The notes beneath the pieces are model-generated. The model saw only the letters and a list, made by a program, of their open reading frames with translations, made no database searches and had not been told where the DNA came from. Below, piece by piece: positions 1-64,000 of a stretch of 64,000 nucleotides of DNA (position 1 is the stretch's first letter; each line of letters opens with the position of its first letter). This DNA is from Lunularia cruciata (taxonomy: Eukaryota > Streptophyta > Marchantiopsida > Lunulariales > Lunulariaceae). The stretch lies in NCBI GenBank assembly GCA_948567375.1, contig OX419761.1:22544243-22608242 (forward strand), in the 5' to 3' direction. The translations under genes were made by a program, and so were the position numbers.

Positions 1-387
1 TTTATTTGGCCTTTTTCTATTCTTTGTTGAGTTTGCGTTGTCTCCTATCACCTCAAGCTACCACCACACATAAAAATTCATCCAATGTTCCATGTTTCCT
101 ACTATGCAAATATGTTTCCCAATTGGGCCATTGTCATTCCACACAAGACCTTTGACCTTGTTTGACATTCAGTGATGGCACAAAGGAATATGGAATGGAG
201 CGTATCTTCCAAAAACACATGCATGGTACTCGCCATCCATGGGTGGAATATCTAGTATAGTGGAAAGGTTACTCTCTTTATGAGGAAACCTAAGAGCTTG
301 CTGCCAATTTAACACATACATAGGTGTTGGTACAAACGTTTGAGCAATAGTACAACAAGGACGTTGCATCTTAAAAGGAGGGAAGTT
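1..387. other. No gene recognised
   Basis: I see no coding region or repeat with a partner elsewhere in the window. The stretch is moderately AT-rich and ends at the TG that opens repeat A copy 1. Confidence 0.5.
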
Positions 388-1133
388 TGTATTACCAAGA
401 ACTAGCCATATGATCTAGATGTGAAATTTAGTTTGATAACATCCATAATGATGTTTTACATGATGGATAGAATAGATCAGATAGAAATATCACCAAAAGA
501 GTACTTCTACTAATAGAGCAGAAACCAAAATAGACTTGAAAACCCTAAAACCAATAGCTAAACATATGATTTAAAGGTGAGAATTGGTTTGGTAACATTT
601 GGAAGAATGTTACACATGATGGACTTAATAGATCATAAAGAGGTATCATCAAAAGGGGACTTTTACTAATAGAGTAGGAATCGAAATATACCTAGAATCT
701 TTGAAGGTAATTTTGGAGGCCTAAACAGATGAATTTAGCCCTCAAAAATGTGCTATAAACCCCCTTCCCCCAAATAGAGAAAAGGTTGGTCTTCCCATCC
801 CCCTTGGTTTGTCTCATCGAGAGCTTCCCAATGGTACCTCATCCACGTGATTCTAAGTTTCATACAAGAAGATTCTCTAAAAGATTCCTTTTGGTCAAAG
901 TTTGGTTGACCAACCAGATAGGACCAAGACCAACATGTCACCCATCCAAGTAAGTAATCCAAGGGTGGATCTTGATGACATATCACCTATCCATGTGCCT
1001 AGTCTTATGGTGGAGCTTCCTTGGAGGAGATCCTCTTTGTCTATATAATAAAGAGAAGGTGCTACTTTGGAGCATCGGAGGATTGAGTGTAAAATCTATG
1101 TTTTCTCTCCTCTCTTGTCCTCGGAGTATTACA
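388..1133 (+). mobile_element. LTR-like repeat family A, copy 1
   Basis: This 746-base block begins TGTATTACC and ends GTATTACA, the TG...CA inverted ends of an LTR. A diverged partner of almost the same length lies at 6923–7660. Near the 3' end is a TATA-like CTATATAATA (1041–1050), shared with the partner, as expected for an LTR promoter. Inside, a roughly 150-base motif (AATAGCTA.ACATATGAT...) occurs twice. Because no internal coding region or second LTR is adjacent, I infer a solo LTR. The flanks show no convincing target duplication. Confidence 0.6.
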
Positions 1134-1174
1134 TCTAATGCCTAGAGATATAACCTCACATCCTCTAGGTATAG

Positions 1175-1480
1175 CTACTCCAAATTAAGGTGGACTAAGG
1201 TGTTGTCGAAAGTGAGACCAGTATTAAAGGACAATGGTATGATTGACCAAATGCAAAAATGTCTCTCCAAAAGCAATCTGTCCAAAAGTAGACTAGCACC
1301 TAACATTTGACTAACAGACATAGGAATGTCTCCTCTCGCTACTATTGCAACCACCTGAAACAACTCAATGAAACCACTAGAAGGATCATCTACCTGAAAG
1401 TAATCTCTAAGGTGCTCATAAACCATCCCTAATAGGCCTCCTAAGGAAAGGCAAGAGGCAATGCACAATGCTTGTGCAAA
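1175..1480 (-). pseudogene. Degenerate reverse-transcriptase-like fragment
   Basis: The minus strand is open for about 97 codons and includes the string RGDIPMSVSQMLGASLLL. In a shifted frame just downstream it reads GETFLHLVNHTIVL. Together these resemble the block 'RGD(I/V)P..LGAS.L......(A/I)GE.F.RL' that I associate with plant retroelement reverse transcriptases. The change of frame and the missing flanking domains mark it as a relic. The family assignment is from memory of the motif only, so an unrelated short ORF remains possible. Confidence 0.35.
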
Positions 1481-2092
1481 AAGTGACTATCAAGACATAA
1501 AGGCTACTCCGATTGATAATCTAAGACCTCTAGTGGTAGTCTTTCTACTGCCATAGGATGTAGTGAGCATAGGGAAGAGATAATCTCATCAATAGGACTA
1601 GCCATAGACAAAGGGTGTAGCGCTCATGTTGCTCTACTAAACTCCCCCGCTTGACCCAATGTCTTACACCGTCATAATTGAGTGGAGTCTGTGGTATGTT
1701 GTGACTAAACCTATCTCCTCAAGTGTGTAGCCCTAGTAGACTCCTCTTGAAGGGCCGCCCAATCCCATGCTCAAAATCGACAAAATCTAGCATCTACCTC
1801 TCTATGCCCCGCATGTCCTCCTCTAGCATAATGAAAATACCATCGAGGGAGTAAGAGGAATAGGAACCATATTAACTCGTCCAAAGGATCATCTGCCAAA
1901 CGATCTAGTGTAGACGAAAAGCCTATCTAGCCTCATCATGGAGTGTGCAAGGAAGCCTATGGAATAGACGTGAACATGGAAAACTAATCTCAAATAACTC
2001 AAAATGCAATGTAAAACTAGTCTCCAATAACCCCAAAATATAATCAGCCTGATAAGTTAATCCCTCTCACCACTCTATCGATTGGTGTCCTT
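1481..2092. other. No gene recognised
   Basis: Stop-rich in all frames, with no repeat partner that I could find. It may be more decayed retroelement sequence continuing from the RT-like fragment, but nothing in it proves this. Confidence 0.4.
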
Positions 2093-2313
2093 GGATAATT
2101 TTTGTGGGTTGAATCGAGGTTTCCTTAAGCTCGTAGTCTCACTGCATGTGCGAACAGGCCACGTCCCCGGGTCTGATGTTACTCCCTCCGCAACCTTGGA
2201 ACGGTCAACGAAGGGATAATCTTTGTGGGGTGAATCCTTTGATCGAGGTTTCAAGGATAACCACGTAGCAGGTGCGAACAGGCCACGTCCCCGGGTCTGT
2301 TGTTACTCCCTCC
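2093..2313 (+). repeat. Tandem pair of ~100-base GC-richer units
   Basis: Two units (about 2093–2189 and 2214–2313) share GGATAAT.TTTGTGGG, a GAATC..GAGGTTT block, and the exact string GTGCGAACAGGCCACGTCCC followed by CGGGTCTG and GTTACTCCCTCC. The second unit runs directly into TATAAAA. The units are richer in G+C than their surroundings. The function is unknown; the position before a TATA motif suggests duplicated promoter DNA. Confidence 0.65.
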
Positions 2314-2320
2314 TATAAAA
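2314..2320 (+). promoter_or_regulatory. Candidate TATA box
   Basis: TATAAAA sits directly after the duplicated GC-rich unit. No convincing plus-strand gene follows within 1.3 kb, so this is only a candidate core promoter. Confidence 0.25.
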
Positions 2321-3639
2321 CCGCAACCTGCCTAGTAGCATAACATGAGTATATCTCGAACGAGTTCTGGTTCGAATTTGTGCACAAGACAAGTCCTCTA
2401 ACTTGTTGCTACTCAAACCTGCAAGTTCACATCTGACGTTTAGTTCTTCGTCAAATACAGTTCGTTTCAACGAGCTGTAATTGAATCTCTGAGTTCGGAG
2501 TTCAAGTCAAATTAAGTGTTTCATTTGACTCTCGTCTCCACTACGTTGTGACCACGCTGCCACCGTGTCCACTATTGCAAACACCGAGTTCGAACAATAA
2601 CTAGCTGCCAGTGGCCTCTACTTTCAATCTATCACGTCCTCGCTTTCAGAAACGTAACTAAGACAGGCGGGGTCTAACACTGGATGCACGGTATGTGATG
2701 AGCTCTACTTTGAGTTCCACTACATGCTGCTATGAAGTACTTAAGTCTCTGGCGAATGCTCTACCCTGGAATTCACCCGAGACAGAGAATGGATAGTCGA
2801 GAGATAACAGAACTGGGGGATTGCGTTGACCGGAAGTTGTATTTGTAGAGACAAGCAAAAGAGTAATCGATCATGAATAGAGACTGGTGACTACAGTTCT
2901 TGAATACTGGAGTTTAGATAGGAATTAATGAATCATGAATTGTGATCAAAAGTAATGACAGAGAGAGCTAGCTACTTTCTAAAGGCAGCCAGCTACTCAA
3001 ATCATAATTCAAACGCCGGGAGATAAACTTTGATCAGGAGTTCCGTTACCCAATTACATTCGCCTCGAGTAGCGATATCCGTTGCTGCTCCGAAATTGAC
3101 ATCGGTTGCTTAAGGACAAAAACTATATTAGTTGTGAGAGTCAAGTGATCGGAAATCAAGATTTCCATCTGCTCTAAAAGTACCAGAGTAATGCTTAAAG
3201 TCTTTCAAAGAGAATTCGACGGTAGATTTCATAGGTCAGTCATGTATACTTGACGACGTTTTGATGTCAAGATATCAAGACGCGCATATTTCATATATTA
3301 TCAAGTATACACCGTGGCAACACAGAAGTAAAAAGCTTCTGCACTTATACCGGTTGCTTGCCGACAGATACAATAAAGAATCCGCTACTTCTACAATACT
3401 ACACGGTCTGGCTACGATGCAGATGCAGGTGACCACCAAATACATCTATAAAGGCTTAATTTCTTGCATATTCTCTACATTCTTTGTGCCGTAAACTAGC
3501 TGTGTGCAAGAACTCTGTACCCTTGTATCTAGAGTGGTGAAAAATCTATATTTGGAAGAAAACAGAACTTTTACTGCAAGATGACCTGGTCCAATTCATG
3601 TGCCACACTGGTATTGGAAGTATTCATGTATTTCGGAAA
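2321..3639. other. Low-repeat intergenic DNA, no supported gene
   Basis: Base composition looks unlike the retroelements, and I found no repeat partner. The longest plus-strand frame (3261–3494) has no recognisable motif and no splice context. This may be the 3' flank of the minus-strand gene at 3640–5383, or hold an unrecognised non-coding transcript. Confidence 0.4.
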
Positions 3640-3981
3640 TCAAGAAACTTTCCACTTGTCGTTCTTCAAAGTCAAAACCTCGACTGCCTTCGCACCATTA
3701 GAATCAAATTTCTGGATAACAAACTGAATCTCTTTTTTGGTAGGAAAGCCTATAACGCTGGCAGTTTGATCGACAGTGTAGCCTCCTTCTTTAGGTTTTC
3801 CTCCTTCTCCACCTATGCAATGGATATCGGCTATGGTAGCCGATGGAGCCGCAAAGCTCCCTTTCTCCTTGAGAGTCTTGGGAAGTTGAAGCCGCTCCCT
3901 CTGTGAGTCAGCCAAATTTCCGAATGGTCTGGGTTGTACATGTGCGAGATACAACATTTTATTTGCCTTATCTACACCCAT
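3640..3981 (-). CDS. Hypothetical protein segment, possibly a last exon or separate small gene
   Basis: An open frame of 113 codons on the minus strand from an ATG at 3981, with protein-like composition: a Lys/Gly/Glu-rich middle (GGEGGKPKEGG) and a hydrophilic C-terminus ending LKNDKWKVS. I do not recognise the family. A polypyrimidine stretch followed by GTGTAG just upstream (about 3970) could be a 3' splice site. The segment may therefore be the 3' exon of the neighbouring minus-strand gene, whose long exon ends 375 bases upstream in transcription order. It could also be an independent short gene starting at the ATG. Confidence 0.4.
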   Translation of the reverse strand: MGVDKANKMLYLAHVQPRPFGNLADSQRERLQLPKTLKEKGSFAAPSATIADIHCIGGEGGKPKEGGYTVDQTASVIGFPTKKEIQFVIQKFDSNGAKAVEVLTLKNDKWKVS

Positions 3982-4354
3982 GTAAAGGGTGCACCCTGGA
4001 ATTCACAGACGAGCATTTGGAATCAGAAATCATCCAAAGATCTATCATTGTGGTAATCGAATCGTTAGTGCTGGCAATTCTGTATATAATGTGAGGGTCG
4101 ATCTCCTTTGTTTCAAATAATAGCGATGATTCGGAGATATCCACCACCAGAACTTAAAAACCAATACTCACCAGTCCAACAGCTTTTAACATTGACTGTA
4201 AGTCCAAAATATAAGTACTATGCGATATGTTTTATGGAAAGTTTTTCTGTGACAGTGCTAATCAGGACATAAAAAGCAGAGCAGCAGACGAGGGCAGAGC
4301 AACAGAGGAGATAGATGTCCTGTCCTTCGTCATTAACGGGAGGTAGAAAGAATC

Positions 4355-5231
4355 CTAATAAATCAGGAAGTTTTTTTGAACGTTGAGGCTGCTGGTGATG
4401 ATAACGCTAATATCACTAGGATCTGCGGGACTGATCCTCACCCATCCACCTTGTGTACCACTTGCTTCCGGGATTGGTCTCAGAGTACCGGCTCCTCCAC
4501 CTTCAAGAGCAGTGAACGCGATCATCGGAACCACAAGAGCTCGTATTTTTCTAGACTCCTTCACCAGAGCTTCATTTCCAACGAATCGGATCCCTTCTTG
4601 ACTATCATTGTACCCAACGTAATAGTCCATCAAGCCATTAGCGCTTGCTGCTACAATCGCAGCAAACGTGCGTTTCTTCGCAAAGTTCACCACCTTGCTC
4701 ACGGGGATGGGATTTTCTCCAAAGTGCACCAGAGCTTCCTGTTCTAGCGACTTCGTGTTCGATGAAGAGCCTAATTTCTCTGCTAATTTCTTCATTGTTG
4801 TCTTGAATGCTGCTCCAGGCGCTGCTGAGAAGTAGCTGTGATACAATCTTGACGGCCCAGGGCTAAATAGCATCTAGCGACTTCGTGTTCGATGAAGAGC
4901 CTAATTGCTCTGCTAATTTCTTCATTGTTGTCTTGAATGCTGCTCCAGGCGCTGCTGAGAAGTAGCTGTGATACAATCTTGACGGCCCAGGGCTAAATAG
5001 CAGAGTCCACCAAGAATTCTCTTCAGCTGAAGCTTCAAACTGTAGATCAATAGAACTCACCCAACGCAACAAGGTCCAGCTGCGACTGAGGAGTCTCGGT
5101 CCAACGACGGAAATTCAACAAAGGGTCAACTTTTACAACTCTGATGACATGATTTCGCTCAATCGAGATGTCTGTATGGTAGAAGAGTGGCAGACTCGCA
5201 ACCAAAGTTTGACTTGAACATTCCCATCAGA
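4355..5231 (-). CDS. Unrecognised host protein, two exons with a duplicated 3' splice site
   Basis: The minus strand carries a long exon (4824 down to the TAG at 4355). It encodes a basic N-terminal part (TTMKKLAEKLGSSSNTK) followed by alternating hydrophobic and acidic stretches ending ITSSLNVQKNFLIY. Upstream, a frame open from about 5231 ends at 5061, directly before a textbook donor GTGAGT. Joining it to the acceptor TTCTCAG at 4825 keeps phase (1+2 nt) and gives a continuous protein across the junction (...LDLVAL|A|APGAAFK). The acceptor and exon start are duplicated 130 bases upstream. Using that first acceptor leads to a stop after SLDAI. No start Met lies in the upstream exon, so at least one more 5' exon is needed. 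I recognise no domain. It may be a pseudogene. Confidence 0.45.
4744..5002. repeat. 130-base tandem duplication spanning an intron–exon boundary
   Basis: 4744–4872 and 4874–5002 are repeats with period 130 and one mismatch that I can see (AATTTCTC versus AATTGCTC). The near identity implies a recent event. The unit contains the 3' end of a predicted intron and the first ~80 bases of the following exon of the minus-strand gene. Because 130 is not a multiple of 3, including both copies breaks the frame. Confidence 0.9.
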
Positions 5232-5383
5232 ACATGCATGAAAGAAGGAATCCAATCCATGAAGAGAAGCATAGAGTCAGCATGCTTATCTCGAATCCCA
5301 TCGAAGCGCAACTCAAAGTGGAGTATGTATAGCTTAACGTCTTGAAGATATTTATATTTTGAATCCAATGGAAGTCTACTCAT
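5159..5383 (-). CDS. Possible 5' exon of the minus-strand gene
   Basis: An ATG-started minus-strand frame of 74 codons (MSRLPLDSKYKYLQD...) with protein-like composition. It overlaps, in another frame, the exon ending at 5061. Its last third and the downstream frame cannot both be coding without a short intron or a one-base indel near 5175–5230. It may be the first exon of the gene at 4355–5231, or a sign that the gene is frameshifted. No known family recognised. Confidence 0.3.
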   Translation of the reverse strand: MSRLPLDSKYKYLQDVKLYILHFELRFDGIRDKHADSMLLFMDWIPSFMHVLMGMFKSNFGCESATLLPYRHLD

Positions 5384-5760
5384 CTAAATTTGACTCCAGT
5401 AGCGGATCCAATGAGGTGCTGTGATCTAATTTCAGAGTGAAGCAGGTCTAGATTTTCCAGTAGAAGATATAATTTCAGCCCAATTTCTGATTAAGTAAAC
5501 TCTTTCCTGTCTTAAGATCGAACCTATCAAAAGATTAGAAGGGCTGCTAGGGGAATAGGCAGAGACGTGTGCTTCGGGAACGGAGCTCAAATACAGCGGC
5601 ATATTAAAAGATTTGTAGCCGAACGAAACTACACTTTTGATACCTAAATACTACACACCGGGGGATAGGGTAAAATCATTGAAGGAGCAATTGAAGTGAA
5701 TTGCCTGTTGCTTCCTTCATTCAACATAACAACAGATGTCCAACAGAAAGGCGGACATCA

Positions 5761-6260
5761 AGAGATTAGGTTCTTTTGAATTATTTAAAAATAAAAGTAG
5801 TTTTATTTATTATTATGGTTTAGAATTATATTTAATGATATTTACTTGATATAAAAAATAAAATTATTTGTTTAAAAAAATTGCAATTAAAATAATAATA
5901 ATAATAATAAGTAAAATAAGATATTTTAATTATAATTACATTCATTTAATTAAGTAAAATTAATGAATAAAATTATTTAGTAAAATTTTATTTATTTATT
6001 TATTTACAAAGCTAAATTATGTATCTCAACAGAATATATATTTGTTTCTCAACTAAGTTTTCACTTTATCGTTATAACTAAAATCCTTTTACCTTCTATG
6101 AACAAATTAATTTAAAATAAAAAATTATCAAATTATTTTAGATTATAGATATAATTTTATACATCTTTCTATTATGAAAAAACAAAGTATTTAAACATAA
6201 AAATATTTTGCACCTTTTTTAATTGAATGGAATTAAACAAAAGTACTTTTTGAATAGAAT
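5761..6260. other. Strongly AT-rich spacer
   Basis: Composed largely of A/T runs, including an AATAATAATAATAATAAT triplet run near 5890 and a TTTATTTATTTATTTA run near 5990. It has no coding potential. It separates the host-gene island from retroelement-rich DNA. Confidence 0.7.
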
Positions 6261-6922
6261 GGCATTAAACAAAAGTAAATGGTCATCTCCCTTGAAATGT
6301 TTTATCTTCTTCTTGCTTGGCTTTTTCTCATAGCTCTCTTTTTGTTTCCATTGATCTATTGATCTTTAGGAACTACTCTTGCCTCCTCTAAATTCATTCA
6401 TTGATCCTTCTTTAATTTTTATGCATTACCTCCTTATGCTTTCTTCAAATTCTTATGAATCCTTAGGAAGGTAAGAAGATCTAATATACATATTGAAAAT
6501 GTTTTTGGCATTGCAACTAGTTGAAAGATATTTTTGAGTCTTTGGTGTGTAGTGGTGAGGAACTCTATAGTAGGAACACAAGTAGCTAAGTGTGTGATCA
6601 ATAGTACTTGAGGCTAGGGTTTGGATCCCTAGTTTTGAAAGAACTGAGCTATGCTTGATGGGCACTAAGTGAACTTTGAAGTTGAAAGTATCATAAAATC
6701 AATAAGTCAAGATTTGCCACCAAAGTGTAGAACCTTCTAGTTGTGTTTTGGGAAAGGTAGAACACATTCTTTGGAGTTGTATTCTCTGTAGTTGAAGTAG
6801 CCTCTTGTCAATGGTCAAAAAGGAGCTAGGTCTAAGATGTGAATTGTTTTGTATAGGACTATACCAAAAGCACATGATAATGAGCTACTACAAGAATGCA
6901 AACTATGAGAGATGTGAGAAAA
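6261..6922. other. No gene recognised
   Basis: No supported ORF and no partner repeat seen. It lies between the AT-rich spacer and repeat A copy 2 and ends GAGAAAA at the start of that repeat. Confidence 0.4.
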
Positions 6923-7660
6923 TGTAATACCAATAGCTAGACATATGATCTAGAGATGAAAATTGGTTTAGTAACATCTGGAAGGATGTTATACATGATG
7001 GACTAAGTAGATCAGAGAGAGGTATCACCAAAAGAGTACTACTAAAAGGCTAGAAACCGAAACATGCTTGAAGACTTTAGAATCAATAGCTAGACATCTG
7101 ATCTAAAGGTAGAATTTGGGTTGGTGACATCTAGAAATATGATACACATAATGGAGAAAGTAGATCAGGTAGAGGTATCACCACAAGAGTACTTCTACTA
7201 ATAGAGTAGAAACCAAAATAGGCCTTAAAACTTTAGAGGCTATTTTGAAGGCCTAAATAGATGAATTAGGCCTCAAAAAATATGCAGATTCCCCCCTCCC
7301 ACCAAAAGAAAGGTTGGGCTTCCCTCCCCCTTGGTTTGTCTTGCCAAGAGCTTTCCAACGGTATCTCACCCACATGATTCCAAGATTCCTACAAGAAGAT
7401 TCCCTAAAAGATTCCCTCCAATCAAAGCCTATTTGACCAACCAGATGGAACCAAGATCAACATGTCACCCATCCAAGCAAGTAATCTAAGGGTGGAACTT
7501 GCTGACAGGTCATCTATCCATGTACCTAATCCTATGATAGAGCATCCTTGGAGGAGATACTCCTTGGCTATATAATAAAGAGAAGATAAAGGCACCAAAG
7601 TTTGAGTGTGAAACCTATGTTTTCTCTTTTGTGTTTCCCTACTATCCTCGGAATATTACA
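6923..7660 (+). mobile_element. LTR-like repeat family A, copy 2
   Basis: Begins TGTAATACC and ends ATATTACA, so the termini form the inverted pair TGTAATA/TATTACA. It aligns along its length with 388–1133, including the paired inner motif and the TATA-like CTATATAATA (7568–7577). An A-run on both sides could be a short target duplication but is too simple to prove one. Best read as a solo LTR. Confidence 0.65.
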
Positions 7661-8446
7661 AAAAAAGGACTTATTATGGGATCCAATTATGTGGGATGTG
7701 CGAATAGAGCCACCTCCAAGCCTAGTAAATGGAGGTGCATGAGATTACTTTGTGGGATGTATATTAGTACAAGATGAGCCTTCTATGTGACAATGCATTA
7801 ATGAAGTGATTAGGTAGATAATTAAACCTAAGATGGTGCTTTGACTATGTTAGAGAGTTGTAAGCTATTATAAATGAAGGGTAGGAGCAAATTAGCATTA
7901 ATGGTGGTAATGCAAGGAGGAGGAGACGGCCGTAGTAGAAGCAGTATTAAGAGATAGAAAATTCTTTTGGGGTTAGGATTCCTAGTATATAAGGGGGCTT
8001 GCACAACTTAGTGTGGGTTTAATTATTGTTGGTATCATTCTAAAATCATATAGTGGGAGGTTGTGGTTCATATTGTATCTTCAAGGGAGAATCTTGTTTG
8101 AAATGAGTCTTATGTTAGCAAGTTGCCAAGAGATTATGTAATTGTTGAGTCCACAAACCAAATTGAACATTAGTTGTGCTTGTAAGAGTGATTGATGTAA
8201 CTCACAATTGGCTTAGCTGAGTAATGACTACTATAAATATTCCATTTATTGATGTTTTGAGTGTCGAGTCCTAGGTTTTATTCATAAATATGTAATATGT
8301 GTAAGTGATGCTCCTTGTTGTGCTTGTTGCATTCTTGTCTAGATCTTAAATTGTTCACAAGTATTGCCCATAACATCTCATTACCTGCTCAGAGTGTAAT
8401 AACCAAGGAAGCCTAATGACTCATAGGGGGTGAAATCTATGAGTCT
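7661..8446. other. No gene recognised; LTR-like features
   Basis: No coding region. A TATATAAG motif near 7993 followed by a GTGTGGGTTTAATT stretch resembles a promoter in another LTR, but I found no second copy in the window. Confidence 0.35.
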
Positions 8447-9136
8447 TGTGAGCCGGCCTGTCTCTCACTCAGGATCAACCTCTGATGGCTATTATGGTAG
8501 CGCACCATGGACTAAGAAGGCAAGGAACCCCAACTCCATCATACTCCTCCAAGGCTAACACTCCAAGACTCAAGACATTGCTCACTAGAGAACTCAATGA
8601 GAGAGAGATAGTTGCAAATGAAAGGATGATGAGTACCTCCTCACCCCTTGTTTATATACTTATGAAATAGTTATGTACCAAAGTTACTAATTACCGCAGT
8701 AACTCAAGTTACTAGACTAAAAGTCAAGTAAAGTCAAAAAGTAGAAAGGAATATCCATTCACATGGGCATATTCCACTAGCATGTGATCTTATCTTGACC
8801 CAACCACTAAGTCAAGGATTCCTTGACATGGATTATCCTTGGAATATAGAAGAATCCAAAACAAAAAGGCTTGCGGGCCCAAGAGTTTTTAACTCTTTCC
8901 TCAAAGCCAAACACCTAGGAATAATACCAAGTCAACACACTAGAATCCAAAATAGTGGTGCTTATCTTTTCCACTTCCTCTAAAGTAAAGTCCCCTCTAT
9001 CTTAGCTATGACTAACTTTAGCTAATCATGACTGATGTAGAACCATCCTTTATTTCTATATAAATAATATCTCTCAAGTACTTGTAATACCAAGCTAAAT
9101 ATCACAATACCACACACATGTACAAATGGGTGTTAC
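8447..9136 (+). mobile_element. LTR-like repeat family C, copy 1
   Basis: Starts TGTGAGCCGG and ends GGGTGTTACA. A close copy lies at 52537–53211, and a truncated inverted copy at 61352–61622. The bases flanking the ends are GTCT and GTCC, a plausible imperfect target duplication. The repeat has no coding region with known motifs. The pattern of three copies with shared ends at unrelated sites supports a mobile repeat, probably a solo LTR. Confidence 0.65.
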
Positions 9137-9140
9137 AGTC

Positions 9141-9560
9141 CATTCTTGAGTTAAATATAAAAGACCAAGATTGAGGAGAATAGGAGAATGGAAGAGCACA
9201 TTGGGACACTAGAGTATGGGAAATTCCAAATGCCTAACATGAGATTTCGCTTTGGTATTTGTAGAGAGCATACAAGGCCCTTGAGAATCTTCCTTGAGCC
9301 GCTTTCTTGGAATGTAAGCCAAGTTAATTGGGAATTTTTTTTCTAGAAACCATCTACTTGGTGTGCAAGCTAAGCTAGTTGGAAGCTTCTAGAAGCTACC
9401 TACTTGGGATGCAAGTAAAACTAGTTGGGAAGCTTCCCAAGAAGCTTCCTCTTGGAAGTTACCACTTGGCATGCACGTTACCCAATACTTGGGAGGGTAC
9501 CTATTAGCTTTCTAGATGTTTTTAGAATATTCTAGACTAATTTGGCTCATTTGCTACTTG
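9141..9560 (-). mobile_element. LTR fragment of the element H type, minus strand
   Basis: Aligns with 63620–64000 in the same orientation, including CACATTGGGAC, GAGCATACAAGGC and repeated AAGCTTCCCAAGAAGCTTCC blocks. At 63.6 kb this sequence is the 5' LTR of a minus-strand gypsy element, next to a primer-binding site. Here the interior side was cut off by repeat C copy 1 at 9136, so this is a second, interrupted H-like element. Three ~75-base internal units (around 9300–9480) each contain CTACTTGG...GCAAGCTAAGCTAG-like sequence. Confidence 0.6.
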
Positions 9561-10489
9561 TGTTAGCCTTGACTAACTTTGTTGCTAAACTCTATATTGT
9601 TACATTCAGTGTCTAAGGGTTAACTTTTGTCTTGCAATTGAGATCGGATCACTTTGGGATCTTTGCCCATTGGCCATTACAAGAACTTTGCCCGCAAATC
9701 ACTATAGGATCTTTTGCCCCATATGGTTTCAAAACCTTCTGCCCGTAGTGTGTGATGGGATTGTCACATACTTCCACCACCCCATAGCGTCCCATACCCT
9801 TAACTACAGGATTGGCTTAACCTACTGATAATTTTGGCACCATTGTTGATTGATGCACATGTCCTCTCCACTCCCTACTACAACTCATTCACGTTGTGCT
9901 TATTCTACACTAACTTAAGAGGATGCAATTTTTTTCAGTTTGAGGTAATCACTACCTCCTATTTTTTCAAGCAAGATTTCTTTCAATCTAGGGGAAGAAC
10001 TATCCAATCTACATGTCCAATTGATCCCAATCTAAGGAAAGCATTACCTCCCTTATTTACAAGCATGGTTTCAAATCTTTAGAGTTGACCAATGCTTAGA
10101 TTCATGGCAAGCACTTCTGCCTAGGGATATCTGTCTACCTTAGCACTACACTTGATTGCTTCACAAGAACCACCTAATTCAACCCTTGCTACCTTTATAG
10201 CTACCACTACAATGGCATCAACCACATTAGGAGCAAACAATTGTATAACCCCTAGAACAATTGTGTTCACAAGGCAAGAAGATTTATAATCATTCCTTTG
10301 GATGCTGAAAATTATCTTTATGGCACAAAATATCCTTGATAATACTACCATGAAATGACAAATTTGTTAATGTTTCATTGGCATTTCACAACACTAGTTT
10401 AGTGGCTTAGCCTCACCACAAGAACAAGTTACACATTGATATAAGCAAAAGGGAGACAAGAATACATTTTTCCAAGGCAGCAAAAAGAA
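9561..10489. other. Decayed sequence without a supported gene
   Basis: Contains a threefold imperfect motif GATC..TTTGCCC between 9640 and 9770, and short unrelated frames on both strands (9834–10082 plus, 10121–10351 minus) with no recognisable motif. It probably continues the LTR of the H-like element and then enters the gag fragment at about 10490. Confidence 0.35.
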
Positions 10490-11298
10490 CTCAAGGACAA
10501 GATAAACAAACTCTGCAAGGGACACAATGAAACCATGCAAGCAATTATTCAATGATTTCAATACATATCATCAATAATTACACCAACTCTAGATCATACA
10601 ATGACTCTCAACTTGTTTGAAGATGCACTAGTTGAGGATATCCCAAAATTCCTCATCTACAACAAAGCTACTACATTAGCTCAAGCATTTGAGGAAGCAC
10701 AATGTTGGGCTCAAGCTAACAAGAGAAACATAGACTTACTAGATCCTTGCTCTATAATAACAAGATTCCAAAAGAATGTAATGCATAACCCCTATGTTGT
10801 TACTCAAGGATTCCAGCCACCAAGTTACTTCCATGGAAGAACTCTTGTAATTCCACCAACTCAATATGTAATCCTGCAACCAATGCCTATATACAATTAC
10901 ATGCATATAGCAATGCTTGCAATTATTCTTATAACTCTTCCAACTCTATAAGAACTTACCACTCCCATACCTTTCAATGTCCCAATAGCAAATACCGAGA
11001 TGGAGGACATCATGGTATAGTTAGAATGATTGAAGAATCTTCACTTAGCACAACAACCTCTAGAGAGAAACCAAATGAACATTGTTGCTCATGGAAAGAT
11101 TTCATCTATTCATTGTCTAGGATGGTAGGATACAAATGCTCAGTGTGCCACTCTTGACATTCCCATTTACTATGTCTATTGTGGGAAGTAATGACATATA
11201 ATGGCTCATTGTAGAACACTTAAGAGATACCAAGAACCTTGAGAAGAAATAGCACATGTTGTGAATATTGTCCCATAGCACAACAACTTCAACCAACA
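10490..11298 (+). pseudogene. Retrotransposon gag fragment with a zinc-knuckle remnant
   Basis: The plus strand encodes a capsid-like stretch (10601–10951) with the pattern LVEDIPKFLIYNKATTLAQA followed by FEEAQCWAQ, typical of gypsy gag just before the nucleocapsid. About 200 bases later a broken CCHC remnant (YCGK..HMAHC-like) is readable near 11180–11215. Stops interrupt both. It abuts E3 at about 11299, where similarity to E1 starts abruptly. It belongs to another element or arose by recombination, because E1 gag does not match it. Confidence 0.55.
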
Positions 11299-11760
11299 CT
11301 TGGGAGAGCAATATTATACCCCATGGGTTTCAATATTGAATATTAGGAGGAGATATCCTCCTATAGACCAAGTTGGCAGTCAAGTGAAGGATGAGTATGT
11401 CACCTACCAGTATGCTTCAATAATGGCAATCTTGGCTCACTATAGTCTGGGACCATGGCAACATCAGTTTGAGCTTTCAGTGGGTCTATTCCTTGGCCTA
11501 GTGATTTATTGGAAGGGAATATCCATGTAGAAGATACTCTAATAGTAGAGGAGATCACTTGGATTTGGAGTAAGAGTGGGATGGTTCCATCTATCTTGGA
11601 TGTTCCATTGTGGAGTTCAGAGGAGGCATTGCAACAACATGCAGATCAGTTGGTGCAACAAGCTTGGAATGGAGCCTTTGTACTACCAAGAGACCAATGT
11701 GAGTATGAGCCTCTAGAGTTGATTACCTTGATATCTTTGGATACCACAATCATTCTTGGT
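11299..11760 (+). pseudogene. E3 protease C-terminal region and linker
   Basis: Matches E1 22199–22680. The frame 11509–11772 reads EGNIHVEDT...LDVPLWSSEEALQQHADQLVQQ, almost the same as E1. Here a Gln codon (CAA) stands where E1 has TAG at 22557. The catalytic DSGA part is missing because the copy is truncated upstream. Confidence 0.7.
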
Positions 11761-12760
11761 AGTATCCAATAGAGGGAGTATTTCTATTGGAGTTGTTTGG
11801 TGGGATTAGTATTGGACTAGTTGCGGTACTACATGTCAATATACGAGTACAAAGGTACTTATATGTGGAGAAAGATGAGACTACTAGGTGAGTCTCTCTA
11901 CATTATGTGGCACACTTGGCCTATTGTTATCTTGAGTTATTACCAATATTAGCCAATCATAGGTTACCAAAAGACCCTACCCACAAAAATTTCCTTATTG
12001 GGAGCGCAAGATTCGGAGAGACATGGTCCTATTTATTTGGTGATTTATGGATGGTCATGTTAGGGATATACACGTATTGGCCAAGGTTTGGGTCTTCAAG
12101 ATCCATGTTCTGGTATATTTTGGGAGATGTTACATATACTACGGCATCTCTAGGTTCATCAATCCATTTCTCCAACTTACATTCCCGAGAACGTCCCTTT
12201 GATAGGAGATTCTTGCACCCAAGTGGTGACAAGTACATATCAAGTCCATTCTTGGATGGGACCTACCTTGTTGTTGGATGTAGCTAGAGTGGGATCATGG
12301 GCTCATTGTCTTCATCTTTGGTGGATGAACATCTTACCCAAAGAGGTTCTACAATGCATTTATGATGGGATTCAACAACTTGACCACTTTATTATTGATG
12401 AGATTTTGGATGTTATGCACCAATCTCAGATGGTGGTAGTGGCTGATAGGTCACCTATGGTAGTGGTGAACCTAGTTGGACAACCCCAAGCTACTTTTCC
12501 CACTCTTATGAGCTTCCCAGGCTTTCATGCTTTTTGAGAGGGAGGAGATCTTGGACTTGTTTGGGACTCACAGTTACAACAATTGGTGGAGCCCAACACC
12601 AATGATAAGGAGTGGGCGATGGGTTTTTGGATTGGTATTATTGATGTTCTAGAAGTGTTAGAGGCATCTATGCATCAAGTGCTAGGTCAAGCTATGGACT
12701 TGAACTATTTGACCTGGATTGTAAGCCAAGGCTCACAATCCAGAACATGGCAGAGCAATG
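11761..12760 (+). pseudogene. C5-cytosine DNA methyltransferase domain in a retrotransposon (E3)
   Basis: Across two frames the translation shows the ordered motifs of the DNMT/Dcm fold. Motif I is LLELFGGISIGL (~11789–11824), followed by YVEKDET as the motif II acidic region. Motif IV has GWSC with the catalytic Cys codon at 12058–12060, directly followed by TAG where Gln of the usual PCQ is expected. Then come GLGLQDP.SGIFWEML, motif VI ENV (12187–12195), and a motif VIII-like GSWAHCLHLWWMN. A C-terminal part carries NDKEWAMGF (motif IX-like) and QVLGQAMDLNYLTWI (motif X-like). The family methylates cytosine C5 in DNA. A frameshift near 12000, three internal stops and P→S in motif IV mean this copy cannot be active. 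It sits between protease and RT. Confidence 0.8.
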
Positions 12761-13019
12761 GCAGAGCAACATAGGATGTGCTTGATAGGCATCACCACTC
12801 GGACACTTGTGAGCTCTATGTTTATCAAGACGATTCAAGCAAATTCTGGGGGCAATGGATCAAGTGGACAATGTGTTCTTGAGATACATCTAGTGGCAAT
12901 TAGTGAGAGTGGTCTACTTGGAGTCCATCTAGGTGAGCGTGGTCTACTTGGATTACACCCTTGGTCTACTTGAGATGCAGCTAGAGGACGTATGGAGCTT
13001 GCAACCAAAGTGAAGGGAG

Positions 13020-14480
13020 TTTTTCACATGGAGGTTGGGACCTCTAGTAATCGGGGGCATGATACTATTGCTCCCAAGGGCCCAGTGTAGTAGCCAATGA
13101 GTATGTCTTCCACTCCTACAACACTTATAGAGGATACTTGGGAGCCAGATCTTGGACCTTTGCTTATAGGAGGAGAAAGACAGAGAGTTTGGAGGTTCTT
13201 GAGGTGCTACGTGAGTTGTTTGCCTTCAGTATGAGGGATTTGGGTGCTCTAAAGCAACATGGTATTTGGATTGAGCTTACTAGTGATACATAATTTTTCA
13301 ATGTCCCTATAGAAGTATTGATATGGAGCAAGCATTCAGAGCTAAAGTAGAGTCCTTTTTAAGGCTAGTTTGGTGGAGATTTCACATGGAGAGTATGCAT
13401 CAGCTACAATGATGCCAACCAAGAAAGATATGCATGGAAAATACAAATAGGTGGAGATTGTCATCTTATCAATCGATAGACTAGGGCTGATTGGTATGCC
13501 ATGTCTCTATCGGAAGAGATCTTTGATGCGATTGGGCATGCAAAGGTCTTTGATACTTTGGATCTTTGAGCAAGATATTATTAGTTTCCAATCAAGGAAG
13601 AGGATAACTCCAAGACAACATTTGGGCTATTGGTCCTCATGACAACAATGTGTTATATCAATGGAAGTTCTTTCCATTAGGGTTGAAGAACACTCTTGCC
13701 AAGTTCCAAAGGATCATGAACAGGATCCTAACTAGATTGGATTTTGCTCGGTGTTATATTGATGATATTTTGGTCTATAGCACTATTGTGGAGGAGCATA
13801 AGAGACATTCGTTGGATGTGTTTGAGAGGTTGAGATCTCATGGACTCAAATTACATCTTGGGAAGTGTAGGTTCTTCCATGAGCAGGTTGAGTATTTGGG
13901 TCACACTATGTACCTTGGAGGACTTGCTGTTCAACAGACCAAGGTGGAGGCCATTGCACGTGTTCCTTGGCCTACATATGTGACCAAAGTGTGAACGTTC
14001 CTTGGATTGGTGAACTTCTATCACCATTATATTAGAGGCTTTAGTGCCATTGCCAAGGTCTTGACAAAGCTGACCAAGCTTACATAAGAGTGGCGTTAGG
14101 GAGATGAGCATGAGAGAGATTTTGTAGAGGTCAAGGAGAGGTTGACATCTGCTCCTATTTTGAGGAGACCAATCAGAGGATGACCATTTCAGGTTTACTT
14201 TGATTGGAGTATGTTGGAGCTTGGAACAATGCTCACCAAACATGATGATGAGGAGAAGGAGTTTGAGGTGGCCTATGCTAGTTGCCCCAATAATTCAGCA
14301 AAGGCAAAGTATAGTTCATACTAGGGAGAGTGCTTGGTAGCAGTATGGGCAGTAGCACATTTTTTATGTTACTTATTTGGTAACCCCTTTACTCTCATCA
14401 TTGATCATCTGCCTTGAAGTGGTTGATGGAGTCCAACAACCTTTCAGGAAAGCTTACATGATGGGCTCTAATTTTACAAG
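13020..14480 (+). pseudogene. E3 reverse transcriptase and RNase H
   Basis: RT is readable from a GALK-type N-terminal block (13190–13290) through CYIDDILVYSTIVEEHKRH (YIDD active site near 13760), then EYLGHTMYLGGL and the LGLVNFYHHYIRGF connection. RNase H follows, with HEKEF/E and SYxGECL-like blocks (14190–14470). Frameshifts near 13640 and 14400, and several stops, break it. The order and spacing match E1 at 23300–24790. Confidence 0.75.
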
Positions 14481-15960
14481 AGTATGATTTCATGGTTATT
14501 TGTAGACCTAGAGTGGTGAACTATGATGCAGATGAGTTGAGTAGAAACTCATATCTCGGTCAACAAGATCCGACCAAAGCACGTTGGCATGGTGAGATAG
14601 ATAAGGAGTTGGTGCCGGGTTGGCATGCATGTGCCTTTTTATGTATATTTTTTGAGGCTGTGGTGGTATCTCTCTTAGTGCACACAAGAGTAGTTATTGA
14701 GGTCATAGATCCAGAGAGTGGAGAGAGTGGTATAATTCAGCAAGACATTCATGATGATGTCTTGTTGATGGACTATCTTTGCATTGGTGTTATGGGTGGC
14801 ACAATTGAGGCCAAGGAGAGAGACCATGTTCTTTAGTGAGCCAAACGGTTCAGATTGGAGGGCAGACACCTTCTACATGTATGGAGGATGGTAGAGTGTG
14901 AATAGTACCACTTCCATCTCAAAGATCACAATTGGTTTGTTATGCTCATGAGGAGCTAGGACATTTTGGAGTAAAGCATATAAATAGTTTACTCTAGAGT
15001 CATTATTGGTGGCACAATGAGCAGACCAATCTATAGTAGTTTGTTGCCAGATGTGTGGTTTGTGATCAAGTTAGAGCATCATTTAATGCTCTTACATCAC
15101 AATTACACCCATTACCTATCATGGGATTGGGTCATTACCCATTGGAGTTTGGATTTCATTGGACCTTTACCATTGACTGTGAGACATCATTGGTATGTTT
15201 TGGTGATGGTTGAGGATCTTCAAGTGGATTGAGTTGGTGGCACTTCTTGACAAGTCCAATGAAGGGATAGTTTAGTCATTTTGGTGCGCCCATTGAGGTT
15301 TTGATTGATTAGGGTACAAAGTTCTTGGGAGAATTTAGGTCTTGTGTGACAAGGCTTTGATTGATCATCATACTACCTCCCAAGATCACCCTAAGGCAGA
15401 TGGCTTAGCAAGTGATTTAGAAAAGGAAGAGAGGATTGAAAAAGTATGGTTTGCAAAGAGGCCACTTAGGAGATTGGGATCTCTAATTACCTTGGTTAGC
15501 TATGGACTATCGGTTAAGCCAACAAGCCTCCTTAGCATCATTCTCTCCTTACTTTCTAGTCTATGGACAAGATCCAAATTTACCTATAGCCATTTATTGA
15601 GATGCTACTATAGTGTTGGACTTGGATGATCTAAATGTATGGATGAGCGCATGTTCTCAACAAGCATAGATCTTTTAGAGAGTGATGCCAATGGCCTTTG
15701 AGAGCTTGGTGATTGCTCAACATAGGGATACCTTACGCTATGCTACCATTCAAGGAGGAGGTTATAGACCCTTGATTTGTTGATTTCATCTAGGTGACTA
15801 TGTATATCTACATCAGATAGTACCAATGACACTTGGTATTTCTATGGGCTGCACTAACTTGAGAGTATAGAAGGTTTTGCCATCTAGAATCCTTGTGTTG
15901 GAAGGATGTGATGGTGTTGTTTGGAAGGATCATGTGCGCAATTGTGCACCATGCCACCTC
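14481..15960 (+). pseudogene. E3 integrase
   Basis: Matches E1 24690–26200: the post-RNase H spacer (HARVVIEVIDPESGESG), an HHCC zinc-binding remnant (HAHEELGHFG, C..VCDQV) around 14945–15070, LDFIGPL with the first catalytic Asp (~15155), and a decayed DDE core. The block after TDQGT lacks about 90 bases compared with E1, so the core is internally deleted. The C-terminal part reads on into the PHD segment. Confidence 0.7.
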
Positions 15961-16160
15961 CCAAATATTGATAGTGGTACTATGGACCCAAGCTTGGCTC
16001 TTGTATGTATAGGCTTGAAGTGTATGTTATGTTGCTCTTTTGGTGGAGTTGCTACTATGTTAGTGTGTGATAGCGATTTGGGAGGATAGCATACAGCATG
16101 TTAGACTCCTCTCCTCACAATGGTTCCTTAGGGATAATGGTTATGTCCTAAATGTACTTG
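15961..16160 (+). pseudogene. E3 C-terminal PHD finger, broken
   Basis: Shows KCMLC, LVCDSD, a stop where Trp-His should follow, and WLCPKCT, collinear with the intact PHD finger of E1 at 26265–26399. The third zinc pair has lost its second Cys (CDSD), and two stops interrupt it. Confidence 0.65.
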
Positions 16161-16331
16161 ACCTAAAGCTAGTTCATCCTTTATATGGCATAGATTGCAA
16201 ACAAGCGACTAACAATGATGCTTGATAGCACCCGGCCTCTTGATCTTTTGCACACCATAGGCTATACCATATACTTGGAGTAGATGGCTATTTGGAGTAA
16301 GAGGGACCCAACCTCCAACTAGGGAGGCAAT

Positions 16332-17005
16332 TGTGGCACTTGAGAATCCATGTATGACTTATGTGTGAGTTGTGCTTCTATAGTGTGTGATGTTGACAAT
16401 GATGTATATTGTGTAGCTATATACGCATGACAACTATCAGACCATTTGAAACTTCACACCTAGATTGCTCAGACTTTGGAGTAGTAGTGTTGGTAGTCAA
16501 GAGTATCTTAGCAGTTACTCATAGACTACTTATTGCCAGTCAAATTTTGTGTTTTGGGTATTGACTGTCATATTTTGTGTTTTGGGTCTTGACTATATGG
16601 TGGGGCCCATTGTCACTTAGCATAAAGCACACCGTTGGATGTGTTTTCAGTGAGATTGTAAGGGTTAGAAACCAAAGGGTATACTTTTGAAGTACAGCTC
16701 AAGGGAGCTCACTTCTTTAATGTTGAGCCTTTGAGTTCTTGGTTATGGTGGATAGAGGCCGGTGAGCATCACCTGGATCTCTAAGCTAGAGTAGGTGTGG
16801 CTTGGTTGTAATCAATGTCTAGTTGTTGGCAAATTATGGAGTGACAGATCAAGTATTGATCTGATTGAGTGTGATTTGAATTGTGTAAACAAACTGATTA
16901 TTGTGGCATTGAGAGTCCATGTATGACTTATGTGTGAGTTGTGCTTCTATAGTGTGTGATGCTGACAGTAATGTATGTTGTATAGCAATGTATATACGCA
17001 CAACA
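16332..17005 (+). repeat. E3 3' terminal repeat, u–core–u arrangement
   Basis: A ~100-base segment u (16332–16432, TGTGGCAC...CGCATGACA) is followed by the LTR core (16435–16900, TATCAGACC...CTGATTA) and a second u (16902–17005, TGTGGCAT...CGCACAACA). A purine-rich GGGAGGCAAT precedes the first u. The same arrangement is seen in E1, E2 and E5. Confidence 0.75.
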
Positions 17006-17997
17006 CATATTAGGAAGAGTGTTTGGCAACAATATGGGCAATAACACATATCTGATGTTACCTATTTGGTAACCTCTTTACTCTCATCATTGATCATCAA
17101 CCTCTAAAGTTATTGATGGAGTCCGACAAGCTTTCAAGGAAGCTTGCACGATGGGCTCTGATTTTACAAGAGTATGATTTCATAGTTATTCATAGACCTA
17201 GAGTGGTGAACCGTGATGTAGATGGGTTGAGTAGAAACCCATATCCTAGACAATAAGATTAGATTAGAGCATGCTGGCATGGCAAGACAAATGAAAAGAT
17301 AGTGCCAAGTTAGCATGCATTTACCTTTCTCTTTATATTTTTTGAGGCTTTGGTGGTATCTCTCTTAGTGCATAAAAGAGGAGTTAGTGGTACAATTCAG
17401 CAAGACATTCATAATGATATCTTAGTGAGAGCTTATCTTTGCATTGGCGTTGTGGGTGGCACAGTTGGGGCCAAGGAGAGAGGCAATGTTCTTCAACAAG
17501 CCAAACGGTTTAGATTGGAGAGTAGACATATTCTTCATGTATGGGAGGATAGTAGAATGCAAGTGGTACCACTTCCATCTTAGAGACCATTGTTGGTCCA
17601 TCATGCTCATGAGGAGCTAGAAAATTTTGGAGTAAAGAATACATATAGCTTACTCTAGAGTCTATTGGTGGTGCAATATGCAAACCAATGTATAGTAGTT
17701 TGTTGTTAGATGTGAGGTTTGTGACCAAGTTAGAGCCTCATTTAATACTCCTACACCATAGTTACATCCATTACCTATCATGGGATTGGGTTACCATTAA
17801 AGTTGGGACTTTGCTGGACCTTTACTATTGACTATAAGACATCATTGGTGTCTTTTGATTATGCTAGAGCACTTCTCTAAGTGAATTGAGTTTGTAGTAC
17901 TCCCTAACAAGTCAAGTGAAGGGATGGCTTACTCATTCTTGGATTGGGTTCTCAGTCATTTTGGTGCACTAGTTGAGGTTTTGACTAATCAAGGTAT
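17006..17997 (+). mobile_element. Element E2, left part (RNase H to integrase), split by E1
   Basis: Matches E1 24536–25560: an RNase H tail (DHQPLKLLMESDKL-like, VNRDVDGLSRNP), the integrase zinc-binding block, and the first part of the integrase core, ending TTTTGACTAATCAAGGTAT. Translation resumes at 27099 (GTATAGAGG...), so E1 sits inside E2. The left end abuts the 3' end of E3, and upstream domains are missing. Confidence 0.85.
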
Positions 17998-18442
17998 TGT
18001 CACGCCATTTGTAGTTCCGCGTCTAGATGCTCGGACACTGGAGTTCCAATGATAGTAGTTAGAGTTATTTTAGTAGTATCTCAGAGACTACTTTTTGACG
18101 GTCAGATTTGGTGTTCGGGGTACTGACTTCACGGTGAGGCCCAGCATCACTTTGCACCGTTTGCACCATCGAGTGCGCCGTCAGCGGGACCGTTAAGGTT
18201 CAGGGCTAGCTCGAGTCCAGGGGGTATAGTTTCGAAGTGAGCTCCAAAGAGCTCACTTCTCTGATGTTGAGCCTTCGAGTTCCTGGCTATGGTGGACAGA
18301 GGCCGGCGAGCGTCACCTGGATTCTCTATGCTTGAGTGGGTGTGGCTTGACTGTAATCAGTGCCCAATTGTTGGCAGTTTATAGAGTGGCAGATACTGAT
18401 CTGAGTTGAGTTGAGTGGAGAATGTTAAGCAATCTGATTACA
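17998..18442 (+). repeat. E1 5' LTR (core)
   Basis: TGTCACGCC...CTGATTACA, matching the core of the 3' LTR (26682–26993), which lacks ~135 bases between two CGAG motifs. Unlike the 3' copies it has no u segment on either side. Sequence after 18442 is unique leader. The true 3' limit of the 5' LTR is therefore uncertain and could lie further downstream. Confidence 0.7.
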
Positions 18443-19084
18443 TCAAAGAAGTGAAGTTAGAGGGAAATCGGGTGCAGGAACGTTGAGTGTTGGTAGTATC
18501 TCCAAGCTCGGTGGATCATGGTAGCTCGATTCAAGTTTTGTGTTTCCCTAGTGTGTAGAAGCTCGTTCAATTGATGCAAATTTGGCAATTAGGCGGACAA
18601 TGTGCGGAAGCGCTGGCCAAATTTCGAGCAAAGAAGGAGCAATTTTCAAGCAGTGTTGTGATTTTGAGCTCAAGAGGTGAAGGCAAGACCAATTTGTTGC
18701 GAGTTGGGCTCAGAAAGTGAAATTGAAGGTGGAGTTGGGAAGCTTTTCTCATGAAATTGTAATTTGGAAAAACCCGTTTTGTCAATTTGGCTCGAGTGGA
18801 AAGTTAGCGGGGGATTTGGCAGACATCCATCTTTAGGGTTTACGTTAGATTTTATGTCAGATTTACATCAGATTTTGGGCCAAAATTGGAGGAGTTTCGC
18901 TGTTTGGCCAGATTTGGAGAAGTTTCGCTAGTTTGGAGGCGTTTCGCAGATTTGGAGAAGTTTCACCAATCTTGGAGGAGGTTCGAAGTGGCAACAAGAA
19001 AGTCCTCATTTGGCTGAATTTTGGTGTTTCGAGGCTTCGAGGCACAGGGCTGTGGGCTATGAGAGGCTATGAAGGCCTAGAAGG

Positions 19085-19106
19085 GCCAGCAAGCCAGCTT
19101 GCTGGC
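19085..19106. other. Perfect hairpin in E1 leader
   Basis: GCCAGCAAG and CTTGCTGGC form a 9-bp stem with a CCAG loop. It could be a structured leader element (for example packaging or dimerisation). The role is inferred only. Confidence 0.5.
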
Positions 19107-19179
19107 GTGAGACTAGCTAGTTTAGAGTAGATCTTGGTCATTGGTTAGCAAAATCTGCCTTTCTTGCTAGATTATGCGC

Positions 19180-19242
19180 AACAGGGTTTGACCCCTAGAT
19201 CTCTTGTTCCTAGACTGGTGCCCTAGCCAACTGGTCCACCCT
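19180..19242 (-). other. tRNA-like (SINE-head-like) segment
   Basis: On the minus strand, TGGACCAGTTGG (19238–19227) matches the tRNA box A consensus at 11 of 12 positions by eye, and GGGTCAAACCC (19194–19184) resembles box B and the T arm. The spacing of about 33 bases is that of a tRNA. The acceptor stem is not evident, so this is a decayed tRNA pseudogene or SINE head rather than a tRNA gene. Confidence 0.4.
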
Positions 19243-19784
19243 CACTTGTTGTCCTAGTGATTGCGACACTGTTATCTATACACATGTAGCTTTGGCTAGG
19301 GGAGGCAGTTTGATCCCATTCTTGGTGATCCTGGTAGCTTAGGACCTAGATACGAATTGCTCTTACGTCAAATGCCAAATGGTGGCAGAGTCAGTCCCGT
19401 GTTGTGTTATGAGATGGAGGGTTTTCGTTTAGATTTCTTGTGATTGGATCCCCTCCATTCTCTACTTCCTGTTTGTGCACCACGTTTGTGTGAGGTGCCT
19501 TGACTTTTGAGCATTGGTGCTCTGGTGTGCTCTTGGTGGTGAGGCTGGAGTGATGACCAGTCAAACTACCTTTGTTTCTCTTCGGTGAGGCAGGAAGTGA
19601 TGACCTGCAGACCGTGAGAGTGCATGTTATGATGGCAGGATACAGGTTGCCTTTCCTCTAGTGTAGTTATCTCGGTTAGAGTTACATTAGTGGGTGGTGT
19701 CTAGTTGGTGTTGGCACGTGGTGGGGCACTTGCGGTTGCGACTTGCGGTTGCAGTTGGTGGTTCGGGTTTGTTGTTGCAATTAC

Positions 19785-21910
19785 ATGGTCACGACGGAGT
19801 TCTTTGGAGATTCCAGAGAAGTTAGCCCTGCAGTACGCAGTGGGTTTACTCGGAGTGGTGCTCGGTATCAGCCTGTATCTCAGGTCCCAGTGAGGGAGGA
19901 GATTGACTCTGAGTTGGAGTTCGACACAGGAGCTGATTCAATTGAGAGTGCACTTGGTGTGTCCGCACCGTTGTTGTGGGACATGGACGAGATTTATGGA
20001 GCCTCCAAAGGCCCTAGGCGTTACTCTGGTACAGTGGGTACCATTGAGTTGGATGACTTCATCCAGGAGTTTGATAGTTGGTGTGATCTACAGCAGATGC
20101 GGAACCCAACTTTGTTCACACCCTTCATGGCATGGAAGGGGTTGTTCCAGCATCTGGAGGGTCCACCGATGGATGACTACCATGAGTTCAAGAGAGCTCA
20201 TTTAGAGGAGATTGAGTTATGGAGACAGTATTGGTCTCCACACTATGTCTCCATTACTTCAGGTTCGGTGGCTAGGAGTAGATCGGCTGTACCCACGAGT
20301 TCTAGCTCGAGTAGTGTTAGTGGAGCTAGTGGAGGTGCACTAGCTGGAGATAGTGCTACTACGAGTGGAGGTACCGCTGCAGGAGGTGGTGTGGTACCGG
20401 GGTTTAACCCCATGGTTGAGTTCTTCCTATATTTGAGGCAGAACTACCAAGGAGTGCGGATTGATAAGCTGAGGAGCTTGCAGGAGTTCCAGTAGAAGGC
20501 TGGAGAGAGCCTACGCAAGGCATATACTCGCATGAGGCGGCTGATCAGTTTCACTCAGGGAGTTACTAAGGCCCAGGCAGTCCAGTTTTGGTATGGGATA
20601 CTGGACAGGGAGTTGCGACGTAGAGTTTGTGATGCTACGTTGTTGCAGGCTACTTCACCCACTTTGGCAGTAGTCTTTGGTTTGGTTGAGCGTATTGAGC
20701 TCAACATGGTGGAGGAGAGAGTGGTGACAGCTGGATTTGGTAGAGAGACCTCATCCACGGTTGTGACTTCTTCTAGAGTGCAGCAGAGTGCACCACGCCC
20801 AGTTGGTTTTTGAGGACAAGGTGGACAGCCCAGATCCTATGGAGCGAGTGGAAAGCCTAGTGGAGTTAGACCCTTACCCTCATTTTTGGGTCAACAACAG
20901 CCAGTGAGTGGTGGTGTTGCTTGTTGGACTTGTGGTGGACCTCACTATAGGAGAGAGTGTACTCAAGGCAGCGGACCTGATACCTTTGGTGCATCACAGC
21001 CAGCATAGAGGCAGTGTGAGCACTGCCACAGATTTGGTCACACTAGTGACCGGTGTTTTGACCTACACCCGGAGTTACGGAGTGGTAGGGCTGCTATGGC
21101 AGGTAGTAGAGGAGCTCCAGTTCATGGAGGACGAGGTGGTAGAGGTGGTGGTAGAGGATCTACACCTAGTAGGGGTGCAGTACCTGCCCTTACTTCTGAC
21201 ACAGCTATGGCTACTCGGATTGAGCAGTTGGAGTAGAGATTGGCTAGTATGGCTATTGCTCAGAGGAGATCAGATTCGGGATGCATCCACCTCATATGCT
21301 GGTGATAGAGATGCTTTGGACTTCATGTGCGGAGTAGCACAGGTGGATGCATCTGCAGCAGTGACTAGGAGTGCAATACGTGCTCCAGAGCCTAGAGGAG
21401 CATCAGTGGAGTTGGACCCACAGAGAGGAGAGGTTGAGAGACAGGTCAGACTTCTCCAGTCTTTCACGCTATCTGAGGCATTACAGACGACATCCATGGT
21501 TCCTAGACGGCCCAATGCAGGTGTGGTAGGTGGTGATGGAGTACATGATGGACTACTTGCTAGTCAACCACCTACTACTACACAGATTGAGTCTAGCATG
21601 ATGTTAGGGGCGGCTCAGCTGATTATGCGGCATCCTTTGTTTTCAGCCAGTGACATGTTTACATTGGGAGTTGACCCAGCCCCAATGTTCCGGTTGGCTG
21701 CCATGTTGTCTGAGAGTAGGGATGGTGCAGTTCCTACTACTAGAGCAGAGGTGGTTGGTAGTGGATCTGACTTGGTTGAGGAGCATGGGATCCGTTCAGC
21801 GACCAGTGGTTTATGGCAGGCAGCAACGGCTAGACTCGAGGAGTTGCCAGCTAGACCGGCCTTTGAGAGAGCGCGGTTTACAACACCAGACAACACCAGA
21901 GGGGGATCTT
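19785..21910 (+). pseudogene. E1 gag with two CCHC-type zinc knuckles
   Basis: Starts at the ATG at 19785 (MVTTEFFGDS) and encodes a capsid region (IELDDFIQEFDSW..., then AGESLRKAYTRMRRL and FWYGILDRELRRRV). A nucleocapsid follows with CWTCGGPHYRREC (C-x2-C-x3-H-x4-C) and CEHCHRFGHTSDRC (C-x2-C-x4-H-x4-C), then a Gly/Arg-rich GGRGGRGGGRG tail. Stops: TAG 20493, TGA 20811, TAG 21006, TAG 21234. The frame changes by +1 near 21250 and continues open to 21963 (DASTSYAGDRDALDF...), then by −1 near 21900 into protease. The last change might be a natural gag–pol frameshift or plain decay. Gag forms the virus-like particle and binds element RNA. Confidence 0.8.
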
Positions 21911-22560
21911 TTGTTTGGTGGGACCTTCAGGGAAGGTCTATACACCACAGAGAGTCTTGTTAGACTCTGGTGCGCAGCCCCTTATGTTGGGGAAGGCTGC
22001 AGTTGTTGGTCTGGAGTTACGGAAGACCGATGTGGAGAGGTGTCCATTTCAGATCCAGACATCTCTTGGTGGTGGTTCGACACAGTACATCACACATGGA
22101 GAGCTTGTTGTCCAGGTTCGGCCTGGTCATCCGACTGATAGCTCGGTGGTGAGAGCTCAGGCTATTGCAATGATAGCTGAGTCATATGATGTGCTAGTTG
22201 GGGGAGCAGTGTTATACCCTATGGGTTTCAACATTGACTATTGGGAGGAGACAGCCTCTTATAGACCTGGTTGGCATTCTGGTGAGGGACAGGTATGTCG
22301 CCTACCAGTACGCTTCAGTAGTGGCAGTCTTGGCTCACTACAGTCCGAGACCATGGCAGCATCAATTTTGGCTTTCAGCGGTGCAGTTACTTGGCCTGGT
22401 GACTTGTTGGAGGGGAACGCCCATGCAGAGGATACTCCAGTACCGGAGGAGATCACTCGGCTATGGAGTACGAGTGGGATTGTTCCATCCACCTTGGATG
22501 TTCCATTGTGGAGTTCAGAGGAGGCATTGCAGCAACATGCAGATCAGTTGGTGCAGTAGG
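21911..22560 (+). pseudogene. E1 aspartic protease and linker
   Basis: VLLDSGAQPLMLGKAA carries the retropepsin DSGA active site (~21957–21975). DVLVGGAVLYPMGF, about 70 residues later, is the second conserved block, so the domain has the usual ~100-residue size. A linker rich in Glu follows (EDTPVPEEITRLW, SSEEALQQHADQ). TAG at 22557 interrupts a frame that stays open on both sides; E3 has CAA there. The protease cleaves the Gag-Pol polyprotein. Confidence 0.8.
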
Positions 22561-22965
22561 CTTGGAGTGGAGCATTCGTACCATCAGGGGATGAGTGTGA
22601 GGATGAGCCTCCAGAGGCGATTGCTTTGACACCTCTGGATACCACACTCATTGCTTGGCAGTACCCAGTAGAGGGGATATGCCTATTGGAGTTGTTTGGT
22701 GGGATCAGCACCAGACTAGCTGCATTTCCCACACTCATGAGTTTCCCAGGCTCTCATGCTTTTTGAGAAGGAGGACTTGGACTTGTTTGGGACTCACAGT
22801 TATAGCAATTGGTGGAGCCCAATGCTGATGAGAGAGAGCGGGCGATGGGTTTTCGCACCGGTATTACCGCTGTTCGAGCAGTGTCAGAGGCATCCAGGCG
22901 TCAGGTGTTAGGTCAGGCTATGGACCTGAACTATTTGACCTGGATTGTGAGCCTTGGTTTGGCAG
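22561..22965 (+). pseudogene. E1 methyltransferase remnant with an in-frame internal deletion
   Basis: Motif I LLELFGGISTRLAA (22683–22724) passes in frame straight into FPTLMSFPGSHAF, which in E3 lies ~220 codons further on. Motifs II–VIII, including the catalytic Cys and ENV, are gone. The rest of the C-terminal part is intact: PNADERERAMGF (motif IX-like) and RRQVLGQAMDLNYLTWI (motif X-like). The junction (about 22719–22726) lies at GCTGCA, which resembles GTTGCA-type sequence at the other end, suggesting slippage or microhomology. Stops TGA 22764 and TAG 22803; the TGA is shared with E3 and E5. This protein cannot methylate DNA. Confidence 0.75.
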
Positions 22966-24412
22966 AGCAGCGTAGGATGCGCTTGATAGGCATCACCACT
23001 CGGACACTTGTGAGCCCTGTGCCTATCGAGACAATTCAGGCACATGCTAGGGGCGATGGACCGAGTGGACATGGTATTCTTGGGACACATCCAGTAGCTA
23101 CTAGGGAGAGTGGTCTACTTGGAGTCCATCCAGGTGAGCGTGGGCTACTTGGATTACACCCTTGGTCCACATGGGATGCAGCTAGAGGACGTGTGGAGCT
23201 TGCAGCCAGAGTGGAGGGAGTTTTTCACCTAGAGGTTGGGACCTCTAGTGGTCGGGAGCATGACACAATTGCTCCCAAGGGCCCAGTGTAGCAGCCAGTC
23301 AGTATGTCTTCCACTCCTACTACAGTTATTGAGGATACTTGCGAGCCAGATCTTGGACCCAAGCTTACTGGAGAGGAAAGACGGAGGGTTTGGAGGTTCT
23401 TGAGGAGTCACACGAGCTGTTTTGCCTTCAGTATGAAGGATTTGGGTGCTCTGAAGGGACCTGGTATACAAATTGAGCTGACTTGCGACCACACCTGTTT
23501 CTCCGACGTCCTTATTGATATAGTGATATGGAGAGGACATTGATTCAGAGCCGGAGTAGTGACCTTTTTGAGGCTGGTTTGGTGGAGATTTCACATGGAG
23601 AGTATGCATCAGCGACAGTGATGCCAGCCAAGAAGGATATGCATGGCAACTATACAGATAGGCGGATGTGTGGAGATTACCGTCCTATCAACTGACAGAC
23701 CAGGACTGATCGGTATGCCATGCCTACACCGGAGGAGATTTTTGATGCGATTGGGCATGCAAAGGTCTTCATTACTTTGGATCTTCGAGCAAGATATCAT
23801 CAGTTGCCAATCAGGGAGGAAGATAAGTCCAAGACAACATTTTGGGCTATTGATCCTTACGGCAAGGATGTGTTATATCAGTGGAGGTTCTTACCATTTG
23901 GGTTGAAGAACGCTCCTGTTGAGTTCCAGAGGGCCATGGATAGGATCCTAGCTGGATTGGATTTTGCTCAGTGTTATATTGATGACATTTTGGTCTATAG
24001 CACTACTGTGGAGGAGCATGAGAGACAATTGTTGGAGGTGTTTGAGAGGTTGAGATCTCATGGACTCAAACTACATCCTGGGAAGTGTAGGTTCTTCCAT
24101 GAGCAGGTTGAGTATTTGGGTCACACTATCTACCCCGGAGGACTTGGTGTTCAGTAGACCAAGGTGGAGGCTATTGCACGTATTCCTCGGCCTACGGATG
24201 TGAGCATAGTGCGAGCATTCCTTGGGTTGGCAAACTTCTATCGCCGCTATGTTAGAGGATTTAGTGCCATTGCCAAGGCCTTGACGAAGCTGACCAAGCT
24301 TACACAGGAGTGGTGTTGGGGAGATGAGCAAGAGAGAGCTTTTGTAGAGCTCAAGGAGAGGTTGACATCTGCTACTATTTTGAGGAGACCAATCAGGGGA
24401 CGACCATTTTAG
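22966..24412 (+). pseudogene. E1 pol linker and reverse transcriptase
   Basis: A linker of about 110 codons with the repeat GLLGVHPGERGLLGLHP leads into EDTCEPDLGPKLTGEERRRV and a DLGALKGP block. After a frame change near 23490 the RT core is readable: VMPAKKDMHGNYTDRRMCGD, LDLRARYHQLPIREED, FLPFGLKNAPVEFQRAMD, QCYIDDILVYS with the catalytic YIDD at 23975–23986, and EYLGHTIYPGGL. The thumb region is FLGLANFYRRYVRGFSAIA. Stops: TAG 23289, TGA 23516, TGA 23693, TAG 24155, TAG 24410. E3 or E5 keep Gln or Arg codons at most of these. RT copies element RNA into DNA. Confidence 0.85.
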
Positions 24413-24790
24413 GTTCACACTGATTGGAGTATGTTGGGGCTTGGAGCGGTGCTCACCCAGCATGATGATGAGGAGAAGGAGTTTGTGGTGGCCTATGCTA
24501 GTTGCTCCAACAATTCAGTGGAGGCGAAGTATAATTCATATGAGGGAGAGTGCTTGGCAGCAGTTTGGGCAGTAGCACATTTCCGATGTTACCTATTTGG
24601 TAACCCCTTCACTCTCATCATTGATCATCAACCGCTGAAGTGGTTGATGGAGTCTGACAAGCTTTTAGGGAAGCTTGCACGATGGGCTCTGATTTTACAT
24701 GAGTATGATTTCACGGTTGTTCACAGACCTGGAGTAGTGAACCGTGATGCAGATGGGTTGAGTAGAAACCCATGTCCCAGCCAGCAGGAT
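24413..24790 (+). pseudogene. E1 RNase H
   Basis: VHTDWSMLGLGAVLTQ has the first acidic residue, NSYEGECLAAVWAV the Glu, and IDHQPLKWLMESDKL the next Asp, followed by the HRPGVVNRDADGLSRNP tail. This is the normal order and spacing for gypsy RNase H, which removes the RNA strand during reverse transcription. No stop lies inside this part; the frame is open from 24413 to 25321. Confidence 0.85.
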
Positions 24791-26054
24791 CAGACCGGAG
24801 CACGTTGGCATGGTGAGACAGATGAGGAGATGGTGTCAGGTTGGCATGCATCGGCCTTTCTGTGTATATTTGCAGAGGCTTTGGTGGTATCTCTCTCAAC
24901 GCATAGAGGAGGAGTTATTGAGGTCACAGATCCAGAGAGTGAAGATATTGGTACAGTTCAGCGAGACATTCATGATGATGTCTTAGTGATGGACTATCTT
25001 CGCACAGGTGTTGTGGGTGGCACAATTGGGGCCAAGGAGAGAGACCGTGTTCTTCAGCAAGCCAGACGGTTCAGATTGGAGGGTAGACACCTTTTGCGTG
25101 TATGGGAGGATGGTAGAGTGCGAGTAGTACTACTTCCATCACAGAGACCACAGTTGGTCCGTCATGCTCATGAAGAGCTAGGACATTTTGGAGTAAAGCG
25201 TACATATAGCTTACTCCAGAGTCATTATTGGTGGCGTGGTATGCAGACCGAGGTACAGCAGTTTGTTGCCAAATGTATGGTTTGTGACCGAGTTAGAGCA
25301 TCATGCAATGCTCCTACGCCATAGTTACATCCATTACCTATCATGGGATTGGGTTACCGTTGGAGTTTGGACTTTGCCGGACCTTTAACGCTGACTGTGA
25401 GACATCATCGGTATGTTTTGGTGATGGTGGAGCACTTCTCCAAGTGGATTGAGTTGGTGGCACTTCCTGACAAGTCTAGTGAAGGGACAGCTTACTTGTT
25501 CCTGGATCAAGTTCTTAGTCATTTTGGTGCACCAGCTGAGGTTTTGACTGATCAGGGTACATAGTTCTTGGGAGAGTTTCAAGTCTTGTGTGACAAGGCT
25601 TTGATTGATCATTGTACTACATCCCGAGATCACCCTGAGGCAGATGGCTTAGCAGAGAGAGTGGTTCAGACGGTGAAGAGAGGATTGCAAAAGTATGGTT
25701 TGCAGAGAGGCTACTTGGGAGATTGGGATCTCTAGTTACCTTGGTTGGCCATGGGCTATCGGTTCAGCCGGCAAGCCTCCTTAACATCCTTCTCTCCATA
25801 CTTTCTACTCTATGGACGAGATCCAGATTTACCTGCAGCCATTCGTCGAGATGCTATTGTAGTTTTGGACTTGGATGACCCCAATGTATGGATGAGCGCA
25901 TGTTCTCAGCGGGCAAAGATCTTTCGGAGAGTGATGCCAATGGCTTTTGAGAACTTGACGATTGCTCAGCATAGAGATACTTTACGCTATACTACCATTC
26001 GAGGAGGAGGTTATAGACCTCGATCCGTGATTTCATCCAGGTGACTATGTATAT
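24791..26054 (+). pseudogene. E1 integrase
   Basis: After a variable spacer comes an HHCC zinc domain: HAHEELGHFG (~25163) and CMVCDRV (~25274). The DDE core follows: LDFAGPL (first Asp), VLTDQGT (second Asp, ~25549) and ADGLAERVVQTVKRGLQ (Glu, ~25654). Then comes the C-terminal region with FSPYFLLYGRDPDLPAAI. Stops: TAG 25322 (E5 has CAA), TAG 25562, TAG 25733. A one-base deletion near 26030 moves the frame before GDYVYLQQ. Integrase inserts the cDNA. There is no chromodomain; the C-terminus leads instead into a PHD finger. Confidence 0.85.
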
Positions 26055-26405
26055 CTACAACAGACAACACCGATGACACTTGATGTTTCTACAGGCCGCA
26101 CTATCTTGAGAGTGAGCGAGGTTTTGCCATCTGGAGTCCTTGTGTTAGAAGGACGTGATGGTGTTGTTTGGAAGGATCATGTGCTCAATTGTGCGCCATG
26201 CCACCTCCCAAACATTGATGGTACTATGGACCCAAGCTTGGCACTTATACGTGCAGGCTTGAGGTGTATGTTATGTGGCTCTTCTGGTGGAACTGCTACT
26301 ATGTTAGTGTGTGATAGTTGTTCAAGAGGATGGCATATGGCATGTATGACTCCTCCCCTCACGGTGGTTCCTCAAGGATAGTGGTTATGTCCTAAATGTA
26401 CTTGA
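26055..26405 (+). pseudogene. E1 integrase tail with C-terminal PHD finger
   Basis: About 70 codons (TTPMTLDVSTGRTILRVSEV, then LVLEGRDGVVWKDHV) lead into a complete C4HC3 finger at 26265–26399: CMLC, 11 residues, CDSC, 4 residues, HMAC, then WLCPKC. The Trp two residues before the last Cys pair is the usual PHD signature. A single TAG (26379) interrupts it just before WLCPKC; the natural stop is TGA at 26403–26405. PHD fingers commonly bind histone H3 tails. Placed on an integrase C-terminus, it probably guided insertion to certain chromatin, as chromodomains do in chromoviruses (inference). Confidence 0.85.
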
Positions 26406-26563
26406 CCTATAGCTAGTTCATTCTTTATATGGTATAGATTGCAGACAGGCGACTAACGATGGGGCTCCATAGCACCCGGCCTCCTGATCTTTGCCCATTA
26501 GAGGGTATACCATATACTTAGAGTAGATGGCTATCTGGAGTTAGAGGGACCTAACCGCCAGCT

Positions 26564-26681
26564 AGGGGGGCGATTGTGGCACTTTAGAGTCTATGTATGA
26601 CTTATGTGTGAGTTGTGCTTTTATAGTGTATGATGTTGACAATGATGTATGTTGTGTAGCGATGCATATACGCACGACAGC
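26564..26681 (+). promoter_or_regulatory. E1 polypurine tract and first u segment
   Basis: GCTAGGGGGGCGAT is the only purine-rich tract near the 3' LTR and should prime plus-strand DNA synthesis. It is not next to the core LTR start (TATCACGCC, 26682). It directly precedes a 105-base u segment (26575–26679, TGTGGCAC...GCACGACA), which occurs again at the end of the element (26994–27098). Confidence 0.6.
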
Positions 26682-27098
26682 TATCACGCCATTTGTAGTT
26701 CCGCATCTAGATGCTCGTACACTGGAGTTCTAGTGATAGTAGTTAGAGTTATTTCAGTAGTATCTCAGAGACTACTTTTCGACGGTCAGATTTGGTGTTT
26801 GGGGTACTGACTTCACGGTGGGGCCCACCGTCACTTTGCACCGTTTGCACCATCGAGCGTCACCTGGATTCTCTATGCTTGAGTGGGTGTGGCTTGACTG
26901 TAATCAGTGCCCAGTTGTTGGCAGTTTATAGAGTGACAGATCAAGTACTGATCTGAGTTGAGTTGAGTGGAGAATGTTAAGCAATCTGATTATTGTGGCA
27001 CTTTAGAGTCTATGTATGACTTACGTGTGAGTTGTGCTTTTATAGTGTATGATGTTGACAGCGATGTATGTTGTGTAGTGATGTATATATGCACGACA
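26682..27098 (+). repeat. E1 3' LTR (core plus terminal u)
   Basis: The core matches 17998–18440 apart from a ~135-base deletion bounded by CGAG in the 5' copy. It is followed by the u segment (26994–27098) ending GCACGACA directly before the GTAT target duplication. If both element ends are genuine, the LTR is TGTCAC...GCACGACA, but the 5' LTR lacks the u end. Confidence 0.7.
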
Positions 27099-28743
27099 GT
27101 ATAGAGGTCGTGGGAGAGTTTTAGGTCTTGTGTGACAAGGCTTTGATTGATCATTGTACTACCTCTCAAGATCACCCTAAGGCAGATGGATTAGCAAAGA
27201 GAGTGGTTCAAATGGTGAAGAGAGGATTGCAAAAGTATGGTTTGCAAAGAGGCCACTTGGAAGATTGGGATCTCATGTTACCTTGGTTGGCCATGGGCTT
27301 TTGGTTCAGCCAGCAAGCTTCCTTAGCATCCTTCTCTCCTTACTTTCTACTAATGGACAAGATCCATATTTACTTGTAGCCATTCATTGAGATGTTATTG
27401 TAGTTTTGGACTTGGATGATCTAGATGTATGGATGAGCTCATGTTCTTAATGTGTAGTGATGCCAATGGCCTTTGAGAACTTGGCAATTTCTAAGCATAC
27501 ATTATGCCATGCTTGAGGAGGAGGTTATAAAATGTTGATCCGTCAATTTCATCTAGGTGACTATATGTATATCTACAACAAACAGCACCAACAACACTTG
27601 ATGTTACTATGAGCCGCACTATCTTGAGAGTGCGTGAAGTTTTGCCTTTTGGTCCTCATGTTGGAAGGACATGATGGTGTTGTTTGGAAGGATCATGTGC
27701 GCAATTGTACACCATGCAACCTCCCAAACATTGATGGTACTATGGACCCAAGCTTGGCACTTGTAGGTGCAAGCTTGAGGTGTATGTTTTGTGGCTCTTC
27801 TAGTGGAGCTGCTACTATGTTAGTGTGTGATAGTTATTTAAGAGGATGACATATGGCTTGTTTGATTCCTCCTCTCATGGTGGTTCTTCAAGAACAAAGG
27901 TTATGTACTACATGTACTTGACCTATAGTTAGTTTACCTTTTTATTTGGTATAGATTGTAGACATGCAACTAATAATGAGGCTTGATAGCACCCGGTCTC
28001 TTTGTCCATCATAAGGTATGCCATATACTTGGAGTAGATGGCTATTTAGAGTTAGAGGGACCTAACTACCAGCTAAAGGATAATTGTGGCACTTTACAGT
28101 TCATGTATGACTTATGTGTGAGTTGTGCTTCTATAATATATGATGTCAACAACGATGTATGTTGTGTAGCAATGTATATACACACAATAATTGTCATACA
28201 ATTTTTAGTATCACACCTAGATTGCTTGGACACTAGAGTAGTAGTATTGGTAGTTAGAGGTATTTTGGTAGTTACTCATAGACTATTTCTTGACAGTCAG
28301 ATTTCATGTTCAAAGTACTGACTACATGGTGGGGCTCACTGTCAATTGCACAATTCACTCCGTCAAGTGTGCCATCAATGGGACCATTAGGGTTGGAGAT
28401 CTAGGTCAAAATCAAAGGTATACCTTGGAAGTGTAACCCTAAAGAGCTCACTTCTTTGATGTTGACCCTTTGAGTTCCTGACTATGGTGGACAGAAAGCC
28501 AACAAGCATCACCAAGAGTCTCTTTGCTAGAGTGGGTGTGGCTTATTGTAGTTAGTGCACAATTTTTGGCAGATTGTTAAGTGAAAGATCAAGTACTATA
28601 TGATTTGAGTTGATTTGAGTTGATTCAAAACTGATTGATTGTGACACTTTAGGGCTCATGCATGACTTATGGGTGAGTTGTGCTCTATAATGTATGATGT
28701 TGACAATGAAGTATGTTGTGTACTGATGTACATATGCACAACA
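27099..28743 (+). mobile_element. Element E2, right part (integrase, PHD finger, 3' LTR)
   Basis: Continues the integrase interrupted at 17997: CDKALIDHCTTSQDHPKADG, then QRGHLEDWDLMLPWLAMGF. The PHD finger (27775–27925) reads RCMFC, LVCDSY, a stop, HMAC, LCTTC, so one Cys and the Trp before His are lost. u–core–u follows at 28085–28743; the LTR proper is 28192–28743 (TGTCATACA...GCACAACA). Confidence 0.8.
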
Positions 28744-31183
28744 ACCTACCTATCTACTTTTCTACCTTAGTCTTAATTACCTACCTATCTACTTTGCTAT
28801 TGTACTATCTCATAGAGGATTCATTTTGCATTGCTATACATCTTGCAAAGGTCAGCCCGTAAATGACTCTTCCTGCTCGTCCTGTAATGTAGGATCCCGC
28901 AATAGATCCTTTTCTTGCATATCCTACTATTTGTTGTTCTTGCAGCAGATTTTTATCTTGAATTGCTTCTGTACAATCTTGTAGATGACATTTCCCACCC
29001 TAAAACATGGCATTTTTTCCCGTCAACACCGTATTGATCTTCTCCTTATAGTAGATTTGAGAAACAAGTAGAGCATACAACTTGCATCATAACTTTAAAG
29101 ATCTTGAGTAGCCGATGACAACTACACGTGTAGCAAATCTCAAGATTCAAGATAGCTGTTTAGAGTATGGAGAGTAAAATATTTTCTAAGTTCTCTTAAA
29201 TTGTATATGTTTGTTGCTATAGTTCTTACATCTCCAATTGTCCTCACAAAAATCTATTGTTCATGTCAAAAAGATTGAACATTTGGGACACATGTTTATG
29301 TCATCATAACTTCCGATTCAGGTTTAAACACCTGATTCTCTTTGGCTCATTTACTATATTCCTCTATTTTCACATCCACTTAGTTCATTTTTTAGATGTT
29401 GTTGGGGTTGACGGCATATTTGTCCAAGGAGTATACATTCAGTTCATTATTTAGGAAAAACAACCCGGGAGAAAAAATCTATTTTGCTTGGTTGATTAGT
29501 TCACCATGATGTAGTTCTCTCTTCTCCTTCACCAATGATCACCGTGTTAGAGTGAGATCTCATGAATTGGTTGCATATCTACCATAACTTCTAGTTTTTG
29601 CACAACTCTGCTCAAAATAGTCAGTTGTTCATATTAACCATGTCATGAGGCAATCCAATGGGACAATTTACATCAAGTGGGAGCCTTCCTCGCTTGACAA
29701 TGCTCTGTATAAGGAAACAACTAACAAAATTTAGGCTCATTCATTTACAATCTCAAGATATGATATTGTGATAAGCGTAACACGAGAAACAACAATCTAT
29801 CGAATCTATTTTATTTCTCTTTGCGCGATCAGATTTACTATCTAGCGCCGTCCACAATGCACAGAATCTCAGAACCCCCCAACCTCAAACCCAACATACC
29901 CTAATGCACAACAGAGCATACCAGCGAACCCACGGTGCATAGTACCATAACAGAACACCATTTTCTATTCCGCCTTGATGAGAAGGAGTAAATGTATTTC
30001 TAGGTTTATCTTCGGGCACAAGCATCTCACCTCGGTGTATTCTCTCTTTAGATGTTAACTACTTAATGCACCATTTTGTCTTCCTCTCACTTCGTTGTAT
30101 TTTGTCTTTGGGCGTTAACAACACATTGCACAATTTTGTCTTCGGGTTTAATTGGATTGTTTTGAACGAATCTAAAATTTAGTTGGAGAGAACTCCAAAT
30201 TTCACAATTTGAAATTGGATTTATTTGGTTTTGATTACTCTTTACATTTGGAACCCTATAAAAATTTGAGCAAGTCCAGCATACGACCGTTCAGAAAAAT
30301 TACAATTTTGCTAAAGCACCAGTTCCATGTAGCAATTTTCTCCTTCCTTCTCTTTCTCTAGCATGTGCAATTAAATGAGAATTTTTTTCGGGTTACTCAC
30401 CGGAGTAATTCACTCTCTAATTTTATAACTAAATGCTCTCTAAAGACACACCACCACCCATCAATCATTTAACGGAAGATTCATTTGTAAGGACTTTTTC
30501 GCGGGTACCGTACTAAAATTTAACGGATGTCGGATTTCGCTATTCTGCCGCAAGTATCCGTCACAAGACCCATTAAGATCATCTATTCAAAATTAACGGG
30601 TCAAATAAATTTATGGGTGAATAGGTACTTTATATTTTCTCTTGTATAAACTCAACCTGAAGAAATAAAGGTTGTGACAAGCGTCTTGATAAGGGTTGGT
30701 GAGAGGAGAGTCGCTACCTACTGCCTAGCGAAAGGAGGGCGTATCGTACCGCCATGCTGTTATGTGAACAGTCCCAAACTCCGAGTACGCGCTCACCACG
30801 TGTAGCACAATGCTAGTCCTTAACACGTGTCCTATTTCAAGGGAACAGCCGCAGGTGACGCTGTCTGACTCCGTACGGTGTGGCAAGTTTGATATCGAGT
30901 TTGCAGACTTGAGCCTTAGGACTTGGCTCGGTCATATCTAAAGTTCACGACAGTTCTTGGGAAATTCGTGCTATAGAAACAGCCTTTGTGATCACCCTTT
31001 CGTGGTTTACAGCGTGAAACAGTGGCCGAAATTGTCACCAGGAGTTGTTAGGGCCTTTACCGGGGATTCAGCGTGCTTGGTTGGACATTGTTAGTTGCCC
31101 AGGCACTTGGGATTGAGCAGAAAGTGGTGGAAGCTGTGTGAGAGCTTTAAACGACACCGATTTGGTTTTGGATAAGGAGCAAT
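28744..31183. other. Intergenic region upstream of the three-exon gene
   Basis: No supported coding region. 28744–28800 holds a short direct repeat of ACCTACCTATCTACTTT. A microheterogeneous pair around 30030–30150 repeats TTGTCTTC/TTAAC..C..AATGCAC.ATTTTGTC. G+C rises after 30700, approaching the gene, and 30700–31180 probably holds its promoter and 5' untranslated sequence. I could not place a TATA box with confidence. Confidence 0.45.
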
Positions 31184-33542
31184 ATGTCTGGTGGTCAGGC
31201 GGGAAGCACGAAAGACGATGACAATTATTATGGACGTTCTATCGTTCATGTGGAAGGCATAGAGAAGGGTAAACTTCATGCTGATTTCCAGACAGGTTTT
31301 TGTGCAGCGTGTGTTTTTTGTATTTTGGTTTCTTTTAATGTCCACGGGAGGTCTGCTTAGTTTGGATAGTTGTTTGAGGGTCAGCACTATCGCTTATTTG
31401 TCAGCGTTCAGAAACCTGATGCCCTCTCCATCCGATTTTCACTTAAGGTCCAATTTCAAAACTGAACCACAGATGATATGTATGAGCGTTGTTTGGGGAT
31501 AGCAGACGCTCGGCCTTGGACGACAACCTCCGTCTCTGAGTTCACTGAATCTAAGCAAAGTCGCCGAGACTAGATACAAACTGAAGCTCAAGTTTCAGTT
31601 TACTGGAGGTTAGACGTTTTTATGGTCATGAAGTCTTAATGATGGACTTTATAAATTGAGTTTAGCCCGCATGTGCTTATGACTGAGTTCTCTGTACGGG
31701 AAAGCGTCTCCTCTGAGTGTCTCAACGTTGGGCGTAACAGCAGAATGGAGGTTCTATTGTATGGAAGGGTGGATCACCTCTTTGTCAGGAGTTGATCTAT
31801 CGTGCAGACGTACCAACTCTTGGCAGGCGGTGCTTGCTTATCTGTTCTTTTCTGAATGTGAGACTGGTAATATCTGCTAGCTCAAGAGTGTGGTTGGGAT
31901 ATGCAATCACAGACGTTGAACTTAGCTCTGGGTAACTGAATTTTCGTTCGGGTACCCTGGCTGTAATGACGGGCAGGAACACTATACTCGGGGTAGAATT
32001 GTCAAATTGAGAGAGATATCTTAGAACTTGACAGCGTATGCTCTCCCGTCAGTTGGCATAATCGTTTTTGTCCGGATAGTTTCCGATGCCTTTCCTTCTG
32101 TGTATAACATACTGACGATCTTGTACGATGGATTCCTACTCTGTAGTATGATAGCAGATTCTAGTGAGGGTTGTTGAATTCTGAACTCGGAAGCTACAAC
32201 GATTTGCCCATAATTTTTCGGACATTTAGTATCACTAGATTGTACTCTTAGCATTGAAGGAGATTGCCGGGCTCTGTATTCTGGTTAGGTGACGAAAATA
32301 CGTCGTGGGTTCCGTCTCTGATTTCTAGGTCGGGAAGCAGAGGACCCGAGTGAAATAGGGCACGTGGGGAAGAAGGAGAAAGAGTCGGATCTCTACGTCC
32401 ACGATGGTGAGAACATAAGGACAACTTACGATGTGGAAGAAGAAAATCCAATTTCAGCTCTTTATCAGAAAATGAAAGAAAAGTTGGTAGCACATGAAGG
32501 GACTTTTAGGTCTAAGCTCGGCAGACACTCCAGGAGTGCAGATCCTCAGTCTGAAGTTAACTATACAGCTTCTGCGGTGGAAGCCGCACACAAGCCAAAT
32601 GTTGTCGCTGAGAGGGAGAGAACTGGGTGGGGTGGCAAGCATGATACTAACACGGCTAAGCGTGAGACGACACGCAAGAATGAGGAAAAAGAAACCAAAG
32701 TAGCTCGTAATCAGCTTGAAAGATTCGAAAGTGCTAAAGAAACATTTGATATTGAAACTACAGAAGACAAGAAGGTTCGAGATGGTGACGAGTTGGGCAC
32801 TGGTTACGAAGAGGGGTCTGAGGAGGGTGGCATTTCACCTAGCAGCAGTTCACCTCTGGACGGCCTTTCTCTCCCGAAGGAATCTAGTTCCGTCTTCAAG
32901 CCAGAGAAGTCGAAGGTACGTTCTAACCTGGGCGAGTGCACATTTTTTGGCTTTCCTACTTCCAAAATACTCCGATTCTTAAGTTCTAATTGAAAGTTGC
33001 ATCTGTGGGCATTATTTATCAAAGATGGTTGATGGGCTCACTTCAAGGTGTGCTCAACTGTACTAAAAATTATTTATAATACATAAGATTGGTGAGTTTG
33101 GTAAAGATGGCAATCTCAGAATTACCAGCCCGAGCACGTGGACCGGAGACTGAGTTCACAACGTTCCAGTCCCTTACAACAGTATTGGAGATGAACAAGA
33201 AGAGCATTGCTAAAATGAGCAACTTTCTAGTGTAGTTTCCTTCTGACAAGTTTTATTTATTCGTTTTAAGTATAGGATCAATCCGAGTTGACTCTGGAGG
33301 CTCTGCGAGCGAGTAAATTGAATGAGAATTCAAGTGCTGAGGATGTGAAAGCACCAGGAGTCATTGACAGAGCCATCGAAGAGGCTGAGGCCTTATCTGG
33401 CAAAGTAAGTGAAGAGCTAGGATTGAAAGACAAACGATCAGCTTCTGGAGATCAAAAGAACAGTAGTGAAGGTGGGTTATTTAATCGCATTGCTGAGAGC
33501 TTGGGGATGGGAACCACCCATGGACGTAGTCAAAGCCACTAG
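31184..33542 (+). CDS. Three-exon gene for a hydrophilic 302-residue plant protein
   Basis: Predicted exons are 31184–31268, 32359–32915 and 33276–33542, joined by GT–AG introns with matching phase (donors GTAAAC and GTACGT; acceptors AAATAG and GTATAG). Exon 1 starts at ATG (MSGGQAGSTKDDDNYYG) and is too short to show as a long frame. The product is highly charged and probably disordered, with EEENPISALYQKMKEKL early, an acidic-basic middle, a Ser-rich SPSSSSPLDGLSLP, and a C-terminal DVKAPGVIDRAIEEAEAL block. That block resembles a 'KAPGVIERAKEE' motif I recall from small uncharacterised plant proteins. The function is unknown. Exon 3 ends at TAG 33540–33542. This is the best host gene in the window. 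Confidence 0.65.
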
Positions 33543-34317
33543 GTTTAGATGGATTGGAGATTCCGCCGCGGACCTGAGAATTAGCTTTGATAGCGTTAGG
33601 GGGGATTAGCTACAATAGTTCAGACCTTTCTTTTGTACATAGTAGGTGCAAATTGATCCGTCTTTGCAGTATAAACACTGTAAGAGGACCCATGAATGGG
33701 TAGGCAGATAACTTCGTTTAGAAAAGCTGGAACCTCCTCAGTATCATCTTATCATCATAGCGTTCAATCCTTCTGTTCATCAAGTTCATTCCTAGGATCT
33801 GATCTGTCTTGATATGTATTGTTCCCATGTTCCAGATTTCTATAGTTCGATCCTAAGTTACACTTGTATATAAAGAGCAATGCAGTTTCAAACATTTTAG
33901 TGTAAGTACGCTGTGCAGTCAATTTGTTTTTCTTTCTTTTGAGCTACGTGGACCGTAAAATGTACTTGTTCTATTTTTACGGGTTGAATCGGCCTCGATT
34001 AAGAAGATGGGCTCTACGTGTTGACGCTCGGTTGTGAATCGCCTTGCATGCTTCAAACTTCAGCGACTAACTTTCAAGAGCTTTCTTGAAGCCACGATAC
34101 AGGACACGATATGTATGGAAATATATTCATTTTCTAGTTAGTGTTGAATATCCGAGCTTTGTGACATTCTTAGGGTCTAAGGACATGCCGGCTCTAGTTT
34201 CTGTAGAATTGAGTACGCATGGATAAGCGATGCATGTAGTTTGGCTTAAGAAGCCCAAAAGTTGTTTGGTGAAATCGAATCATAGCAGTTTAGACGTGAA
34301 TCATCATAGTTTTCATG
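33543..34317. other. 3' flank of the three-exon gene
   Basis: Probably 3' untranslated region for the first 200–350 bases. I see no other coding frame with support and no repeat partner. Confidence 0.4.
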
Positions 34318-35112
34318 TGGCCATTCAAAATACTTGACACCAGCAACCGTCTTCTTTTCTGAGTACATGTTCCTATTGTGGTCCGCCCAAACAAACCCAC
34401 CGCTATCTTTTTATGATGGTTCGTCCCGAAAGAGTGTAGTGAAATATGTTGGTTACTAGTATGACACAAAGTCCCATAGCTTCTATGAAAGGTCTGTATA
34501 GATGCGCATTCCTGTTGTGACGGATAAGTATGCATTTGCTCATTCGTCTTTAATCTGGCACCAAGTATACTGTAAAACGTAATAAATTCTGATTTAAGAT
34601 GCCGGGGAAACCCAGAATACTTGGAGCCAGTAACTCTCATCTTTCTCTGAGCACATGTTCCTAATGGTGGTCTGTCCAAACAAACCGATATAGCACATGT
34701 TCCTGCTGGTGTTCAGTCTACACCACTCTGCGTGTGAAAAAGTACCCGACATCTGTTGAAGTCTGCCACTCACCACTATTTTCTGTAATGGTCCATCTCT
34801 AGAAATTATAGTAAAATATATTGGTGATGTGCATACCCTATACGTAGTAAAGCCAATCGCTCACCACTATCTTTCCCCACTATATTTCTAATAATGATGC
34901 ACCTCTAGAAATCATTGTGAAATATATTGGTCATATGAGTACCCTATATCTTTTGAAGCCAATCGCTCACAACTATCTTGCTGATAATGTTTTATCTCTG
35001 GAAATCATTGTGAAATATATTGGCTATTTATTAAAGTCACTCACTCACCATTATCTTTGTGATAATGGTCCATATCTAGAAATCAAGTGAAATGTATCGG
35101 TTATCAGTAGGA
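34318..35112. repeat. Degenerate local repeats
   Basis: Two layers are visible. A ~75-base block (GGCCATTCAAAATACTTG... and GGGAAACCCAGAATACTTG...) occurs at about 34318 and 34601. A ~80–105-base unit (CTCACCACTATCTT...CTCTAGAAAT...GAAATATATTGG) occurs four times between about 34768 and 35112, with a weaker copy near 34400. They are diverged and non-coding. Confidence 0.6.
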
Positions 35113-36060
35113 TATCGGTCCAGTAGTTTATAAACCGTCCATATAGTTGCATATCCATCTAATGAAAAATCAATATTGAGATGTCTGCCCGATTTCTAAC
35201 ATGGTCTCATTGCACGAAGTATATTGCGAAGTACAGAATACTTTGATATAAGCCTATACATCCAGCTGCTGGTCAAACTCAAATAGTTAATACTAGCAAC
35301 TCTGATGTTCTAAGCACATCTTATTGATCAATTCAAGAGCTTGCATACCAAATTCAAAATTTGCATTTGGCCTTCTACTCCAATTGGGGGTGAGAAAATT
35401 AAGCCAACTGTAGCGGAGTTAGCAAGGGAGATTGGTATGCCTCAAGATATGTTTTCTCAAATATATGTGCTTGGACAAGGTTTAGCCAAAATCAACCAAA
35501 TCATTATCTATACACATTTTCCATTTATGGAGCATGATATCATATTTATGGATGTCAAAAAGCAAGCACTAAACAAAGAGTATAATTTGATAGTCCTAGT
35601 ATGTGTATTGCCAATCCTTGGTTAGGTTTTTACCAAGCTTTTTGTTAAATTGTCAGATTTGCTTACTAAGTACTAGCTCCAAGATGGAGAAAGGTCTTGA
35701 TGATGTTGGAATTTGTACCACAAATTCCAACATGTTGACAAGTCACTACCGGGTTTTTATTGAGCTTTGCCCAAATATCACCTTCTAAAATGAATTCAAT
35801 CAGCTTTTGATCATTGTTTTACTACAAGTATAAATAATACCTTTTTGATTGACTAGACAGCGGAGAACTTTCTATTCAGTAAAGAATATATTATTACATT
35901 CTATGTCTCCCTGGTTAATAGGGAAAGACATCCTCCTTCTATTTCACTCTCCTATTGTGATATATCTTCATGGCTTACTACTGAAGTTACCAGATTTAAT
36001 GTGCATGCCTGAGTTATTTTCTTCACTTGTCCACAAACACTATATTAGATTCGGTTGATC
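35113..36060. other. No gene recognised
   Basis: A plus-strand frame at 35341–35625 has protein-like stretches (GGEKIKPTVAELAREIGMPQ), but I recognise no family and no exon signals. The rest is low in coding signal and precedes the minus-strand G copy. Confidence 0.35.
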
Positions 36061-38960
36061 ACATCTTTAAATTCTTGGCAAAAGCAACACCTCAAAGAGT
36101 GTAGCAAACACTCATTAGAGCTTGTGCCACAAATAAGTGTCACTCAAAATCATAATTCTTCAATTCCAATCCAAATTTACATCAATTGTGATGATTCAGT
36201 CAATACGAGGATGTATACTTCATCACAAATTGACTTCACCTCGGAATTGTATTCCACCTCTCCAACAAAGGTATAACTTCCCAATTCAAAGTGACTTTGC
36301 ATCAGCTTCTTGCATGTGGCTGCAAATGCCAAATATTGATAACACTACAATTCACATTGATCCATCAAGGCATTGCTTCAAATTTGCTCTACTCAAGATC
36401 AAACACATAGAATGGAATTTAGAGCTATAGAGTCCAACACCTAACACTCCTTCACTTGCAATCCAAATTTCTTCAAACATTTATAGACAAAGGCATTCGA
36501 TTGACACTTGGAATTAAGAAAAAAAACAAGCACTACATTGCTTTGAAAGGTTGAGTCACGTTACTTATCAATATGAACCCTCTTTTATTGAGAGCTCCTC
36601 ATATCGGATTAGGATTTCTTCCAATTGCATGTGAAGTTTGAATGCCAAATCTTGACAAGACTACAATTCACAATGATCCATCAAGGCATTGCTTCAAATG
36701 TGCTCTACTAAGGATCAAACACATAGAATGAAATTTAGAGCTCTAGAGTCCAACACCTAACACTCCTTCACTTGCAAATTAAATTTCTTCAAACATTCAT
36801 AGACAAAGGCATTCAGCTGACACTTGGAATTAAGAAAACAAACAAGCACTACATTGCTTTGAAAGGTTGAGTCATGTTACTCATCTAATCTGTACCCTCC
36901 TTTATTGAGAGCTCCTCATATTGGGTTAACATTTCTTCCAATTGAATGGAATTTAGAGCTCTAGAGTCCAACACCTAACACTCCTTCACATGCAAATTAA
37001 CTTTCTTCAAACATTCATAGACAAAGGCATTCAGCTGACACTTGGAATTAAGAAAACAAACAAGCACTACATTGCTTTGAAAGGCTGAGTCATGTTACTC
37101 ATCTAATCTGAACCCTCCTTTATTGAGAGCTCCTCATATTGGGTTAACATTTCTTGCAATTGAATGGAATTTAGAGCTCTAGAGTCCAACACCTAACACT
37201 CCTTCACATGCAAATTAAATTTCTTCAAACATTCATAGACAAAGGCATTCAGCTGACACTTGGAATTAAGAAAACAAACAAGCACTACATTGCTTTGAAA
37301 GGCTGAGTCATGTTACTCATCTAATCTGAACCCTCCTTTATTGAGAGCTCCTCATATTGGGTTAACATTTCTTCCAATTGCATATGCACATCTACATAGT
37401 GCTTCTCCTCCATCACACTCATATCATCTCCTACCTTGGAGATGATAATTGTACCTTGGCTTAATGGACAAGTTTGTGTGGGTGTTGTTCCTCCCTTACT
37501 TGGCTCGCCATCTCCAATTGCCAATCATGCTCCTTCTATGTGGCAACCTGCCTTAATTTTACAATACTTTGTTCTTGCACTTGGATTTGAGTGGTCTGCT
37601 GAAAAAATCAGTCTATATCCTATCAAGCTCATCCTTTGCTTTTGTTAATTCTTCTTTCTACTTCAAGAGCTCTTCCTTCTATCTCTCCAAGTACCTACCG
37701 TGCTGGTCATAACTCCCTTGCAAATCCATCAATGTTTGCTATTGTTATCACCACATCTACCTAAAGTACTTTGGCTTCTTGGCATACTTGAGTCAGCATT
37801 GCCTTCAAATTTTGTACATCTATGTTCATTGCCTTCACCATTTGTAATTTGGTCTTCACCTCAAGATGCTCTTCTTTCACTTCTTGCATCCTCTCTTGAA
37901 GGTACACCAACAAGGGGCACAACACACTTGAAAAGTAGTTGAATCCTTGTAATGTTTTGTCCTCTTGCTCATCTTCTTCTTATGACACAATCATCACAAT
38001 TGCATGATCACCTAACTCTTGTTTGGAGTTCTTTAGAACTTGCTTCTTCTAGTTCTATTGTCCCTACTTGACTCGTCTTTTGACTGCAATACAAGTGCGT
38101 TCCTTGCTGAAACACCATCCTTGGCTCCTTGACTTGCTCTTCTTGGATGTCTTTGTCTAACAAGTCCATGCAAGGGACATCTACTCCTTCCATGTGCACA
38201 ATCTCTTCATGGAACTCCTGGCATGATTTGGCATCCTCACCTTCCAAAACATCTTATTGTACTTTGGGTTCATCTTCATTACCTATACTCAAATCTTGAG
38301 TCTTTAATGTAAACTTCTCCTCTTCTTCCAATTCTGAATTTGACTTGGCTCCTTCTTCTTTTTCCTCCAATGATAACCCCACCACTACTAAGGCTTGGAT
38401 TGGATTTAGTCTTCTTGTTGTTCTTTTCTTGGCTGGTGACACAACATCCTTGGGTCTGGAGCATTTCTTTGACTTTGGGACCATAGTTCACATCACCTTC
38501 TCTCATTTTGTTCTTTGAGAAGTGCTGATCATTCTCCCACATTTCTACCATGTATTTCATTTCCTTGGGTTTGGCAACTCATCTTAAGTCAAGATGAAAA
38601 TGTGACACCATATTATGTCTTTGTTTGGCTATCAAAAAATTCAACCCAAGATAGAAATGTGCTACAAATGGTAAAAAGTAATGCATTAGTAGGTCCATCC
38701 TCCACTACAATAACATTTGCCATATCTATTGGTAAAATTTGCTCACCTAGTTGACACTAATGCCTGCAAACATCATATGAAAGAAGATGGCTTGCTTCAT
38801 AACATAGGTGGTTCATTCTGGCTTCATCATTGCCATTATAGCTTTGACAATACTTCATCTTATAGGATCCACATAGGTATTCACCTTGTAACCTTTCTTC
38901 TTCTTCTTCTTTTGTATCCTTCAAAGCATCACATTTCTAATTGAAGGTAATCCTCATTGG
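36061..38960 (-). mobile_element. Repeat family G, copy 5 (minus strand, truncated)
   Basis: On the minus strand it matches G2 and G3. Near 38830–38750 is TTYVMKQAIFFHMMFAG, as in G2 45170. Near 38230–38100 is EFHEEIVHMEGVDVPCMDLL, as in G3 59135. The 3' non-coding part follows from 37320 down to 36061. The 5' end is missing. The 3' region is expanded by a tandem array at 36421–37385. Frameshifts and stops throughout. Confidence 0.6.
36421..37385. repeat. 218-base tandem array
   Basis: AGAGCT(A/C)TAGAGTCCAACACC begins units at 36421, 36737, 36955 and 37173, spacings 316, 218 and 218. The last three units are nearly identical. The first is longer because it also carries a ~95-base segment (AATGCCAAAT..TTGA..A..ACTACAATTC) that also precedes the array at about 36325. 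The array lies in the 3' non-coding part of G copy 5. Confidence 0.85.
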
Positions 38961-39485
38961 TTCTCCTACATCATCTAGCAACATGAGTCTCCTATCATCT
39001 TCTGTCCAACAAGTAGGATATCCACATTTCTCCTTTGTTGTCGGACCAAATTGCTAGTTGCAATTTCAGTCATAAATCCTAGAAAAATCAAATTCAATTC
39101 CAAGCTAAGAATGTAATTTTTAGTATGCTAAGGACTTTAATAGCTATCATGTCAACCTTCTAAATGATTGGGTTTCTAATCAAGATTACTGATAAAACCT
39201 GATAATTCTCCTTACAAGGCATCTTGACTTGATCATTCTCATTGCCTTTTTCACACAACAACAAGACAACTTGCCTTGCAACTTGACTGTGATTTATAGG
39301 ACAATGGAAAATAATTGTTGCTTGAATCTTTTGGTAAAGCAAAGCTACCTATAGCTTTTTGGGCATGCAAAACCACCAAAAAGATTACAACCAAGAAAAC
39401 TCCATATTCCTTAACATATGGATTGCATCCCATAATACTAGTTGAATTTGAAGTATTGTCATAATGTATCTTGTGTGAAGAATGA
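38961..39485. other. No gene recognised
   Basis: Lies between the truncated 5' side of G copy 5 and a gypsy integrase end. Minus-strand frames here have no recognisable motif. Confidence 0.35.
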
Positions 39486-39876
39486 TTGTCGGAGGAGGAA
39501 AGTCAGGATCTTTGGATCCATCAACTGATGTGGTTAGAAGAGAAAAGAGATGATGCAATGCAAACCACAAAGGACATACAAGATAACAAAAAACCAGGCA
39601 TGATAAGCAATTATGGCTTGTTGTTGTTTGAGAGGGAGACTTGGTGGTATTGTATGACAACCGCCAATATTTTTTCTAAGCAAGCTGCATTTGAGGTGGA
39701 TTGGACCATACCATGTAATGCATATTTATGATAATGGCTCTCTACAACTAGCAGACCAACAAGGAAATTCTTTTGCCACTCGAGTAAATGGGTGGAGAGT
39801 CAAAAGATATTGGACCGTGGACATGGACATGTACAAAAGAAAGGAAGCTGATTTTTTTAGGGAAGCTCACATTTGA
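39486..39876 (+). pseudogene. Gypsy integrase C-terminal end (another family)
   Basis: RWIGPYHVMHIYDNGSLQLA, then TRVNGWRVKRYW, is the conserved C-terminal integrase block of plant gypsy elements (general pattern 'GPY.V..I..NG...L.D..G......RVNG.RLK.Y'). Stops at 39874–39876. The preceding ~200 bases are open in other frames and broken. It is not related to the E integrase end and carries no PHD finger. It is followed at once by a purine tract and then G copy 1. Confidence 0.7.
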
Positions 39877-39887
39877 GAGAGGAAGTA
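39875..39887 (+). promoter_or_regulatory. Polypurine tract before G copy 1
   Basis: GAGAGAGGAAGTA lies between the integrase stop codon and the first base of G copy 1, exactly where a polypurine tract precedes a 3' LTR. It supports reading G as an LTR. Confidence 0.5.
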
Positions 39888-40976
39888 CTTAGTACCCACA
39901 TTTTTTGTTTTTGATGAGTTTTAAAGAAAAAGTGTATTGTTGAAACCAAATTAAAGCCAAATGGAGAAGAAAAGAGAAGAATCATGTGTTCAGTTCCGAC
40001 TTGAGGACTTAGGGTTAAAGAAAGAAGGACGCAAATTAGACTTATAGGGTGGTAGACCCAAAGTAAGATACTTTGCATCAAAGGGATTGACCCGATCCAA
40101 AGAAACTATAACCACTTTCCTTTAGGACAAACAAATCAAGAAGGTACATTCAAAGAAAATAGCTATTTCAAAAGGAAAATAAAATTGAAAATAAAAGCAA
40201 CAAGAACAAGACACGTAGAATCTATGAGTGTCAATTGAAGATCAATTGAAGAATGACCGTAGAAAAGAACACTATAAGATTAAGAATTTGTTGAGGAAGT
40301 TTTGAAATGTCAAGACAATATCCTGTGCCTCTTAATAGTTGTCTTGAAGGAGTTAGCGGGGCTAGGCAAGGGTTTGCTTTTTCAAAGATCAAGAGTTAAG
40401 GAACACACAATGCAATCGGAGTGCAATAGGCATATTCCTTCACTTGCAATGATGAACCTTGCAATTCAGAGACTAGATGTAATGGTGAGGATTGAAGTCT
40501 TGAGTAGACTTTGGATCACTTTTTTGGCCTAGACCTAGAATTTAAAATTTCTAGGTTTCATGGCAGAAATAGCTGCTAGTAATTGCAAAGATGGTCCCAA
40601 AACGGAGGAGAAGAGAGGAAATCTGGCTTGATGGACCGAGTTGGATTGAAGACTTGTCTTGGGGAGAGAAGGTAGGGATGTAGGAGGAGTCACCTTCTAT
40701 CAAAAGTGTGATTTGTTGGAGGAGATTGCAAAAGTGAGAAATTCCTTCAATGCTCCTTGCACTAAGAATGGGTACAAGGTGGAGACCTCTAAAGACACAA
40801 TAAGGCAAGGTATTTTTGGGTCTCTGATGGTGATGTTTAAGCTAGAGTGCACCACCTATGTGACAAAGCAGTAGGCGGTGCTTTTCCACCAGATTTTTGT
40901 AGGAGAAATATGAATTGAGCAACTTGATTTCATAAGAGAGTGAGGCAAATGATCAAAAATTGGAGAATGAACCTAC
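39888..40976 (+). mobile_element. Repeat family G, copy 1 (5' part, cut by repeat F)
   Basis: Starts (CT)TAGTACCCACATTTTTTG like G2 and G3. Coding remnants from 40450 include RLDVMVRIEVLSRLWITFLA, MAEIAASNCKDGP and LECTTYVTKQ, collinear with G2. Ends in the middle of the ORF, where F copy 1 begins. Confidence 0.7.
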
Positions 40977-42850
40977 TGCTGTTGTGTTATGGTTTGCATA
41001 GCCCATTAAAAAGTGACTTCTCATAGTTTATCTCCACATTAGTGGGGTAGGTTGTATGCTAGGTCCAACGGATGAGATGTTGCCATGTGAGCAATCTATG
41101 TACATGTATGTGATTGGCTACATGGTTTACAATCTTATTATGTTTGAGGGCTCTGATAAATAAAGATGAGAGTGAGTGGAGAGACGAGGATATGCTTTAG
41201 TCAAGGAGTCCCAAGGGGGAGGAGGACGTTAGGAGTGAGAGTTGTAGCAGTGCACAAGAAGTAGAACATCAGAGGAAGCATTTGAGCATGAGATATCCCA
41301 TGCTCTAGATCTGCCACTCTCGGATACTTTTCTCATCAGGCTTCAGATTTTGCACCGTGACAGATTATGGGACTGGTTGGTGGTACGTTTTGGGGTGGTA
41401 TTAGTGGAGTCGGTGATCGGAAACCCGGATCTTATCATCCTTCTGATGCTTACTTATGAGCATGTCTGGGACTTGATAATATATGTGCTTCTATAGTTGG
41501 GAATGCCTAAATTTTTGCTCATAAGCTTCAAGGTGGAGTTGTGGGGTCCATTTGTCAAAAAGTAAAAAGACTAAAGGACAAATGTGCAAGAGAAGTCTAG
41601 AGTTTTTTGACCATTGAAGGAGTTTGGGGAAGCCATTTGAGAAACAAAAGACATGGTTGGAAATTATAGCTAACATGCTACAATCTGAAGACATAAATCA
41701 CACAATTTGAGCTAATTCAGAGAGGGATATGATAAATTCAATCAAGGAGGGTAAAATTCATACCCAATAGCACAAAGTATGCAATTGAGAGAGCTTCTTG
41801 AGATATTTTTTAAATATGTTAGTGGGATTGTAAAGGAGACAAAGTGCTTACAGTATTAAGCACAAGAAATTTTAGTTCTGGATCAATCTCAACTCAAATC
41901 TGGTTGATTGAAGTTGAAGGTCTTGAGGTGTAAGGTGATGGAGAAGAGCTAGTGATCAGGTTTGGAGTTTTGGTCACTCTCCAAGTTGAGGTTCGAGATA
42001 TCTTATAAATTTGAGATAAATTTCCAGTCTTATTACTGGTTAGGGTGTGAAGGTTTCATGTGAATTATTGAAATAGAGAATTTAGGGTCTTGGATCAAGT
42101 ATACCTAGGTATGCATAGCTCACAAGTGAGCCAAACTCAAGAATTGATCCATATCTAGGGATTGGGGTTGATTAGCCATCAAACTTTGTAGAGTGTTAAC
42201 CAAGAGCATGACCAACTACTGTGGAAAATTATGTTGGCTCTGGACTCATAGAGAGCAAGATCTAATGCAATAAGTTTTATTGAAAGTATTGTCGTAAGCT
42301 TGGAGGAGCATTTCTTTCTTCAATCCTTATTGAATCTCAATTCTCTCACTTTTGTGACTATGATTGAGAGTTCAGATTTCCAGAGTGTTTTGTGAGGATC
42401 AAGTGTATATCTGATTTATAAATCAGGGGAGAGTTGGCAAGAACCAGAGACAAAACCCTAAAAAGGGGATTTTGAAATTAGGGTGAGAGTTGCACAAACT
42501 TGGCCAACTTTGAGAGCTTGTCAGGGGAGTTTTAGTAATCTGATTGAGGTCTATGTGATATCATTGAAAAGATTATCTCTCAAGCTTTTGATTTAATCCT
42601 AGAAAACTTGAATCCAAGCTATAGAAAGAGTTATGTTCATATGAGCTCTGTAGAGTTTTCCCCATCAAAAAGACATAGGAAATCCCCACATGGAGTAGGA
42701 ATTTGTTGAGATCTGAAGTAAAGCTTGGAGGAGACTTGGAGTAGAGGTTGAAATTAGCTTGATGACAGAGCATAAAGGCTCTAAAGCTCTTTTCTGACAA
42801 AAATCACAAAGAGTTGTTGCCGCATTCTTGTGATTGGATCCTCTCTATGT
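40977..42850 (+). mobile_element. Repeat family F, copy 1
   Basis: An inverted partner lies at 48677–50796. Shared landmarks are GGTTTGCATAGCCC near the start, GATGAGA.GTTGCCATGT, and CTTGTGATTGGATCCTCTCTATG at the end. No coding motif was found. It lacks the last ~300 bases of copy 2, ending where E4 begins. Probably an LTR or LTR plus leader of a gypsy element. Confidence 0.65.
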
Positions 42851-44032
42851 CAAGATGCTACTATAGTTTGGGACTTGGATGATCTAGATGTATGGATGAG
42901 TGCATGTTCTCAACAAGCAGAGATCTTTTGAAGAGTGATGCTGATGGCCTTTGAGAACTTGGCGATTGCTCAACATAGAGATACCTTACACTATGCTACC
43001 ATTAGAGGAGGAAGTTATAGACCCTCAATCTATTGATTTCATCTAGGGGACTATGTATATCTATAGCAGACAACATTAATGACACTTGATGTTTTGACAG
43101 GCCGCACTATCTTGAGAGTATGTGAGGTTTTGAAATTTAGAGTCCTTGTGTTAGAAGGATGTGATGGTGTTGTTTGAAAGGATCATGTCCACAATTTTGC
43201 ATCATGCCACCTCCCAAACATTGACGGTACTATGGACCCAAGCTTGGTACTTGTACATGCAGGCTTGAGGTGTAAGTTATGTGGCTCTTTTGGTGGAGCT
43301 ACTACTATGTTAGTGTATGATAGTTGTTTGAGAGGATGGCATATGGCATATGGCATATGGCATATGGCATATATGACTCCTTCCCTTACAGTGGTTCCTT
43401 AGCTATAGCTAGTACTTGACCTATAGCTAGTTCATTCTTTATATGGTATAGATTGCAGATAGACGACTAATGATGGGGCTCCATAGCACCCGGCCTTTTG
43501 ATCTTTGCCCATCAAAGTGTATACCATATACTTGGAGTAGATGGCTACCTAGAGTTGGAGGGATCTAACCGCTAGCCGGGGGGGGGGGGCAATTGTGGCA
43601 ATTTAGAGTCTATGTATGACTTATGTGTGAGTTGTGCTTCTATAGTGTATGATGTTGACAACAATGTATGTCGTGTAGCAATGTATATACGCATGACAAC
43701 TGTCACACCATTTGTAGTGTTGCATCTAGATTGCTCGGACACTAGAGTTGCAATGATAGTAGTTAGAGATATTTCAATAGTTTCCCATAGACTACTTTCC
43801 AATGGTCAGATTTTGTGTTCAGGGTTTTGGACTTCGGCCTCACCATCACTTTGCACCGTTTGCACTGTCGAGTGTGCCATCAGCGGGACGGTTAGGGTTT
43901 TAGATCTAGCTTGAATCCATGGGTATACTTTTGAAGTGCAGCTCCAGAGAGCTCACTTCTCTAATGTTGAGCCTTTGAGTTCTTGACTATGGTGGATAGA
44001 GGCCGGCAAGCATCACATGGATTCTCTTAGCT
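42851..44032 (+). mobile_element. Element E4, 3' fragment with PHD remnant and LTR
   Basis: Begins in the integrase C-terminus (CAAGATGCTACTATAG...). The PHD segment (about 43266–43430) reads RCKLC, a CxxC pair with one Cys changed (VYDSC), and GWHMA. It is disrupted by a repeated CATATGG heptamer (about five units at 43338–43370). A G-run (43579–43588) stands at the polypurine tract. u is at 43594–43699 and the core starts TGTCACACC at 43701; the end is replaced by G copy 4. Confidence 0.75.
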
Positions 44033-44199
44033 AGAGTTCCATGTAGTGATTGACCGTATGGGAGGAGGAGATATTTAGTGTTTGGAATTTCCAAGAATAG
44101 AGATAGAAGAGACTCCAAAAGTCGAGTGAAAGTTGGAGTTTCAGAAGGGTAGAAGATCAAAGAGAAACATTCTTACTGCCGGGGCAAAAACAAGGAATG
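44033..44199 (+). mobile_element. Repeat family G, copy 4, first piece
   Basis: GAGTTCCATGTAGTGATTGACCG aligns with G3 at 59137–59160, inside the G coding region. Interrupted at 44199 by G copy 2; the copy continues at 47865. Confidence 0.6.
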
Positions 44200-47100
44200 T
44201 GTGGTACCCACATTTTTGTTTTTCTATGTTTAGTCTTGTTTAAGAGAAGAAGCAAGCACTGAAAGTCGAATTGCAAATGAAGAATGGACAAAACTAACTT
44301 TGGAGGAAATCCAAAGAAGATGACATCGGATCCGATGATGGAGGTACTTGGAAGAGGAGTACGCCGGAAAAAGTCCGAAGATCACCGTCTTTGGGTTGGA
44401 AGATGTAGGAGAGACAAAGACCGTTTAACAACCTTGGTATGTGGCAAGAAAGTACATTTCAAGAAACGGCAAGGGCAGAAGAAGCATGTCTTGACAATGA
44501 TCGGGAGTTGCACGCAGAAGAGAGTAATTCAAAGTTGAAATTGATTGAAGAATGACTGCAATTTGGGGAAATATAAAATGGTGACTGCGTAGGGAAAAGT
44601 TGAATGTTCCAAGTAAATTTCCAATTCCTTTGAGTAGTAATCCTGCAGTAATGCATGCCCAGAAGCCCATTGAGAGTGAGATTTTCTAAAACCCTGAGGG
44701 AGTTAGAGTGTCTCTTCCAGGAGAAGTCTCATCTTCCAACATCGTAGAACAAGAGAATAGATCATGGCGAAGAAGGTGGCCAATGCACTGGCGGTGCAAG
44801 GTTTTGCAATCCGAAGAGTAGATGTAGTAGCTAGAATCGAAGTCTTGATTAGACTTTGTATTACCTTTTTAGCATGGAATTGGAATTTCAATTTCCCGGG
44901 AGTGATGGCAGAGATTGCTGCCTGTAATTGTGAGGAGGGTCCCGAGGTGGAAGGGAAGAGAGGCAACCCAGCTCAATGGACTGAGTTGGATTGGAAGTTA
45001 GCATTGGGGAGAGAAGCAGGACAACCAATGGGGATCACCTTCTATTGGAAGTGTGATGCTGTAGAGGAGACGGCGGAGATCCGCAATTCGTTTTTCGCTC
45101 CAAGAACTACAATCCAAAGAAGTATTATGGGGGCGATGATGGCCATGTTCAAGCCATAACAAACCACCTACGTGAACATGCAGCAAGCTGTCTTCTTCCA
45201 TCAAATGTTTGCAGGAGCTCCAGTGAATTGGGCGAAGTGCTTTCATCACCGAACGAGGGAGATGGTGGTTAATTGGCAAACGGGCTTGCCACCACATTAT
45301 TTTGCACCGTTCGCAGCCCACTTCTACTTTGGACTGAACTTACTAACCGAGGAAGAGCGTCATCGTATGGTGTCTCACATGCATCCCAATTTATGACGGG
45401 AAGCAGAAAAGGAAGAGCGCCAGTATATGCTGCATCTTTGAGCAAATGATGAATACTTTGCAAAGACCGGACAGTGGAAAGTCAAAGAAATTACCAGTCC
45501 AAAGACCAAGAAATGTGGCAAACCCGAAGAAGCGAGGTCGGCTCCTCCACAAAGGAAGACTCGGTGGCTGATGTTGAAGACTGCAAAGATCGTAAAAGAG
45601 GCATCATTGGGATCAGAGTCTAGGGAAGAGACTGAGTCGCAAGAGGAGGAATCAGAAGAAGAGGAGCTCACATTAAAAATTGAGGAGTCTAGGAGCAATA
45701 GCGATGGGGAGCCAGAGGTCCAGCAATCGGTGGCAATAAGTGAGGCTTGTTAGGCAATGGTGGTGAACAAGTCACGACCAAAAGAGAAAGGGGAGAATCC
45801 AGCGGGGCAGAGTTCAAGAAGCCAAGACGAGGAAAGTATTGAAATGCTGAAGATACGAAGATCGTGACTTTGGATGAAGGAGCCAATGATGGAGGAGAAA
45901 ACTCCAGACGAAGATGGCGATGAAGAGGAAGAAAACTTTGGCGGGATATCATATTTGACGAAGGTGGTCACACCATTGTTGGAGCTGTTGAAGGAGTATC
46001 GGAGAGTAATTCCCCAAGATTGCAGGAAGGGGATGAATGAGTTGCAGGTGGTGAAGCATCTATTGAGTGAAGTGAAGGGGTTGCAGGAGCAACAAGTCCA
46101 AAGAAATGAAGAAATTGAAGAACTTCGAAGGGAGGAAGTCTTGAAGAAGAAGACTTTCAAGATGTTACAAGAGAGCTGTGAAGAAAAAGCAAAGGAGCTG
46201 CAGAAGCGAGCCAGAGAAATCACGGAACAAGCGATGTGGCTCAACAAGATGAAGGAAGAAGTGAGTGATATGCGCATCGAGAACGTTCATTTGAAGGCAA
46301 TGAACATCGTAATGGAGCAAGAGTTGGACAGTTTAAAGAAAAGTGCAGCAGCGAAAGATCAAGCATGGCATAGAGTTGGCAGCCAGGCAGGAAGAAGAAA
46401 AACAATTGCAAGAACTTGTCAGGGGCGCGGAACAGCAGAGCGTGTAGTATGCAGAGGAGAAGAAGATGCTTGCTGCAGAATACGAAGACGAGTTGAAGAT
46501 GTATCGTGAGGAGTTGAAGGCAGAGTGCTCTCAAGGATATGCATCGGAGTCAGTAGGGGAAGTTGTAGGGAAGTTAAGAGCAATCTTAAGCACGGAGGCT
46601 GAAGAGAGATTGGAGGAAGCTCGCCTACATGAGTTGAAGTTACTTGTGCAGGAAACTCGGAAGAGAAATGCCAAGGATGTGGACATGAACACCTTATTGA
46701 TTCGATTGAGGGAACGCATAGATAGGAAAATGTTAGTTGTAGAGAACAATGTTAGTCTTAGACTAGATTTAGTTAATTTGGAATTAGAGAAGATTCGGAA
46801 TAGTGTGACAGTGGAGAAGAAACCCGATGTCGCAAAAGTAGGAATTCAAGTGTCATTGGACTTGATGATTGACACATTAGAGAAGAGAGGGTCAGGAGAT
46901 AAAGATGTAGATGGATTACCTATGAGCTCAATTGTAGATTGTAGTATAGAAGTTGTAGAAGTAGTGAAGGACTTGGTGGAATTAGCCATACCCAAAGAAG
47001 GAGAAATAATAGGAAGATCATTGGGTTTAGAAGCCGATGATGAGGTAGACATCGGATTGGGATAAATGTCAATTTTGAGATAGGAGGAGGCAGATATGAA

Positions 47101-47864
47101 GAGATAGATTGTCACTTGGGATCTGCAAGTAGGAAGAGATGTTAAGAAGCGGTGCCTAGGTAGGCAAGTCTGCCATTTGCTTCAGTATTTAAGTGGAGCA
47201 ATCGCAGTACAATGTTATTCAATATTCAAATTTCTGAAGATAGATAAAGTGAAGTGTTGTTCTCAGCACTCATCGCTTAAGCTTAATTCCGATTGTTGAT
47301 TTTGTGTTTGTAGTTGTGAGTGTGTAAAGAGTTCCAAAGAGCAATTCAATGTGCCTGTGGATGTTGAAATCTGCAACCTTGATCTTCATTATGTGTTTTT
47401 GATCCTGAGTGAAGTGCATCGGAGCAATGCCTTGACAGGTTTGAGAAGAATTGTACTGTTGGTAGTATTCTTCATTGGTGAGTGCAGCACAAAGTTGATG
47501 TGAAGCAATTTCAATTGAGGAAGTTGTGCCCTCAATGGAGGGGTGGAACACAATTCTAAGGTGAAATCAATCTTCATAGTGAAGTGCCGTCTTTGGGAGA
47601 ATCTGAATCATCACAATCACGAGTTGTTTGGACAGAATTTGCTATGTTGTGATTATGTGTGTGTATTTGTGACAAGTTGACAAGATTATGAGCTTGTTAC
47701 TCTCTTCTGGGTGTAGTTGCTACCTAAGAGATTAAAGAAGAAATCAAGAAGAACTGCAATTGTTACTTTTGACTTCGTATTTGACCAATTCTGGGTAGTA
47801 TCTCTGCGGGAACAAACTTTACTTACCCGATTATCGCAAAAGTGATATTTGTTGGGTTGTCACA
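44200..47864 (+). mobile_element. Repeat family G, copy 2 (complete, 3.67 kb)
   Basis: Begins TGTGGTACCCAC and ends GGGTTGTCACA, flanked by GAATG and AAATG (a near-perfect 5-base target duplication), and lies inside G copy 4. It has no terminal repeats of its own. It holds one long coding region (44764–47065) and about 800 bases of 3' non-coding DNA. G copy 1 directly follows a gypsy integrase end and a purine tract. The simplest reading is therefore a solo LTR of an element whose very long LTR carries an ORF. A non-autonomous element of another type is not excluded. Confidence 0.7.
44764..47065 (+). pseudogene. G-family coiled-coil ORF (~770 codons, interrupted)
   Basis: One frame runs from ATG 44764 (MAKKVANALAVQGFAIRRVD) to about 46370, then shifts to the frame that ends at TAA 47063–47065. 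Interruptions: TAA 45157, TGA 45394, TGA 45442, TAG 45751, TGA 45865, TAG 46447, plus the one frameshift. The N-terminal third looks globular (RIEVLIRLCITFLAWNWNF; QQAVFFHQMFAG; PPHYFAPFAAHFYFGLNLL). Next comes an acidic Glu-rich stretch, and the rest is heptad-rich coiled coil (QEQQVQRNEEIEELRREEVL; KKTFKMLQESCEEKAKELQK). I recognise no known family. The same protein is visible in copies 1, 3, 4 and 5, so it was once under selection or co-amplified. Function unknown. Confidence 0.6.
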
Positions 47865-48676
47865 AAATGTAAGCCTAATAGAGGAAGAGTGCGGAAGCTC
47901 GGATGAGATGCCTCTGAGAGTGAGAAGATTGAGACTTTAGAGTCAAGCTCTAGTAGAAGAAGTGAGGAGTGTAGCACCCAAAGAACTTGAGATTGCAAGA
48001 GTCTTTGATGGGGTAGAGTACTTGTCGTAGATAGTCTATCCCTTGTTATTGCAATTGAAGAAGAAGAGAGAAGAGTTGAGAGTAGATCACTCAGAATTGA
48101 AAGATGAATTGGCAGTAGTAAAGTACATGAGTGAAGAAAGTTTGGAGTCGAGGAGAAAGTTAATTTGTAGAGAGAAGGAATAAAAAAACTTAGTAGAGCT
48201 TAGGAGGAAGGAGATTGAGAGCCTAACTGAAGACTTTGTAAAGAAAGGAAAAGCCATGATGAAGCAAGAAGAAGATCGGAAGGAGCAGATGGCAAAGATT
48301 GAGACCTTGATAGTAGAAGTGCATAACACATAAGTAGAAGTCATCCATCTGAAGGCTATGGCAGCAATAATGGGACAAGAGTTGGAGAGCTTGAAGACAA
48401 GTGCGGCGGAGAAAGATCAAGCTTGGGAAAGGGAGCTAACTATGCAAAATTGGAAGGAGGAGCAATTGCGTGGGTTGATCAAGGGAATGGAAGAGAAACT
48501 CAGGAAAAGTGTGAAGAAGAAGGAAGCATTTAAAGCCAAGTTGGAAGATGAGGTGAAGATGTATTGGGAGGAGTTGTTAGCAGAGAGATAGAAGTGCAAA
48601 CAATGAGGCAGGAGACAATCGAGGAAGTACCTATGAAACAATGTAGTCGTGAGAGTGAAGGCAATGCTCAGCACAG
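47865..48676 (+). mobile_element. Repeat family G, copy 4, second piece
   Basis: Resumes after G copy 2. Coding remnants match the coiled-coil part (AAIMGQELESLKTSAAEKDQ and KLEDEVKMYWEELLAER, as in G2 46300–46530). Interrupted at about 48676 by F copy 2. Confidence 0.65.
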
Positions 48677-50796
48677 TGTCATACATTTCCTTTCTCTCTT
48701 TGGGAACACATAGGGTGCCTAGCTGTGGAGACTCCAGATCAAAGGCTAGAGGTAAACCCGTAACTACTTGACTGAACAATGTGTTACCCAAGTGCCAAAA
48801 CCCTCCCTTCTTGTAACTAATATTCTTGCTATCGAGATGGGCAATGACGGGCAACCTAGCCTGTCATCACAACACGTACTCTTGGTTTGCTGGTCATTAC
48901 TTCCAACATTACCAAGGAGAAATACACAACACTCCTAGATGGAAAGAACCTAAGCGCAATGCCCACACACCAATTCAAGCCAACTGGGCATACAAACAAG
49001 CATGTAAGCATAGAGAGGATCCAATCACAAGAATACTACAACAACTCTCTGTGCTTTTTGTTAAAAAAGAGCTTCATAGCTTTCTTGCTCTATTATCAAG
49101 CTCATTCCAACTTGTACTCCAAGTCCCATCCAATCTAGATTTCAGATTTCAACAAATTGCTACTCCAAGTGGAGAATTCTTATGTCTTCTTGATGGGCAA
49201 AACTCTATGCAATTTATATGAACATAACTTTTTTTTATAGCTTGAATTCAAGCATTCTAGGATTCAATGGAAAGCGTGTAAAATAAGCTTTCCAATGATA
49301 AAAAATAGGTCTCAATCAGATCACTACAACTCCCTTGACAAGCTCTCAAATTTGGCCAAGTTTTGCAACTTTTACCCTAATTTCAAAATCCCTTTTTTAG
49401 GGTTTGCTTCTGGTTCTTGACAACTTCTCCCCAGATTTTTGATTCAAAAGTACAATTGATCATAACAAACACTCTGGAAATCTAAAATTCTCAATCATAG
49501 TCATTAAGATAGGAGAATTGACATCCAATCAAGATGGAAGATAAAAACTACTCTACCGAGCTTATGACAATATTTTCAATAGAATATATTGCATCGGATC
49601 TCACTCTCCATAGATCTCAAGCCAACCAAATTTTTCACAGTAGCTTTTTGTCTCCTTGTTTAAACTCCAACAAAATTTTGTAGCCTAATCCAATCCTAGT
49701 CCCTAGATCTAGATCAATTCTTGAGCTTTGGTAACTTGTGAGCTCTACAGACCCAAGTATACTTGATCCAAGACCCTGAATTCTATATTTCAAGAATTCC
49801 AATGGAACCTTCACACAAAAGTGCAAAATCTAACCAAAAACAATACTAGAAACTTTCATAAGGTATCTCAAACCACAACTTTGGGAGTGACCAAAACTCC
49901 AAAACTGAAATTTCTTGTAGTCAAAACTATCATAACTTTGTCTGCTCTCCAACCGCACTAAAATATCAATAAAGATGTGTCAAATATCTCTCCTAATGGC
50001 CTACTTTGTGCTCTTGGGTATGAATTCTACCCCCTTTGACTCAATTGATAATATACCTCTCAAAATCTACTCAAATTGTCTGATTTTAATGCCCAAATTG
50101 TAGCTTGTTAGCCCCTCTCTCCAACTATGGTCTTTACTTTTTGAATGCCTTCCCCAAACTTCCTTGATGGTCAAGAAACTCCGGAATCCTTCTCTTGGGA
50201 CCCAATCTCTTGGAAATTTGTCCTTTAGCTTCTTCTCTTTTTGACAAATGGACCCCACAACTCCACCTTGAAGCTTATGAGCAAAAATTTAGCCATTTCT
50301 TAACTACAAAAGAATATAGATTGTTGAGTCCCAAACATGTTCATAAGTAAGCACCAAAAGGACACTAGGATCTGGGTTTCCCATCACCGATTCCATGAAT
50401 ACCATCCCAAAATGTACCACCATCCAGTCCCGCAAGCTGTCACAGTGTAAAATCTGAAGTCTGATGAGAAAAGGATTCGGGAGTGGCAGATCAGGAGGAT
50501 GGGACATCTCATGCTCAAATGCCTCCTTTGATTCTAACACTCATGCTCTGCTACAACTCTCACTCCCAACGTCCTCCTCCCTTGAAGACTCTTGGACTCA
50601 ACGCCCCCTTGTCTCTCCATTCCCCTTCACTTATATACATTAGAGCCCTTGAACATGATAAGATTGTACCCACGTGGCCAATCATATATATGTACATGGC
50701 AACGTCTCATCCGTCGGATCTATCATATCACCTACTCCATTGATGTGAGGATAAAATATGATAAGTTTTACGGGCTATGCAAACCACAACATGACA
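48677..50796 (-). mobile_element. Repeat family F, copy 2 (2.12 kb, inserted in G copy 4)
   Basis: Read on the minus strand it begins TGTCATGTTGTGG and ends GTATGACA, inverted TGTCAT/ATGACA ends typical of LTR termini. It aligns over ~1.8 kb with 40977–42850. Its last ~330 bases (48690–49020) are similar to the E1 leader and gag start (19435–19830), e.g. CTTGTGATTGGATCC and GTGATGACAGG...GGTTGCC. No clear target duplication. Probably a solo LTR or an LTR-plus-leader derivative of a gypsy element related to E. Confidence 0.65.
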
Positions 50797-51435
50797 ACGC
50801 TGTCTAAAGTTCAATAGGAAGAAGCAAGACTGCATGATTTGAAATTGCTAATGTAAGAGATGAGGAAGAAGAAAGAAAAGGATGTTTAGTTGAATAAATT
50901 ATTAATTAGTTTGAGAGATCAAGTAGATAGAAAGATATAAGAAGCAAAAGAGAATGTTTGTCTTAGATTAGATATAGCAAGACAAGAATTAAATGAGATT
51001 CGGAATCCGGAAATGAAAATCTGATGTGAGGTAGTAGAAGTGGGAGTGCAAGTGTCTTTGTATTAGTTACCTAAGACATTAGAGAAGAATGGATCAAAAG
51101 ACAAAGATGTAAATAGATTACACATGATCTCAATTATCTCAATTAAATAGATTACACATGATCTCAATTATCTCAATCTCAATTGCAAATTAGAGTAAAG
51201 AAGTGATAGAGTTAGTAGAGGATGTAGTGATATTAGGTAGACCTAAAGAAAGGGAAATACTTGAGGTAGAATTGGGTTTGAAAGCTGAAGTCAAGGTTGA
51301 CATTGGATTGGAGTAGTAATAGTTTTGAGATTTGAAGAGGCAGATATGAAGAGGTGCATTGTAATTTTGGATCTACAAGTTGGTAAAGTTGTTATAGAAG
51401 GATATATTAGTTACATAACTATGAAAGTGCTTTGC
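50797..51435 (+). mobile_element. Repeat family G, copy 4, third piece
   Basis: Continues the G coding region and 3' part: NVCLRLDIARQELNEIRN-like sequence (G2: NVSLRLDLVNLELEKIRN), then CATTGGATTGGAGTAGTAA..TTTTGAGA as at 47052. A 31-base direct duplication (AAATAGATTACACATGATCTCAATTATCTC) lies near 51113–51170. Confidence 0.65.
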
Positions 51436-51620
51436 CTAGTGCTTTGTGCTTTACTTTGACATTCTCCAAACACTTGGACATGAATTTGCCTTGTGTTCCT
51501 TCTTTCTACATAGAAAGCACTTAGATCCACTCTTTCCTCCAAGTGGTGTATATTTTTGGATCCTCTCAACACTCTCTTTGAATTCTATTCTAAGCTCTCT
51601 TCTCCTCAAATTCACACTAC
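51436..51620 (-). pseudogene. gag zinc-knuckle fragment
   Basis: On the minus strand ELRIEFKESVERIQKYTPLG runs into CFLCRKKEHKANSC, a perfect C-x2-C-x4-H-x4-C nucleocapsid knuckle (about 51503–51462). The plus-strand frame 51446–51781 covering the same bases is its antisense shadow. The rest of the element is missing. Confidence 0.6.
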
Positions 51621-52536
51621 AATTATCTCAAACCCTAGGAGAACCTTGCAAACCTCAATTTCCAATCTTGATGACACTCTATGTTCCCAAGATGAGTCTA
51701 AACACTCAAAAATACCTTTTTTTGCTCTCACACCCCTCATGCATGACATCTCAACTATGCAAAATTGACCTCTCTCAATAATATCACTAAATTCTCTCAA
51801 TTGGTATGTCACAATCCTCTGAAATTTTTTAAAGTTGATTCTTAAAACCCCAGGTTGCTTCCTTGCAAAATTTCAAACCTTTTCATTGAGCTATTTGGCC
51901 TAGGCACCTTTCTATTCAGCAGATATATTTCAGATTTGGTTTGGAAACCATCCCACTCACTTAAAAAATTCATAACTTTCTAGGTAAGAATGATCTATCC
52001 ATAATTCTTGGGCCAAAAGGTAGAATGGTATAAACTGAATTCCTTGGAGAGTTCAGAACAATCTATTGAAAATTGAAGAAATGGCAGCCTCTATATAAAT
52101 TTCTAGAGAGCATGCAATTTTACGAGCAATTTACCCTATAAACTTTCAAAGATTTAGCTCAATGTGTGTACTAGCTCTCACAATAATTTGAAGTGTTCTA
52201 ATTGGAGGATAACCCAAGCTATAATGTTTAAAAATTTCAAGTCCAGATCTGAAACTTGAGATTTTGCCCAAAATCATTGTATTCCCTAAATCTGCAATCC
52301 ACCCCACACAATCTCTCCAAATCCTCTCATGGTACAAGATGTACAAAATCACCTCAAAGACATTAGAATGAACTAAAGGTATAAAAGTGGGTCCAATTTC
52401 TCTAACATAAGTTTAGCCTTTTCCTCCCCTAATGTTCTCTCCAAGTGAGCTCTAATAGCCTCCTTTTGTCTAATATAGAATTGTGCTCAGAACATTATCT
52501 TGCCTTCTAGAGAGATCTTGGCAACGGAACCAAAAA
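51621..52536. other. No gene recognised
   Basis: Low coding signal. By position it may be the upstream gag or leader of the minus-strand fragment at 51436–51620. It ends at repeat C copy 2. Confidence 0.35.
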
Positions 52537-53211
52537 TGTGAGCTAGCATATCTCTCACTCAAGATGAACCTCTGATGGCTATTATTGTAGCACACCATGG
52601 ACTAAGAAGGCAAAGAACTCCAAGTCCAACATACTCCTCCAAAGGCTAATACTCCAAGACTCAAACCATTGCTCACTAGAAAACTCAATGAGAGAGAGCG
52701 ATAGTTGCAAATGAAAGGATGATGAGTACCTCCTCACCCCTAGTTTATATACTTGTGAAATAGTTACACACCAAAGTTACTAATTATTGGAGTATCTCAA
52801 GTTATTAGGATAAAAGTCAAATAAAGTCAAAAAGCTAAGGGAATATTCTCCTAAGCATGTAGTCTTATCTTGACCCAACCACTAAGTCAAGGATTCCTTC
52901 ACATGGGCTATCCTTGGAGTATAGAAGAATCCAAAACAAAAGGCTTGTGGGTCCAAGAGTTCTCACCTCTTTCCTCAAAGCAAAACACCTAAGAATAATA
53001 CTAAGTCAACACACTAGAATCAAAAATAGTGGTGCTCATCTTTTCCACTTCCTTTAAAATAAGGTTCCCTCTATCTTAGCTATGACTAACTTTAGCTAAT
53101 CATGACTAATGTAGAACCATCCTTTATCTCTATATAAATAATATCCCTCAAGTACTTCAAATGCCAAACTAAATATCTCAATAGCACATACATGCATAAA
53201 TGGGTGTTACA
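52537..53211 (+). mobile_element. LTR-like repeat family C, copy 2
   Basis: TGTGAGCTAG...GGGTGTTACA, collinear with 8447–9136. It ends precisely where E5 methyltransferase sequence begins, so it probably inserted in E5 or marks its truncation. Confidence 0.65.
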
Positions 53212-53212
53212 A

Positions 53213-53640
53213 AACCTCTTACCCAAAGTGGTTATACAACATGCTTATGATAGGATTTAATGACTAGACCACCTTTTTGTTGATGACATCTTGGATGTTG
53301 AGCACTTATCTCAGATGATGGTAGTGGTTGATAGGTCAACTATGGTAGTTGTGAACCTTGTTGGATAACCAAAAGTTGCTTTACCTACACTTATGATTTT
53401 CTCAAGCTCCCATGCTTTTTGAGAGGGAGATCATGGACTTGTTTGGGACTCATAGTTACAATAGTTGGTGGAGCCCAATGCCAATGACAAGGAGTGGGAA
53501 ATGGGTTTTTGCACTGGTATTACCACTATTAAAGCAAAGCCAAAGGCATCCAAGGATTAGATGTTAGGTTTGGCTACGGACCTGAGTTGTTTGACCTGGA
53601 TTGTGAGCCTTTGCTAAGTAGAGCAACATAGGATGGGCTT
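53213..53640 (+). pseudogene. E5 methyltransferase C-terminal part
   Basis: Matches E3 12330–12760: LLPK, then FVDDILDVEHLSQMMVVVDR and SSHAF, the same TGA after HAF as in E1 and E3, then NANDKEWEMGF and a degraded motif X region. It shows that this subfamily also carried the domain. Motifs I–VIII lie outside this truncated copy. Confidence 0.65.
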
Positions 53641-54839
53641 GATAAGCATCACTACTCAAACACCTATGAGCTTTGTGCCTATCAAGAAAATGTAAGCACA
53701 TGTTGGGGGTGATAGACCATGTGTGTAGGGTATTCTTGAGACACAGCCAATGGCTACTTGTGAGAGTGGTCTACTTGGGGTCCATCCAAGTGAGCATGAT
53801 CTACTTGGGTTACACCTTTGGTCTACTTGGGATGTAGCTAGAGGATAAATAGAGCTTGCAACTAGATTGGAGGGAGTTTTCTACATTGAGGTTGAGACCT
53901 CTAGTGATTGGGGGTATGACACTATTGCTTCCAAGGGCCCAATGCAACAACCGATCAGTATATCATCAATTACAAGGGATACTTGGGAGCTAGATCTTGA
54001 ACCCAAGCTTACAAGAGAGGAAAGATGGAGAGTTTGGAGGTTGTTGAGAAGCTACACAAGTTGTTTTGACTTCAATATGAAGGATTTGGGTGCTCTAAAA
54101 GGACTTGGTATTTGGATTGAGTTGACTAATGATACATCAATTTTTTGACATCCTTATAGATATAGTGCCATGAAGAGAGCACTGATTTAATGCCAAAGTG
54201 GAGACCTTTTTGAGGTTGGTTTGGTGGAGATTTCACATGGATATTATGCATCAACTACAATGAGCAAGAAAGAGCTTTTATAGAGCTCAAGGAGAGGTTG
54301 ACATCTACCCTTTTTCTTAAGAGACCAATCAAAGGACAACCATTCCAAGTTCACACTGATTGGAGTACGTTGGAGCTTAGAGCAATGCCCACCCAGCATG
54401 ATGAGGGAGTTTGTGGTGGCAGTGCTAATCACTCCAACAATTCAGAAAAAGTGAAGTATAGTTCATATGAGGGAGAGTGCTTGGTAGCAATATGGACAGT
54501 AGCACATTTATAATGTTACCTATTTGGTAACTCCTTCATTTTCATCATTGATGGAGCCCAACAAGCTTTAAGGATGCATACAAGAGAAGTTATTGAAGTC
54601 ACAAATCCAAAGGGTAAAGATAGTGGTATAGTTTAGCAAGACATTCATGATGATGTCTTAGTGATGGATTATCTTTGCATAGGTGTTGTGGGTGGCACCA
54701 ATTGGTGCCAAGGAGAGAGATTGTATTCTTTAGCAAGCTAGACAGCTTAGATTGGAAGGTAGACACCTTCTTTGTGTATGGGAAGATGGTAGAGTGTGAG
54801 TATTACCACTTCAATCCCAAAGACCACAATTGGTCCATC

Positions 54840-56094
54840 ATGCTCATGAGGAGTTAGGACATTTTGGACTAAAGCATACATATAGCTCACTCAAGGGTCA
54901 TTATTAGTGGCATGGTATGCAAACTAATATACAATAGTTTGTTGCCAAATGTGTGGTTTGTGACCAAGTTAGAGTATCATTTAATGCTCCTATGCCACAA
55001 TTAAACCCATTATATATCATGGGATTGAGTTACCATTGTAGTTTGGACTTTGCTAGACATTTATTATTGACTATGAGACATCTATGGTATGTTTTGGTTA
55101 TGGTAGAGCACTTCTCCAAGTGGATTGAGTTGGTGGCACTTCTTGACAAGTCTAGTGAAAGGACGGTTTACTTGTTCCTAGATTGGGTTCTTAGTCATTT
55201 TGGTGTACCAACCAAGGTTTTGACTGATCCAGGTATAGAGTTCTTGGGAGAGTTTCAGGTCTTGTGTGACAAGGGTTTGATTGATCATTGTACTGCTTCT
55301 TGAGATCACCTTGAGGCAAATGGCTTAGTAGAGAGAGTGGTTCAGATGATGAAGAGCGGATTTCATAAGTAAGGGATGCAAAGAGGCTTCTTGGGAGATT
55401 GAGATCTCTAATTACCTTGGCTAGCCATGGGCTATTGATTCAGTTGGCAAGTCTTCTTAACATCCTTCTTTCCTTACTTTCTATTGTATGGGCAAGATCC
55501 AAATTTACCTGTAGCCACTTGTCAAGACGCTACCGTAGTCTTGGACTTGGATGATCCAAATGTATATATGAGCGCATGTTCTCAATGGGTAGAGATCTTT
55601 TGGAGAGTGATACCGATAGCCTTTGAGAACTTGGCAATTGCTTAGCATAGGGATATCTTATACTATGCTACTATTACTTTCAAGGAGGAGGTTATAGAAC
55701 CTCAATTTGTAAATTTCATCTAGGTGATTATGTATATCTACAACAAATTACACCAATGACACTTGATGTTACTACAAGCCGCGCTGTCTTGAAAGTGCAT
55801 AAGGTTTTGCCTTTGGGAGTCCTTGTGTTGGAAGGACATGATGGTGTTGTTTGGAAGGATCGTGTGTGCAATTGCATGCCATACCACATCCCAAACATTG
55901 ACGGTACTATGGATCCAAGCTTGGTACTTGTATGGGTAGGCTTGCGTTATATGTTATACGGCTCTTCTTGTGGAGCTGCTACTATGCTAATGTGTGATAA
56001 CTATTTGAGAGGATGGCATATGGCATGTTTGACTCCTCCCCTCATGGTGGTTCCTCAAGAATAGTGGTTATGTACTAGATGTACTTGACATATA
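54840..56094 (+). pseudogene. E5 integrase and PHD finger remnant
   Basis: Integrase: HAHEELGHFGLKHTYSSL, CVVCDQV, LDFARHLL, VLTDPGI, then a damaged Glu region. At 55264, CAA and GAG-like codons stand where E1 has stops. PHD (55930–56094): the first Cys pair is lost (YMLY), but LMCDN.LRGWHMAC and WLCTRC are kept. Confidence 0.7.
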
Positions 56095-56262
56095 GCTAGG
56101 TCACCCTTTATATGGTATAGATTGCAGACAAGCAACTAATAATAGGGTCGTTTTGAAAATATCCGGCCTCCTAATCTTTGCACACCACAGGATATACCAT
56201 ATACTTGGAGTAGATAGCTATTTGGAGTTAGAGGGACCTAAACGCCAACTAAGGTGGAAATT

Positions 56263-56890
56263 TTGGCACTTTAGAGTTCATGTATGACTTATGTATGATT
56301 TGTGCTTCTATAGTGTATGATGTTGATAACATGATAAATGTCACTATATTTGTGGTGTTGAAGCTAGATTGCTTATACATTGGAGTAATAGTGTTGTAGT
56401 TAGAGGTATTTTGGTAGTTACTCATAGACCACTTGTTGATGGGCCAATTCATATTTGGGATATGAATCACATGGTGAGACTCATTGTCACTTGTACCGTT
56501 TGCACCGTCACATGTGCCATTAGCAAGACCATTAGGGTTGGAGACCTAGGTCAAAATCAGAGGTATAACTTCAAAGTGCAGCTCTAGAGAGCTCACTTCT
56601 TTGATGTTGAGCCTTCAAATACTTGGCTATGGTGAATAGAGGCTGGCAAGTGTCACCTAGAGTCTCTTAGCTAGAGTGGGTGTGGCTTGATAGCAATCAA
56701 TGCTAGATTGTTGGTAGAGTGATTGAGTGAATGATCAAATACTAATCTGTTTGAATGTAATTTGAGTTGATGAAGAACTGATTATTGTGGCACTTTAGAG
56801 TTCATGTATGACTTATGTATGAGTTTTGCTTCTATAATGTATGACGTTGACAGTGATGTATATTCTATTGTGATGTATATATGCATGGCA
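56263..56890 (+). repeat. E5 3' terminal repeat (u–core–u)
   Basis: A shortened u (56263–56336), the core (56339–56785, TGTCACTAT...CTGATTA) and a full u (56786–56890, TGTGGCAC...GCATGGCA). The core starts with the canonical TG here. Confidence 0.7.
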
Positions 56891-57793
56891 TGTGTTCCCA
56901 TCAAGCAGATGGGATGAGAAGTGGTGGAAGGAAACCACTTGGTTTTTGGTTGCTGACCTTGTTGCATTAATAGCTCTCACAAGATTGGGCAAACTATTAA
57001 ACATCTTGTGCCATGTTAGGCCACCACTATTGGCATTGTAGGGTACCCAAGATCTTGTCCACACCAATGTGACCAGCAATTGGTAAGTCATGGGCTTTTT
57101 GAAGATGCACAAGTCATAGATCATCCTTAGCTAGAACGTAGATCTAATTCTCAAAGAATAGAAGGCCTTCCTTGAAGTAGAAGGTGTTGTATTCCTTGTT
57201 GTGTGCTACAAGACAACCTTGTGTCATTTGAAAGAAGGCGGTCTTAAGCTCAATTTGGACTTTTGAGTCAACTAACATTATTGTAATTGCCGCCATGATG
57301 AGAGGAAGAGTCTTCAAATCAAGTCACTATGATAAGGAATTAGGAATGACATGGAACCTATCAAGTTTGTACTCAAGTTTGATGTCAAAAATTTATAGTT
57401 ATTCCTTCTATTGATGAGATTGACTCTTCATGTGCTCTAGATGTAATGTGTGCAACAAGGATTTGTGATCAATTTGCATTATCACTTGTTTCCCTAAGAG
57501 ATAATACCTCCATACCTTGGTGGCATATACCATTGCTAGTTGTTCTTGATCTTGAGCAAAGTAATTCCATTTTGTGGTATTTAGTCAGCAAGACACAAAG
57601 GCAATGGGATGTAATACATCTAGAAATTCTTATTACAACACAACTCTAATGACAAAGTGAGAAGCATCAAAGTCAACCACACAAGGTAGTTGAGGATCAT
57701 ATGGTTAAAAAATGGAGCTTAAAGGCACCATATGTTTTAGCTTTTAGAATGCTTCTTTGTGCTTGGTGGTCTACTAAAAGCTTGAGGTCTTCT
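56891..57793 (-). pseudogene. Element H: RNase H and integrase zinc domain
   Basis: On the minus strand, RNase H reads FDASHFVIRVVL, NYFAQDQEQLAMVYATKVWR and IDHKSLLHTLHLEHM (57660–57440). The integrase HHCC block reads KPMTYQL/AHDLPIAGHIGVDKILG (57100–57030). It is joined in sequence order to the RT at 61023–62143 once G copy 3 is removed. Cut by E5 at 56890, so the integrase core is missing. Stops and frameshifts present. Confidence 0.7.
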
Positions 57794-60700
57794 TATAGTA
57801 CCCATATTTTTTATGAGTTTTAAAGAAGAAGTGCATTGGTAAAGCCAAAAGAGTGCTAAATGGGGAACAAACACAAAGAATCATGTGTTTGGCATAAACC
57901 CAAATTCAACCTTGGGTCAAAGTCAGAGGGACTCAGGTCAAGCAAATGGAAGTATGAAGCCAAAGATAGAGGACTTTGTATCAAGATGTGCAACCTGATC
58001 CAAAGAACCTGTAACAACTTTTCCTTGGGTTCAACCAATCAAAAATGTACGTGAGAAGAAAGTAACTACCTCGGGACCAAGTTGACCTTGAAAGTGACAA
58101 GAAACCAACCCATAGAATTGGTGGGTAAACATAGGAGCTACTAAAGAATGATCAATCAATGAAAGACTATAAAATTGAGATTTTGATGAAGAAGCGCTGC
58201 AATGTCTAGACATTATCTTGTTCCTATTTAGAGTCAACCTAAAGGAATACAAATTGCAAGTATGCAAGAAGAGTGGATTAGAGTCTTGGGTTTGATCTTT
58301 CACAAGCAAAGAGTCAAGAAGCACATGATGGCCCCAAAAGGAAATAAGTAAAGTACGGTGAGGGGTCTTGCAATTTGTCAATTAGATGTAGTAGGAAGGA
58401 GCAAAGTCTTGTCTTGACTTTGTATCAAATTTTTGGCATGGAACTAGAATTTGAGCTTTCCAAGGCTCACGACAAAAATCACTACTAGCAATTGCAAAGT
58501 TAGGCCCAAGCATGAAGAGAAGAGATAAAATTCAGCTCAATGAACTAAGTTGGATTCAAGATTAGTCATGAGGAGAGAAGTAGTAGAGGGAGGAGGTGTC
58601 ACCTTCTATAAGAAGTGCAGTGCTTTGGAAGAAAATATCAAGGTGAGGAATTCTTTCAATAGACCTTGCACCAAGAATGGGTACAAGGTGGATAGCTACA
58701 AGGATCCAGTATGAAAAGGGATCATCAATGCAATGATGTCTTTGTTCAAGCCAAAGTGGACCACCTATGTAATGATGTAGCATGCAGTCTTCTTTCACCA
58801 AATGTTTGCAAGAGAGGTGGTGGATTGGGCAAAGTGTTTGCACCAATGGGTTTGGCAGATGATCACCAATTGGAGAATGGATATGCCACCTTACTACTTC
58901 ATACCCTATGAAGCCTACTTTTACTTTGGGCTAAACCTACTTAGCTTGGAGGAGAGAGGATTCAATAGAAGTAAAGGAATTTGGAGGAAGAATTGGAAGG
59001 AGAAATGGAGTCAAAGGGAGAAGCCTTGGGAGCAAAAGAAGAATTTACATTGTGGAACAAAGAGTTTAGCAGTGCTAATGAAGGAGAGGCTAATGTTCAA
59101 CAATCAAGAGAAGTGATTGTTAGGAGAAGAAGAGCAGGAGTTTCATGAGGTGATTGACCGCATAGAAGGAGGAGACAAGTTGTGTCTAGAGTTGCTAACA
59201 AACAAGCTAGAAGATGAACAAGTACGAGATGGTGCCTTGGTATTTCCAAGTTAGCAAGATCAAAGAAAAGCACTCAAGTGGACATTGTAGGATTAAGCAA
59301 AGCTGAAGATGAAGAGGAGAGCTTGGAGGGCAAGAGATTGAAGATACAAAGATCACATCTTTGGGGTAAAGCACTAGCCAAAGAAATGCCTACCAAAGAC
59401 AAAGACATTAGAGACAATGAAGGAAGATATGGCAGTGTCAAGTATCTATCAGAGATTGTTTGTCCTTTCTTCTACAACAAAAGAATGTAGAGTTGAAGAG
59501 CCATCATCCGGAAGTGAGGGATGAGTTGGAAGTAGTAACAATATGGAGTGAGGAAACCTCAAATTTAAGGAGAGAAAGAAGCTGAAGAACTTTGTGAAGT
59601 GCAGCAAAGAACTGAAGGAGCAGAAGGCATTGGTCAAGAAAATGAAACATGAAGTTGTTGATGTTTGGGTAGAGATCATACACTCAAAGGCAATTGCAAT
59701 ATTAATGGAGCAAGAGCTAGAGAGTTTGAAGAAGAGTGCAACATAGAAGGACCAAACCTGGTAACAAGAATTGATAGAATGTAATTGGGAGGAGGAACAA
59801 TTGTGGGGTTTGCTCCAAGGAGTTGAAGATCAATTAGTATAATTGATGCAAGAGGAAGCATTGAAGGCTAAATTCAAGGATGAGTTGACTATGTATCAGA
59901 ACAAATTAGAAGTGAAGAGAAGTAAGGAGAAGGTAGTTCCAAGTGTGGACTCAGATGCAGTAGGAGCAGTCATGAAGTAGTTGAAAGTGATGCTAAGTAT
60001 TGAAGCCAAGGGTAAATTAGAAGAGGCAAGGTTGCAAGAGTTGAAGTTGTTGGTGCAAGAAATGAGAAGGAGGAAAGCAAAGGATGCAAAATTTAACAAT
60101 CTTCTAATTTTCTTAAGAGATAGTAGAAATAGAAGATTTAGTAGTAGCATTAGATAAAGAAGGAGAAGTGATTGTAGTAGCATCAAGTTTGGAAGTCAAA
60201 GTTGAGGTTGACATTGGATTGGATTAAAAATAGATTTGAGAGTTGAAGAGGCAAATAAGAGAAGTGGTTTGTCATTTTGGATCTACAAGTAGGTAAAGTT
60301 GTCATAGAACAATATTTTTGTTAGTAGGTGTTGAAGTGCTCTACCTATTTGAAGGAATTATTCATAATGTGTCATTGTTAAGTGTTTGTATTTTCAAAGT
60401 TGAGTAAAGAAAAATGTTGTAACCTAGTGCTCATTGTTTCAACTTAATTCTGAGTATCAATCTTGTGTGTGTGTTTGTGAGTGTTTGGAGAATTTTGAAG
60501 TGCAATTTAGTAAGCTTGTTGGATGTTAGATTATGTAGTGTTGATTACATTGTGTGTGTTTGATCTTGAGTGAATAGCAATCAAAGCAATGCCTTGATGA
60601 ATCCGTGAGCAATTATAGTGCTAGTAGTATTATGCATTGGTGAGTGCAGTACGGAGCTGATGAAAAGTAATTTTGATCAATGAATTTTTGCCTTTAGTGG

Positions 60701-61022
60701 AGGGGTGGAACACAATTTTGAGGTGAGATCATTTTGTAGTGAAGTAGCTTTCTTTGGAAGAATCTGAATCATCACAATCAAGATAGTTTAGAAAGATTTG
60801 ATGGAGTTGTGATTATAGGAGTTGTTAATTTGTGATGTGACTACAAATCAATGCTTGTTACTCTCTTGTAGATGTGGTTTCTACTTGAGAGATTGAAGGT
60901 GCAACCAAGAAGAACTGAAATGTTACTATTACTTTGTATTTGACCATATCTAGCTCGTATCTTTGTGGGAACAGACTTTACTTACTTATTACCGCAAAAG
61001 TGATACTTGCTGGGTTGTCACA
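57794..61022 (+). mobile_element. Repeat family G, copy 3 (complete, 3.23 kb)
   Basis: Begins TATAGTACCCATATTTTTT and ends GGGTTGTCACA. It is flanked by CTTCT and CTTCC, a near-perfect target duplication, inside element H between RT and RNase H. Coding remnants of the G ORF run from about 58340 to 60230 (MFAREVVDWAKCLHQWVWQM; LPPYYFIPYEAYFYFGLNLL; EFHEVIDRIEGGDKLCLEL), broken by many stops. It confirms G as a discrete inserted unit. Confidence 0.75.
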
Positions 61023-62143
61023 CTTCCCCAAGAGGTTGGTCAATGGTGTAGCCACATGAGCATAGTAGTGGAAAAATTGTATGTAAAAACTTAGCAATCT
61101 TTTAAATGCCTGCACTTCTATGGCATCCTTTGGTCTAGGTCAATCAACAATGGCCTTGATTTCTCCTCTTCCATCTTCATCCACTTTGATGAGACCTTAT
61201 GACCAAAGAAGGTAACCTTCTTCTGCCAAAAAGCACACTTTAAGTTCTGGAGTAGAGTAGAGCTTCCATTGATATAGTCATCTTAAGACTTCTCTCACGT
61301 GATTTGCATATTTAGCTTTGTCTTACTCTAGATTAAAATATCATCCAAGAAGACCTATAACTCACATTTGTGCATGTATGTGCTACTGTGATATTTAGTT
61401 TGGTATTATAAGTATTTGAGAGATATTATTTATAAAGAGATAAAGGATGGTCCTATATTAGTCATGGTTAGCTAAAGTTAGTCATAGATAAGGTAGAGGG
61501 AACCTTACTTTAGAGGAAATGTAAAAGCTGAGCACCACTAGTTCTTTGCCTTCTTAGTCCATGGTGCACTTCCATAAGAACCATTAGATATTCATCCTAA
61601 ATGAGAGATGGGCCGGCTCATAGACCACCACATATCAATCCAATAGCTCATCCAACACTTGATGCATCTGATCCATGAAGACTATTGGAACATCAGTGAG
61701 CCCCAAAGGTAAAACTCTCCATTCAAAATGCCTATACCTTATGCAAAAGGTAGTTTTTTTCACATCCTCTCTATCAATAAGAATCTACCAAGGGATATGT
61801 ATTCTTCACTATTTTTTTATTGAGGCTAGGGTAATCAATACAAAAGTGATTAGTATAATATTGGTACCTATGCTTCTCAAGGAGATGTACTATGTTGTAT
61901 GAAATCCTTCTCCAACAATTCCGTTAGTGTTATTTGAAGCTCTCCCAACTCCTTTGGTGAGAGCCAATAGATTGGTCTACTCAATGGAGTAATTCTAGGC
62001 AATAACTCAATCTTGAAAGGCATACTACAATTAGTGGGTAATTCCTTTGGTAGATCATCCAGAAACATATATGCAAACTCCTGAACCATTGGATCAATGA
62101 TTGCTTGATGAGGCTTTTGGCCCTCATCAAATTCTCCATGCAC
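61023..62143 (-). pseudogene. Element H: reverse transcriptase
   Basis: Minus strand: QEFAYMFLDDLPKELPTNCS, then IELLPRITPLSRPIYWLSPK, is the standard gypsy RT N-terminus. HFEWRVLPLGLTDVPIVFMD (about 61730–61670) is the conserved block before YxDD. The thumb region is near 61140–61030. The centre, with the catalytic YxDD, is replaced or disrupted by repeat C copy 3 (61352–61622). Confidence 0.75.
61352..61622 (-). mobile_element. LTR-like repeat family C, copy 3 (inverted, internally deleted)
   Basis: Reverse complement of family C: the plus strand reads TGTGATATTTAGTTTGG and later CTTAGTCCATGGTGCAC and GAGAGATGGGCCGGCTCATA. About 400 bases of the middle are missing. Inserted in the RT of element H. 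Confidence 0.6.
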
Positions 62144-62465
62144 AATTGGCTTGATCTACATTGCAAACATAGGCTTCCCTCAAAAGCTTGCTCTATGGCT
62201 GATTTACCAACAAACTTCAAATCTTGGGATTTATTATTCTTAGGTGTCTTACTCAAAGGTGCTAAACAACCTAATTGGTAATTCCTACCTTGGTGTTTGA
62301 TAGGAATACTTAATTCCTTTGCTAATTGCATGAATATATAATTCTCTAAACTTTGAGGATCCGCCAAAATCCTATAACTATGATCAAATATCATACCTTG
62401 CAAGTGAAGCAAACTTGCATAGACCAAACATTCAATCCCATTGGAATTAATCAAGTTCATAGTAG
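62144..62465 (-). pseudogene. Element H: protease region
   Basis: MNLINSNGIECLVYASLLHL, then ENYIFMQLAKELSIPIKHQG, corresponds to the gypsy protease neighbourhood (usual 'D(S/T)GA..NFIS...A..LG(I/L)'). The DSGA active site itself is lost (RILADPQS). Lies between gag and RT as expected. Confidence 0.55.
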
Positions 62466-63300
62466 GTGGCTCAAGTTCCCCTACTAGGATTCATAGTTTC
62501 CTTGACCATCACACTCCATAAACTCCATTTGGGTGATTTTTCTAGGTCGTCCATTCTTGAGTGGACATTCAATAATGTGATGCCCAATTTGGCAACAATA
62601 AAAGCACACACAATTTTATTACAATCTTTCCTTATTTGTAGGGCCAATTGGTGTCTATTGGATGACATCAATCTCCATTGGTGTAGTTCCTCCACCCATG
62701 TGTAGTGTATGGGTAGTTTCTATGAAGGTCAAGGTCAAGACCAAGTTGTCACAACTAAGGAATCAAAGTGTTCAACCAACTACATAACTTCCTCCAAGTG
62801 TTTGGGCTCCCTCATGGTCACTTCCAATTGGGTGAGTGACTTCAAGCTCCTCACAAATTGATCCATTATGGTGTTTTGGAATTGCATGATGTAGCTTCTT
62901 ACAAACCAATTTTCTTCAATTTTGCTAACCTATCTCATACCGTTTGTGTGGTATTTATAGCTTGAAATTGCTCAATTATTGCACTATTCAGTTCTTCCCA
63001 TGTTGAGATTGGTGTAACAAATTGCCATTTAGCTTGCTCCACTCGGAATTGCCACCATAGTTTTGCCACTCTATCCAATTGGCTTGAAGTCAAGAGAATC
63101 TGCCTCCATTCATCTTGAAGATTTGTAGCTTCAAAATATCAGTCACAATTAAATACAAAATTCTCCATTGCGCTTGAGAGGTTCTTGCCTTCAAATACCT
63201 TGGGCTTTGGAAATCAGATTCACTCTTTTCCTTCTCAAAATGGTGCTCTCTCTACATGCCTTTGTTGTTGATGATCTCATTCTTCCAATAATCAAATAAG
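62466..63300 (-). pseudogene. Element H: gag with CCHC zinc knuckle
   Basis: On the minus strand CFYCCQIGHHIIEC (C-x2-C-x4-H-x4-C, about 62606–62565) is followed by PLKNGRP. Upstream (higher coordinates) are capsid-like remnants such as LQANWIEWQNYGGNSEWSKL. Several stops. The order gag–protease–RT on the minus strand defines element H. Confidence 0.65.
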
Positions 63301-63606
63301 GTGCTTGATTTACTGCTACATGGCAATGATAACTTTGAGCATTGCCACCCTGGCTACTACTCTATCAAACTACCTACAATTAATCTAAGTTAACATGTAG
63401 ATGCAACACATCCACCATTCTCCGTAAATTACAATCGGAAGTACCAAGGGTTCATCAGACAATGTGATTGCATTTAGAAAATTCTGCCCAAGGTGTGAGA
63501 TGATGAACTATGTGACATGATGCTTGGGTAGTACATGGTCATAAAAATCCCAATGGTTTGGTGGAAATTGATTTGGTGGTCCATAAATTTGATCTATCCC
63601 ATTCTT

Positions 63607-63618
63607 GCTCTAATACCA
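63607..63618 (-). promoter_or_regulatory. Primer-binding site of element H (initiator-Met tRNA type)
   Basis: The minus strand reads TGGTATTAGAGC, one base from the common plant primer-binding site TGGTATCAGAGC, one base inside the LTR end (...GTTCA). It fixes the orientation and the LTR boundary. Confidence 0.75.
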
Positions 63619-63619
63619 T

Positions 63620-64000
63620 TGAACAGACCAAGAAGAGAAATAAAAGAATGAAAGATCACATTGGGACTCTTGAATGGGAGGAACTTTGAATCCTAGCATG
63701 AGCTTGGGCTATGGTATTTATAGGGAACATACAAGGCTCTTGAGAAGCTTCTTAGGAAGCTTTCTAAAAACTGCCTTCTTTGAGTTCAGGCCAAGTTAAT
63801 TGAGAAACTTCTCAAGAAGTTTCCTTCTAGAAGCCACCTACTTGGCATACAAGCTAAGCTAGTCAGGAAGCTTCCCAAGAAGCTTCTTTCTAGAAACCAT
63901 CTACTTGGCATGGAAGCTAAGCTAGTTATGAAATTTCCTCATAGAAGTCACCACTTGGTATGCATATTTTACTTGATACTTAATAGGTACCAAGTAGTTT
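63620..64000 (-). repeat. Element H 5' LTR (cut by the window end)
   Basis: Ends ...TTCA at 63620 on the minus strand, next to the primer-binding site. A TATTTATAGGGAAC-type promoter-like motif (plus-strand coordinates near 63715) and three ~75-base internal units with AAGCTTC.CAAGAAGCTTCC are seen. A second copy of this LTR lies at 9141–9560. Confidence 0.7.

Follow-up and report, generated by a model that had tools for sequence, protein, structure and literature searches.

A decayed DNMT3-type cytosine methyltransferase domain in a split-repeat Gypsy retrotransposon of Lunularia cruciata

Gypsy retrotransposons bearing a DNMT3 domain (KnitGypsy-Dnmt3) were reported from Klebsormidium nitens by de Mendoza et al. 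2018, who read this case as an independent acquisition in that algal lineage (PMC5890265). The KnitGypsy-Dnmt3 enzyme, which is the closest tested enzyme to the domain described here, produced no methylation in yeast, a result that the authors call inconclusive, and copies are fewer in K. nitens than in Symbiodinium (PMC5890265). For SymbioDIRS-Dnmt3, the system of Symbiodinium, de novo CG methylation in yeast was obtained with two copies (PMC5890265). Retrotransposon DNMT3s in streptophytes and dinoflagellates are also mentioned in a 2025 survey (PMC12344493). The DRM methyltransferases of plants are related to DNMT3 (PMC6453930), their motif order being rearranged (PMC5890265). Gypsy elements of Phalaenopsis that carry an m6A demethylase domain (PMC9289625) likewise represent a captured nucleic-acid modification enzyme in a plant Gypsy element; however, this enzyme is an RNA demethylase and its capture was a separate one. 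In the open-licence PMC text that was covered (titles, abstract starts and passages; subscription papers and preprints were outside the scope), no description of DNMT3-bearing Gypsy elements in land plants was found.

We analysed a window of 64,000 nucleotides of Lunularia cruciata DNA (contig OX419761.1), in which a first-pass annotation had placed the motifs of a C5-cytosine methyltransferase at 11761-12760. All of these motifs were located, in frame 3 and then in frame 1. The domain of this copy (copy A) extends over 11784-12774 on the plus strand, in frame 3 to approximately 11975 and in frame 1 from approximately 11962, and is decayed, with four internal stops and one frameshift. Frame 3 contains LLELFGGI (motif I, 11784-11807) and YVEKDE (11862-11879), while GWSC*G (motif IV, 12049-12066, plus strand), ENVP (motif VI, 12187-12198, plus strand), WWMN (within 12307-12330), AMGF (within 12613-12627) and LGQAMDL (12682-12702) are read in frame 1. 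We performed raw-DNA tblastn (no joins, sum statistics off) using the domain of P0063, a relative of the window domain, as query. The stretch 11962-12720 scored 281 bits (E 1.5e-88), and 11787-11975, in the other frame of copy A, scored 66 bits. The best score in 20 shuffled windows was 24.6 bits, and chance resemblance is thus ruled out for the window domain.

Among the best 60 proteins out of 770 candidates, the read-through of copy A matched P0001 at the top, with 57% identity along the entire read-through (E 2.9e-109). No DNA_methylase match in Pfam-A was obtained with five separate pieces of copy A or with the read-through, and a comparison of the read-through with PDB sequences gave no significant match (best E 0.21, to DNMT3A). 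We attribute these absent signals to copy A being too decayed. Many of the relatives matching copy A yielded PF00145 in a Pfam profile search. The profile check proposed in the first-pass annotation therefore failed on copy A itself but succeeded on its relatives, and a missing profile match, which that annotation had named as speaking against its claim, is misleading for this copy. Throughout the domain family, motifs I, IV (PC), VI (ENV), VIII and X occur in unrearranged order, copy A being broken at motif IV, and the domain is nearer to DNMT3 than to DRM, DNMT2 or bacterial enzymes. By class, the domain at 11784-12774 is a DNMT3-type cytosine-5 methyltransferase. It differs from DRM in being colinear, whereas in DRM a match to the profile is confined to a single part. 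Identity to the structures of animal DNMT3A/3B is only about 19-26%, and the fish DNMT3 that was retrieved has PWWP and ADD ahead of the domain, whereas the Lunularia element has a PHD finger at the far, integrase end.

Matching the polyproteins of relatives to the window gave the element order gag, protease, methyltransferase, RT, RNase H, integrase and PHD finger, which bears out the placement of a C5-cytosine methyltransferase between protease and RT of a plant Ty3/gypsy-type element. The order of protease, RT, RNase H and integrase, with a DDE integrase after RNase H, is that of Ty3/gypsy. The PHD finger is closest by sequence to those of CHD4, PHF12, ubi-d4, ATXR5, KDM5 and PHF21A. Three copies with methyltransferase sequence occur in the window, all features being on the plus strand: copy A is complete but broken, copy B has lost the core of the domain, and copy C retains its C-terminal two-fifths. 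None of the three is able to make the enzyme. In copy A, the domain is preceded by the end of the protease and the protease-methyltransferase linker (11278-11670, by matches to P0084 and P0062). It is followed by a TAG in the position of the methyltransferase/RT stop (13088-13090, in TAG TAG CCA), a reverse transcriptase-RNase H part (13641-14414, by a match to P0069), an integrase part (14890-15770, by a polyprotein match), a decayed PHD finger C-terminal to the integrase (15970-16158) and the 3' repeats (16330-17005, with B1 at 16330-16432, A2 at 16563-16900 and B2 at 16900-17005).

Copy B (17998-27098) is an element in which both ends are present, with split repeats and, on either flank, the 4-bp target duplication GTAT. 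It comprises a 5' A repeat (17998-18440), gag with four stops (19983-21260), a methyltransferase remnant (22683-22928), RT-RNase H-integrase (23507-26020), a PHD finger (26217-26402) and the 3' repeats B1, A2 (with a gap) and B2 (26573-27098). A TAG (23289-23291) followed by CAG CCA, of the form UAG-CAR-YYA, lies between the methyltransferase tail and RT. An in-frame deletion at about 22720 removed approximately 220 codons between motif I and the region of motif IX and left a shortened methyltransferase reading frame. Copy C consists of the C-terminal two-fifths of the methyltransferase, with seven stops (53213-53602), and of integrase, PHD finger and B-A-B repeats (54686-56885). Copy B was inserted, as marked by the GTAT duplication, into an older member of its own family, parts of which lie at 17006-17997 and 27099-28743. 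The family is further represented, at 42848-44037 and 27355-28743, by integrase-PHD fragments that carry B and A repeats.

Among 13,362 first-look candidates, a search of the L. cruciata genome (566 Mb; 565,766,749 bases in 74 contigs) with P0001 scored 111 places, all of which match almost the entire query at 72-74% identity, and the domain thus occurs in at least 111 copies. Ten of the 111 scored places list an open frame of at least 1428 residues with no stop within the match. The first eight loci, which lie in two orientations, are 98-99.5% alike within each of two comparable sets. Over longer stretches, and among the matches listed, these loci are 94.8-96.7% identical to copy B, about 83% to copy A and about 80% to copy C; the window copies and the genomic loci therefore form one family. 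Domains were fetched from the 28 best loci (the first eight and the next 20), which as best-scoring matches are biased towards unbroken copies; 26 were parsed, and two, in which no start anchor could be located, were dropped. GWPCQG, at the place of GWSC*G in copy A, and ENV were present in all 26 parsed copies and the string RLR.WWTN in 22, and in 18 of these best-scoring copies the domain was free of stops. Relatives in the same genome thus retain an unbroken domain. Each of the eight loci read over about 4.1 kb had at least one further stop or break, so that none was open throughout apart from the common TAG and a wholly intact element was not seen among these eight.

This TAG, followed by CAG, lies approximately 105 codons past the domain segment in 25 of the 26 parsed genomic copies, and 24 of the 26 read TAG CAG CCA or TAG CAG CTA. 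In all eight copies in which RT was read, it resumes in the same frame behind the TAG. The sequence UAG-CAR-YYA is known to promote read-through in tobacco mosaic virus and related viruses (PMC5382211, PMC2754532). Among ten ORFs of relatives that were checked, nine proteins end 64-149 residues past the domain and the tenth continues into RT. The TAG and these ORF ends place the methyltransferase at the C-terminus of the Gag-protease frame, and translation of RT-integrase-PHD would require read-through. We infer from the sequence context that the stop between methyltransferase and RT may be leaky. Copy C is without this stop. As annotated, the K. nitens protein P0134 reads straight on from methyltransferase into RT, and a leaky stop is therefore not general. 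Since the unbroken copies are so much alike within each compared set, the common stop context represents few independent events.

The 5' end of the element is formed by A (449 bp) and the 3' end by B1-A2-B2 (about 109, 449 and 107 bp). In 11 of 13 sampled copies the 3' end is B-A-B, the 5' end bearing only A; among the 13, one ends at B1, one has no detected 3' repeat and another has no detected 5' repeat. The copy ending at B1 (L021/L022) lacks A2-B2 and yet has an ACTT duplication, which would fit recombination between B1 and B2 or integration in this form. The 11 copies with both ends have the termini TGTCA[C/T]GCC ... ACGACA, and a 4-bp duplication, read by eye, borders each of them (ACTT, CCTA, ACTT, CACT, CCTC, CCTA, CATG, GCAT, AAGG, CATA and CTTT). 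Two identical long terminal repeats were not found, the 3' end being B-A-B and the 5' end A alone. By its termini the element is therefore not of the plain LTR type, while the ends are still TG..CA with 4-bp duplications. DIRS/PAT retrotransposons have a tyrosine recombinase and are not known to make a target duplication. The DDE integrase and the target duplications rule out that the Lunularia element is a member of this group. SymbioDIRS-Dnmt3 has in common with it a DNMT3 domain in a retroelement and A-coding-B-A-B repeats (PMC5890265), but combines a tyrosine recombinase with a DIRS RT in a dinoflagellate host, whereas the Lunularia element has a Gypsy RT and a DDE integrase.

Within one copy, A1 and A2 differ by 0.7-1.8% in ten copies (56 transitions and four transversions), and these insertions are therefore young. 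Such transition-rich decay would be of the kind given by methylated cytosines. The differences between copies A and B are likewise mostly transitions (445 of 591). The observed/expected CpG ratio is 0.46 in the unbroken genomic domain L002, 0.21 in copy A and 0.05 in copy C; in a separate count of the window copies it was 0.17 in A and 0.15 in C, a strong depletion, compared to 0.41 in B. Copy B lacks the catalytic core and yet has both ends and a target duplication; it was thus inserted either before the loss or without an enzyme of its own. It is possible that the enzyme was supplied in trans or that none was needed.

To quantify selection, we used L002 as an arbitrarily chosen reference against 11 older copies. 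The dN/dS of the domain was 0.22-0.51 in all 11 comparisons, and its bootstrap upper limit was below 1 in ten of them. RT, in the ten of the 11 copies that yielded an RT row, gave 0.23-0.40, and the protease, with few changes, 0.27-2.13. Off-frame controls on the 11 older copies gave 0.39-0.68 (first) and 0.61-2.72 (second). The method is biased downwards, since one off-frame control is also below 1; the true-frame value was lower than the first off-frame control in 11 of 11. The window copies alone gave mixed values, with 0.24 (A/B) and 0.63 (C/B) for the last methyltransferase part, 0.42 for the protease linker, 0.90 for the tail, and 0.92 and 1.16 for the PHD finger. At the protein level, similarity between copies was higher in the domain than in the protease for ten of 11 pairs, and it exceeded that of the linkers and the tail wherever these had been measured. 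The catalytic Cys, the Glu and the Arg of motif VIII are almost invariant in 101 domain rows. The dN/dS values support the conclusion that the domain has been kept by selection, and the check for purifying selection that the first-pass annotation had suggested thus came out in its favour, albeit with one low off-frame control. Its description of the domain as a stable part of the family is borne out in this respect, but not by the other window copies, which are only remnants, copy B being without the catalytic core.

We collected 171 proteins, including a fish DNMT3 and a small number of distant enzymes. In 33 of these, which include proteins of liverworts, Sphagnum and K. nitens, the methyltransferase follows the protease (order 1), and in 38 it lies between RNase H and integrase (order 2). 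Thirteen more, among them P0144 of Cymbomonas tetramitiformis, which we take to be a prasinophyte alga, have the methyltransferase and then the integrase with no RT in the piece, and in 87 the domain stands alone. The two orders separated in a tree of the domain (74 rows): one group (support 95) contained 26 order-1 rows, along with K. nitens and the window copy, and another (support 89) contained 45 order-2 rows. P0153 (order 1) fell outside both groups on a long branch, its placement being unsure in both trees, and P0144 is a long row. The tree of RT-RNase H-integrase (38 rows, only four of them order 1) agrees with that of the domain. A PHD finger was found in 25 of the 38 order-2 proteins and in two of the 33 order-1 proteins, many of which end before the PHD, as well as in the window copies. 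A single capture of the methyltransferase with a later change of place would be the simplest reading. P0164 is a distant Gypsy polyprotein with a Tf2-1-like SH3 end and a methyltransferase between RNase H and integrase; it lies far off in the tree, and its methyltransferase is perhaps a further capture. The whole domain is also present in predicted proteins of Marchantia. Scans of IMG/VR with P0001, P0099 and A1 found no relative.

The Lunularia element resembles KnitGypsy-Dnmt3 in having an unrearranged DNMT3-class domain of the same methyltransferase clade in a Gypsy element, in the A-coding-B-A-B repeats (PMC5890265 for K. nitens), and in the order of P0134 (KFL_009030040), which is PR-methyltransferase-RT-RNase H-integrase. 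In contrast to K. nitens, the host is a land plant, with at least 111 domain copies. The DNMT domain is in the Pol polyprotein frame there, whereas a TAG follows it here (25 of 26 parsed copies), and a PHD finger occurs at the integrase end here, whereas P0134 is partial and the word PHD is absent from the main text of PMC5890265. The 4-bp target duplications were found for the Lunularia element. The domain dN/dS of KnitGypsy-Dnmt3 is <0.2 (PMC5890265), compared to 0.22-0.51 in Lunularia, where one off-frame control gave 0.39-0.68. This kind of element is already known from K. nitens; the present data extend it to another host group and add the copy numbers, the PHD finger, the leaky-stop context and a wider descent. 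The DNMT3 class, the unbroken genomic copies, the PHD finger, the split repeats and the stop context also go beyond the first-pass annotation. The common position, the split repeats and a single methyltransferase clade that includes liverwort and moss elements point to a lineage older and wider than K. nitens alone.

We consider it probable that 11784-12774 is the decayed form of a retrotransposon DNMT3-type domain whose unbroken genomic copies are predicted to be active and to methylate the element's own new DNA. Gag-protease-methyltransferase would be made in excess and RT-integrase-PHD by read-through of the leaky stop. The methyltransferase would be packaged in the particle and act on the cDNA, probably at CG, by analogy with the SymbioDIRS enzymes (PMC5890265). 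Methylated cDNA may gain by resembling host DNA or by being protected before integration, and the PHD finger may read histone H3 tails at integration sites and in this way guide integration. A DNMT3-type fold that is no longer a DNA methyltransferase and is kept, say, for RNA or cDNA binding or for RNA modification would agree with the silence of the K. nitens relative in yeast (PMC5890265) and with the low identity to the DNMT3A/3B structures. However, the near invariance of Cys, Glu and motif VIII Arg in 101 rows, with Cys and Glu in all 26 genomic copies, disfavours a pure-binding role, since binding needs no invariant catalytic residues, and we regard such a change of function as rather unlikely.

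The enzyme might also act mainly on host or rival DNA instead of the element cDNA, thereby limiting its own copy number or disturbing host silencing. A host-benefit role and genome-wide effects are discussed in PMC5890265, and the window copies are depleted in CpG (observed/expected 0.15-0.41). Host silencing alone also predicts this depletion, however, and the position of the domain in the Gag-side reading frame would suit packaging; we hold action on host DNA to be similarly improbable. That copy A as a read-through gives no Pfam and no significant PDB match could suggest chance resemblance, or a fragment of a host DNMT that once fell into a retrotransposon. This is already refuted by the at least 111 genomic copies, by same-order relatives in liverworts, Sphagnum and K. 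nitens, and by a dN/dS below 1, leaving it a negligible probability.

Beyond the preferred reading, in which the unbroken copies methylate the element's own DNA, we tentatively put forward a wider picture that we believe may be correct but would not yet favour. The genome of a land plant would have been invaded lately by a split-repeat element that packs a DNMT3-type de novo methyltransferase with Gag and carries a histone-reading PHD finger on its integrase, each copy methylating its own cDNA and landing by reading chromatin. Such elements would form one lineage, derived from a single capture by a green-plant Gypsy element, with the methyltransferase in two positions (after the protease, or between RNase H and integrase) and ranging from green algae to liverworts. 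DNA methylation is a host weapon that silences transposons; in this case the writer, as a predicted enzyme, is encoded by a plant element that is both young and abundant. With Marchantia, a laboratory plant has the whole domain, which makes the question of why a retrotransposon would methylate DNA directly testable.

Elsewhere in the window, 36325-37386 contains direct repeats of about 220-440 bp that are 88-98% alike.
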